DNA of 64,000 nucleotides, from assembly GCA_949152475.1 (NCBI GenBank), contig OX424566.1:17941177-18005176 (forward strand), read 5' to 3'. Position 1 is the stretch's first letter; each line of letters begins with the position of its first letter. The notes beneath the pieces were generated by a model. It saw only the letters and a list, made by a program, of their open reading frames with translations. It searched no databases and had not been told where the DNA came from. Of the stretch, positions 1 to 64,000 are shown one piece after another. The position numbers and the translations under genes are program-made. The stretch is from Terebella lapidaria. Taxonomy: Eukaryota > Annelida > Polychaeta > Terebellida > Terebellidae.

Positions 1-2484
1 CCAATGCGTCATGATGTCATGGACACTGATATGGTGCCCACATTGCGATTATGATGCCATGTATATACGTACCAATGCGTTATTATGATGCCATGGACAC
101 AGATGAGACCTAATGCGTTATGATGCCAGTCACACAGATGACACTCAAAGCGCTATGGTGCCAGGAAACAGATAACGCCGAAAGTGTTATGATGTCATAG
201 ACAGGGGCCTACAAATGACACCCAATGCGTGATGACGTCAGGGAGACAGATAATCCGTATGCGTTATGACGTTTTGGAGACAGATGACACCCAATGTGCT
301 ATGATGTCATGGAGACAGATGACACCCAATGCGTCATGATGCCATGGAAACAGATGACATCCAATGTGCTATGATGTCATGGCAAAAGATGACACTCAAT
401 GTGCTATGATGTCATGGAGACAGATGACACCCAATGTGCTATGATGCCATGGAAACAGATGACACCCAATGCGTGATGACGTCAGGGAGACAGATAATCC
501 GTATGCGTTATGGCGTTTTGGAGACAGATGACACCCAATGCGATATGATGCCATGGGAACAGATGACAGCCAATGCGCTATGATGTCATGGAGACAGATG
601 ACACCTATTGTTACATGCTATGATGTGATGGAAACAGATGACACCTATTTTTATATGCTATGATGTCATGGAGACAGATGACACCCAATGTGCTATGATG
701 TCATGGAGATAGATGACACCCAATGCGCTATGATCTCATGGAGACAGATGACACCCAATGTGCTATGATGCCATGGAAACAGATGACACCCAATGTGCTA
801 TGATGTCGTGGAGATAGATGACACCCAATGTGCTATGATGTCATGGAGACAGATGACACCCAATGTGCTATGATGCCATGGAAACAGATGACACCCAATG
901 CGCTATGAGGTCATGGAGACAGATGACACCCAATGTGCTATGATGCCATGGAAACAGATGACACCCAATGTGCTATGATGTCATGGAGATAGATGACACC
1001 CAATGTGCTATGATGTCATGGAGACAGATGACACCCAATGTGCTATGATGCCAAGGAAACAGATGACACCCAATGCGATATGAGGTCATGGAGACAGATG
1101 ACACCCAATGTGCTATGATGCCATGGAAACAGATGACACCCAATGTGCTATGATGTCGTGGAGATAGATGACACCCAATGTGCTATGATGCCATGGAAAC
1201 AGATGACACCCAATGCGTTATGAGGTCATGGAGACAGATGACACCCAATGTGCTATGATGCCATGGAAACAGATGACACCCAATGCGCTATGATCTCATG
1301 GAGACAGATGACACCCAATGTGCTATGATGCCATGGAAACAGATGACACCCAATGTGCTATGATGTCGTGGAGATAGATGACACCCAATGTGCTATGATG
1401 CCATGGAAACAGATGACACCCAATGCGCTATGATGTCATGAAGACAGATGACACCCAATGCGCTATGATGTCATGGAGACAGATGACACCCAATGTGCTA
1501 TGATCTCATGGAGACAGATGACACCCAATGTGCTATGATGCCATGGAAACAGATGACACCCAATGTGCTATGATGTCGTGGAGATAGATGACACCCAATG
1601 TGCTATGATGTCATGGAGACAGATGACACCCAATGTGCTATGATGCCATGGAAACAGATGACACCCAATGCGCTATGAGGTCATGGAGACAGATGACACC
1701 CAATGTGCTATGATGCCATGGAAACAGATGACAGCCAATGCGCTATGATATCATGAAGACAGATGACACCCAATGCGCTATGATGTCATGGAGACAGATG
1801 ACACCCAATGTGCTATGATGTCATGGAGATAGATGACACCAAATACGTTATGGTGCTATGGAAACAAATGAGAGCCAATACGTTATGGTGCCCTGGAGAC
1901 ATATGGCAGCCAGTACGTTATGGTGTCATGGAGATAGATGACACCAAATTCGTCAAGGTTCTATGGAAACAAATGAGAGCCAATACGTTATGGTGCCATG
2001 GAGACAAATGACAGCCAGTACGTTTTGGTGCCATGGAAACAAATGAGAACCAATACGCTATGGTGCCATGGAGACATATGACAATCAGTACGTTATGGTG
2101 TCAAGGAGATAGATGAAATCAAATACGTTATAGTGCTATGGAAACAACTATACGTTATGGTGCCATGGAATCATATATCATCCAGTATTTTATGGTACCA
2201 ATGCATTATGATGCCATGGAGACATATGACAGCCAGTACGTTATGGTGCCAAGGAGATAGATGAATTCAAATACGTTATAATGCCATGGAAACAAATGAG
2301 AGCCAATACGTTATGGTGCCATGGAGACATAAGACAGCCAGTACGGTATGGTACCAATGCATTATGATACCATGGAGTCAGACGACAGCCAATGCGTTAT
2401 GATGCCCTGGACGTTATGGTACCATGGAGACAAGGGACACCCACGGATACAGATGACTGTCAATGTTTTATGATGCCAAGGATG
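1..2484. repeat. 35-bp minisatellite, about 70 units
   Basis: The unit is about 35 bp and reads roughly ATGGAGACAGATGACACCC followed by AATGTGCTATGATGTC. Two main variants alternate, 'tcatggagac' and 'ccatggaaac', with rarer markers such as 'gtcgtggagatag' and 'gaggtcatgg'. These markers recur at distances that are whole multiples of 35, which indicates higher-order block duplication. From about 1800 the units become a diverged 'cagtacgttatggtg' version and then decay by 2484. The unit length is not a multiple of three, so the reading frames through it are fortuitous. The left end of the array is outside the window. Confidence 0.95.
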
Positions 2485-2641
2485 TACCGAAGAACGGTGA
2501 CGACATGCTATAAAATAACTAGCCCCTGTGGCCTCGTGGATGAGAGGAACTTATCACGATGTAGTCATTTGGAAGGCATTAATGCTTAATCGTATTGTAT
2601 TATAACTTCGTATACTCCACCTGGGAGTCCACTGGCAATAG

Positions 2642-4085
2642 ACTAGTTCACAGAAATTCCCGCCAAATTTGCCGAACGCCCGACCAATCAGAGACTGGTC
2701 TACGGCGATAAACAACTTGGCAAACTGCGGTTGTATTGCATTGTTTGAAGAAATTAATACAAGTTTGTGCACGAACGTTCATACTCCTGCTAATATATTA
2801 GTATTAGGGCGTGAAACTTCTTTTTTTTTGAGACGGGAACCCATCTCAAAACCACCAGTGTTTGTTGATGTTGAATGTGGAGGGACCAGTTATTGTTCCA
2901 GTGTTGCCTAGGACCACCACCACATCGGACAGATAAATTCGTCATTGGAAAGTAGTGATGAACATTTTCACAGAGAACTATTATTCTACTATAGCAATGA
3001 TCTTTAGTATATATTGTCAATAACGTACACAATTGTCATATACCTCGTACACGATGGCTGCAAATGATGGATACTAGTATACGTATAATACTTCAATGGA
3101 ATGAATTTAAATTGGTTCGCCAAACACGAGTCCAATGACCTTTCATTCATATGCACATACCTAGATCTTATCTCGAATTGGAATATTATAATAAGCTGAA
3201 CAAGGGAACATATCAATAGGCCTAATTTTTCTGAAATTTCAATATAGATGTAGCGTGATAATAACAACACATTAATTACCAGTATTTATGATACCCCGGT
3301 AATCCCATTAAATATGACAATTAGTCCATATTTACGAATGGCAGTATTACAAGCTGGCGAGTATACAAATGACAGCAGAGAACGCACCCTTTCTAGCCGG
3401 AATATTAGAGAAGGGGTAAATCTCACGAAATACAATTTTACAAGTATGTTGTCCTTGCTCAGGTGGTCCTCAGCCCATCTGTGTGCGATAATCCCAGAAT
3501 TGGGGAAATTTTACATGTGAATCGGGGACTGGAGAAAATACCGCCGCTATGAAATTATACCTGGCTGGAAGGAATTAGGTAGGCCTACACTGTCTAAAGA
3601 CAACGAAATAGTCCGTGTGCTTCCATTCAACACACCTACGTCTGTAGATAATTTGTTCTGCATGTAAAACCAGTATCCCGAATCAGTTTAATATGTCCCC
3701 AGCAAAACAACTCTAAACCACAATAATCATGGATAGAAAAACTAACTGGTCCCTCCCAGTTTTCTCTGCTTGGAACCTTCATGAAAATGAGCTCCGCATA
3801 TAAACGTGAATTTGGAGTAACACGTGTTCGCAATCATGTATGATGTACAATTTCAATCAGAATCGAGCTTTTCTTGCTGGAATACGTCGCCAAGGCAGTT
3901 TGTGTGATTCACGGATGAGAACAACGCACATTTTATGGTTTCCCGCCATTTTGTTTCGCAAATGGTTATATCAGTAGTCGGCAGGAGATACCCGTATGTG
4001 AGACCAGCGATTCAGTGGTCCGTTTGAATTACGGAAAAGTCCGAATATGCATGAGATGGCGGGAAAGTCTATGAATTGGTCATTT
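2642..4085 (+). repeat. Dispersed repeat, internal part of a TTAA-flanked element family
   Basis: This segment matches the interior of the element at 40775-43047. It runs from a 'cacagaaattcccgccaaa' block to 'gatggcgggaaagtct', with point differences and small indels throughout. Both element ends are missing here, and it lacks the 731-bp LTR insertion seen in the other copy. It has no convincing coding content. It is best read as a truncated, non-autonomous DNA-transposon copy. Confidence 0.75.
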
Positions 4086-4449
4086 TCTACCAATTTTTCT
4101 ATCGTTGGCCTATTGTTAAACTTCAGCCTAAAAAGTATCTCAGGAATATGATAATATTTCGTGTTTTGGTCGTGTTTACATCCTACAGAAATTCAAGTAT
4201 TACTGTGGTGTTGGACCAGAGAGATACAATAAGGTGTATCCTACACAAACATGGCGATTTCAAAAGATCGCACCACACGAAAGCAGGCAAATGCACAAAA
4301 TCATGTGCAGGCTTAGAAATTCAATGGCGGGGTTAAACTTAACATAGGGGTATATTGAAAAGTTTTTCAATTTTTGCTATAGAGGTCTGAAATTTGGTAG
4401 GGAACCTATCGTTTTGAATTTATTGTTTGCCTATGCTGTCGCCCTCGTC

Positions 4450-4560
4450 CGTGTTGAATAACCCCCTGTTCCTCGGGATTTCTCTATTTTAAACCATACA
4501 GAAAACTACTCAGCCGTGACCGGTAGGTGTTTAACCAACATACAGCATTGATTAAAGGGA
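4450..4560 (-). repeat. Repeat holding the unoccupied site of the TTAA element
   Basis: Read on the minus strand, this stretch matches the two flanks of the element at 40775-43047: 'ggctgagtagttttct' on one side and 'aatagagaaatcccgag' on the other. They are joined here through a single TTAA at 4489-4492. It therefore represents the pre-insertion form of the repeat that the 40.8-kb element entered. Confidence 0.75.
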
Positions 4561-4979
4561 CCCTCTTCATAAGCTTCCTTCCACTTCCCAGAATTTTTTT
4601 TGGGCCTATGCATATTTTGAGTCCTACAAACTGATAGACATGTCAATTGCAAAATAGTGACAATAGAACAGCACACACGGGTGTTGTAAGCTAAAATATC
4701 GAGGGATTTCCTCGGTCACTTCCTCGGTTGATTCGATGGCCTAGTATGCGGCCATGTGTGATATAATTTGCATATATTCATGAGCTTGATGAGTGTTGAT
4801 GTCTCACATACGGTGTCCATTCGTTTCGCGTTTTGCTAGTTTAAAAACGAATTCTGCGCATTTTCAGCAATGTCATGAAAAAATCAATATTCCGAGAAAC
4901 TGGTGTTGTACACCAATATTCTATGTATGAATTATCACATTTTACCAGGACCGTGATGTTGGAACGTAGGCGCATCCAG

Positions 4980-5580
4980 TGTGTTTATAATGACACGGAC
5001 CCAAACCATATGTAAAGTTATTGACTACCGTCCGCTCTTCGGGATCCTCGAGGATAGTCCTCTCTCATCCGAGTCCTTGCGGACGCGCATCCGCTATTCC
5101 GGATCCTCGCGGCAGGGCCGCTCACCGGAGGTCGCGGCGGACACGGTAACTACTTCATCATTAACGGTAACCAGGTAACAGCCCACCCGACACTCCCAGG
5201 CCTACGGACACCGTTCAGAAACTAGTTCATCCCTACGGTGTTAACTGGCGGGGCCTGGCGAGCCGCGGTCTGCCTCGGGGACGGAACCCCGTACAGTCCG
5301 ACATGCTGGCCAGAGCCTCTGTCACATGTCCCGGGAAGGGAGAGAGCTGGCGATCCACAGGGCCGAAGGCCCCCGAGTCAGCAACTCGTCTCTCCCAGCC
5401 CGGGCCTCCCCACGGAAATCGTCCCCAGGGCTCTAGGAGCCCACTACTCAGACCCAGGGAACACAAAGCTCATGGCGAGCCTCGTGTGCGTCCTAGTCTC
5501 GATCTTGGACAATCTCCTCGAACGAGTCGCTTCCAGTGTATATATAATACACCAGAAACTGTAGGGCGCACGCGAGGTTT
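4980..5580. other. GC-rich island without a recognised gene
   Basis: This segment is clearly GC-richer than the AT-rich DNA on both sides and has many CpGs. It ends with a TATA-like run 'gtatatataatacacc' near 5538-5553. The overlapping frames give low-complexity Pro/Gly/Arg-rich translations typical of GC-rich non-coding DNA. It could be a piece of a retroelement end or a promoter island; the sequence does not decide. Confidence 0.35.
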
Positions 5581-6090
5581 AATCGATCCATTGTTATAGT
5601 TTACTGGAGCGTAAATTACAATACGTCGCCGTGGCAACGCACGCTCGAACGGAGCATGTGAAAACAAGGCCAAGTACAGAAAGGCCACATAAATGGCTTT
5701 TATGTTTACAATCACCTGCCGCGTGCTTAGGGCAAAATCGCCACACATACTAAATACCATAATAAAAGATATACATGCGGAACGGCTGGCCACCGTGGTT
5801 GAATGTGTGACGTGTCAGGGATTCCTCTCTCAAAGATCTGATTCCAATGTAAACATGAATATAACTTGCACGCCTGTCAATCTTGATGTAAACACCACTT
5901 TCGGCCTTCTATTTCGAGTGAAATAGCGCATAAATAGCCATGTGGATGCGATTTTGGGGATCATGCTTAATTGTTTTGATATAATTTTGTCAAATGAGCT
6001 GGTTTTTTTTTCAATTCGAACAAAATTAATATTAGTAACTAAGTGCAAATGCCGCTTTAAACACCTACCATAACAATGCAAGTATGGTTT

Positions 6091-6570
6091 GAAGCTGCTG
6101 CCTTCGAATGTATGCAATATTTTTTTTCAAAACCAATTTTTTGTTAAACACATCTAATGTAATATAACAAAAGGTGTGCTCAATGATTTTGACAATTACA
6201 GTCTGTCCGAGTTGTCTTTTCATCCGTTTTAGTACCCATTTTGTACCGGTTTTGTAAATAAACAAGCGAATGTATCCATCAAACCCGAATGTAAACAAGT
6301 GGTCGAATCGCGCTTAAAACTCGACACCGAGTACATTTTCCAGTTCGTATGTGCATAATAGTGGAGTTGTGAGAAAATAATCAGTGATATACCATATGTG
6401 CGTGGAATTGTCAGTCTATCTCGCACTTCTATGCTTTGTTTACATCTGTGTGTGATGGATACAGTTCCTATATTCCCTGAGAACTGATTATTTTCATTAC
6501 ATTATTTTGATGTGAGTATGTTTCATTCAGTTAGTTTAGCATTTTAGTATGAAATATAGTTTTCAAAAAA
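6091..6570 (+). repeat. Short internally deleted copy of the 40.8-kb TTAA element
   Basis: It begins with the same 'ctgccttcgaatgtatgcaa' end as the element at 40775 and continues with shared sequence to about 6230. It then jumps directly to the distal part ('catcaaacccgaatgtaaac', then 'agttttcaaa'). The large interior present at 2642-4085 and 40920-42790 is missing, and the right inverted end is lost. This is the typical MITE-like derivative of a longer DNA element. Confidence 0.7.
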
Positions 6571-6762
6571 TTTGTCAGGCCAATGTTAGGGCCTACGCCT
6601 GGACCCAGGACATTGGGTATGCAAAGGGGATCTGAGTACTGGTTTTGAGAATAATAGAAATAGTTATGCAGAAAGATAGTAGTGGTAAGTGTGGGGGTGT
6701 TCATTGCGACAATATTATTCATGCACATGCTTTCATGTATTGTACTATCAGCCTCATTTAAC

Positions 6763-6793
6763 CATAGAACTCCAACTGGGTTGGAGTTCTATG
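6763..6793. repeat. Perfect 14-bp hairpin with 3-nt loop
   Basis: CATAGAACTCCAAC is followed by TGG and then by its exact reverse complement GTTGGAGTTCTATG. The stem is perfect over 14 bp. It is too short for a typical microRNA precursor and lies in AT-rich intergenic DNA. Confidence 0.7.
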
Positions 6794-6954
6794 ATTTAAC
6801 GACGTGCACTTTAACTCACATAACCTCATTATTTTTTTCCCTAAAATAATCTGTTTCGAGACTAACGTAGTCACAATATAAAGGTGCTTCCTTGGAATCA
6901 TCCATGGTCATATTTAAACATTGAAGTTACAAAGCACGTAGTGTTCTGATATAG

Positions 6955-7372
6955 CCTGGTTCCAGGGGTAGCATTTAAAAAAAGTTAACCTGGTTCCAGG
7001 GGTATCGACCATAAATTTTTCGTTTCGCGAATTTTGGTGAACACGAGCATCGAACTTGACAAAAACATAGTTGAGTACACGAGAAACAGTGTCAGGAACC
7101 TATTTTGTGATTCATAGATCCTACATTGGCTTGTAAATACTGTAAACACTCATATAACGCACACATTGGGAGTGCGAACGACATTATTCTTTAATACCTT
7201 ACTAATCCTGGGGTTTTATTCCAGTATTTGCTGGTATATTGTTTGATCTGATAGTTTGTAATTTGATGCGTATGATCGTCGTTTACAACAACTGATCACT
7301 CTCATTTTTCATATTTACAACAGGTGCTTACAATATACTGGTTCCAGGCGTAACATTGGCCTGGTTCCAGTC
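6955..7372 (+). repeat. Four copies of a CTGGTTCCAG motif
   Basis: CCTGGTTCCAGGGGTA occurs at 6955 and 6989, and related forms (ACTGGTTCCAGGCGTAAC and GCCTGGTTCCAG) at 7338 and 7360. All four are in the same orientation. The two pairs bracket about 330 bp of AT-rich sequence and might be remnants of element termini. Confidence 0.5.
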
Positions 7373-7639
7373 ATTCATGGCGAAACGGATGGATGCGTGT
7401 GTATTTGCATGTCAAGCAAATTACGTCCTCAATAAAAAAAGCTACAATGTAAGTAACGTTGAGGTATATCAAATTACTGCATGGTGGGTAATTGATAGTC
7501 AGGAACGTGAACTAGTACGTAAAATTGTTCAATGCCGATTGACCGATTACAACGTTTTTGCTTGATGTATAGTTACACATATTATTGCATTATTAGGCTT
7601 TGTGGCTATTAGTAATCGTTAGCTTAGTTACTAGTATTC

Positions 7640-8540
7640 ATTTTAGGTTTTTGACATTAGAGCGTTGGGGGCGAAGCCCCCAACCCTCTACATGTCTATG
7701 TGCTGACTTTTTCATGGAGGTTTCATGCGAATCTATCGACGCCCGTTTTGGCATGTAAACGTTTAGAAACCTACTTCAAATGAGAATTTTCTTCGTCCTT
7801 CACATGAAATCTCTCGAATCGATGGTAAACTTTGAATATTCCACACATGTATAATGCATAAATCGATGTGTTAGGTTTGAGAAAATTACGCAAAATGCTG
7901 AGATTGTTTGTAAAACGTCAAAATGGCGGAGCCGATGGAAATTGACGTTCCCAGAATGCAAAGCAAATTTTACCGCAATGACGCGTATTTTGGAGCACAC
8001 AATTTCCTGTACAGCATCCATGTAAGCTTGCGTGTGCCGTGTGGCATTCCTCGGTCTTCTGAAGCGAACACAACGATTCGTCTGCGATGCCACAGCTACA
8101 TTTACCATAATTTGACGTATTTTATATATCAAGGTGTTGGGTTTGCGAAGCCTCCAGAAAATCCTTTATATTTTAAACTGGTCTTTTCATTAGCCCAGTG
8201 GGCATATATGTTAATTATCATGATATCAGATGCAGATATTCCTCATAGTTTAAAATATTTTAAAGGATATTTCATTAAGGTTCAATACTATTTTAGCAGG
8301 AGTATCTGTTTCATTGAGTTCAAAATGAATGTTTACTTATTAGAAAAATATGAATGAAGTAGGCCTATGCTTTCATCATAATATACGGGAATGAATTGGA
8401 ATCATTTGAGGGAGGATATCATTATGGTAGCATTTTTATTTGGAGGGGGGGGGGGGGGGGGGGTTACGTTGAGTAGAATACATTCCGCTGTCTAGGGTGC
8501 TGATGGTGTGCTCGAGCTCTAATGTCGACTCTCACAGTTA
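7640..8540 (+). repeat. Duplicated about 0.85-kb segment, copy A
   Basis: This segment recurs in direct orientation at 54360-55170 with scattered substitutions and indels. Both copies hold a perfect GTTGGGGGC-GAA-GCCCCCAAC hairpin (here 7664-7684), an AAAATGGCGG block (7920-7929) and TTCCCAGAATGCA (7948-7960). An open frame from the ATG in that block begins MAEPMEIDVPRMQSKFYR. It runs 144 codons here but is shorter in copy B, and only the first 30 or so codons are similar. I do not recognise the product. The segment may be a duplicated promoter or first exon, or part of an unclassified mobile element. Confidence 0.7.
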
Positions 8541-9290
8541 GCTGTATTTTCTTGTTTCAGATAACACGATCTGATCAATTCATCATACGCGTAAACCTGA
8601 AAAAAACAAAAAAACAAAGGAGACATAAAGCTACATGTAAATATATAAGGAAACAAATGAGCAGTATTCCATGATTTTCATCTGCGTGAAAACACTAATT
8701 TGAGTAGTAAATTTTTACCCTTCAAAACAGGAATCAACGACACACATTTTAAATATACGAATTTTGCCTCATAGCGATTCTCCAAGTGGGAATCTCGGTG
8801 GGATGAGTTTAACCTTTCATACCATGCGCCGCCCATTTAACAGGTGGCGATATTGCATTGTTGAGTTTATTAGTGGTGCCTCGTTCGTTGGAAATATGTG
8901 TACAATTTCCTCAAATGAATCGATGTCTGAACAAACACCAAAGCCGGGTAAATATATTTGGATAAGCGATAAAGCATCCTTGAGTCGTTTATTAACTTTG
9001 AAATAAAGCCCTCCCCCACCCCTCCGCTTCGAAGTGAGGGATTGGGGTCCCGAATTTGGGAGTATTTGACTCGATATATTGATTCACCACCTGCTTCCAG
9101 GCACCACAGTAAAAATATAATTCTCCTTCCCCGTTTAATAATACTTGAAAATCGATAACGATATGAGAAAGAAATTAATTAGTCCAAATTTAGTTATTGA
9201 TTCACGTTGACCAGTAGAAATGCAAAATCAGAATTTCATTAAAAGCAGATGTTTAAAAGAGCGGACAATCAACGTGTACCTGTCTCGATC
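8541..9290. other. Intergenic stretch, no gene seen
   Basis: AT-rich sequence between the duplicated segment and the NIDO gene. One 80-codon frame at 8764-9006 shows no recognisable family and no splice context that would make it credible. Confidence 0.5.
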
Positions 9291-9294
9291 CGAG

Positions 9295-9302
9295 TATAAA
9301 AG
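9295..9302 (+). promoter_or_regulatory. TATA box of the NIDO gene
   Basis: TATAAAAG lies about 25-30 bp before an initiator-like TCAGGCC. A first exon without an ATG reading into the protein runs from about 9321 to 9381 and ends AAAG|GTAAGT. The arrangement is that of a focused RNA polymerase II promoter with a non-coding first exon. Confidence 0.7.
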
Positions 9303-9320
9303 GAGCCATCGAGTCTGTCT

Positions 9321-9381
9321 CAGGCCACATTCTCAGGGAAAACACACGGAGATAACTCAGCGATCTGCAAGCTACACAAAG
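9321..9381 (+). other. Non-coding exon 1 of the NIDO gene
   Basis: This roughly 60-nt exon between the TATA box and a consensus donor (GTAAGT at 9382) has no start codon in the coding frame. Exon 2 begins after the acceptor TTTTACAG at 10025, and the protein starts 8 nt into that exon. The exact transcription start is inferred from TATA spacing. Confidence 0.6.
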
Positions 9382-9548
9382 GTAAGTAGTTGCAAGGAAT
9401 CTCTTGCCTTATACTTTTATATATTATGTATGTATTAATTTCAGTTTGTGTTCATTTTTACCACGAGTGGTCAGTTAAAATTTGGGAACATCGCTTGTTT
9501 TCTCATGGTTCTTTTCGTGTAAATGGGAGTTTTGCATTAGGAAAACGC

Positions 9549-9674
9549 AGTGCTGCTACATGAAAAAAAATCGTTCTAACGAGATATTAAGTCGCTTTAA
9601 TGGATAATATGTCGATTTAACGAAATAATATCTCTTGTAAAAAACAATTAATTTTTTTTTCATGTGGCATCACT
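9549..9674. mobile_element. Small foldback MITE in intron 1 of the NIDO gene
   Basis: The left end AGTGCTGCTACATGAAAAAA and the right end TTTTTTTTCATGTGGCATCA form imperfect inverted repeats of about 22 bp around an AT-rich core with inner palindromic blocks ('taacgagatatta', 'tcgatttaacg'). The total of about 126 bp fits a miniature inverted-repeat element. No family can be assigned. Confidence 0.55.
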
Positions 9675-10033
9675 CCGTTTCCTCGGAGCGCAGTGCTGTC
9701 ACAATAGAAGAAATAAGCTTATATCGTTAAAAAGACTTAATTTTGTTTATCAAGTCTATAAATCATATCAAATTATAAATGTATTATTATTCGTTTTTCA
9801 GTACTTCAGACTCAAAGTTCAGACTTTTTTGAATATTTCGGACTCAAAGTCCAAATTACATTAAAATGTATAAAAACATTCTTCGATTGTTAAGTTATTG
9901 TGAAAAGATATCATGTATATTTTTAAATGACATATTCACTGTAAAACATGTCTAATTATATCAAAATCTCAAGTGGGTTTGTTCTAAGTACTATATACCA
10001 TCTGTACAATTTGTATCTTTTACAGGTGCCAAA

Positions 10034-11970
10034 ATGAAAGCCGTGTTTTGCCTTCTCGTGTCCCTAGTCATGGGTGAGTGTTCGAATTTTTTTTATCCCA
10101 GATATCATACATGGATTTCTAAAAAAAAAAACGTTTCCAAATCTGAGATCCAATCTAAATCGACCTACCGGGTATCTAAAATCAACATGTATCCAATAGA
10201 TTGGTCGAGCTATATCATTGTGGTGTCTTTTTCGGAACCTTATTTGAACAGTATCGCATATAAAGTATGTGCATGTAATTCGTTGTCTTAATTTATAAAT
10301 TCTAATTTATAAATACGATATGATTATTAGTGACATGGATGTCTCAGAAAAATAGATGTTCACATTATTTTTCGGGGAGGGTTGCATGGTATCGAAGTTA
10401 AGGGTGGTTTACTATATAAAAAAAATATGAATAAAAATAAACTAGGATCTCCATTAAGAACATACTGGAACTGATGGTTTATTTTTTATTCGTATTGTAT
10501 ATTGTGAACCACCCTTAATTCCAAAACCATTCAACCGAAAAAAAAAATGCATTTTTGCATCGCTGAAGATTTGAACCTGTATTTCAAATTATTCCACCTG
10601 TGTTGACTATATGTCTGCACGTGTGTTGTAGCGAGCGCCAATGACCCCCCGTGCACGCCCGGGCTCTACCCTCACGGTGCCGCCTATGGCGACACCATCC
10701 ACGGGTACAACACTGGGGATGACTACGTCATCGTCAGCTATGATGGGAACTTTCTCTTCTATGGGTCTCACTATACTAGAGTAACGGTGAGTCTCTTTTT
10801 TAAATATTTTTTTATTTGTGAGTGACCCTTTCGCCAGTTTGAGGTCCAACGACTGGCGGTTAATTTTCTGCGGAAGCGTAGAAAAGCCTCCCAGGAAACT
10901 TATATGTTTTTAAATGCCCTTAATAACTCGATAATATCGAGTTATAACTCGATAATATCGACTTAGTATGTACATGCTACATATGGACTGATCAGTGACA
11001 TATACTCCTCATATATATGATATAAGTCGATATTATCGAGTTACGTAGTCGGGAATTTAGGAAATAAATAATCTCCCGTGGCCCTTCTACATATGTACGC
11101 TTCCCTAGATTTACTGACGTTAAACACATAATTAATATTTAGCGAAGAATTGTTCTAACACGAATTAATTCGTTCCCTTCAGTTTGGCAGCAATGGACCG
11201 ATCACCTTTGGCGAAACCTGTGAGTATGCCTATATATTATTCTGTATGATTCTTTGGTCCCCAGCAATCACAAAAGAAAACATATACATACTGACAGTAT
11301 TGCCTTTCGCCTCACTATCAAATCAGTGAAAATTATGACACAATCTGTAATAATGAACTTTCATGGACATTTTCTCCTTGCAGATTTCAATCCGACTGCG
11401 GGAAGTCACTCGGCGCTTGTGAGACCGTTTCTAGTTGGCTTCTGGGCGGATATATCGCTCAACTATAACCTGGGACAGATAGAGTTCAGGAGAGTAACAT
11501 CAACAGGAGGGGAGTTCGACAGAGCTCAGGATGATCTGTTCCGGGCTGGGTTCGCTAATGTCGACATTCGTGAAATGATGATTGTGACATTCAATGGTGT
11601 CCAACCTTACGCTGCGCCGGACTCAGTTCCCGTGAGTTTGTTCAATGAACACTACTGTAGTTGAGTAGGCTAGTAGCTTAACAACAACAAAAATGAAAAA
11701 TTTAACTCAAAATGCGAGAACGTTTGTGATACCAAGATTTTGCAATATCTGTTTATATGCATATATTCCACATTGCAGTCGATACATTTCGAGGCTATCT
11801 TCCGTGCACCACGATGAACGTGAAATGTTACCGAATAAATTTTTGTTCCAGGGAAATACTTTCCAGCAGATCCTGGTATTCGGTACGGATTGCAGCACGT
11901 ATGCGATGTTCACGTTTGAGTCCATTGGATGGGGCGCCACCTGGGCTGAGGTAAGCTAGGAACAACCGCG

Positions 11971-12020
<50 letters not shown>

Positions 12021-13612
12021 GGTATATTGTTCCATGACCAACGAGTTATATGATGGATCCATGATCACATTGCAAAATTTGATTCCCTTCACCGAGTCAT
12101 TCGAAATCATCAAGTAATCAATTTTCCACCAAATCTACACCATGTTGTACATTCATAACATAAATCATAGATTTTAGAAAATGATTTATTTAAAGTTCAG
12201 CGAAAAAAAATCTATGCCCTACATTACATTTAGCGAAAAAAAAATATATGCCCTACACTACATTTACTGTAGGAGATGGACAGAGCCATCGAGAAGGAAA
12301 AAAAAAGAATCTTCAATTCATCATTTTGGGTTCGGTGCATAAGGCGGGGCACAATTCGGTGAAAGTTTTGATATAGTTCATTTATATCTCACAGGCTGTT
12401 GTCAACAAAGGGGACGGTACCACGATTGAAATCCTGCCGTTTTCCCAAAACATGGATGTGACATACACCAACATTGGCTGCCCTGGTCAGGCTGTCTACA
12501 GAATTGATAACGCTAACTTTGAGCAGAATTCCAGTGAGTACACCACCTAACATATTTAATAAATCCAGCACTTTCTACTGAGAAAAATGTAGCGAATTTC
12601 GATGAACCACTTCGAATCATTCCATCTGGATTTCGAATCATTCTCTTCTGGATTTCCAGGTGCCAGTATTTGCCCGTTGAAGATCTGTACCTTGGACTCT
12701 GACGGCCAAGTCACTGACTTCGATGGGTCTAGCGGTAACCCGACCCAGCTCCCAGCTGGATCTAAGACCGAGCTCACAGAGACACAGCCACTCGACTCTG
12801 ACGTCTGCAAGTTCCGCGTGGTTGCAAACGTTGCGTCCAATGTACGTATTCGACTTCTTAATAATTATTATGGTATGAATATTAATGATGTACTTGAATC
12901 GTTAGATTCTAAACACTAGTAATTGTGATCATGCGAACCTTGTTTTCACAAATTTGATCAAATGGTTCTAAATATGATATGGAAGTCCTGAAACGACATG
13001 GTTAAAGACCTGTATACGAGATATAATAATCATTTCATAACATTCGACTTATTCCTGCGAGAAATGATATTGTATGTGTACGAGGAATTAATTCCGTAGT
13101 ATAAATTATATTGTGTGAATATACGAAATTTTCCCTCACGATGCCTATTTGGAGCATCCATACTATACGATTGATAAATTGTTGTCAGGGTAACGTAAAA
13201 TGGGTAGCTGTGAATGTTGGTGTCCACACCAACTCCGCCAAACATTCACGCGCCTACTACTTCAACCAGCACGGTAACCCAGTCATCATCAAAGGACAAG
13301 GAGTGAGTTCCCTTACACAATTAACAAATATTGATATACATGTAATACGAATTTAGTAGTGTCACTAACAATATTTGCCACACTATTTTTCAGTTCTCTG
13401 GTCCCTTCTACGTGACGACCTTCCCACATAACTGGGTTGATCCCATAAGTGGGGCGGAGGTTGAAGTCACTGAGGACCCTCTGGGCTGGACACTGACCGG
13501 GGTCAACTGTGACTATACGGTCCGATTGGAGCTTGACGGGAACCACGTCAGTGCCGTCGTCACGTTGACGGATGAAATTGACCGGCCAATGGTCGGCGCC
13601 TGCAGCAATTGA
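10034..13612 (+). CDS. Secreted NIDO (nidogen-like) domain protein, about 410 aa, nine coding exons
   Basis: Coding exons are 10034-10073, 10632-10786, 11183-11219, 11384-11631, 11852-11950, 12395-12533, 12660-12841, 13189-13302 and 13394-13612. All have GT/AG borders, and the phases add up to an open frame ending in TGA. The ATG starts a signal peptide (MKAVFCLLVSLVMASA). Residues about 90-230 form a NIDO domain: RPFLVGFWADISL, then GQIEFRR, MMIVTFNGVQPY, GNTFQQILVFGTD and TNIGCPGQAVYRID, the usual order seen in nidogens and tectorins. The C-terminal part (about 240-410) has five cysteines (CPLKIC, DVC, NCDY, GAC) and the phrase DGQVTDFDG. It could be a diverged vWD-like fold, but I cannot prove that. 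There is no membrane segment, EGF or sushi repeat, so it is smaller than classical family members. An extracellular-matrix or secretion-related role is inferred from the family. Confidence 0.88.
10402..10514. mobile_element. 113-bp MITE flanked by TTAA in intron 2
   Basis: TTAA at 10398-10401 and again at 10515-10518 bracket inverted ends that start GGGTGGTTTACTATATA on the left and GGGTGGTTCACAATATA on the right strand. The core is AT-rich. TTAA target duplication is characteristic of piggyBac-type transposition, so this is a candidate non-autonomous piggyBac-like element. Confidence 0.65.
10917..11046. repeat. Inverted ATATCGAGTTA palindromes in intron 3
   Basis: Three copies of a TCGATAATATCGA / TCGATATTATCGAG core are arranged as a larger inverted repeat. 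The left arm is TAACTCGATAATATCGACTT and the right arm AAGTCGATATTATCGAGTTA. This looks like a small palindromic element sitting in the intron. Confidence 0.6.
11971..12020. repeat. (ATCA)n microsatellite in intron 6
   Basis: About twelve uninterrupted tetranucleotide units begin 20 bp after the donor of the fifth coding exon. Confidence 0.95.
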
Positions 13613-13663
13613 ACGCAGACCTCGACCGATGGTCGGCGCTAGCAGTAATTGAACGCAAGCTCT
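13580..13663 (+). repeat. Two-unit 42-bp tandem duplication across the NIDO stop codon
   Basis: The unit (GGTCGGCGCCTGCAGCAATT in the first copy, GGTCGGCGCTAGCAGTAATT in the second) spans the last codons, the TGA and the start of the 3' UTR. The second copy lies wholly in the UTR and has diverged by several substitutions. It is a small local duplication of the 3' end of the coding region. Confidence 0.75.
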
Positions 13664-13708
13664 CGGAGGTCTTCGCATGTAACGGATCTTTGTGAAATAG
13701 CTGCTACG

Positions 13709-13714
13709 AATAAA
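13709..13714 (+). promoter_or_regulatory. Polyadenylation signal of the NIDO gene
   Basis: AATAAA lies 97 bp after the stop codon and is followed by a GT-rich stretch ('cacgtgttgtctgtt') about 15-25 bp downstream, which is the expected arrangement. Confidence 0.7.
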
Positions 13715-13945
13715 TAACTGAAATGTAAATTCCACGTGTTGTCTGTTATTTCGCTGTATTCTGGTCTTGGAATTCTATCTGAGAGCATGTAAAACCTGGC
13801 AAGTTTTGACAGAAATGAGAATTTGTTTTAATTGACAGAAACTACTCATTTTCATGTTATGTCCCACTACATGTTATCACAGAGGATATCATGAAATCCG
13901 CAGAAAAAAATTATTTGTTCCGAATAAACTACAAATATTCCTTTG

Positions 13946-14222
13946 AAACCTTCTTAGCATGACGGAAACCTTCTTAGCATGACGAAAACCTTCTCAGCAT
14001 GGCAGAAACTTTTTAGCACGGAACAAACGTTTTTTTGCACGGCACAAACCTTTTCTAGTATGGAATTAACCCGTCTCGCATGGCGGGAACGTTTATAGCC
14101 TGGCAGAATCCTTCTTAGCATGGCGAAAATCTTCTTTGCATGGCAGAAACTTTTTAGAACTGCAAAAACCTTTTTAGCTTGGCACAAACCTTTCTAGCAC
14201 GGCACAAACCTTTCTAGCATGG
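13946..14222. repeat. About 20-bp minisatellite
   Basis: Degenerate units of the form AAACCTTCTTAGCATGGC repeat about fourteen times. Substitutions mainly affect the 'cttcttag' and 'catgg' parts. It begins about 230 bp past the NIDO gene's polyadenylation signal. Confidence 0.85.
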
Positions 14223-14309
14223 AATTGACTTTGGTAGATATCGCTTTAACTGTTGAACTCTCTTATGCACGTGTAATAGTAGAACGTAAAGTAGATGTTT
14301 AAAAGTCAT

Positions 14310-14700
14310 AAAGTCTTAGACTAGTAGCTCTGTCTATTATTGAGAAACATATATTGAGCTCAACAAGTTGAAGGTTTTGTCCAGTAGAGATTTCATGAGT
14401 ATAATCGAATAAGGTAACAATATTCTTACTAGTTAACTCTATTATTGAGCACAACAGAAATAGTTGAGAGAAGAAATATTTATTATTGGACTCAAAAAGG
14501 TGAAAGTTCTGTCCAGTAGAGATTCCATGGCTGTAATCAAATACTAGTAAGTTAACATTATTCTTGCTAGTCAAGTCTATTATTGACCACTGTGACGATG
14601 AAAATAGTTAAGACAAGAAATATTTATTATTGGGCTCAAATAGAAGTTCTGGTCTGTATAAATTCGATCGTTGTTGTAATAATGGTCATATTATCATGAT
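14310..14700. repeat. About 135-bp tandem repeat, three decayed units
   Basis: Successive blocks share GTCCAGTAGAGATTCCATG, GTTAACTCTATTATTGA and AGAAATATTTATTATTGG about 135 bp apart. The third unit is the most diverged. Confidence 0.7.
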
Positions 14701-15506
14701 TATGAAATGAGTTAACATCAATTTTTGTTTGTTGTGTCTGTTAATAGCTTAGGGGCGACAGGGAAGATAGGGCTTCGGGGGATACGTCCCAGCGGTCGTC
14801 AGCGACCGGAGAGCGTCTAGTTTTTATGCAAAGTGTCATGATATACCTCCTCAAAATTCGTGCCCACCTAAGATATACAGAATTAGTAGGGTAAGGCCCC
14901 CCAAAAAAGTATTATGGTTCTGGTTATTGGGGTCCCAGAAAAAGTGATGCGACGACGCGATTTTCTCTCCCCCCCCCCCCCCCTCCTAGAATCGGCTGCC
15001 GATGAACGATCCGGTCGAATATGGCCCATTTGGCCTATCTTTTTCCCCTAAAATTGGTTGCCGATGACTGACCCGGTCCAATTTGGCCCATTTGGCCAGC
15101 CATACACTAAATTTTGCAATGTCAAAGACACTCGATCATTATCGACTCTCAGGAAGTGATGCGCGCGACTTTTTTTTGTTTTAGAGGGCAGCACTCAAGG
15201 ATTTCCGCTCATAGAGCAACAGTGTCCCAAGTAATGTATAATGTTCTGCTGTGCAACAACCCAATACTTTGATATAAAATACATGTATGTCATTGACATT
15301 GATAAGTGGAATGATTACCGTATCGGTCCTGATAGTGGCACACGCCCTAATAGCAGCACAACCCCTCTTTTCCCCAAAAATGTTCAGTTTTTGTAACCGT
15401 TTAATTCACTTTATTTCTATTTAATAAAGTTTTGGAGAGTTCCCATGCACACATTGTTCCAATGTCCCAATACTCTATACTATACAACACATAAACGTAA
15501 GCCTAC
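14701..15506. other. Intergenic stretch, no gene seen
   Basis: This stretch holds a poly(C) run near 14969 and two copies of a sentence-like repeat ('ggcccatttggccta', 'ggcccatttggccag') about 70 bp apart. No credible exon is visible. Confidence 0.5.
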
Positions 15507-15510
15507 TTAA

Positions 15511-16737
15511 GGTAGTCCGCTGAACAGTGAGCGGAGATTGTCAAAGCGTTTTTTAAAACAAATAACTGTATCCTACGGTGGCTCCAATATGACATAATAA
15601 TTTTTTTTATTTACGATAATAAAAATTTTCTGAGGGACTTTACCGAGAAGGTTTAAAATAATCTAATTGGTGGGCGAAACGTTTACCCCACCAGAAAAAC
15701 TATTTCCCCCGTGAGGGGAATGTTTTCCTTGCGAGGAAAATGTATTCCCGACGAGGTAAACTATTTTCCCTGCGAGGAAAACGTTTTACCCGTGAGAAAA
15801 ACTATTTCCCCCGTGAGGGAAATGTTTCCCTCGCGAGGAAAACGTTTACCCCATGAGAAAAACTATTTCCCCTGTGAGGGAACCGTTTCCCTCGCGAGGA
15901 AAACGTTTACCCCGCGAGAAAAACTATTTCCCCCGTGAGGGAAATGTTTTCCTTGCGAGGAAAATGTATTTCCCGCGAGTTAAACTATTTTCCCTCCCGG
16001 GATAAATGTTATATACTCGCGGGATAAACTCGCGGGATAAATGTTTTCCTCACGGGGGAAATAGTTTTCCTCGCGGGGTAAATGTTTTCCTCGCGAGGGA
16101 AACATTTCCCCTGCAGGGAAAATAGTTTAACTCGCGGGGTAAATGTTTTCCTCGCGACGCGAGGGAAATATTTCCCCTGCAGGGAAAATATTTTAACTCA
16201 CAGGAGAAATGTTTTCCTCGCGAGGGAAACATTTCCCCTGCAGGGAAAATAGTTTACCTTGCGGGAGAAATGTTTTCCCCGTCAATTAGATTATTTAATA
16301 TTTTGTTCCCAAGGCCCCCAACAAAATTTTTATTATTCTAGAAAAAAATATTTATTATGTCATATTGGAGCCACCGTAGTATCCACATAATCTAGAGCTT
16401 CAAAATGATATATTATTTAGAGTAAATGTTCAGCATCCTAAAAATGAAAAGAAAATAGGGGGTCACCGTATCCGTTTGCATGGAAAACACGATGCAAGAT
16501 GTGAATATGGACAAAAAAATGTGCAAAAATACCATAATTCATGTCATTTTAGGTAAATGTTTGTGATTTTGATCGAAAATGTAGAAGAAACGAGCACGGT
16601 GACCCCATATTTCCTCTTCAGTATTAGGATGCTGATCATTTACTCTATGAAATATAAAACATTTTGAAGAGATAATATTCAAGAAATGACTTTTAAATTT
16701 TGACTCTTCGTTACCTCACTGTTTGTAGCGGACTACG
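15511..16737. mobile_element. TTAA-flanked foldback element carrying inverted minisatellite arms
   Basis: TTAA occurs at 15507-15510 and 16738-16741. The ends are inverted: GGTAGTCCGCT on the left and its near reverse complement AGCGGACTACG on the right. Further in, 'tacggtggctccaatatgac' (15577) pairs with the reverse copy near 16350-16375. Two minisatellite blocks of about 19-bp units ('aactatttcccccgtgagg' type, 15690-16000, and the reverse type, 16015-16280) face each other. A third hairpin (16415-16475 against 16590-16650, with GGTGACCCC-like arms) lies in the right part. No transposase is encoded, so the element is non-autonomous. The TTAA duplication suggests piggyBac-type mobilisation. 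Confidence 0.75.
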
Positions 16738-16741
16738 TTAA

Positions 16742-17184
16742 AATATTATGTCACATGATTTCCATCAAATGTACATGTAGGTCAATGCACTTTGATGATA
16801 TAATACCATTCTCACACCCAAAATTTGTAGACATTGAATTGAAAGATATTGAGGGAAAAAAACCCTACCTACCGACCCTAGTAATTTTCAAGATGTTGCC
16901 TGAACCACACACATATTTTTTTTCGGCCTAAATATTTTTTGGGAGGTGTCCGACCTGAATCAACCACCGTAGATAAGAGTATAAAATAATGTTGACATTT
17001 CATTTCAAATATCCCCGAAAGCCATTTGTGTTTGTTTGCGCGCCCCTTCGCTTGGTATTGTGATTATCGTATCCATTAGAAACACTTCCTGGTTAAATCA
17101 TGGAGAAATATAACATGTGCGTGTATGTGGATCTTTGCTTTCGACGATAGTACACCACTTGCTGGCGAGATCTTGTACGTGAAA
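16742..17184. other. Upstream region of FReD gene 1
   Basis: AT-rich DNA with no clear TATA box at a useful distance. The block 'gaaacacttcctggtt' (17080) and the following 100 bp are also found before FReD gene 2 (40203), so the duplicated unit includes sequence 5' of the first coding exon. Confidence 0.5.
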
Positions 17185-17222
17185 ATGACAGCACCGTCTG
17201 TAGCCGATACACCGAATTGGAA

Positions 17223-20200
17223 ATGTCTTCCGATGTTTCCAAAGAAAGGCATCCCCCGAAAACAGATTCCACAGCGGATCTGAAAGCCCTGCTTGAAGAG
17301 ATGAAATGTCGACACACAACGAAGAAACTCTTGGCTGTTTCTGTACCAGCGTATGCCCTGCTGGCAACTGTGCTGGCTTTGCTGGTGGTGATTGTGACCA
17401 AACAGACACCCCCTGAGACTGGCCACTGTGTCCAGACTGAAGGGATGGTGACATCTCAACAGTCGGACCTCAATCAGCCCACCACCGTAGCTCCTACTAC
17501 TGAGACAACCCACTCAAGCAGCACTCCAGGTAAGTGACTTAAGGACGAACTGCATGTAAAATCACGAATCTGGAATGCGCCAGTTCTCCATTCACTTATA
17601 ATGGAAATATAAAGGTAACAAAATCATGAACTTGCAAACATCCATTTGACACCAGAATTTACTGTGGCGACATATAACCATCAAGGACCACCAACCGAGA
17701 CTTGGTTCTTGACTAAATATGATTAATTGTCTGATAATTGTCATTTTCAAATGTCATTTTGTGAATTATTTCTCAAAAGACAAGGTACACTCAAAACATG
17801 CCCAACAGCAGGGATTTTTTTTTATCACTGCGGATAACGGCTATAGTAATGCTAGTAAAGCTCACTGGTGAGTTGCGCTCGGGTGCACCAAATCCGCCTA
17901 TTGTATTCCTCTCGCAGAAATTCAAGTCGTTCATATGCATCTATTATTGGATGGCCACACAACAAAACGTACATACCAACAACAGCTTGTTTGTAACGCT
18001 GAAGATATATACGACGCAATGTTTGCTGACGCGTGTAAAACTTTTTATAGAGCCATGTCTCGGTTCATCATCCATGGCTATACATATCTCTATTATTGAA
18101 ATTTCAGGAAGAAGGGTTGGGTAGTCTAGCTGATTTTGTTACCTTCATGTTTACATTACAAATAAATGGGAGAGCGGCTCAACACAGTGTTTGGTTTGTT
18201 ACCCGCAGTCAATCCTTAAATTATAAAGCTATGTTTATAGCTTTGATTGTTTCCTTTATATGAGAATGCTGTGGTGTTTCATTCATAAGTCATATGCCAC
18301 TTTGAATATGAATAAACGTATAGCCGTGCCGTACGACCTCATAATATATAGACCATGTTACAATTAACCGTATTATTGTCCTATACATTACCTCCATAAT
18401 ACTACACGGGTAACTCCTAACAGCCTACTTAAATTAGGCTCCCCCATAGAGAAACCTCTCATATGGGGGAGAATAAAGAATGACCCCTCCCTTGCTGCCA
18501 CCAGGGGCAGCACCGTAGCCACTTCCTCCATTCCCAATTCTCCTATTGAAGGAAGCAGACCTACTTATGCCTACTCTAACTTTTTGTTTAATTTTGTTGT
18601 TTGGATTGTTCCACCTTCGTGGAGACTTGGCAGGAAAGGACTATTAGTGTTAGGGGTGTCCCTTTTAACACGTGAGACGGTAGTCCACGCCCAGGTTTCC
18701 TGAGTGTTGAGCTGAGCTGACCATGCCCACGCGTGTGTGTGGCCGGTGCCACGTGTTCTTACCAGCGTGGGAGGTCCACGACTTCTGTTGGCGGTGTGTG
18801 GATTCGTTCTGCATCGACGATTTTCCATGCGACAAGTGTGAATCTCATTCACCAGAAGACTGGTCGACAGTGTATGGGGCGTTGAGGGATTTACTTCACC
18901 TACGTTCACGTCCCTCCCCACCTGATGTTGACTGCTCTCGGTCCGCCCGGGTGCGTCATCTCGCCGCCATCCGTCGCTTCGACACAGAGTCGGCTCGGCT
19001 TAATCTAGCTTTACAATCCCCAGTGAGTTTAGACGCCATGTCCCTCTTAGACTCGCACGAATTTTGTAATAAAATTGATTGCACTGTTTTTTTTTGTCCC
19101 TCCCTCTCCCCCACCTGTATGTGCGGCTCTGGCTCCGTCAGGTGTGGTGGGTGATGTGGTGGGCCGCTCACTGCTTTCGGCTTTATGCCCTAAGTTTTCG
19201 AGTGTGCGGAGTTTGTTGGATTTCCCGGCTTGCCTGGTTAATCTTTTTTGCTCTGCTCACTCCGAGCGTCGTGTTTCCAAGTCCATGTCTCACATGGGCG
19301 CTCGGAGCCCGGGTCCCGATCGGGGCCCGGGACCCGGTAGGAACACTCCGTCCGTTCCCGCGCCTTCATCTGTCACGCACACGTCAGATGCCGGTGCTCG
19401 GCTCCCGGGTTCCGATCGGGACCCGGGTCCCAGTGGGTATACGGATTTGGGTTCCGTGTCATTGCCAGCTATACAGCGGTGCATTGGCGCTCGGGTCCTC
19501 GGGTCCCGGGGCCCGGTCGGGGGGACCGGAACCCGGGTTCCGACAGGATCACGACCCTCGGTCAGGTACCAGGTGCTGATAGACCATGCTTGCGTCCTCA
19601 TCAGCATTCCGTTACCAGCTTAGGCTTATCCCTCGATACCACGGCGTTGCTTCCATGCCCACCTCGGGCCTTGGCAACCGACGCTAGTGGGCTAGTCGAG
19701 GTCGGAACGTGTCTGGTTCGGCTCCCGGCCCCTGTAGGGGCCCGGGACCCGGGACCCGGGTTCCCATCGGTCCCGGGATCCGACCAGTCTCAGTTTCCTA
19801 GTCGGACTAATGGCTTTAATGCTATCAGTGAGTGCTCGCCTCGTTGTCCAGCGCATCTGATCGCCTCAGGGCTCGATGTTTCGGTGAAAGTAGGGGGGGA
19901 GGAGGTTATGACGATATGTCTAATTCTCACTCTCTCTTCCAGTTGATGTCCCAGCGCAGCAGGCCTTCCCCGCCGCCGATTCAGCGGATCGCCTCACCTT
20001 CAGACAACTCCTTCGGGATGCCCTCTACGGACCCTGCCACAGCGGGTCGCTCTTCAGCGACGTCCGGGCCTTCGGGCCAGACTGCGGGTCGCTCTTTAGC
20101 GACGTCCGGGCCTTCGGGCCATCTACTCACAGGTTGCTCTTCAGCGACGTCCGGACCTTCGGGCCACCTCTCAGCAGTGAGTGCGTCGGGCCGCTCTTTA

Positions 20201-23200
20201 GCGGCGTCCGTTGTGTTGCCTTCGCCTGCCTCATCCATGCCCCAGGATTTTCGGCAGTTAGAACTGGACATATCTTCTCGCATCTCAGCACAAATGCAAG
20301 CGATGTTCTCCCAGCTCTCGACTCAGGTGCAGCACGGTCTCCTACAGTGTCGCCCACCGACTGCTCCTCCTCCTGGATTCTTGCCCCTCGCGGGCCGTGC
20401 CAGCGAGGCCTCTTGCGGACTTTCCACGCCGCTACAGCGGACTCAGTCATTGCAGCCACCCGACCTTATGCCTCCGGAACAGCTCCTCGCCACTCCGGCT
20501 CAAGTTGTCGACCCTACTCCCGGTTCGTCTCGCGGCGTTACCTCGGCGCAGGTGCTGCAGGTGTTCCCCTCTTCCAGCTTACTTCCTTCTGCTTCAAGGA
20601 AGCGGCGCCTTCCAGACACGGATTCCGATTCGGAAGAAGAGGAGGAAGAAGAGGATATAGACTCAGCTTCTGTACACCCTTCCCTGGCGGACGACCGTGG
20701 TTCGTCTCAGGACCTCCAATTTCGGGAGAAACTGATCCTTACACGCTCTCGTCTTGGATCCCAGTTCCCACCGGAGCCCCCTGTGGACACCTCTTCCTCT
20801 GTGGAGCCAGTGTCTTGTGGCCAGCCGTCTCAGCCAGCAAGCACGCGTCAGCAACTTCCTCTTAGCCGCAGTGTGCGGCAGGCGTTCGAGTGCTGCCGTC
20901 AAGCCTCTATCAAGGCCAAGGGAGACAAAATCAAGAGGCCCAAGCTCTCTTCTTCGTACCTACCTTCTCACAAGGACTTTACGGAGAAATATTCGGAGCC
21001 CTCCAAGAGGACCCTTCAGTACATGTCGGCCCCCTCAAAGATCTCGGTTACTCCTGCCCAAGTGGCAGACATACAGCAGTCGATTCGCTCCGCTGTCCTC
21101 ATCGACTCCACCCAAGACTGGCTTCTAGCCGCCGCGCGGGATCTCCTCGAGAACCTTGCCCAGCAAGCCTCCACGGGACCCATCCCTCAAGCTGCCCTCC
21201 AGGATCATATCTCCACGGCCATCGGATTTCTGTCCAGTGCTGGAGTATCCATCAGAGACCGCTTGCACCAACTCTCTTATGGAGCATTCACCATGGAGCA
21301 GTGGCGCCGAGACTCTTTCCTCAAGTCCCTGACGTTCAAGCCGTCCCTGGATTTGAAGTCGACTCCGCTCTGCTCCCATGCTACTTTCCTGTGCTCAGGA
21401 AGCTCTCAAGGACCAGGACATCAACTCCTTGTTCCACGGAGAGGACGGGGACAAGTCTCGAATCGTGTGCAGTCGGCCAATGCTCAGCTGGTCTCCGAAC
21501 TGCTTGCAAAGCAGAAGTCCTGGAAGCCGCGTACGCAGACTCAGACCACCTCTTCTTCTTCCAAGCCCAAGAAACAGAAGAAGCCCTTTTCAGGAGCCCC
21601 TGCCTCTACAACCAAGCGTGGTGGCCGCCACTCAGGGCCCAGCCGCCGCGGCAAGTCCAAGGGCGGAGCAGGGGCGTTCAGGCCCAGTCACGACAGTAAG
21701 TACCTGTGCCAGGGAACTTTCCGAGTACCACGCATCACCAATGGCGACTCCCGCTCCTTTTGGTCACGCAGAACCGCCAGTCGGCGGGCGCTTAAATCTC
21801 TTCTGGCCTATTTGGCAAGAGATGGGAGCCAGCCCTTGGATCGTGGGGGTACTCCGGAAGGGATTCCAGATTCAGTTCATAACTCAACCTGTCTTATCCC
21901 CCATCCCCAAGTCATTCACTCTGCCGTCGGCTCCGGTGAAGCGAACAGCCTTGGATGTAGAGATAAAAAAATTGATTGCGAAAGGGGCCATAGAACCCGC
22001 AGACCCGTGAACTCCGGGTTTCTACAGTATCGTGTTCGTGGTGCCAAAGAGTTCCGGCATGTGGCGTCCAGTCATAGACTTGTCGCCCCTGAATCCGTTC
22101 GTGCAGACTCCCAAGTTCGTCATGGAGACGCCCGAATCTATTCGGTTGGTGCTTCCAGAAAATGCATGGGCGATCTCGCTGGATCTGAAAGACGCTTTCT
22201 TCCACATTCCGATACACTTAGCCTCTCGCAAGTATCTGAGGTTCGCTTACCAAGGTCGTGTGTGGCAGTTCCGTGCTCTACCATTCGGACTTTCACCTTC
22301 CCCTTGGATATTCACCATGGTGGTGAGGGAGATCCAGAGCCTAGCTCACCAGCGGGAATTGTTCCTTCATCAATACCTCGATGACTGGCTCCTACGCAGT
22401 CAGTCTTGGGATACCTTGTTGGAGCACCGCGACTGGTTGATCAATACGTGTCGGACAATGGGCCTAATGATCAATTTCGAGAAATCGGAGCTCGTTCCAT
22501 CTCGAGATTTCGTGTTCCTGGGCTATCGGTTCGTGACCACGTCAGGCATGGTCTTCCCACCTCAGGACTGAATTACCAAATTGCGCCCTCTCCTAGCCTC
22601 CTTCCTGGCTCATCCGAGTCAGTTGGCAGCCACCTGGCAGTCTCTGCTAGGCCTGTTGGCAGCAACGGAGAAACTGGTGCCTCTGGGTCGCTTACATATG
22701 CGAGAACTGCAACATTGCCTGAGTCTGGGTTGCTGTCAAGCTACAGACCCCGACTCTACGATGGTGACGTTGTCTCCAGCGGCTCGCGGGTGCGTACAGT
22801 GGTGGATCCAGATCAGAAATCTGTCACGAGGTTCTCCCTTCCGTCTGCCGCTGCCATCCAAGCATCTGTTTACGGATGCCAGCACGGAAGGTTGGGGCGC
22901 CCACTTGGAGTTCCAAGAGATTTCGGGTTTATGGAGCGACCATTATATGTCATGGCACATCAATGCTCTCGAGTTGGAAGCTGTATCTCGGGCCCTGGCC
23001 AATTGGGCATCCGAGTTAGCAGGACACTCAGTGTTGGTTGCCACAGACAACTCAACGGTCGTGGCATACATCAACAAGCAGGGCGGCACTCGTTGCCTGA
23101 CACTCAGTCGTCAGGTGTCGGCCTGCTACAGTGGTGCAACGCCTGATCGATTCTGCTCCGGGCCCGACACATTCCCGGCCGTCTCGATGTCTTGGCGGAC

Positions 23201-26200
23201 ATGCTATCTCGGCGGGGTCAGGTACAACCTACCGAATGGACCTTGTCACCAGCGGTCTTTCGACAGTTGTGTGCGCTCTGGGATCGACCTCATGTGGACC
23301 TGTTTGCCACTCGCTGGAACAACAGGCTCCCCACCTTTGTGTCTCCGATCCCAGACCCCCTAGCTTGGGGTGTTGATGCTCTGTCTATGGACTGGGAGGA
23401 CCTTTTTGTTTATGCTTACCCCCCAGCCATTTTGATTCCGCAAGTGATTGCCAAGGTTCGAGCACAACATTGCCGGATTCTGCTTATTGCGCCTCTGCAA
23501 CCCGAGAAGTTGTCGTTTCCAGAGTTTCTGGATCTCCTCGTCGATTTTCCGAGGCCGTTACCTCTTCGGGGAGATCTACTGAGGCAGCCACGGTCTCCGG
23601 TGTTTCACCAGAACCCACACCAGCTGGCCATTCACGCGTGGATGCTGTCCAACAATCGTTCCGCGCAAAGGGATTTTCTGAGGAAGTGTCCTCTCGGATC
23701 GCACGACCAAATCGAAGGTCTTCTTTGGCGGTCTACGAGTCGAAATGGGCCGTCTTCAGTACTTGGTGTGAGCGCAGGCAGACTGATCCATTCATGGCCA
23801 ATGCCCCCATAATAGCTGAATTTCTAATGTTAAAATTCACGGAAGGTCGGGCGCCGTCTACCCTGGCAGGCTACAGAACGGCTATTGCTAAGACGCTTTT
23901 ACCACGACAGGGTGTGGACTATGGAACTGATCAGGCCTTGACCTTATTGCTTAAAAACTTCGAGGTAGATCGTCCTGTGGCGCGAAACCCCACTCCTACG
24001 TGTGACTTGTCGTTGGTCTTGAACCGTCTGGCATCAGCCCCGTTCGAGCCCCTGGCTTCGGCGCCCCTCAGGTTAGTCACTTGGAAAACAGTCTTTCTCC
24101 TTGCCCTAGCCTCTGGCAGGCGTCGAGGTGAGATACACGCTTTGGATGCGTCTAAGATTAGCTGGAAGGAGAACTATGCTCAGGTCAGACTGGGTGTCCT
24201 CCCGTCTTTTCTCTCGAAAACCCAGCTCTCTACGGCCCCTCCTTTGGCGATTGTGATCCCCGCTCTCGATGCCTCTCTTGGCACAGACTTGGAGAGTAAA
24301 GGTTTTCGACAAGGCAAAAAGCTTCTTTTCGTCTCTTATCTGAAAAGCTTCAAAAACGATATTCGCTCTCCGACTATCTCTTCTTGGATTAAGAAGTGCA
24401 TTCGGCTCTGTTACGATCTTGCCGATCAGCCGACCGATTGTTCGTTTCGGGTACGGGCGCATGACGTACAGGTCATGGCTGCGTCATTGGCTTATATTGG
24501 TAATACACCATTATCTCAGGTTATGAGTGCATGTTCTTGGTCTTGCCATAACACGTTTACTTCTCATTATCTCAGAGACATAGCCTGGACGTCTGAGGAC
24601 GGCATGCATCTTGGACCGGTCGTTGCAAGTCAGCACGTCATCCCTGGACAAGCATCTTCCAATTGAGGAATTTTGGTTACCTTAGTTGCTCCACTGAGAG
24701 CTTTTGTTTTTCTTTTATGGCTGTGCAAAAACTGAAAAACTTTTTTTACAAAAAAAAAAACTCCAATGAAAACCACACAAAAACATCAAGGATTGTTCGG
24801 ACTATGTGTCGCTTCAGTTGATCCGGATGGATTCCTTAGTTCTGTGGATATTAGTTCAAAGGATTGTGAACTGTATATATACTCACTCGGATATATTGTT
24901 CAGGGAAGTTTCCCAGATTCTCCTAATTTAAGTACCATTGTTACCTTGGACTTGGATTGATTTGACTCTTACACGCATGGCGTGAGTGAGTGGATTCTTT
25001 CCATGGAAAGAAAATTCAAGTCTAGTAGAAGTGAAGAGGATTCGGGACTGAAGCCTTCTTCACAAGGTATGTTGCACTAATATTTATATATATTTTTTTA
25101 TATCATGAAAGAATGACCTCCGTGATACTATCCGGGTAGACTTCTAGGGACGGGTTCAAATCCCACCTCCAATGTCTATTCTGAATTTTACCCGTGTAGT
25201 ATTATGGAGGTAATGTATAGGACAATAATTCGTCGTTTTAAAGGTTAAAACTAGTATTATTTACTATACTTACCTCCATAATACTACCAAAGTGCCCACC
25301 CAACCTACCCCGTTTCCTTTGTACTCTTCCCTGAGACAAGGAATTAGGAATGGAGGAAGTGGCTACGGTGCTGCCCCTGGTGGCAGCAAGGGAGGGGTCA
25401 TTCTTTATTCTTCCCCATATGAGAGGTTTCTCTATGGGGGAGCCTAATTTAAGTAGGCTGTTAGGAGTTACCCGTGTAGTATTATGGAGGTAAGTATAGT
25501 GAATAATACTAGTTTTAAGCTTTAAAACGACGAATTAAAGCAGCTGTATGTCCCGAGGATTACTGTGGACCTGGTGGAGACTGCACCACTGACACGGGCA
25601 CTCCGAGATGTGAATGCAAACCTGGATATAGCGGTGAACTCTGCACTGCACGTAAGTATGGTTTATGAAATAAAGATCTTTAATGTCGTTGATGGCAAAC
25701 ACTTCACTTAAATCATTATGGGATGAACTGAATGGATAGACAAGCCAAACTCAAAACTGATACGTGATATTGCTCGAATACAAAAGAGTTGGGGGGGGGG
25801 GGGGGGTCTTTTTATCTTTGCAGAATCTGTTTTGAGTCTACCAAGTATCGATGATCCCAATGTGTTTGTTTTTTGTATAATTTGTAAGCTCCGCGAGACT
25901 GCTGGGACCTGCTGGCCAGGAATGTGACAGAGAGTGGCGTGTACACCATCAACATCAACGACGGAACCTGCAGCCCCAGAACCCTCGAAGTCTTCTGTGA
26001 CATGACCACGGATGGGGGAGGCTGGACGGTATGGCTGTTATACGGCTAACGATGTCATTAACTGTCACATATTTGTCATATTGGTTCGTTAGTAGACAAC
26101 TGGCAACGACAGAATATCACTATACGGTCTATATTATAGTGATAATTTCCTTTCATCCATGAGGCCATAATTCAATTTTTTTCAGCCTTTAATTCGTCAA

Positions 26201-27060
26201 CAAAAAATGTTTATTTTTGCTTCAGATGCTATTCCGTATACAGGATGGCTCGGTGAGCTTCAACCGAAACTGGCTGGATTATAGCCTTGGCTTTGGCAAC
26301 CTATCAGGCGAATATTGGATTGGTTCGTATGATGAGTCTGAAGTTTGAAAGTAAGTGGGAAACGGAAGTTTTCCAGACAATTACTTGTTTTCTATTTTTA
26401 CATTGCTGGAGCAGGTAATGACGCAATGCACAGTCTGACTGCGTTAAATGGTCGGACGTATGACGTTAATTTCAACCTGACGTCAAACAGCCAAGGCGAA
26501 CGGTACGCACAATACACAGAGTTCCGCATCGGGTCTCAGGCTGAGAGGTACAAACTCACCTTTGGCACATACCAGGGTACCGCAGGTGAATTAAGCTTTT
26601 GATTCGATATTTCAGTTTGCACCGACTGTCAAATGGAATATATAAACATGGGACAAAATTAGAAATCTAAGAAGATTACAGTTGGTAGGAACACGTACAG
26701 AACCATATTTGAGTCTGTAACTGTCAGACTCTTCTCAAAATGCTCAAAACTTCTGTATCGTATACATGTACTTTATCTCAGTGATTCTTTTCAACTTTGC
26801 TCGTTCGACTAGGAGACAGTTTGAGGGGTCACAACAACAGATTTTTCAGCACTTATGATTTCGACACTGACGCAGATTCATCTACGAACTGTGCTCAACA
26901 TTTCACGGGCGGTTGGTGGTATGCCAATTGTTTCGAGGCCAAATTAACAGGACTATACGATCAAGGTCTAGGCTACGGCAGGGGAATCTGTTTGGATAAA
27001 TATTTGGGTTTATACAACTTCTTAGACTATGCAGACATGAAAATTAGACCCCACCTTTGA
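17223..27060 (+). CDS. Type II membrane fibrinogen-related protein with EGF domain (copy 1), about 356 aa
   Basis: Exons 17223-17529, 25544-25651, 25889-26028, 26226-26322, 26415-26585 and 26813-27060 join in frame. Residues 1-35 are cytoplasmic ([15 protein letters not shown]), 36-58 a membrane segment ([18 protein letters not shown]..), and 75-102 a Thr/Ser-rich stalk. Residues 105-136 form a six-cysteine EGF module ([12 protein letters not shown] ... [12 protein letters not shown]). From about 139 to the end is a fibrinogen C-terminal domain ([49 protein letters not shown]). A calcium-loop-like DFDTDAD is present. Family members are surface or secreted lectin-like receptors; binding to acetylated sugars is known for relatives and only inferred here. 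The ATG at 17185, matching the start of copy 2, is out of frame, so 17223 is chosen. A DIRS-like element fills most of intron 1. Confidence 0.82.
18375..25536 (+). mobile_element. DIRS-like (tyrosine-recombinase) retrotransposon, nearly whole, young
   Basis: This is a DIRS1-type element of about 7.2 kb on the plus strand. Its inverted terminal repeats are near 18375-18560 and 25340-25536. An internal complementary region near 25125-25290 matches both outer ends, as DIRS elements have. Parts in order: a cysteine-rich gag-like N-terminal zinc-knuckle region (about 18.7-19.15 kb), a GC-rich spacer, a gag-like region (about 19.8-21.7 kb), reverse transcriptase (about 22.0-22.6 kb), RNase H (about 22.6-23.2 kb) and tyrosine recombinase (about 23.6-24.67 kb). 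Splicing inside the 5' part is plausible, as some family members use introns. The two terminal repeats are almost identical over about 150 bp, so the insertion is recent. It looks close to whole, with at most one or two breaks. It lies inside intron 1 of FReD gene 1. Confidence 0.9.
25340..25536. repeat. Right inverted terminal repeat of the DIRS-like element
   Basis: It is the reverse complement of the left end (18375-18560), with about one difference over the best 150 bp. The terminal part is also represented in the internal complementary region just upstream. Its last base lies about 7 bp before the EGF exon of FReD gene 1. Confidence 0.8.
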
Positions 27061-27092
27061 AGAAAAAGTGTAGTCCAGCTACACTTATACAT

Positions 27093-27098
27093 AATAAA
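27093..27098 (+). promoter_or_regulatory. Polyadenylation signal of FReD gene 1
   Basis: AATAAA lies 33 bp after the TGA. The second DIRS-like element starts within about 15-20 bp of it, so the downstream processing context of this gene is now largely element sequence. Confidence 0.6.
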
Positions 27099-27109
27099 AC
27101 ATATTTATT

Positions 27110-30100
27110 GGTTTTACATATGTATGTCCACACTTTGACCTCTATAATAAACACTTTTGGATAATCTTACCTGGCTTAAAAATAAGAGGTTGAAGATGCC
27201 ATTACATTTTTTGATGGCAAACTCTTTCAAACTGGTCGTTCTATGCCCCTCAGACTCATGTCATTCATAAAGGTTTCTTGACGAAACCCGACTGAGTCAG
27301 TGGTCACTCTTAGAGATTTCCGACGAAACTGTTCCACCGGAATCGCCATTACGCTTGTCCCTGCGTTTAGCGGCAAGACAAAGGATCTTACTTCAGACTT
27401 TCAAATTTGGAGTTTGCTTTCAATCTTGTGGATTACGATCGTTTTCCAACGGATTTCTTCTCAATATAAGTGTACTTCGTACAGCTACTGTAGATTAGAG
27501 TGGTTTGAGTACAGATTTTTGTGAGGAACTGGTAATTCCTCGAGTGTTACTTAGTTTCCTCCATTATCGTCCGTACCTTTGTTTACTATGGAATTTTTCC
27601 AGATGAAGTGCGCGGGCTGTAAACAATTCCTGTGATAGTGGGAGCTGCATGTAAACTTGTGTGCATGTCGTTCCTTGTGCAGGCCGACGGCTTGATGTGG
27701 TCTTTGTGCATGGAATTTCAACCCTGACGTTTCGGTCTGTGAACGGTTATCTGACTTTGTTCTGTTTCCCCAGTGTTCCAGTTATTGTCTAGTAACCACG
27801 GGTAGTGCCCCTAGAAGTTGTTTCCCGTCCTTGATTACGCAGATTTCCAGGGATTCGGGGTCGGCTTCTGGGGGGTGGGGGTTTTGAGTCTCTGCTCCGC
27901 CACGGGTATACAGGACTCGGCAATGGGTTCCCGGGACCCAGGTTCCGGTGCCTGGAATCAGGGCTACATCCCCTCAGAACTTGCCAGGGCCCCTTTGGAA
28001 CCATACTTCGGTTCTTGGGGATCGTTTTCATGGTTCTAGGGCCCGGCATGTTGGGTCTGGAACTGAGCTCCCGGCCTCTGTTACGGCTTCTGGGAACCAG
28101 ATTTCGGTTCTTGGAATCCAGGTGTTGGCTCCGGGAGTCAGAGCCCGCTCTCCCATATTTTGTTCATGACCAGTCGCTAGGGGTTCTTATCCATTATCCC
28201 CTAAGATTGTAGTCTTGAATAGAACGACTCGGGGTCATTCTAAAACTTGAGATACTACTTTTGTCAATTTTAAAAAAGATGTCAGTGTCCTTCGATCTAA
28301 TGACTCGCTTTCTTCCGCAGGTAGCAGAAGACTTCGAGCAAGTAGAGCTGCCGCCACCCCCACAGCTGCCTACGGACATGCCTGTGCACTTACCTCCTCT
28401 GCCACCTTCCACGCCTTCGCCTTCCCGTTCTGATTCCTCGCCTTCAGAGAGGTCTCAAGCCACAATGGTTTACCATTCTCCTAAGGCCCCTACTTCTGTG
28501 ACGGGGTTTTTGTCCAGGGCTGAGTTTAGGGCGGAAATGGAGAGAATGCACCGTGATTTTCTTGGCCGTCTGGAGCATCTCTTGGCAAATCAGCCTCCCA
28601 GGGTTCCAGAGGTGCAGCGAGTGTCGGCTTCGGTTCCTTCATTGCCTTCTGGCTCAGACTCAGAAGATTTCCCATTGTTGTCAGGGCAGGAGGGTATTCG
28701 TCCTTTGGGGGAGGGTATTCTCTGCTTCCCTGGATGACGAGGAGGAATCGTCAAACACTTACCATCGAACGTGGGCTGAGAAGTTGGAGATCTGAGGTCT
28801 GAGAAGTAAGAGTGAGCTCTCCAGCCAAGAGAGCTCACTCTTTCACTGAGAGGGAACTCCAACAGCCACGGGTTCCACAGGATGCTCTTAGGTTCTCTTT
28901 GGCTCCGGGGGTGCATAAAACCTGACGAAGAGCATGCTGGAAACCTCGGAGTGTCTGGGTGTTGGTTCCTTACCATCGAAACCAAAGATACAGGACTTCC
29001 ATCCGGTGCTTCTGGAGGTGGAATCAGCTTCACCCTTTCTGTTCTCTGTGGGATAGCATGACAAGGTGGAGTCCCTCAAGGCTCGTCTTGAGGTGAGGGA
29101 CCGGGCCAAGGCAACTTCAGAGGCAACTGTTGTTCAGTCTCCGGCTCTGGAGAGGATGTCCAGGATGTTGACACAACAGCGGTTGGAAAAGTCACAGCCC
29201 CAACAGCAGGAGCAATCGCGGCAGTCAGCGGGCCAGGCTGGTCGTTAAACCAGTGTGTTAAACCAGCCCTTTCGGGGCACCCTTGCAGGTGGCCAGCGAG
29301 GTGGGCAGCAGGGTCGTGGCGGCAGTGTCCTCCAGCCCAGCCAAGCCAGCGGGGCTAAGATGTCAGGTGGGTACCTCACACCCTATTACAGATCCAGGTC
29401 AGCTAGGGCTCCGTTAATATTTTGAGTATCAACGATCCTGTAGGTGCCCGACTAAACGATTTCTGGATAATCTCGACTTTGCATCGGAGGTTCGACAAGA
29501 GGTGTCTTCTGTTTCCTCCTTTGATGCTCACTCCAAAGCTGTTTTTTTTTCCTCACAATCCCGAGAGGTGCCAAGCCATGGTGGACAAGATCTCAGCCAT
29601 GATTAAAAAACGAGCGGTAGAGCCGGTGCAGTGCAAACCCAAGAGACCCAAGAGGTCTCAGGGTCGCGATGCATGGTCATGACAATCGACCTCAAGGACG
29701 CGTACTTTCACGTTCCCATCAGGAGGTCAATCAGGAAGTACCTCAGGTTCTTCCATCAGGGGCAGGTGTGGCAGTTCAGAGCACTGCCATTCGGCCTGTC
29801 CACTGCCCCATGGATTTTCACCATGTGTGTCAGGGAACTTCAGGTCTGGGCTCATCACCATGGCGTAGTGCTGTATCAGTATCTGGACGACTGGTTAATC
29901 AGGCATGAGTGTCCGAGAAGACTCATCCGTCGAGCCCAGTGGGTGCTGGATATTTGCCAGTTCACAGGCTTCAATATCAACCAAAAAAGTCAGACTTTTC
30001 TCCTCGGCAAGACTTCATTTTTCTGGGCTATCAATTTCGGACTATCTCTGTAGCTGTTATCCCAACCGAGGAGCATCAATTAGGAGCATTATTAGAGCAG

Positions 30101-32045
30101 TTCCGCGGCCTTTTTGGTCAGAGTCTGCAGCCCGCCTTTCGCTGGCAGTCTCTCATCGGGACTCTAGCTTCGACGGAAAAGATGGTGCCTTCAGGCCATC
30201 TTCATATGAGGTCCTTCTAGTTGCATCTCCATGCCAACTGGTTACAAGCAACCGGGGACATGTCACAATTAGTGTCCGTGACTGATCAAGTCGTCTGCAA
30301 ACTGCGTTGGTGGTTGGACCCCCAAGCAATTTGCTCTGCGGGGCACTGTTCCGTCTGCCTCCTCCCTCCAGGTATCTCTTTACGTAGGCCCGTATGTAGG
30401 GATAGGGCGCTCACTGGGATTCCCAGGAGATTTCGGGACTGTGGTCTCCTCAACAGGACGAGCATATCAATGTCCTAGAGCTGTGGAGGGTTTTCCTAGC
30501 ATTACAGCATTGGGAATGTCAGTTTCCGATCAGGTGGTTCTCCTAGCAGCTGACAATTCTATGGTCGTGGCCTACATGAACCAGCAAGGGGGCACCAAGT
30601 CGGCATCCCTGTGTCATCTGACTGTGAATTACGTTCATGGCTCGTCACATTCCGGGCCATAAGAATGTGTAGGCCGACCGCCTTTTGCACCTTGGCCAAA
30701 TTCAGCCGAGGAAATGGTCATTGTCACAAGTGATTTTCTAGGCGATTTGCGATCTTTGGGGCATGCTGTCAGTGGATCTTTTCACCACGAGGTGGAATGC
30801 CAAGCTTCCCACCCTTGTCTCGCCGATTTCGGACCAGCAGGCTTGGGAAAACAATGTGAAGTCAGTGGATTGGGACGTGATGTTTCTATATGCCTTACCA
30901 GCGGCTGTACAGTGTGAATCCACCTTTAGAGCTCTCCGCATTTACGTCAATGCACGAAAGAGCTACATGTCAGGAAACGTTTGTTTTACGTTGCTTTTAA
31001 GAAAAGTTTCTGGAAAAAATATCAGAGCGGCAACGATCTCATCTAGGGTAAAGAAGTGTGTCCTTTTCTGCTACGAAAAGTCTAATACAAATATGTCGGG
31101 CTCCTTTCATGTAAAGGCGCATGATATGTGAGCTGTAGCTTTCATGAATTATGTTGCATCGTCCGATGTCATGCAGACCTGTACACAAAACTCTAACAAT
31201 ACTTTGGTTTCCTTCTACTGCAGGGAACTATCACTTGGGGCCAGTGGTAGCTACGCAAAGTGAGGTCCACATGTAACTAATGTACCTAGGGACTGCACAA
31301 TGTACATATAGACCTTTTCAGTTGGACCGCCAGTTCGGGGTTCGGTTTGTCCCTCTTATTTGGGTGGAAAAAAATTTGAGCTGTCTCGCCGACAGCAAGA
31401 CAACTGCGGGCGAACCTCCTCAACGGCGTCACTCTTTTAACCAGTTACTATTCAGTTATTATAATTAGTTTAATAATTCTTCTCACATGCGTGATTAGAC
31501 CTCTTCTGATCTTCTAGTCAGAGGTAAAAGACGAACCCTTTTGTAATTACTCGCACGTGTGATTTACATTCAATAATCTTAAATTAACTCATATATTCAT
31601 TAAACATTGACTTAGTGCATTTATGCCTCGATGATGACTTTGTGAGGGAGAGGGGCTAGCTCACCTCCTTTGGTTATTATGAAATAACCCAAAAGTATCC
31701 ATTACCGAGGTCGAAGTGTGAACATAAATAGGATGTTTTATGCTGTTAAAACCTGTATTTATTACACACTTACCTCTATAATAGACAAGGTGATTTTCCC
31801 TCACGCCTCCCCTGCCAAACTTGTTAGGGAACAAAGGTGGTTCTGGTGGAACAGTTTCGTCAAGAAATCTCTTAGAGTGACCCCTGACTCAGTCGGGGTT
31901 CGTCAAGAAAACTTAATGAATGTGATGAGTCTGAGGGGCATGGAACGACCAGTATTACAGAGTTTGCAGTAAGATTTCCCAAAAGTGTTTATTATAGAGG
32001 TAAGTGTGTAATAAAAACTGGTTTCAACAGGTTAAAATTATTGAT
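27110..32045 (+). mobile_element. Second DIRS-like retrotransposon, older and broken
   Basis: Inverted terminal repeats are found at about 27110-27350 and 31830-32045 and differ by roughly a tenth of their bases. An internal complementary region lies near 31690-31790. Between them are a gag-like region (about 28.2-29.25 kb), reverse transcriptase (about 29.6-30.05 kb), RNase H (about 30.3-30.65 kb) and a remnant of the tyrosine recombinase (about 31.0-31.3 kb). The element is a different subfamily from the one at 18.4 kb: its termini share no obvious sequence with it. It carries multiple breaks, on the order of five to ten, and is much older. Confidence 0.82.
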
Positions 32046-32069
32046 AAATTTAACCAGTGAATTACCAGA

Positions 32070-32310
32070 ATATGAAATTTCTGAGAAATATGTAGGCAGT
32101 TTTGATAGTAGGCCTGTCAATGTCGTTGTCTATATGTTGATGCACATGAACGATGGATGAAAAAAAAACTGTATGAATACCTTACAGTTATGTAATGTGA
32201 TGTTCTAGAGACTATATTCTATTTTGCAAGCAGGCATATAACATGTTATACGTATATATAACCACTCTTGTGAAATAAATCTATTGATAAATCTTTTTAA
32301 AAATTGTATA
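32070..32310 (+). repeat. Dispersed repeat with 3'-end-like sequence, copy 1
   Basis: About 240 bp here match 58448-58700 in the same orientation. Both end with 'ccactcttgtgaaataaat' and an A-rich tail, which looks like a transcript 3' end with its AATAAA. This is consistent with the 3' end of a SINE or LINE inserted by reverse transcription. Confidence 0.6.
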
Positions 32311-33105
32311 CGTATAAAGGGTCGGAACGCGGAAGTAAAGATCGATGACAAATTCCAATGAATTTATTCAGATCGGAGATAAGCACCTTACGTCTCCCTA
32401 TCTTTTAACATGAGGATGCATTTAATATGATGATTTTAAATATATGAACGATGTCTTTAGTGTACTGTGTATCGAAACACGATAAATATATATAAAAAAC
32501 TTGTATGAAAAGTGTCCAATTCCACAGCATATCCAAGCTTCGAGGAGGCATTGAAACAGACGGCACTTCCAATAAAACCCTGCTCCAGTAGAATTGCCCT
32601 CAGACGGCCTATTATTCTTTAGAACGAAGTTTTGCACATGCATACCTGCTTTGTACTTTCGATAAATTCATTAGACACAAGACATGTTATTTCACAAGTT
32701 ATTGACGTTGTTAGAAATCGGGCGATAATCGCTTTATCCCCGGCGACACCTTTTTCACGAATATTTCATTGGAATTGATCACCGACAATACTTTCACTTT
32801 CCAGCGATATAACTGTTAAAAAATAACACTTTGTTGTAATTCAGTTCTTGACTTACGCCTACATTTTGTCATTTTTTATGTCGCATTTTCACGACATTAT
32901 GTAGACTCTGGTTCTGACTTTTCTGTTCATTGTATGACGAATGAAACTCAATAAGTTTGATTATAGGAGATACACCATAGCCATGTGATGTACCCTGTTA
33001 CATTGACAGCCATTCTCAACACAAGGCCCATAGCAACGCAGTTGCTAGTGGCTTTGACAATGAGCGTTTAAAATTTTGTTGATGTGGATCATATGGGTTT
33101 CATTG
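32311..33105. other. Intergenic stretch, no gene seen
   Basis: AT-rich DNA. Minus-strand frames near 32422-32643 have no recognisable family. Confidence 0.45.
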
Positions 33106-33165
33106 AAAAAAATGTACGACTTATATCTCGTACGTACGACTTATTAACTCGTACGTACGATTTGT
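33106..33165. repeat. CGTACGTACGA tandem repeat, left block
   Basis: About three units of a 20-23-bp repeat (CTCGTACGTACGACTTATTAA) abut the left end of the inverted-repeat element. The same array continues beyond the element's right end at 35968-36157, so the element split one array. Confidence 0.75.
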
Positions 33166-34379
33166 TAGGGCTGTTTCACCAGTACGTGTATTCAGCGGAG
33201 CGGCAGAGTCCCGCGATACGAATACGAGTCAGTCACTGGAACGGGATCGTGTCAAAACCGAGTAGGGAGGAAATTCGTATCGACGCGAGGTGAAAAATCA
33301 CGCGCAATTCACTAACAATGGTATCGGCAAGTTTGATTACAAAACAACTGCAAATCTGTATCCGTTGTTTGTTTATTTTCCCTCGATACAAGAGCACACG
33401 TGGTGTTTCATGAGATAATTATATAACTGATGTATCAATATTTGTCCGCATTTATGTCAACAAGTCGAATGACATTATTTCCTTTAGGTCAACCTAGTAG
33501 TCAACGTAGTGATTTTAAAATTTCAAATTTAATATCATCACACAGAAGCTCAAGGAATTTTATAACTATTATACATGCATGATATTGTACTTTATATGTG
33601 ATTTTGTTTCATGCGATGCGAAATGAACGATATTCACTCGTTAATGCAGTCATTCAAAAGCTCTATTCACAATTGTTCAGTTGGATATTGCCGTTCTTCA
33701 ATAAAATTACAAGAAAAAACAATTATGAATAATTGTACCCTCATAATAAGTAAAGCAACATAGGTATCACTTCTGCTCATTAAATTTGCTCATTACTTCA
33801 CACTGTCTGCCCCTGATGACGCCAGTGTGGCTTTGGTTGTGAATATTGGTCTGGCATTGCTCTTTTTCCAATCCGATTTTTAAAGTTAAATATGTACCCG
33901 AGGATACCATAAACTCAGCAGCATTTTGGCTTTGGTTCCGTTCTTATATACTTGATATACACCTGCCAGTATTAAATAGAAGGTGTTCCGGATTTCTAAA
34001 TTGTTTTAGTAGGTTGTTCGGCAGTTATAAGGTAATTCTATCTACGGTACAGTAGGCACAGCTACATTTTTCACATTCAACAAATGGTGTATTTTAGGAT
34101 CGCTTCTGTCATCATCAAAATCTAGTTTTATTGGGTTTGAACAGTAAGCAATTCCAGTCATATATTCCACTGGCGGGTCAAGGGGACACATGTAACCCCC
34201 CCCCCCCCTCCAACATGGATCTAAAAAAAATCGTTTAAAAACTTTATTGAATCTAAACCAACGACATGTAGATCTTTCAGTTAACGTGTAAAATGATTAG
34301 GTTGACATGAACTTCCCAGCGGAAAATCCTGGATTTGCCAGTGGTGTGCCCCAAACTTCGTTCTTGTGATTAGGTACTT

Positions 34380-35446
34380 AGGGGCCGGTCATTATTTACT
34401 GGGTGGGGGGGGGGGGGTTGGATGGTTTTTCCGAGAAATGTGTTTTCAGAGTTTGACCCCCCCCACCGATATCGAAAACCAATCTATGACCCCCCCACCA
34501 AGATCCAAAATAAAAGTATGACCCCCCCAATCCCCATGTATGAATATAAGGCTATGCTTCACAATTGATGACAATTATAATGCACCAGTATCATAATATA
34601 TATGATACTTGAATGCTTTTTACGCTTTATTTACATTTCTATTGAAACAATTGTGACTTTTGTCGCAAATTTATGATACTATAAGGTCAGTGAATTTTAT
34701 GATTTGTGCTCTTCGTGTATCCACCATTCCTTCGCTTCAAGTGTGAATGCCATTACAACAATTATTACTTGTATGCATACTATATATGGGCACTTAATTA
34801 TGACAGGTGTTTGAGTGCAAAACCAGACCCACTCAGGTTCCCTCAGTATATTGAATCCAAAAATTCTTCAAAATCACCTTAATAACAACAAAATTTTCTT
34901 AAAATCTCAGGTTCCCTCAGTACATTGTACTCCAAAATTCTTCAAAATCACCTTAATAACAACAAAATTTTCTTCAAATCTCAGGAGTCTGGTTTTGCCC
35001 TCATTTGAAATATGCTTCTAGAAGCCAATTGGCTCCTAAAAATTGTTGAATAGGAGCGAAATAGGAGCATTTGGCTCCTGGATAAAATTATAAATTTTGA
35101 GCCCTGATGCACACGGATTGCGGCATCTCTCGATGTTGGTATTCCTGAATGGTCCTCTGCGGGATCCGGTTTTAGTGAGATTATGGTTTTACCGAAAATG
35201 TTATGAAATCCATCGCATACTCCAATCAGTCCATGTACTGATATTGAGTGGATTGTTTCCACCTAATTATTTAACTAACTTACTATTCAGATCTTCTCAA
35301 AATAACTCAATTTCGAACTCCGACCCCCCCAGTCCTATCGAAAATAAAAGTATGACCCCCCCAATAACGTTGAAAATGAAAGTGTGACCCCCCCCCCCCC
35401 CAGTTTTACCCCCCCCCCCCCACCTGATAAATAATGACCGGCCCCT
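34380..35446. mobile_element. Nested about 1.07-kb inverted-repeat element rich in poly(C)
   Basis: The ends AGGGGCCGGTCATTATTTA are inverted and followed on each side by a (G)n/(C)n tract and several 'agtatgacccccccaa' repeats. It lies inside the 33166-35964 element and is therefore younger. It has no coding capacity. Confidence 0.72.
34833..34984. repeat. 75-bp direct duplication inside the nested element
   Basis: Two units beginning CAGGTTCCCTCAGTAyATTG and sharing 'cttaataacaacaaaatttt' lie head to tail with only a few differences. Confidence 0.85.
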
Positions 35447-35967
35447 CATGTACTTGTCATATCTATTCCATGGGAGTTGTTTTCGATTTCTAAATTATGT
35501 TCATAGGTTGTTGGGCAGTTGTAAACTAATTCCGCCAGGTGTACAGTAGAAACAACAGCATTTCACACACATAGTTTCAATTCCAAAAGTTGTATGCTAC
35601 TTTTGCTATTGTCATCATCAAAATATGGTTGTATTGGCGGTGACAGATTGGTTCTTACGTTGTGTCCAGTTTATAACATGACGTATATTATCCTATAGTT
35701 ATTTTATTTGATCAATTATGCGCTCCATAAATATAACATGAGCTGACAGTACAGGGAAGTTCAAGTCCTCACCTGATCATTGTATATTTATATATTTTTA
35801 GTTTATTACAGCGACATACACATAACACCCGATGTCTTCATGAACTTCCACGGCATGCGATTCTGACTGCTCACTACATACATTGCGTTTTTGAGACGGC
35901 CCCTTAACATGAGCACAAATACACGGATGCGTAACACGTTACACGTACTGGTGAAACAGCCCTGTTA

Positions 35968-36157
35968 ACCCGTACGTATGACTTAGTATCTCGTACGACT
36001 TAGTAACTCGTACAAAGACTTATTAACTTACGGTACAGAAGCGTTTTGTTATCAAGTGCGTAAAATTTCTTATCTCGTACGTATGAGTTATATCTCAGAC
36101 ATACGATTTATTAAGTCGTATGTACGAGTTAGTAGGTCGTACGTACGAGATACAAAT
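35968..36157. repeat. CGTACGTACGA tandem repeat, right block
   Basis: Degenerate 18-22-bp units ('cgtacgtatgacttagtatct') lie right of the inverted-repeat element. Some are in inverted orientation around 36060-36150, with a spacer at 36020-36065. Confidence 0.7.
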
Positions 36158-37371
36158 TTTTACACACTTGATAGCAATACGCTTCCGTAGTTAAGTGTTG
36201 GTACTTAGAATAAGCTACTGAAATGACATTGATAAAAAAACAACGTACGTGTGCCTTGCCTAGGGCTACTAGTACGTATACACATGACCAGCTGTATTTC
36301 ATCTGGTACATGCATGCATAAGCATGTATATGTGTTCCTGTTCATTCGTCATGCGTGCATTTATTATGGCAATGAATATCTGTGAATATACACAAATGTT
36401 CGTATAAATATAGCTATCACTCAAAAAAGAATTGCTTTCCCGTCTAATGCATTGTTAATTTAAGGGTACAAAGTAAAAGTCGTAAAATAATATTGTTCCA
36501 CAAATATAAGTCCATGTGCTTTTTATATGGAGTTAAATTTTATTCGACACAACACCTTAAGCCCAGGGCTTAAATACGGGGATCCCCGATACCTATCGTC
36601 TGTGACAACACTCGTACGTTGTAGCCATAACCCCAGTAATGATTGATAACAATTTTGAACCAGCCTACATTGGCTTTAACATAGACATTTTTAGGAATCC
36701 GTAATCCTGTATGTTTGGGGTAAAATTTAATATGGAAATAATCGATTAATTCGTCCACTATTTTTGGTGAGTTGTCCCCCTGTATCCATAGATTCAGTTG
36801 GTATGTCATACAAGCAAGTACCCACTTGATCATGTTTATGGGCCCCACCAATTTTCTAAATATTTACTGCAACACACATATATCATCACAGGTTCTGGTT
36901 CTGGGGCCCTGTTCTCCAGTGTGTATGTCTATGAGGGGGGGGGGGGGGGAGAGGGGTGAAGGGGGGGGGGGGTTATGTACTAGTTAGAAATGACACAGAT
37001 TGCCATCGCGAATATAAAGAACGGTGCATTTGAAGATTGTATCTTTTATTACACAATGTTATTCAATCGTGACTTAGCCCGAAGGTATTTATGATACAAG
37101 ATCTAGGCATCTGGGCACGCTAGGCTTCCAAGCACGGCTATTGTCCGTGCTCATAAACCTATAGGCAAATGAGACACGAGGTCTGCGAGCACGCAACAGC
37201 GGAGTTCTTTATATTGGCGACGGAACGGTATGTCAAAATCTTTAACGGACTTAAAATAGTTATACAGTCAAGCTGTTCTTCATTTTAGGTCATGCAGTGT
37301 TTTATTTGCAAATGAGCATTCTTTTGTTGACATAACGCACATCTTATATAGATACATCCACAAGAAGTATT
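36158..37371. other. Intergenic stretch with one unidentified minus-strand frame
   Basis: A minus-strand frame at 36851-36570 (93 codons; phrases such as KFYPKHTGLRIPKNVY and VGWFKIVINHYWGYGYN) has an ordered, protein-like composition. I cannot place it in any family and see no good splice sites. A poly(G) cluster lies at 36935-36972. Nothing else is supported. Confidence 0.35.
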
Positions 37372-37375
37372 TTAA

Positions 37376-39526
37376 GGGGCAGCCCAAGTGACGAATTGCC
37401 CTTGAGTTGCGCAATTTAAGGTTGTTCGATACACCGAACGCGTCATCAATGTGGCCCGTCTATGGTTGACCAAACGTGTCATAAACAGCGAATGTAACGG
37501 CGGGGTGAAATAGGGATCGGCGGGGTATGAATGTTGCCGTGCAATGGGAGTACTGGAAAATCCGGCGGTCTGTAATCAGTACGGCGGAGTCTCGACTTGA
37601 ACACACAAAGTACTGGAAGCATCACAGCATATGTCTAGTATCTTTCAGTGGGCCAGCCTCGGTTAAGAAGATAATACTACTAGAACATCCATTCGTTACA
37701 TAGTTTTAATATGTATATGAGTAAACGTTTGCACAACAAAACTAGTAGACCTAACAATTTCCAAATCTTCTGATTAACATAATCAAACAGATCGTAAAAT
37801 TATTCAAAACACTGTTAAATAAATTGACAACACTTCTGTGGATCATGGCATAATTTTCAATACAACTCAAGCTTAGCGATAATAATATTTTGAAAGACTA
37901 TTCATGGTATTGCAGATCTCGTAGGGCTAATAAGCATGAATGTACTAGTATGGCATAACACATGGAATTTGTTGCTACTTGACTTGAGTGGACCAAGGAC
38001 AAAAGATACAACGAATGCAAGAGCAAATTTGAGGGGTGGGGGGGGGGGGGGGGGGGGGGGAGGGAGTTGCTGGCGCAAGTGGCGCTCATTACTTTGTATA
38101 TGATATCTGTGTAAGACCAATAAAACAAGTGTGAGGGTTTCTTCCGTTTCTTACCACATCCTCCCATCCGCCGAATCCTGCATTTTGTGCCCCTGTGGAG
38201 TGTTTTCTTCCCAATTCCAATCTCTTAGAACTTCAAAGTTCACCACAAACTTTGTCACACACTCTTTTAAAATAGTTTGTCCTATGCGCCCCTAAGTTTG
38301 TCCAAACACGCATATGCATTTCCAGTTCCACTAAGCAACATTCCATTGACATACATCAATTCCTCTATAGCCTGTCCATTATATAGCCTGAATATACCAA
38401 ATGTTCACTCTTTAAGAGGAATACATCATAAGAAGAGCTCAGCTTCATTGGGCCGCAACATTTACAGCCCACCAGGCTCGATTTCGCGGGGCTCCGTTTT
38501 CGTTACAGTTGTCATTTTTGATACGTTTCGTCTACCATACCCGTTCCGCTATGTAAGCCGAATGGGGCTAACTTTTTTGTTTCCGCAGCTTATCTGCCCA
38601 GAAATTTACACTATGTTAGGCGATTTTCTGCTAAAATTCATCGAGATGCATGGAATAGACCTATAGACGAAATAATCTCCAAAATTCACCGCGCACAGAT
38701 CAGCGCTACCCTCTCAGTCAAATCCGTTATCAGCCATTTAAGCTATATCCTCACGTTGTCCGTATGTATAGGCCTACCAGTTATCGCAAAATCCTGTGTC
38801 AAATGTGGCGGTCATCTTGCTCAAGCTAATTGGGTGAAATTTATTCCTAAAGTTCTACTGACTTGTCAAATTTGATGGGGATATTTCAACTATTAGGCCT
38901 ACTGAGTTGGCGACCGGAGAGAATCTCATCTGAGCCAATTGACCAGTCAACATCTAGTGGTTCATTCTAGCAGCCATACCGTTCATGCTAATGATCACAT
39001 CTACCACGCCAGCCTTTTATACTTTTCTGAGTCAAGTCAGAACATACAATATATGAAATATATGATTTTTTGTTTCAATTCATACTCACAAGAACTTGAA
39101 TAATTTGACATAGTATGCACTCCAAATTCATGAAATTATTGATTTTTTGTTTCCATAAAATGACACTTTTCATGTTTTGACGCTTAATCGCGAAAAGTAA
39201 CCTGGAAAGGTATATTTTTTACATTATTTTTACAAACCCAAAATATCATTGAAGAAATATGTGTAAAAAATTTAGAAAAAAATACTGTATTACTGACCGA
39301 GCAGTGATACTCAACGTTGTATGGATTATCAGAAGTTACTCTTTTTCTGTAAAATTTCAGTGCTGAAATATATACACATGTTCTTACTCTTGCCACGAAA
39401 CATATCAAACTCAGTGCTAGCGAATTTTGTTTCATCAGTTTAATGAACCGTTGCATATACAACAGTTATGTACTGAAAAATCCTATAAATATATAGTTTT
39501 AGGCATTTCTTCCCTTGGGCTGCCCT
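37376..39526. mobile_element. 2.15-kb TTAA-flanked non-autonomous DNA element
   Basis: TTAA at 37372-37375 and 39527-39530 flank inverted ends GGGGCAGCCCAAG (left) and, read in reverse, AGGGCAGCCCAAG (right). Inside are a 25-bp poly(G) run near 38037 and AT-rich DNA. A frame at 38277-38666 has no recognisable product. The TTAA duplication again points to piggyBac-type mobilisation. Confidence 0.7.
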
Positions 39527-39937
39527 TTAAAAGGGAAGAAGGTGATTTGTGGCCTGGACAACGAATGCATAATGAATAAAAGCCACTATGACTATATGCC
39601 GTGTTGTATTTTTTCTTTGTTTCCCCTCAACTCAATATTGTACTAGACAGTCAGGAAAAAAACAGACACACAAGAAAAACACAGACGTTAATCATAACAA
39701 CAGCAACAACAGCTTTATTTACAGAGTAACCCATGCTAAAATGTACAGTAAATGATATTTGAGTATTTCCCAAGCTATCAAATATATTATTGATGAATAA
39801 CAGAGAGGAAAATAGCAAAATGGAGCATGCCAGGGGACCCGGGATACTTACGCCATCGGCACGGATCTGCAACGACAAATTATATTTCAACTGATTAGTC
39901 ACAACAGATATGTAACTGTCAGGTGATGGTAACGCAG

Positions 39938-40113
39938 AAAAAAAAGAAAACCAAGAAAAATAAAGAATATTCTTTTAAATTACGAACCCCCATTTATATC
40001 TCCACTCGACCCCCCCCCCCCCCAAAAAAAAAAGAAAACCAAGAAAAATAAAGAATATTCTTTTAAATTACAAACCCCCATTTATATCTCCACTCGACCC
40101 CCCCCCCCCCCCC
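39938..40113. repeat. Two-unit 86-bp tandem duplication ending in poly(C)
   Basis: The block 'aagaaaaccaagaaaaataa' to 'ctccactcgacccccc' occurs twice with one internal difference. Each unit ends in a run of at least 14 cytosines. Confidence 0.9.
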
Positions 40114-40308
40114 AATAAAAAGAAGAAGAAGAAAAAAGTATCGCCCCTTTTCAGCGTAAGTACAGCCGGGAAAAAGTTGCCCACGCAATTGCACAGGTAT
40201 TCCGAAACACTTCCTGGTTCAACCATCAAAATATGTGTGTATGTCTACAGATGTATATATGCATACAACGACAGAACACCACTTGCTGACGAGATCTCGT
40301 ACGTGAAA

Positions 40309-43300
40309 ATGACAGCACCATCTGTAGACGATAATTACACCAATTTGGAAATGTCTTCCAATGTTTCCAAAGGAACACATCCACCGAAATCAGATTCCAC
40401 AGCGGATCTGAAAGCCCTGCTTGAAGAGATGAAATGTCGACACACAACGAAGAAACTCTTGGCTGTTTCTGTACCAGCGTATGCCCTGCTGGCAACTGTG
40501 CTGGCTTTGTTAGTGGTAGATGTGACCAATCAAACACCCCCTGAGACTTGTCACTGTATCCAGACTGAAGGAACCCCAGGTAAGTGATTTACATATTTAT
40601 GTGAAGCTTGTGGTTGTTTTCAATGTCTGCGAATACTGGGTCGTTCCATTCATCAATGGAAGGTTACTTTAAGCTTAAACCATAGTTTGCATTGTTCTCC
40701 CAGGTGTTTAATTGATGCTGTATGTTGGTTAAACACCTGCCGGCCACGGCTGAGTAGTTTTCTATATGGATTAAAGCTATACTGCCTTCGAATGTATGCA
40801 ATATTTTTTTTCAAAACTAATTTTTTTGTGCAACACATCTAATGCAAGATTACAAAAGGTGTGCTCTATGATTTTGACGATTACAAATTGTCCGAGTTGT
40901 CTTTTCGTCCGTTTTAATACACAATGGACCAATTCACAGAATTTCCCGCCAAATTTGCCCAACGCCCGACCAATCAGCGACTGGTCTCACTAACGGCACT
41001 GGTCTCACTAGTTCGTCATTGGAAAGTAGTGATGAACGTTTTCACAGAGCATTAACATTCTACTATAGCAATGATCTCAGTATTGGTAATAACGTACACA
41101 ATTGTCATATACCTCGTAGACGATCTCTGCAAAAGATGGATATACGTACAGTACTACACTGGAATGAATAACTAATTTAAACTGGTTCACCAACATGAGT
41201 CCTATGACCTTCATATTTATAAACGTACCTATCTTATCTCGAATTCAAATATTATAATTACCTGAACAAGTGAGAATATAAATAGGCCCCAAGATGTCTG
41301 GAATTTCATGATAGTAAATGTAGCCTGATATCACACTACCAATATAAATGTAGTAATTTTAGCGACTGTTACTCCCGTCCCTCCCGCGCACTACACATTT
41401 CCACAACAAACATTCATTCTACATGACTTACATACAGGACAAGTACACACTATACGATCACAAGCATAAACTCCATGTAGTCATGGTTACATACACAGGT
41501 CAAACCACGCACCTGCGGCCCCGCTAGCTCAGTACACTCGGCCCCGTTTACTCGACCTTGACCTTCACATGCACTGACTTCTAAACATAGAACTTGACAC
41601 ACATACTCCATACATCACGTGCACAGATACAGGCATTACAAGTATTGACACGAGCCGGGGAAACCCACTTTCCCGGTGACATCAGCGCATTGCACCACAC
41701 ATTCAACCTATCACAACACCGCTTACACTTGGCGGGAAATTACACAGCCACATGGTCCCTCGGCCCCAGTCTTCTGGGCAGAAGAGTAGTGGAAATCCCA
41801 GTGACAGGACGTATAAACTAAAGCTCCTGTAAAGACTGTCGATATTGATATACGAACTGAATACTAGTGATATATAAACCATTGGATATATGTGCAAGAT
41901 ATACAAAGGACTATAATAGAAATATATTCGACTGGGATATCACCCGACGTAGGTGAGAGTGCGGCCCTGATTGTGAGTGATTGCATCATTGACTTTATCA
42001 CCGCAATAAACAGTTAAATTGAAACTGCCGGCTTATTGAATCACACGACGACCCAGTTAAACCGGCTTAATATCGGCCGTGAACGATATTCTTCACATAA
42101 AATTTATGATATCCTGGTAATCAAATTAAATAGACATTCAACTGGTCCATTTTTACGGATGGCAGTATTAAAGGCATGCAACACACTCTTCCTATCCCAA
42201 TATTACTGAAATGGCAAATCTCACCAAACACAATTCTCATGTACTATGTTGTTTTGGGGAAATTTTTGGGGCTACATGTGGATCTGGGACTGAAAAAATA
42301 CTGCCGCTATGAAATTCTACCTAACTAAAAGGAAAAAGGTACATTGTCTGAATGCAACGAAATAGTCAGTGTGTGTCATTTCAGCAGACATACTGATTGT
42401 AAAGATAATTTGTTCTGCATGTAAAACCAGTATCCCGGATCAGTATATGTACCCAGTAAAATACCTTTAAATCACAATAGTCATGGTAAGAAAATAACTG
42501 GTCCCTCTCAGTTTTCTATCCTTGGAACCTTCATGAAAATGAGCCCACCATATAAACGTGAATTTGGAGTGAAACATGTTCGTAATCATGTTTGGTGTAA
42601 AAATTCAACCATATTCTATTGTTTCTTGCTGAAATAAGTCACCAAGGCAGTTTATGTGATTCACAGTTGAGGACAACGCACTTTTTATGGTTATATCAAT
42701 AGTCGGCAGGAGATACCCGTATGTGAGACAAGCGATTCAGTGGTTCGTTTGAATTACGGAAAAGTCCGAATATGCATGAGATGGCGGGAAAGTCTGTGAA
42801 GTGGTCCATTGCATCCATCAAACCCGAATGTAAACAAATGCCCAAATCGCGTTTAAAATCCAATATTAAAATCGAATATTTACGCGTGAACCGCCTGCTC
42901 AAATGAGCAAAATTTCCCACATGACTGGTTATAGTCATTACATTTGATGTTTGAGTACATTTGAGTACGTCTCATTCAGTTAATTCAACATATTTAATAT
43001 GAAATGCAGTTTTCAAAGAGTATTGACTGGTTCTGAAGGCAGTTGCTTTAAAATAGAGACCCCTAGAGCAACAGGGAGTTATTCAACATAGTCTCGGGCT
43101 GCCGCAAGCGACCATGTTGAATAACCCCCTGTTCCTTTGGGTTTCTCTATTTCATGAAACAGACCACATACCAGTCATACCATAGGTTGTGAGTAAATTA
43201 TTATACTTTTGCCACGGGTGACTGTGTCTAAATGGAATAGACCACAGCATGAGCTAATAGACTTTTTTCGTGTTCCGCATTTACAATGGTCCAGTGTTCG

Positions 43301-46300
43301 GCTCAAATAGGTTTTTTTTTGGTAGGAAAGTGTGTCACCGTCGAGATATGTGTCGTTGCTTAAAACTTCGAATTCAATTTAGAGGAAAAAGCGAGTTTCA
43401 TTCATATGTAAAGCAATTACGTTCTATAAACATCGGGAGGGGCAGTCTTAAAGCTGTTTTATTTTCAACCCCCAATTGGAGACATTCATACATATATAAA
43501 ATACACAATCATGTATGCATATAAAAAAACAACACACCAAAATGTCTTTAACAAGAGAAATATCATGTCAAGATTGCCCGTTACTGGGCCGTTACTAAAT
43601 ACTTGTCTCAAGAGTTCACTGCCCCGTCAGCATGTGAAAAAAAAACGTTTCACGCATCTCGTTTATATCAATATACTTGTTATCGCACAAGACGGATGCA
43701 TATAAAAAAATCATGCAAGTGTGTTTTTCGCAAAAAGATATCAGTCGAGTTTGGTCTGAGTGATGAATTCAGGATGCACGATTCCGAAGGACGAGTGTAT
43801 TCTGTGTTCATCCGCCAGACTAAACGATGAACACAGAATACACTTACAAGACAGAATACACAGAACACAGAATGTACACACTCTTATATTTCTACAATTG
43901 ATTCCTAAGCTGTAAAGTCAAAACTAAGCGAGATATTAGAAATTTTGTGGTCTGACCTTGAAACTGAGGTCAGAGGTCAAATTCAAGGTCACAATAATAT
44001 TCAGCATATATCATTTCCTATATGTCCACAATTGATCCCTAAGATATGAAATCGATAATAAGTGATATATTAGCCATTTTGTCCTGTGACCTTGAAAATG
44101 AGGTCAAAAGTCAAAATCAACGTCATCAGAATATTCGGCATATATCATTTCCTATATGTTCACAATTGATTCCTAAGCTGTAAAGTCGATAATAAGCAAG
44201 ATATTAGCCATTTTGTCCTGTTGACCTTGAAAATGAGGTCAAAAGTCAAATTCAAGGTCACTAGAATATTCAGCATATATCATTTCCTACATGTTCACAA
44301 TTGATTCCTAAGCTGTAAAGTCGCTAATAAGCAAGATATTGGCCATTTTGTCCTTTGACCTTGAAAATGAGGTCAGAGGTCAAATTCAAGTTCACGAGAA
44401 TATTCAGCATATAGCATTTCCTATATGTTCACAATTGATTCCTAAGCTGTAAAGTCGCTAGATCTAATAAGCAAGATATCGGCCATTTTGTCCTATGACC
44501 TTGAAAATGAGGTCAAAGATCAAATTCAAAGTCACGAGAATATTCAGCATATATCATTTCCTATATGTTCACAATTGATTCCTAAGCTGTAAAGTCGATA
44601 ATAAGCGAGATATTAGCAATTTTGTCCTGTGACCTTGGAAATGAGGTCAAAGGTCAAATTCAAGGTCATGAGAATTTTCAGCATATATCATTTCCTATAT
44701 GTTCACAATTGATTCCTAAGCTGTAAAGTCGCTAATAAGCAAGATATTGGCCATTTTGTCCCGTGATCTTGAAAATGAGGTCAAAGGTCAAATTCAAAGT
44801 GAAGAGAATATTCAGCATATATCATTTCCTATATGTTCACAATTGATTCCTAAGCTGCAAAGTCGCTAATAGGCAAGATATTGGCCATCGTGTCCTGTGA
44901 CCTTGAAAATGAGGTCAAAGATCAAGTTCAAGGTCACGAGAATATTCAGCATATATCATTTCCTATATGTCCACAATTGATTCCTAAGCTGTAAAGCAGA
45001 TAATAAGCGAGATATTAGCAATTTTGTCATGTGACCTTGGAAATGAGGTCAAAGGTCATATTCAAGGTCACAAGAATATTCAGCATATATCATTTCCCAT
45101 ATGTTCACAATTGATTCCTAAGCTGTAAAGTCGATATTAAGCGAGATGTTAGCCATTTTGTCCTGTGACCTTGAAAATGAGGTCAAAGGTCAAATTCAAG
45201 GTCACGAGAATATTCAGCATATATCATTTCGTATATGCCCACAATTGATTCCTAGTCTCTAATCTCAATATTAAGTGAGATATAAGGCATAATGTGTCCC
45301 ATTATAAAGCATAGGAGAATTTAACATGATAAAGTCCCATTTGGGCCGAGTTTGGCCCAAAATGGCCCACTTCGAGCGATTCAAGCGCAACGAAACTTAT
45401 ACACATCACAGGAGTACATATGAGGAGTGTTGTGTATCAAAAAGAAAAAAAGTTACTGAACAGTTTTCGAGAAAATGGCCGCCAAAGTCCAAAATCGGGC
45501 ATTTTTCGTCTAAAATGGCCGCCATTTTGAAAAAAATGCGAAAATCGAAAAACTAAAAAAAAACCTTTCCTGGAAATATTTTCAGGTATTTTGTGCAAAA
45601 TTTCAGAAAGATTCGACCGTAAACTTTAAAGATATAAATGTGAACGGACGGACGACGGACGACAGACGCAACGCCACGGCAATAGGTTATCGGACCAAAG
45701 GTGCGGTAACCTAAAAAAGTTACTGAACAGATTATAACGACCGTCAAAGTCCAAAATTGGCCAATTTTCGACGAAAACGGCCGCTCTGACCTTGAAACCG
45801 AGGTCAGAGGTCAAATTCAAGGTCACGAGAATATTTATCATATATCATTTCCTATATGTCCACAATTGATTCTTAGTCTCTAATCTCAATTTTAAGTGAG
45901 ATATTAGGCTTAATGTGTCCCATTATAAAGCATAGGAAAGTCTAGCATGGGAAAGTCCCATTTGGGCCGAGTTTGGGCCTAAAATGGCCCACTTCGAGCG
46001 ATTCAAGGGCAACGAAATTTATACATGTCACAGGAGTATATATAAGGAGTGGTTTTCATCAATAAGAAAAAAAGTTACTGAACAGATTGTGAGAAAACGA
46101 CCGTCAAAGTCCAAAATTGGCCATTTTTCAACGAAAACGGCCGCTCTGACCTTGAAACCGAGGTCAGAGGTCAAATTCAAGGTCACGAGAATATTCAGCA
46201 TATATCATTTCCTATATGTCCACAATTGATTCCAGATGGCTAATCTCGATATTAAGTGAGATATCAGGGAAAATGTGTCCCATTATAAAGTATAGGAGAA

Positions 46301-49300
46301 TTTAATATGGGAAAGTCCCACTTGAGACCCGTCGAAAAAATCTAAATGGCTGCCACACGCAGACCGGCGATTCAGGGCCAATGAAACTTATATACGTCAC
46401 AGGGGTATACGAGAGGAATGTTTTGAAATAAAAATCTCAAAAGTGGTCAGACAGTTTTTGAGAAAACGGCCGCCAAAGTCCGAAATTGGCCGTTTTTCGA
46501 CGAAAACGGCCGATCTGACCTTGAAACCGAGGTCAGAGGTCAAATTCAAGGTCACGCGAATTTTCAGCATATATCATTTCCTATATGTCCACAATTGATT
46601 CCAAGTGGTTAATCTCAATATTAAGTGAGATATCAGGAAAAATGTTCCCCATTATAAAGCATAGGAGTATTTAACATGGGAAAGTCCCATTTGGGACTGG
46701 TCGAAAAAATCAAAATGGCTGCCACACGCAGACCGGCGATTCAAGGCCAATGAAACTTATACACGTCACAGGGGTATATGAGAGGAATCTTTTGAAACAT
46801 AAAATCTCAAAAGTGGTCAGACAGTTTTTGAGAAAATGGCCGCCAAAGTTCAAAATTGGCCATTTTTCGACGAAAACGGCCGCCATTGTGGAAAAAAATG
46901 CGAAAATCAAAAAACTAAAAAATACCTCCCTCTCGAATTATTTTTAGGCATTTTTGTGCAAAATTTGAGAAAAAACCGATCGTAAACTTTAAAGATAAAA
47001 TTGTTGACGGACGGACGCCGGACGGACGCCGGACGCCGGACGCAACGCCACGGCAATAGGTTATCGGACCATAGGTCCGGTAACCTAAAAAAATGCGAAA
47101 ATCAAAAAACTAAAAAAGGCTTTTCTTGAAATATTTTTAGGTATTTTTGTGAAAAATTTCATGAAGATTCGACCGTAAACTTTAAAGATAAAAATGTGAG
47201 CGAACGGACGACGGACGGACGGATGACGGACGACGGACGCAACGCCATGCCAATAGGTTATCGGACCTAAGGTACGGTAACCTAAAAACGGAGTGCATGG
47301 TGCTTTGGGAGAATTTAAGAAATTGTATCCACAACTTCGGTAAGATCTTGAGAAATTCAGCCCAATTTTCGGCTGGACATTGAACAATTTGGTAAACAGT
47401 TACTTAAGCTAACCCTGATATTATCTAAGCAGAACACAAATTACAGCCAATTCATTAGACCAGGAGAATGATTAGCCGTTTGTTCGTGACACCTAGCCAC
47501 AGGGAGTTCATTCAGGAGTCTTAAAGCTCGATCGTTTACACCTTTCCCCTCCTATTTTTGCGATGCTGAATGTATCGTATTATAAGTTGGCACACTTCAA
47601 ATTGGAGTCAAACGGCAATTGCCTACCGAATTTAAATTTTTTATGGCAAAAATTGAAAAAAAAAATCAAGAGAAAAAGAAATCATTTACATGCATTTGTT
47701 GAAATAATATTTGCAGGTGTTTTGGCGGATGCTCGTGCTTTCAAGCACCAGATGTATCAAAATAATTCAGGCCAAATTTATCAAATATTTAGTATGGACA
47801 TTTTCACGTTCGTATAGGATGTCGTACTCCTGTATCTCTAACATCAACCCCGACCTCTTCCATGATGATTATATGGCAATGGCAATATATGGCTGACGGC
47901 ATCCGTATTTCTCGAGGGTCCATCAAGTTGAACGCACATGATAGAACCCAAGTTGTCAATCGAGAATACTCACGCTGACTGCGTGCGTACAATACATCAA
48001 CGCACAACATATTACGTAGAACATGTTCTATACTTTGCGCATGTCGTAGCGTATTTCAGAACATACACGCATCATGGCCATAGAATCACCATGGAACAGA
48101 GGTTGATTTTAGAGATAGACCCTACAGAAATATGATATCCTGTACAAAAAAATGTACGGACGCTAAAATATCCTACTAAATTTTGCTAAATTTTCTCTAT
48201 GTTATCGATGATCCTGGTGTGTTTCTGTATTTAGAAGCCCCACGAGATTGCTGGGACCTGCTGGCCAGGAACGTGACAGAGAGTGGCGTGTACACCATCA
48301 CGGTCAACGACGGAACCTGCAGCCCCAGAACCCTCGACGTCTTCTGTGACATGACGACGGATGGGGGAGGCTGGACGGTATGGCTGTTTTACAGCTAACT
48401 ATGTCATTGCACAGTCACATATGTGACGGAATAGCGGAGTTCTTCGGGCGGCTATTACGCCCACTGATCGAATAGTACGATGTATGTTGTGCGTGAACAC
48501 ACCAACAGGAAGTCCGACGTCAGTTTCAACAATATCCGATGTTTATTTGGATGATTAAGTCCGATGTACGATCACTCTCACATTCAATCGTAATCCCCAC
48601 AATAGTCCGAAGTATTAATAGTCTTGTATAAATTTGATATCCTCTAATCACAATCTTTTGGCTTAGTACCTCTCAATACAACCTCTCTCTTCAACAGATT
48701 TCTCAACTCCACATTGTCCGTGGGAAAGCGCGGGGCTAAGTCCATGATGTGTGTGGGTTTTCCCGCGTAATGTGGCAGGTGTTCATGTGAAATGGCGGGA
48801 AAGTGATGTCATGTCTGTGTGGGCGGAGTCATGTGTCTGGGAATGTGGTGATTGGTGGGATTGTGGGAGGTGATAACGTGAGCAGTGTTGTTTACATGTA
48901 GATGTGGTGCGAGGACGGTGCATGCCCGGTGACGTAAGGTAAGTAAGTATGAAGTCATGTGATGAATCTGTGCCGTGTATGTCGAGTGGGGAGAATGTGT
49001 CAGGGGCGGGTTTCGGGCCATAACAGTCGTAAATATTCTACACATACCTAGTAGTAGTTTGGTTATTTCAGACTTGTAAAAATACAGTCCATACTTAAAT
49101 ACTAGTAATACAATTACATTCAGACGGGTTAAAAAATATTACAGGTGTGATTGCACAATGAAAAAACTACAGGCAAAAGTCACCTGAGCATATGTGAAAA
49201 CATATATCCACTATAGATTTGTTTATGCCACAGAGTTGAAATAAAAAATGAGAGTGAACTACAGTGGACACGATGCTATTACTAGAATGTTTAATACGCT

Positions 49301-51099
49301 GGGTAAACCCAAATGCTGAGCCCCATATAACATAATATAAGTATTGTGTGTACCAATAACCCATGAGTCGCACAATATACAAAGGTACCGAGCATCTTAC
49401 AAGTTTGTGCAATAAAACAGTGGGATTTATTCTATCAAATGCGTGAGAAGCATCGAGAAAGGCCACATACGTCTGTAAACCATGTTTAATGTTAAATCAC
49501 AGTAATTATTTCAGGACACATACACATAATGTACCATGTTTGTGTTTAAAACCAAAGTGGTTGGAGGTAGTACAAATTAGGGGTTCCTTACGCGTAAGCA
49601 ACACAGCCTCTATTATTTTAGTAATCACGTTGGATAAACCGATGAGCGGTAATTGTTTTTATCCTTAATAATCAGTACAATTACAGAATCAGTCAAATTT
49701 CTTGGCATGTACCCATGAACTAACAGAGAAGTTACAAACATAGACAATAACACAGATATTTTGGAGTCAGCACACTTTAGGTGCTCAGCGGTAAGATTAT
49801 CCAAACCAGCAGTTGCCATTAAGTAGTTGTTTTATTATTTCAGCTATTTCATTACCAGAAAAAATCAATTTGCTAATGTGATATTCTGAGCTAGGGAATT
49901 TGTAACAAAGTAATGACAGTTACTGTTGTCCACACAGTTAAACAATGATTGATAGTGATTTTGCCACATTACTGGGATGTCATCATCCCCTTGAATCTCC
50001 GACAGTATTAGTAGTGTTAAGCAGGTTGTCAGAAGATAATAATCTGTTTAAAATCGCTGCATAAAAACATCCAAATTCGTTTGATGTTTGACATCATGTC
50101 TAGTATATATTTGTTCCAAAATCCAAATGGCTATATAAGTCACAGGCTACAATCGATTATTATTTCCAACAGCAAACATAAAGTGTCAGTTATTTTATAG
50201 CGTTATCCGATAGATGCATGGAAAAATCGATTTTGATTTGAATTTCTTAACTTTTTTTCAGATGCTATTTCGTATACAGGATGGCTCAGTGAACTTCAAT
50301 CGAAACTGGCTGGATTATCGCCTTGGCTTTGGCAACATACCAGGCGAATATTGGATTGGTTTGTATGAGGAGTTTGTGGTTTGAAATTAAGTGGGATCTG
50401 GAAGGTTTTCAGACAATTACTTGTTTTCTATTTTTACATTGCTGGGGCAGGTAATGACGCCATGCACAGTCTGACGGCGTTAAATGGTCGGACGTATGAC
50501 GTTCATTTCAATCTGACGTCAAACAGCCAAGGCGAGCGGTACGCACAGTACACGCGGTTCCGTATCGCTTCTGAAGCTGACAAGTACAGGCTTACGTTTG
50601 GCGCGTACGAGGGTACCGCAGGTGAATTAAGTTTGCACCGACTGTCAAATGAAGTATTTGGACATTTAACAGAATTCAAAATCTGAAAAGCATGAAATTG
50701 GCAGGAATACAGGACCATGTTTCAACTCGATTTTGTTATTCTCAGTGTGTTCTTACTAAGATAATAAAAATAAAATATTTTAACTCAATGTTTCGTTTCA
50801 ACTTTTACATTTTATCTCAATGTTTCGTTTCAACTTTTCTCGTTTGACCAGGAGACAGTTTGAGACAACACAACAACAGATTTTTCAGCACTTATGACTT
50901 GGACAATGACGCACATAATACTTCGAACTGTGCTCAACAATTCACGGGCGGTTGGTGGTATTACAAATGCTTCGAGGCCAGATTAACAGGACTCTATGGT
51001 CAAGGTCAACGCTTTGGCAGAGGAATCTGTTGGCATGCATTTCTGGGCTTTGAAAACTTCTTAGACTATGCAGATATGAAAATCAGACCCCACTTTTAA
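40309..51099 (+). CDS. Type II membrane fibrinogen-related protein without EGF (copy 2), about 308 aa
   Basis: Exons 40309-40579, 48238-48377, 50262-50358, 50451-50621 and 50852-51099 join in frame (total divisible by three, ending TAA). The first exon encodes [17 protein letters not shown], then a cytoplasmic and membrane part identical to copy 1 over about 40 residues. It lacks the Thr/Ser stalk. The FReD exons have the same phases and lengths as copy 1 (140, 97, 171 and 248 nt) and encode [40 protein letters not shown] (a better calcium-loop match than copy 1), GGWWYYKC and [12 protein letters not shown] searched 40580-48237 by eye for an EGF exon and saw none. Because exon 1 and the first FReD exon are both phase 1, direct joining is allowed. 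Long introns hold several repeats. AATAAA occurs at 51297. Confidence 0.8.
40775..43047 (+). mobile_element. TTAA-flanked DNA element (1.54 kb plus a 731-bp LTR insertion)
   Basis: TTAA at 40771-40774 and 43048-43051 flank inverted ends AGCTATACTGCCTTCGAA and, in reverse, AGCAACTGCCTTCAGAA. The flanking DNA matches, in reverse, the uninterrupted repeat at 4450-4560 with a single TTAA. That shows both the target duplication and the exact insertion point. Related copies lie at 2642-4085 and 6091-6570. No transposase is seen. It lies in intron 1 of FReD gene 2. Confidence 0.8.
41367..42097 (+). mobile_element. Solo LTR inside the TTAA element
   Basis: This 731-bp block is missing from the related copy at 2642-4085. 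It begins TGTTACTCCC and ends TTCTTCACA, fitting LTR TG...CA borders. It contains a TATA-like 'gtataaac' near 41813 and AATAAA near 42006, the usual order for an LTR. No internal retroelement sequence accompanies it, so it is read as a solo LTR, probably of a Gypsy-type element. I do not see a clear short target duplication, which lowers confidence. Confidence 0.5.
43052..43151. repeat. Imperfect 38-bp hairpin next to the TTAA element
   Basis: 'aatagagacccctagagcaa' through 'ttattcaaca' pairs with the reverse copy ending 'gggtttctctatt'. The loop of about 20 bp is rich in CpG ('gggctgccgcaagcgac'). Part of the same repeat occurs at 4450-4490. This is the foldback repeat into which the 40.8-kb element inserted. 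Confidence 0.65.
43152..43899. other. Intron stretch of FReD gene 2, no exon seen
   Basis: AT-rich DNA with a short inverted 'gtgtattctgtgttcatc' / 'gatgaacacagaataca' pair around 43795-43850. No EGF-like or other exon is visible. Confidence 0.45.
43900..47290. repeat. Satellite array: about 136-bp monomers, then longer composite units
   Basis: About ten monomers of 136-137 bp (43900-45240) share 'tcagcatatatcatttccta' and 'gattcctaagctgtaaagtc'. Each holds TGACCTTGAAAATGAGGTCA, then AGGTCAAAGGTCA and TTCAAGGTCA or close variants. From 45240 the units lengthen to about 365 bp or more and add 'aaagtcccatttgggccgag' and 'aaaatggccgccaaagtcc' blocks. Three times (about 45600-45712, 46995-47090 and 47170-47285) they add a GACGGACGACGG run followed by AATAGGTTATCGGACC. 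It lies inside intron 1 of FReD gene 2. Frames running through it are not genes. Confidence 0.93.
47291..48237. other. End of intron 1 of FReD gene 2, nothing recognised
   Basis: AT-rich DNA up to the first FReD exon. I saw no six-cysteine EGF exon like the one at 25544-25651 in copy 1. Confidence 0.5.
48422..49025 (+). mobile_element. Possible solo LTR in a FReD gene 2 intron
   Basis: After about 45 bp of homology to the copy 1 intron, similarity stops at a TGTGACGGAATAGC block. A GC-richer stretch then ends 'gggccataaca' at 49025, and a TATA-like 'gtataaattt' lies near 48626. The TGT...ACA borders and size would suit an LTR. There is no second copy, internal region or clear target duplication, so this is tentative. 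Confidence 0.25.
49060..50090 (-). mobile_element. LINE fragment, reverse transcriptase part
   Basis: On the minus strand, frames near 49819-49625 ([18 protein letters not shown] ... IKDKNN) and 49466-49167 ([20 protein letters not shown]) match fingers and palm motifs of non-LTR reverse transcriptases. They are typical of jockey/RTE-like LINEs in marine invertebrates. The fragment has frameshifts, lacks endonuclease and 3' end, and sits in the intron between the first two FReD exons of gene 2. The clade is not assigned. Confidence 0.75.
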
Positions 51100-51483
51100 G
51101 GAAAAACTACAGTCCAGATACTGTTAGAAGACAAATATCTGTGGCTAGAAATATTTGCGCTTTTATCTTCAGACAAATTCGCAGAGATTCAATTTTGAGT
51201 TTTTATAGCTATCATCCAATGTTTATTAGAATCACAAATAGTTGATGCAGATTTAGTTTTGCAATTTAAGAAAAAAAAAACCCGTGAAATTCGCAAAATA
51301 AATCTTTCAAGTAAATACAAGTGTGTAAATAAATACACTTTAAAATACACAGGGTAACACAAGACTGGATAAGTCACTTGTTCCCATTGTGGCCCAATTA
51401 TAACACAGACAATAATATGGCAGCGGAAATTCTAACAAAATTACAAATAAAAATAATGAAAGTAAATAACAGAAATACTAATT

Positions 51484-51484
<1 letters not shown>

Positions 51485-51543
<59 letters not shown>

Positions 51544-51600
51544 ACTACTACTACTACTACTACTAATAATAATAATAATAATAATAATAATGTTACTAAA
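51485..51600. repeat. (AAT)n/(ACT)n microsatellite
   Basis: A run of AAT units is interrupted by an ACT block and then resumes. On the minus strand this lies just beyond the 3' end of the LINE at 51640-53345, where CR1/L2-like LINEs typically end in a short tandem repeat. Confidence 0.95.
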
Positions 51601-51639
51601 TAATGATTATAATGATATGTAGAACAATACTAGTAATAA

Positions 51640-53345
51640 TAAGAAGGTAATAAAGTATGTGAATAACATAACAAAAAATAGGTAATTAATAATAGATAAA
51701 TATGTCATTATCAGCTTGGACCATGTTAAGAAATAAAAACTGTTTTACCCTGCTCTTAAAACTAGAGCGAGAAGAACAATTTGTATAATGATTAGCAAGG
51801 GAGCTCCAGACCTTAGCACCAGTGTATACTAAAGAAGTAGCCCCAAAGGATCTCACTGAAGGGATGCCCAAGGACAAGTTGCTGGACCTGGTGTGTTTAT
51901 TTTGGATTGTGGACACATGTGTAAAGGATGAAGATAGATATTCAAGAATTTTATTGTAAATTACATTATACACATGGTTTAGTTTAATCTGATCGACTCT
52001 AAGGTTTACCGGCAATATATTGACCTGTTGGAATTCATTGATACCCATATGGGTTCTGGGTTGAGCGTTGAGGAGGAAGTGTATTTTTTGTTCTGCACCA
52101 TCTGCAGTCTCCCCTGATACTTCTTGGTTAGACCAGAATATCAAGAAGAGTTGACAAAATCATAATGGCATTATATGAGTGCTGACTTCAGTAGCCTTTT
52201 GGTCGTAATATTAAAACGCATGGACTGTCTCTACAAAAATTTCAATTTAGAACTTGATTTGCTGATGATATTTCCAGCAATTTGATCTCCAGATAAGGAC
52301 TGCTTGGACTAGGCTGTGTGATCTTCACCATATTGGTCCACGAATAAAGCAGAATCGTCAGCATACACATAACCTGCAGGGCACTGCTGAGAGCATGTCA
52401 TTAACTTATATAAGAAAGAGTGGATGCCCCAGGATTGAGTCCTGATGTACATCACACTGAAATATAGCAGGAGTTGAGAGGGTGTCCCCTACCTCAGCTG
52501 ACTGCAGCCTTCCATTATGGTAGGATTCAAATCAGTCTATGGTAGGTTTCTGAAATCTTAAAGCTTCCAGTTTACTTAATATAACTTTGTGGTCCACAGT
52601 GCCAAAGGCCTTTTGGAGATCCAATATCATCCTTGTGTGATTGCTTTTGACTTGTTGACATTTGATGTAATCCAATAAATGGATAAGACAAGTATCTGTG
52701 GAATAAGAGGGCCGAAATCCAGATTGAAGCTCATAGGAGCTTGTTTTCTCTCAGGTAGTGATGGACTTGTTCACACACAACTTTCTCTAGGACCTTGAAG
52801 ATGACGCTCAATATTGACACAGGTCGATCGTTACCAGCTTCAGAGTCCGTTTTGTGGATTGGATTTATTCTAGCAGCTTTCAGATCATCCGGAATAATGC
52901 CACTACATATAGATAAATTTACAGTATGAGTTAAGGGAGATACAGTATATCTAGCTCCATCCTTTACAAACCTAGAGGGAATCTCATCAAGGCCAGTTGC
53001 CTTACTAGGGTTCAGGGAGTTAAGTACGTCCAGAATCTTGCCTTCAGTCACCTGAAATAGACCAACATTTTCAGCAGGAACACCTTTTTCACTGTAGAAC
53101 TTGGCTATGTGATCTTTACCGTATTTGCCCAGGCTGCTTGGTATTTGCTATACATGTACCAAGTTTTCAGCAATAGTAGAGGAATACTTGTTGAAAATAT
53201 TGGAAACCTGGGACCTATCAAAGGGTACTGAGCCATTATCATGATAAGACCAATGTTTTGTGAGAATGTAGTACATTTAGATGTACCTAGTGTAACCATG
53301 GTAACTAGTGTATTTTTGTCTTTACACTCATCCACCTTGTTGACA
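51640..53345 (-). mobile_element. CR1-like LINE, reverse transcriptase and 3' end
   Basis: On the minus strand, 53051-52731 reads as the reverse transcriptase start (NPSKATGLDEIPSRFVKDGA, RPVSILSVIFKVLEKVV). The interval 52740-52330, in shifting frames, contains LQSGFR-, DLQKAFGTVDH- and YADDSALFVDQ-like motifs. 52144-51686 gives the C-terminal region (FGATSLVYTGAKVWSSL). It has several frameshifts and stops, lacks the endonuclease part and ends near an AAT microsatellite. It is a 5'-truncated, inactive LINE of the CR1/L2/Rex1 group. Confidence 0.82.
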
Positions 53346-53709
53346 TACTAAGGCCAGGCCAAATTCTGAAGTTGGTCGTTGGATTTTTGTCTGAAAAAAA
53401 TCATACGAGCGTACGATATTTTTTTATTTTTACAATTATTTTTTTTTGTCTTTGGATTTTTTTTGTAAAAAAAATTGCATACGGGCGGAAATTGTTATTT
53501 AGTTTTCATCCGTTTTGCTTGTGATCGGGTTTTAAAATATATATATATATATATCACAAATATTAAAAATACATACGAGTTGGCATTTGTATTAAATTTT
53601 CCAATTAACCATTTTGCTAACGATTGTTTTTTTCTCAATATATTTCACGAATATTCAAGATATTTTGCTTACAATTCAGAAATGCTAACAAATCCTTTTC
53701 GGGCGACAA
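53346..53709. other. AT-rich stretch, no gene seen
   Basis: Runs of T and A and a (TA)n tract near 53540. Nothing recognisable. Confidence 0.45.
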
Positions 53710-54200
53710 TATTTGAAATGCTGATTTCATTACATAATGGCTCGAAAATAGAGTTGTGAGCCGGCCTGGGATTAGGGTTAATTGATACTTCTAATACTTC
53801 GCTTCAAAATAGTATAGTAATTAGAATAGCTCAAAGATTAGAATTTTTTTCAAAAATTGGGTAAAAATCACCAAAAAACGAATTTCCATAAGTGTTTACT
53901 TCAATGGGTCATATCTCGAGATTACAATCTTGAACCAGAATCTTGGACTAATGCTGATTGATACATCCAATATGTGTGCTCAAAAAAGTAAAGGACATCA
54001 AGTGACTCGAGGATTACAATAAAAAAAGAAAAAAGTTTTATGGACAAATATAAGAAGAAATCTATTTCTTCAAAAATGCTGATTTCAGCGTACATGTACC
54101 ATGTTTCGAGAATAAAATCGTGAGCCAGCCTGGGAGTAGGGCTCATTGATACTTCTAATATGTTGCTTCAAAATAGTAACCAAAAAATATAGAATGTCTA
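53710..54200. repeat. About 185-bp degenerate tandem repeat, about 2.5 units
   Basis: 'gtgagccggcctgggattag' near 53756 and 'gtgagccagcctgggagtag' near 54120 are both followed by 'attgatacttctaata', with a weaker unit near 53930-53990. Units also share 'aaatgctgatttca' upstream. Confidence 0.6.
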
Positions 54201-54359
54201 GGTACAGTTGGTAAAGAATCCAAAGTGCCTGTAGTGTGAAATCTAGATGATAAAGGATCCGTTAACGAGTAGGTAACTTCACACCGGTATCATATCAGTG
54301 CACACCTGGTATCCATCCGGAATCTCCGTGTATCCAATCAAATAGTGCCTTTAAAAAAC

Positions 54360-55170
54360 TTATTTTTTGACATTAGAGCGTTGGGGGCGAAGCCCCCAAC
54401 CCTCTACATGTCTATGTGCTGACTTTTTCATGGAGGTTTCATGCCAAACTATCGACGCCCGTTTTGGCAGGTAAACCTTCAGACACCTACTCCAAATGAG
54501 GATTTTCTTCGTCTTTGACATAAAATCTGTCGAATTGATGGCAAACTTCCAATATTCCACAGATGTATAATGCATAAATCGATGTGTTAGGATTGAGAAA
54601 ATAACGTAAGATCCTCAAATTATCCAAAAACGTCCAAAATGGCGGAGCCGATGGAAATTGACGTTCCCAGAATGCAAAGCAAATTTTACCGCAATGACGC
54701 ATATTATGGAACACACAATTTTTTGTGTGTTCATCATCTTGCGTGTGACATTCTCTGGTGCTATGATGAAGTAAACACGATGATACGTCTGCGACGCCAC
54801 GGCTAAATTTACCGTAATTTGACGTATTGTATCACATGACAATTAAGGTGTTCCATGCGGGGATGCGAATTTTTATTTTAAACTGGCCTTTCAATTCGCC
54901 CAGTAGGCATAGGGGGGGGGGGGGGGGGCCTATGTATCATGATATCAGATGCAGATATTTCTCATGGTTTTCAATATTTTTTTTAATTTTTTTTTTAAAT
55001 GAAATACCATTTTAGTAGGCGTAGATCTATCTGTTAGCCTACATTGAGTTCAAAATAAATTTTTACTTATTAGGAATATGAATGAAGTAGGCCTATGTTT
55101 TTCATCATAATATACTGTCGTGGTGCTGATGATGTGCTCCAGCTCTAATGTCGTCCCCCGCAGTTAGCTG
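54360..55170 (+). repeat. Duplicated about 0.85-kb segment, copy B
   Basis: This is the direct-orientation counterpart of 7640-8540. The GTTGGGGGC-GAA-GCCCCCAAC hairpin is at 54380-54400, AAAATGGCGG at 54637-54646 and TTCCCAGAATGCA at 54664-54676. The frame starting MAEPMEIDVPRMQSKFYR is retained but soon diverges from copy A. A poly(G) run near 54913 replaces the one near 8446 in copy A, at a shifted position. Confidence 0.7.
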
Positions 55171-56249
55171 CATTTTCTTGTTGTGGCATGTATGCAGTCT
55201 TGGTGGATTGTGCATACAAATTTTAGTGCTTTGTAGCTACAAAGCTCCAAACATCGCAATACATGTTGTTTTGACAAACTATTGAGTAAGACAAATTTGT
55301 AAACAAAACATCAAATGTCTGTTATTCCTACGCCGAAGTGTGACCATATGACGAATTCACTTTTATATTATTGCCCAGTGATGTAGCTCGCAGAAAACGT
55401 AAACAATATGTTGGTTTTCTTCCCCTTTCATACTTACAAAGAAGCGTGGGGAATGGTCGTTTATTTTTGGCGCTCTTGAAAAGGGGCGGGTGGAGTGTTA
55501 TATTTATTTTTATTTTGGCACTGTCAGATCGATACGGGCGGGATTTATTTTTTTAATATAAAATATTTTGAAGGTTTTTGTGGCGGCGATTCCAACGACC
55601 AACATTGTAATTTGGACTGGCCTAAGATGATTTGGCTTTTGTTTTACAATACTGCAGCTAGTTTCGGTAATACAAGTATTTATCATAATCAGCCTGATCT
55701 TGTGTTTTTTGTACTTACTGTATTCCGCTCATTAAAGAGCTGAACAATACATCCATTGCATCATTGGGAATTCGGTATTATCGCCATATTGTTTTTCCGC
55801 TATGGCCTTGATATTGCTCAAAAGTGCAATTGAGAGCACTTTCTACTCATCTCAGCATCTCAGTGAAATTGTCTCATCAAACGATTACGTCGGGAACACA
55901 CATGTTATGTGACTCAGTCTTCCATGTCCAGGATGGCTTAAAATGTGACAACACAAACTCAATTAATCGTTTCGGCACAAGATGCGCACCTTACTCTACT
56001 AATACTACTCACTCACTGAATGTATACCATATTAAAGTCGTCTGGCAATTTTTCAATCTTCATTGAATTTGAAAGAAATAGTAGCCTACGCTACATGGTC
56101 CGGAGTTTCGTTAGATGAGTATTTTAGCTCCATTATTGTGGAGCTTAAGACCCTATTTGAGTCGTCTGGGCAATCAACAATTTGAGCAATATCAGGGCCA
56201 TAGGGGACAAACAATAGGGCGATAATGTACCGAGTTTCCATTGGTGCAA
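55171..56249. other. Intergenic stretch, no gene seen
   Basis: AT-rich DNA with scattered short frames but no family I recognise. Confidence 0.45.
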
Positions 56250-57752
56250 TGGGTGTATATCTCCAGTGATCCATGGATCAGAAGGTGATTTGAATTCTGA
56301 AAGATTTTACAGGTGCGACATCATCAAGTACAGACAGAAATAATCTCTTGAAATCATTCCAGGTCTTTACCACGCATGTACTATCTACGTAACACCCTGC
56401 ACCAATTTGCCTCTTGAAGCTTGGTTTCGAAAACATCTTTGCTATAGTTTTTCATAGACCGCATTGTGTTTGGTATTGTGTTGATTTGCAACACTCATTT
56501 TTATCTTGCGGGTACAATACATTAAACAGTGATCACTAATGGCTATACTGGAAACACCACTATAAAATATTCGACACGGATCTGATAGCAGTATGAGATC
56601 AATAGTTGTGGCTGAGGTTTTAATGACCCTGGTGGGACATGTTTTTATAAGGTTAAACGTGGATATGAAATGTTTGAAATATTTATACAACACAGTATTG
56701 GCACTCGATCAACAATGAGTGTTCAAATCACCCATTAATATGCATTCATTGGATGAAGAATGATCACACGAGGAGCAGCACTCGAGATTTTCATGGAAGT
56801 CCATTTGTTTAGGTGGTCTATAAGTTCCAATCAAATCAGGTTTCGTTTTGGGAAGTAAAATTTCAAACCAAAGGTCCATTCTGGTACTGATTGTGATGTC
56901 AGACCGGATGTATACACATAAACATCCACCTTCTCGGTCATATCCTTGCGAAGACGCAGGTTTCCTGGAACCTCCACTTCAGCGTCAGCTAGAGATGGAG
57001 TGATCGAGCCATGACTCTGTGACCCCAAAGACCGCGGCGTTGCTCTCTTCAGCGATGAGCCGTAACTCGTCCACTTTCGGCAGCAAGCTCCGCGCATTCG
57101 GGTGAAGGAAAGTTAGTCCCTTGTTCTTCATGGATTTGAACATTGAGGGGACGAGAGTGCCTATCCCGGAGGTATCGTGGGCACTGGAGACGTCACTTAC
57201 TTGACTGGAGTCGAAGAATGAGTCAGTGAAAGCATGGACTGCACATCCATAGCAGTACCAGTTCTCATCATTCCGGCCAAGTCGACGGTATTCAGTGAGG
57301 GTCATACCCAAACACAATCGATGGGACCAAACAACACACGAGTCACAGCACAGTGCAACCTGTTTGTCACGAACGTTAGTCCGGCACACACCACACGGGA
57401 ACTTGGTTGTTGACTTCGGACCTGGGTGTCACTGCACATCTCCCGCTATCAGGATTAGAAGTGTGAAGAGGTACATACCGGGCCTGGCAGGGCGATGCCA
57501 TAATTGTTTACCTTTCTCCGATCGGCCATTGACCTTGACCTTGATTGGCCGTAGTCGGTAGCGATGAAGTTCGTCACCAGTAATCTGAGCACCCATCGTT
57601 TTCATCCAAACCAGCAGAATTTCTCGGTCATGAGTGTCCATTAAATCGCAATCTATGTATTCCATGGTCCGGAATAAACTTCCTGTTGTATAATTATCCA
57701 CATTTGTTACTGAGTGAGTGTGAGAATCACGAGCGCAAAAATGGGAAAACAA
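56250..57752 (-). mobile_element. CR1-like LINE 5' part: leader with 2A-like motif, PHD finger, endonuclease
   Basis: Read on the minus strand from 57752, the order is as follows. A leader with a hydrophobic LFTLLILIAGDVQ is followed by an in-frame TGA and then HPGP, closely resembling the 2A-like GDVExNPGP motif known near the start of CR1/L2-type LINE proteins. A PHD-type cysteine cluster comes next (CGVC ... CCDSCVVWSHRLC ... WYCYGC, about 57389-57240). The endonuclease start (LTFLHPNARSLLPKVDELRL, VTESWLDHS) and, after frame breaks, its end (SATTIDLILLSDP, AISDHCLMYC, 56693-56500) follow. The fragment stops before the reverse transcriptase. Confidence 0.82.
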
Positions 57753-58219
57753 CCTGCCGACATATATTAGTCACGTGATTTTGATAGAGATTCATGATAG
57801 TTGTACAGGAAATAAACTTCAAGGAAACTTCAAGTCAACTTCTGTTTCGTTTCAAATTTGTGTTTACATAGGTGCGTAATTTTGGTTTATTGTGTAAATT
57901 TGTAAACTATTTTGTTTCCATTTCTTGATGCAAAATATTCTTGAAGTGTTTTTTTCTACAAATATATCACTTTGTCCAACGAATGTAAACATATGTTTTG
58001 TATCACTACACCAATTTAATTTGCATAATGTATAATCACAATTGAATATATACTTAGTCAAGCGCGAGTCAGTATTCCATTGCAACCATCCTGTTCCAAA
58101 ACTGCATAATTTTAATAAAGCTTCTATAAAAAAAAAGGATGTCCCCTTTAATTGGTGCATAGTCTCTTTACACCTTAAAATGCCTTATTGCGCTGAGCAC
58201 TTGGAAAATCTTTAGCGCC
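57753..58219. other. AT-rich stretch between LINE pieces
   Basis: No exon or element is recognised here. It may include the 5' UTR of the LINE on the minus strand. Confidence 0.4.
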
Positions 58220-58475
58220 TCAAATTTCTGATGCATAATTACTCACACTGTTCACACTGCATTCATACAACTTAGAGAATGTTTTAAACCTAGTGTCCTT
58301 CATTTCCTTGAATTTAGAAGTTACATTTCCAAATGCTCTACCAGCAGATTCAGACAATAGTTTTCCACAAATATCAAACTTTAGCTTGTCCTCCAACTTT
58401 ACGCCCAAATATTTATATTGACTCGCGATTGTGACATCGAGGTCACCAGAAAATGAAATTACTGGAAAAAATATG
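58220..58475 (-). mobile_element. LINE fragment, reverse transcriptase thumb region
   Basis: The minus-strand frame reads YKYLGVKLEDKLKFDIC, then ESAGRAFGNVTSKFK and KLYECSVNSVSNYASEI, the conserved region just after the catalytic core of many non-LTR reverse transcriptases. It is a short isolated fragment abutting the dispersed repeat at 58448. Confidence 0.72.
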
Positions 58476-58700
58476 TAGGCATTATTGATAGTAGGCCTTT
58501 CAATGTTGCTGTCGATATGTTGATGCACAAGAAAATCAGTAAGATCTACGATGAATGAAATAAACTGTATGAATACTTTACAGTCATGTAATGCGATGTT
58601 CTGGGGTGTATGTTGTATTTTGCAAGCAAGCATGTAACATGTTATACGTATGTATAACCACTCTTGTGAAATAAATCAATTAATAATCTAAAAAAAAATA
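58448..58700 (+). repeat. Dispersed repeat with 3'-end-like sequence, copy 2
   Basis: It matches 32070-32310, including the final 'cttgtgaaataaat' and an A-rich tail ('aatctaaaaaaaaata'). Its plus orientation is opposite to the LINE fragment it touches. Confidence 0.6.
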
Positions 58701-60120
58701 CGAATACGCATTTTCGCAATGCCCCGTAAAATCCATAAAAGCAACGAACTGAGTGTGTAGAACAAAATTCTAATGCTATTTTATATTCATACAAGAACGC
58801 AATCTTTGTTGACGCGTATATTTTTGTGTGGAAAATACTACATTATTCATATGGCTGATCTCTTCAATAGAAGTGTACGAATATATCGAAGCACTACAAG
58901 AAGCACTCTATTATGTCACACCAGTCAGCATAGTCTCTCAACATTTCATATCAACATGTACACCGTTTCATTGAAAGATAGATAAAATTCCGGAAAAAAA
59001 AAAATATTTTGTTGTTAAAAATCGATATTAATGGAGTGGTCAAAATGACCCATTTAGCAGGAATTTCAGGATTAAATTTCCCGATAATTTCATATAAAAG
59101 AGATATTTAAACCAAGATTTTTATTCGAATGCACAATGTCACAATGATGATTATTTAAAAGTCAGAAAATTCAAACGGAATTTCACCTTTTAGCCTCCCT
59201 GTGTGGGTCAACTACTACTGAGTAAATCTTGACTAAGAGCTCTTACGCTCGTAACCAATAGTATGTATCTAGCATATGACTATGCTCAAACAAAACATGA
59301 CTACATATAATTAACCCAAGGTTAATATTCGAATAAGTAAGCACTTTGAGGTATACACACATATAGGTCGAGTTCGACCTCCAGAGTTTTTCTTGCGTCA
59401 AATTGAAAGTCAGAAGCTTTGCAACTTGTGACTTAGCAGTTCTCATAATATGCTAGTGTTTAGAATCTGCTGTGGGGCAAAACTTGTGTGTATGGGATAG
59501 CATTCAGGGACTAGTGATAGTTCTGCCTTGATCGGTATAATATTGAAATGTGCAAGTATGTAGTCGCTAGTTATACAGGCATGATAAATATATTGTTTTC
59601 CAAAAGTAATAAAATCATATTTCACAATAGTGTCGGTATACCTTTTGCAATAACCCTGTAGCTAGAACCGTGAGTCCCATCTGAAAGAAATTTTGATTCT
59701 CTTTCTCTCGCTATATATGTTCATATCACAAACCCAAGCTGTGAGTACACCTTTCTCCCCACTCCCAATCATGCTATAATCAGACAAATATCATTGAATC
59801 ATGGCAATCAATCAGACATACATCTGCACAATAAGTGGCGATATTCTTCCTTGTCACCGGAAATACAACAATGGAAAAACACTATTCTAATTGGATTTCT
59901 GTGTCAAATTGTCTTGAACATAGACGGAGTACGTAGCGGAGATAGATCGGCAGATATTATTTGCTGTCAGTAAATCCATTTAACATGACTAGCGCCAGTT
60001 TCCTTGTAGATAGTTTTATTGGCCGTTTCCTTCCAAAAACTCTCAGCAAAAAGACAAGTCTTTTATCTTACGGATGACAGAAATTCACTTTGCCCTTAAA
60101 CAGTTCGTAAAGCACGACCA
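58701..60120. other. Intergenic stretch upstream of the PAN/F5-8C-like gene
   Basis: AT-rich DNA with no exon I can support and no TATA box convincingly placed before 60202. Confidence 0.45.
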
Positions 60121-60201
60121 CTAGATGTGTCGCCACGCTCATCGGTGGTAGTTATTACTGTAATATTACCAGAAAGAATAGCGGTGTTATTGACTATAAT
60201 C

Positions 60202-61449
60202 ATGCTGTCAACATACCTGAAATTTGTGTTTTGGATCACTCACGCTATTCGCTTCGCTACGTCTCAAACAATGGTAGCCGGATATTACGAAATGCGCCCA
60301 GGACGCATGGCATTTGGGGAGCCATACAGGTCGGTTACAATTAGGGGAAAGTTCGGTTGTTTTAGATTCTGTACGACAGAGGAACACTGTGAAGGGATGG
60401 AGATTTCAGGGAACGACATGGACATGGAGTACACATGTACAGTGTACCGTGCGGAGAACATGGCGTACACACTGGTCAACCACAGCTCAGTCATCTACCA
60501 GAAACGTTTGTACATAATCACGCAGTTGGAACCGTGAACTATTAATGACATTTGGAGAAGATCATACAAGTCAAAATGTCAATGTTAATTAATACTGTTT
60601 CATGATTATATATAAATAAGTATTGGTAATCGGTTATGTTGAGAGAGAAATCAAAGTCGAAAATTTGATGTTAAAATTATACTGGTATGAATAATCGCGT
60701 GCAACAATTCGAATAATTCAGCGGAACCCTTGAATTTGGCCATATGGTGTACCGGTAGTCTACATTGTACGCTAACTCCATTTCCAGTGCCACATGTGCA
60801 ACCCCAAGCGCTGGTGTCTCCCGCGGCCGTGACGTGCGTGGCGTCCTCGGAGCGGCCGGAGTGGCTCGGCGGGTGCGAGGCGGCCGTGGACGGGGACACA
60901 GTGTCAGACTGGAAGAGCCGCCTGGAGCACTCGGGACTCTGGCTGAAAGTGATCTTGCCTCGGCCCGCCCACATCCTCGCCGTGACGCTCTGGTTCAGGT
61001 GCTACAACGGGGACCAGTTCTCCAGGGTCCAGTTCGAAGACGACAGCGGCCACGTGGAGGAGGTAGGCCTAGAGGGCAGGCATGTTGTCAAGTGTGGTTG
61101 GAGTGATATTCCGAAGTGGGTCGTTGTTTTCAGCTCAATTGATTCTATGCAGTTCTTCTCTCACTGGTTTCAAACGGTGGCTTACATATTCCAGTATCCA
61201 TATGATATTGCATGACTATGGTTTTCTCCATTGTCTTTTGTTCCCCTGAAACCTCAGGTAAGACGCACGTGTGTCGGCACACAGGCTTGGTGGAACTGTA
61301 CAGGACAGGAACCCGAATACTACGTCCTTCTGCTGCCGGGCACCACGACCACCGTCAACATCAGCGGATATGACGATTGTGATGCGACCAAACTCACGGA
61401 TAACGCCGGGCTTAGAGAGGTCCAGCTATGGGGCTTTTTCTCCCTGTGA
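60202..61449 (+). CDS. Small PAN/apple-like plus F5/8C-like protein, about 256 aa
   Basis: Exons 60202-60505, 60788-61062 and 61258-61449 join in frame to TGA. The first encodes a hydrophobic leader (MLSTYLKFVFWITHAIRF) and a PAN/apple-like region with a close cysteine pattern (GCFRFCTTEEHCEGME ... YTC). The second and third together encode about 155 residues resembling an F5/8C (discoidin-like) fold: LGGCEAAVDGD, WLKVILPRPAHILAVTLW, then VRRTCVGTQAW and a final LREVQLWG. The exon 2/3 junction (GAG|GTAGGC, CAG|GTAAGA) is phase 0 and well supported. The exon 1 donor (AAAC|GTTTGT) is weak and chosen because only it gives the required phase. Otherwise exon 1 would end at its own TGA (60537). An in-frame upstream ATG at 60127 is less likely as the start. 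Carbohydrate or surface binding is inferred from the families. Confidence 0.65.
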
Positions 61450-61615
61450 TGTCCATGTGTATATTATATTCTTAACTTGTTATGCAGGTACCGCTACCAG
61501 TAAAGGATTGTGTGTCATTTTGAGTTCACTTTCATGTATTCGCACTTTCATGTGCACGTCCGGTGTTGAAGTGTTATGTTAAAGGGTTAGATGAATGTGT
61601 TAATTGAATCCACAA

Positions 61616-61621
61616 AATAAA
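61616..61621 (+). promoter_or_regulatory. Polyadenylation signal of the PAN/F5-8C-like gene
   Basis: AATAAA lies 167 bp past the stop codon in AT-rich sequence, in the right place for this short gene. Confidence 0.55.
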
Positions 61622-61629
61622 AGTATCAT

Positions 61630-62160
61630 TATTTATTATTGGTATACAAATCTATATACAAACGAATATCAGTGTAAGTATTATTAACCTCTGAATGGAC
61701 TGCATCATGGACAAAAATATAGTTCTTGCATATGAAATAGGCTTTACAAATGCAATATGAAACATGCAGTCACACAATCAGCAATGATACCTTTCCTGTT
61801 CAACACACTATGAGAAACATGATAACTACATCAACGGAATTCTAATACAAAATGTACATAAACTATATACATACAATAGATACTTAAATGTCTGATACTT
61901 ATTGTAGTGCAAAGGTTTTAGCCGAAAATTGTGTCGGCTCGTGTTTCAAAAAGGTTTATATCGATTCTAGCGTCTAGAAACTTTCAGTCAAATTTCAGTT
62001 ATACATCCGTCACATTTCGGCAGCGTCAACTTCAGCTCAGTTAGTTAATGATACATGTATATGGTGCAAACTGAGTTACAGTTAAAACAGTTACAACAAT
62101 GCATATCGTGACGTGTCACTTCCTGATTGATTTTACAAGATTTTGTCTGTAAAAATCACA
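61630..62160. other. Intergenic stretch, no gene seen
   Basis: AT-rich DNA without recognisable coding sequence or element. Confidence 0.45.
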
Positions 62161-62164
62161 GTTT

Positions 62165-62260
62165 TGATTGGTTGGTGAGGTCACGTGACCCATCAGTGAA
62201 ATTCAATAAATACAGCCGACATGCGAGATTTATCGCATTCCGAGCCGTGGACGTCACAGC
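62165..62260 (+). promoter_or_regulatory. Promoter-like motif cluster
   Basis: Within about 95 bp are ATTGG (reverse CCAAT box, 62167), the palindrome TCACGTGA (62181-62188), an AATAAATAC TATA-like run and a CRE-like GGACGTCAC (62249-62257). No following exon is recognised, so function is inferred only from motif spacing. Confidence 0.3.
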
Positions 62261-62729
62261 GTTTTTCTCCTGTGGTACCTGAGCCGAGTTCAGCCAAATC
62301 ACCACTTATATTGCCGGAAAAATGGTTCGGCTAGCGGGAGTCATCTCTGAAGTTTTCCCAACATAATTTATCAACTGACTGTAGATTCCCCAATAAATTT
62401 TGAAGTTTAACCAAGAGTTGTTTCTTGAGGTGTTCCAACCGACTCAATGTTCTGGAAAACGGAGGGATATCAACTGAAACACAACTCAGAGTTATTTAGA
62501 AGAAACGCTAGAGACACTGACGGTGAAAGCTGAGAGCGCCTGAGATGAAAATGAAAAATAGGATGAGACAATGAAAATAGAATATCAACTGACAAGTATG
62601 ACAACCGAGGAGATGACAAGGGGAGGTCGACACCATTAATTCCGCCTTGGCCGATGATCAGAGCCACTTGTCTGGTAGACGAATGAAGATCAGTGGAATG
62701 AGACGACCTGCCGAAGCCAAGGAACAAAG

Positions 62730-63215
62730 CCGACCTGAACTAAGGCCGAGGTGCTGACTTAAGCCGAAGCCGATGAGCCGACCACAGCTGAGGCTGAGGA
62801 GTTGACTCCAGCTGAGGCTGAGGAGCCGACCACAGTCAAGCAGCCGACATTACCAAAATGAGGAGCCAACCACAGCGGAGGGGCCAACTTCAGCCAAAGC
62901 TGAGGAACCGAACTGAACCGAGTCTAAGGAGCAGACTTAAGCCGAAACCGAGCAGCTGACCACAGCCGAGGAGCCGACTTTAGCCAAAGCGAAGGAGCCG
63001 ACCACAACCGAGGCCAAGAAGCTGAATTCAGTTAAGGCTGTGGAGCTGACTTCAGCGGGTATTGAGGAGCCGACATCAGCCGAGGAGCAGACTTCAGCCA
63101 AACCTGATGAGCCGATCGCATCTAAGAATGAGGGGCCAACCACAACTGAGACCGACCTCCGCCAAAACTGAGGCTGGAGCTGGAGCCGAGGAATCGACTG
63201 TAGCCGAGTAGCTGT
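62730..63215. repeat. Degenerate GCCGAGGAGCCGAC minisatellite
   Basis: Units of about 12-21 bp (GCTGAGGAGCCGACCACAGC and variants) repeat some 25 times and vary in length mostly by multiples of three. In places the plus strand reads as an AEAEEPTTAE-like repeat, but stops interrupt it. It may be a decayed coding minisatellite. Confidence 0.75.
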
Positions 63216-64000
63216 GACCTACGTCCTAGGCTGTAACCCAGAACCGTTACAGTACAAATAGCCATAGTAACTTATCAAAGGGCACCCCTTTTGAAGCATT
63301 CCGTTTTTAAATGCCGGAATAGTCCACGTTCGTGCTTGCTTTGGCTACAGATTTGGGCTAGGTTCTGCGTTTTTTCCCATCTCCAAGGTCAGGTATCCCA
63401 GCATCCGAGCCGCCGGCGATTGCATTCTACTGATGCAAGTCGTCTATCGAAATAAACACGGAACCAGTACCCAAGTACAAAGTATTCTGAGCGAACAAAG
63501 CCAAATATGATGCCAAAAATGATGCCAAGTCTTATTCGCTCGTCTTGTGGGGTTGAGCTTTCAGGTCTGATGTCTAGCTCGTCAAGCAGAAGCGGATACT
63601 CTAGACTTCTGTAGACGGCACATAGTTCGAAAGTCACTGCTTTTGAACTCATCGTAACTACTGCTGTGAGGAACATATATGCTTTAATATTCATTAAAAT
63701 TTTTCAATTTCTAATTAATGATGTTAATATCATGTCAGGGATGATAGATAACTTGTGATTCGCGCAAAGACTCTAGGGTACAAGTTCGGAATCTTCACAT
63801 GTCGTTTTCAATTGGTGTACGGGCTTGAGCTTTGGAGATATTTTCAGTTTGTTGTTGGATGTTGGGGGTAGGTTCTGGCTGCGGAACTAGCTTCTACGCT
63901 GGGAAGTTCAGTTTACGGTTTAGCATCAGTTCAGCTGGTGTTTCCTTCGTTAGAACATGTGGAGTGGATCGGTAACTTCGCCGCTTGATCTGTGCTGCTT
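63216..64000. other. Right end of the window, no supported gene
   Basis: A minus-strand frame at 63694-63389 has a hydrophobic stretch (IRLGIIFGIIFGFV), but no family or splice context supports it. Confidence 0.35.

Follow-up and report, generated by a model that had tools for sequence, protein, structure and literature searches.

The window, that is, the whole stretch of 64,000 nucleotides of Terebella lapidaria DNA that was analysed, carries on its plus strand a gene for a predicted fibrinogen-domain (lectin-like) protein, and intron 1 of this gene contains a short tandem repeat. Exons were derived from open reading frames and from comparison with a paralog. Exon 1 (approximately 40201..40579, with a provisional start) encodes what appears by eye to be a hydrophobic N-terminal stretch and is followed by the donor GTAAGT at 40580, also placed by eye, and the further recognised exons, which include the fibrinogen C-terminal domain, extend on the same strand over approximately 48235..51110 (limits by eye), exon 2 beginning at about 48235. 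The Pfam family Fibrinogen_C was detected in open reading frames at 26785-27060 and 50369-50686. When the approximately joined domain was compared with the PDB, ficolin-1 was the best match (4.7e-53) and FIBCD1 was found with 2.5e-43 (best 60 of 70 matches), and the predicted protein is, judged by its sequence, nearest to ficolins among the PDB matches listed. A sequence-only reading of this DNA had placed the array in an intron of a receptor gene; the array is indeed intronic, in intron 1, and the gene product may loosely be called a receptor, but it is a predicted fibrinogen-domain protein and not a nuclear receptor.

The same parts make up a tandem paralog of the host gene, located at 17.1-27.1 kb. 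Searches of the array-masked window with profiles of the repeat monomer and of the tail described below gave no second match, and no clear copy was present in the paralog, while the profile of the body of the long form matched weakly at a single place, 24039-23938 (E 0.056). No alignment at E 1e-8 was obtained between intron 1 of the host gene and intron 1 of the paralog. As the two introns cannot be aligned, the missing array of the paralog is weak evidence, loss or replacement being possible there, and it does not follow that the array was inserted after the gene duplication. To the left, homology to another part of the window, 2636-6567, stops at 43152, short of the array; to the right, homology to the paralog resumes at 48203. 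No empty site was found within the window.

Layout of the array

Ten tandem monomers occupy 43893..45239 on the plus strand and were delimited by cutting at CACAATTGAT, in place of which the first monomer has TACAATTGAT. Their measured period is 134 bp, with one unit of 135 bp and one of 140 bp, and not 136 bp as claimed earlier, and their pairwise identity averages 0.89 (range 0.81-0.95). Tandem Repeats Finder placed an array with a period of 134 bp at 43885-45290 and another, with a period of 369 bp, at 45736-46883. The satellite had been thought to extend over 43900..47290; the regular array stops at 45239, but the region from 45240 to 47290 contains three further copies of the AGGTCA-containing block described below, each within a long-form unit, together with three tails that end in a hairpin.

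The three long-form units (45240..46589, plus strand) measure 621 bp, tail 1 included, 360 bp and 369 bp. A long form opens with the first ~59 bases of the 134-bp unit, continues with a body of about 215-234 bp and closes with the AGGTCA block and what is left of the unit. The body is inserted at about position 59, where it adjoins the left arm of the AGGTCA inverted repeat; matches to the monomer profile stop at 59 and restart at 58, 59 and, in one unit, 43. Four bodies, with pairwise identities of 0.72-0.92, and one partial body were recognised. The start and body of a fourth unit, which has no AGGTCA block, run into tail 2 (46590..46884, plus strand). Tail 1 (45520..45717) is composed of an A-rich stretch, a GGACGGAC-type microsatellite, a hairpin and then an A run, and the same modules make up tail 2 (46881..47091) and tail 3 (47087..47287), all on the plus strand. 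Pairwise identities of the three tails lie at 0.85-0.88 (0.86 between tails 1 and 2, 0.88 between tails 1 and 3, 0.85 between tails 2 and 3). Their hairpins, of 13-14 pairs, at 45684, 47058 and 47255 gave z values of -3.16, -4.74 and -2.18, and 2, 0 and 7 of 200 shuffles, respectively, folded equally well. Clear microsatellites adjoin the hairpin at 47008-47035 and 47204-47239, and none was reported by Tandem Repeats Finder in the left flank (40136-43885). Directly left of the array there is a perfect inverted repeat of 19 bp with a 13-base loop (43794..43844), which might be a left-end structure of a putative element; the best matches of its arm in 45240-48200 were equalled by 0.57 and 0.185 of shuffles.

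An RNA explanation was rejected, as a search of Rfam over 43500-47600 with E up to 1 gave a single match, MIR7993, with 23.4 of the 100 bits of the gathering score (E 0.61), which is so far below that score that it indicates no hammerhead or other known ribozyme. A coding explanation was also rejected: four open reading frames of 90-104 amino acids, lying wholly or partly in 45936-47399, matched no Pfam family at E 0.01. Exact block and hairpin patterns had no match in contig collections that are viral and prokaryotic, and therefore of little informative value for an animal repeat, and stretches of the repeat, looked for in the text of open-access literature, led to no repeat-related description as judged by title.

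Receptor-type motifs and their conservation

The block spans 39 bp and has the structure TGACCT-N8-AGGTCA-N-AGGTCA-N6-AGGTCA. All blocks matching one search string were counted, which gave 13 copies within 43953-46554, ten in 134-bp monomers and three in long-form units, all on the plus strand. The first is located at 43953..43991, the other nine monomer blocks start at 44087, 44222, 44356, 44496, 44630, 44764, 44898, 45032 and 45166, and the long-form blocks, each with a DR1 whose spacer is G, are located at 45787..45825, 46147..46185 and 46516..46554. All 43 AGGTCA or TGACCT words in 43893-47290 fall within these blocks, the first half-site (TGACCT) being exact in 12, the second in 13, the third in 9 and the fourth in 9 of the 13 (10 if scored as RGKTCA).

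The monomer consensus contains TGACCTTG, AGGTCA-N-AGGTCA and TCAAGGTCA, the last of which is present on both strands, and there are up to four AGGTCA words per unit. Receptors of the RXR/HNF4 and ERR/NR5A types presumably fit DR1 and TCAAGGTCA. When DR1 was scored as two RGKTCA half-sites one base apart (RGKTCA-N-RGKTCA), it was intact in 9 of the 13 blocks (6/10 monomers and 3/3 long-form units); plus-strand TCAAGGTCA was found in 9 and TGACCTTG in 12. That every monomer carries the sites is correct for the consensus, which has all three motifs, but the three are complete together in 4 of the ten monomers and, with all three long-form units, in 7 of the 13 blocks. Similarly, the direct repeat described as AGGTCA-A-AGGTCA is present as a DR1, but only four of the nine intact copies have A as spacer, the other five having G.

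The consensus has four half-sites, whereas in 20,000 dinucleotide-preserving shuffles the maximum was three (in 3 shuffles), DR1 appeared in none and any TCAAGGTCA in 32. In the scan of individual monomers against shuffles, as proposed with the sequence-only reading, the observed half-site count was reached in 0 to 2 of 3000 shuffles and DR1 was present in 0 to 2. The repeat unit is thus richer in half-sites than expected by chance. Since the 13 copies descend from one unit, however, this is evidence for one event and not for 13 independent ones, which is a general warning that a motif repeated through a satellite represents a single event. On both strands together, AGGTCA occurs 43 times in the 3398 bp of the array and 27 times in the 60,602 bp outside, which corresponds to the expectation of 31 +/- 4 from 40 first-order simulations. 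DR1 (RGKTCA) was found 9 times in the array and 0 times elsewhere in the window, where 0.18 would be expected.

The sites had been said to stay readable while other parts of the monomer drift. In the ten monomers, 10 substitutions were counted in the 24 half-site columns, that is, 0.042 per site and copy compared to 0.064 elsewhere, and 0.284 of circular shifts gave an equally low rate. For the three motifs pooled the values were 0.040 and 0.065 (shifts 0.239), for DR1 0.046 and 0.061 (0.41 of shifts at or below), for TCAAGGTCA 0.056 and 0.060 (shifts 0.51) and for TGACCTTG 0.0125 and 0.063 (shifts 0.20). On a tree of the 13 blocks, parsimony changes per column amounted to 0.375 for half-sites, 0.733 for spacers within the block and 0.489 for the next 47 columns, and permutation gave 0.14 for half-sites against spacers, 0.37 against the next columns and 0.26 against both. 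In these comparisons the half-sites were not significantly slower than spacers or neighbours, at moderate power (in the test of the half-site rate, a two-fold slowdown would be detected with a power of 0.61 and a three-fold one with 0.91), and the claim is not established. The whole block is not slower than the next columns (permutation 0.60), and the final 24 alignment columns, where short and long forms differ most, show 1.25 changes per column, suggesting that the ~86 bp from the block onward are relatively stable and not the sites as such. As each half-site comparison tilts to conservation, a modest constraint on the half-sites, the second of which is intact in 13/13 blocks and the first in 12/13, is nevertheless possible.

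Origin of the array

Taken as a whole, the array is probably, though far from surely, the tandemly repeated interior of a non-autonomous mobile element of modular build that lies in intron 1 of the fibrinogen-domain gene, the AGGTCA words having been spread by amplification. A single ancestral unit would by chance have held a 39-bp quasi-palindrome of four AGGTCA words, amplification would have led to the thirteen copies of the block, and the words would recur in each unit by inheritance. The simplest reading would be that they have no effect on the host gene, and they would be competent for receptor binding only if the chromatin is open. Such an origin is supported by the way in which the 134-bp tandem core is joined to longer versions of its own unit and by a tail that, with its microsatellite and hairpin, occurs three times; the paralog without array, the half-sites that are not significantly slower and the half-site density at expectation outside the array were also counted in its favor. 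Against it count the left 19-bp inverted repeat, which has no significant partner on the right, the microsatellite, which is on the opposite side compared to published elements, and the lean of half-site rates towards conservation. With monomer and tail profiles blank and the body match weak elsewhere in the window, dispersal of such an element is unproven.

In the accessible text of PMC7492417, short arrays within non-autonomous Helentrons are described as common in oyster, and the pearl / Cg_HINE elements (Helentron-associated) of bivalves have central tandem repeats with 13 cluster consensus lengths of 138-181 bp, compared to 134 bp here. A central array of satellite-length tandem repeats, as in these elements, is present here. 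According to the same text, these elements have a palindrome on the right, as the right flank here has a hairpin, and exceptionally two repeat kinds per element, comparable to the two length forms (PMC7492417). In contrast, their microsatellite is in the left flank and here it is on the hairpin side, pearl / HINE elements have subterminal inverted repeats whereas the left 19-bp one here is without significant right partner, and the long-form units and three tails set the present structure apart from pearl / Cg_HINE, the likeness being one of design (PMC7492417). Helentron-associated elements are further characterised by copies dispersed in the genome and by insertion at oligo-T sites without duplication of the target. 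As the microsatellite is misplaced and subterminal repeats are at most putative, the proposed element is taken to work in the manner of pearl/HINE elements and is not classified as one of them.

With a clearly smaller probability, the AGGTCA pattern might be a by-product of the quasi-palindrome (GTGACCTTGAA...TTCAAGGTCAC) itself, which would be of use to the repeat either as a place where recombination or joining occurs or by forming a hairpin when an intermediate is single-stranded. The one of the ten monomers that was folded as single-stranded DNA (45106-45239) formed an 11-bp stem with a z of -3.56, matched by 0 of 200 shuffles, and the long form has its body junction beside the left arm of the quasi-palindrome. 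The latter would fit the palindrome-linked junctions described for phBglII400 in the accessible part of PMC5139131, but that part also describes satellites with junctions away from palindromes, and the body junction here perhaps represents one event that was copied. In 11 distinct rows, 0 of 10 pairs were altered on both sides, so that compensatory change is absent and there is no sign of selection for the stem; its covariation is not above that of shuffles (453/500 equally high), and the stem does not require the two middle AGGTCA words.

Possible receptor functions

A regulatory role of the AGGTCA words of the repeat is possible. The proposal that the array acts as an enhancer or as a sink was left without support, half-site rates being indistinguishable from those of the rest, which at moderate power goes in the direction named in advance as speaking against it. 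An enhancer function of the array, in which the clustered sites would be occupied by RXR/HNF4- or ERR/NR5A-type receptors that control the fibrinogen-domain gene, is unlikely. The concentration of nine DR1 within 3.4 kb, compared to none in the other 60.6 kb, and of AGGTCA words would be in line with such an enhancer, as would reports on Alu elements, among which those carrying HNF4 sites show binding, some of them also influencing HNF4-driven transactivation, as stated in the accessible text of PMC3252374, and several DR2 recruit RARs, as stated in that of PMC1785376. On the other hand, the sites are not significantly conserved and the tandem paralog is without a copy, a weak argument given that its intron has no detectable homology. 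Still less probably, lectin-like genes of an invertebrate would receive dense RXR/HNF4- and ERR/NR5A-type sites, within them or nearby, from a dispersed repeat carried by a transposon, and fibrinogen-domain duplicates would thus be wired apart. If bound, the sites would show that the Alu-type spread of receptor sites also occurs with a tandem-repeat transposon, and in a further animal group, and would provide a link to the divergence of duplicated lectin-like genes.

It is very unlikely that transcription of the element itself, in the germ line or the embryo, is driven by the receptor sites. NR5A2 and SINE B1 in mouse are a precedent for element transcription via receptor sites, and TCAAGGTCA is present on both consensus strands, but non-autonomous rolling-circle-type elements are not known to need a transcript of their own, and the sites are not significantly conserved. 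Least probable of all is that the array belongs to a dispersed family that titrates such receptors as a sink: sites are locally many, and the sink idea is already in print for Alu and HNF4 (PMC3252374), but nine DR1 at one locus would be insufficient to titrate a factor unless the repeat is abundant, and even ~7000 to 46,000 accessible Alu sites were estimated to be negligible in a normal hepatocyte with ~225,000 HNF4 dimers, although the same accessible text allows for change through altered accessibility or protein amount (PMC3252374).

Judged by titles and abstract starts, the open-access literature covered contained no comparable description of receptor sites for satellites or for transposons of molluscs. 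Transposon-borne receptor sites have been described for Alu (PMC1785376, PMC3252374), as has the sink idea (PMC3252374, accessible text). As probably here, the DR2 and HNF4 sites of Alu were spread by a mobile element; Alu, however, is a SINE without a tandem array and its binding was demonstrated, whereas the sites here are candidates from sequence alone (PMC1785376, PMC3252374, accessible parts). The Helitrons of Caenorhabditis, which in the accessible text of PMC6927752 carry heat shock elements near genes, are a further case of a DNA transposon with sites for a host factor, although that factor differs from the receptor type of the sites described here.

Duplicated fibrinogen-domain genes

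The window carries two tandem copies of a predicted fibrinogen-domain gene, the first at 17079-27082 and the second, whose intron 1 harbors the array of 134-bp tandem repeats with AGGTCA words, at 40204-51121. Two further duplicated pairs were detected in the window (2636-4489 / 40922-43152 and 7648-8556 / 54364-55182), suggesting that a third, partial unit lies in its left part.

Inverted repeats left of the array

A perfect inverted repeat of 19 bp with a 13-base loop (43794-43844; fold z -9.75) is located about 50 bp to the left of the array. An imperfect inverted repeat (43051-43152), with 43-nt arms that are 84% complementary, coincides with the end of the homology to the stretch 2636-6567.

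Retroelement remains and other repeats

Within the first fibrinogen-domain copy, retroelement remains at 19832-24666 encode a reverse transcriptase (PF00078, 4.5e-24). They also match a tyrosine-recombinase-like family weakly, under that family's cut-off (PF00589, E 0.0087), and may, as a guess, be of DIRS/Ngaro type. Their ORFs have diverged relatives at about 29607-31128.

Elsewhere, about 58 copies of a 35-bp tandem repeat occupy 84-2116, and repeated units around CTCGCGAGG form a 0.8-kb region (15567-16385), which aligns with itself in inverted orientation as well.
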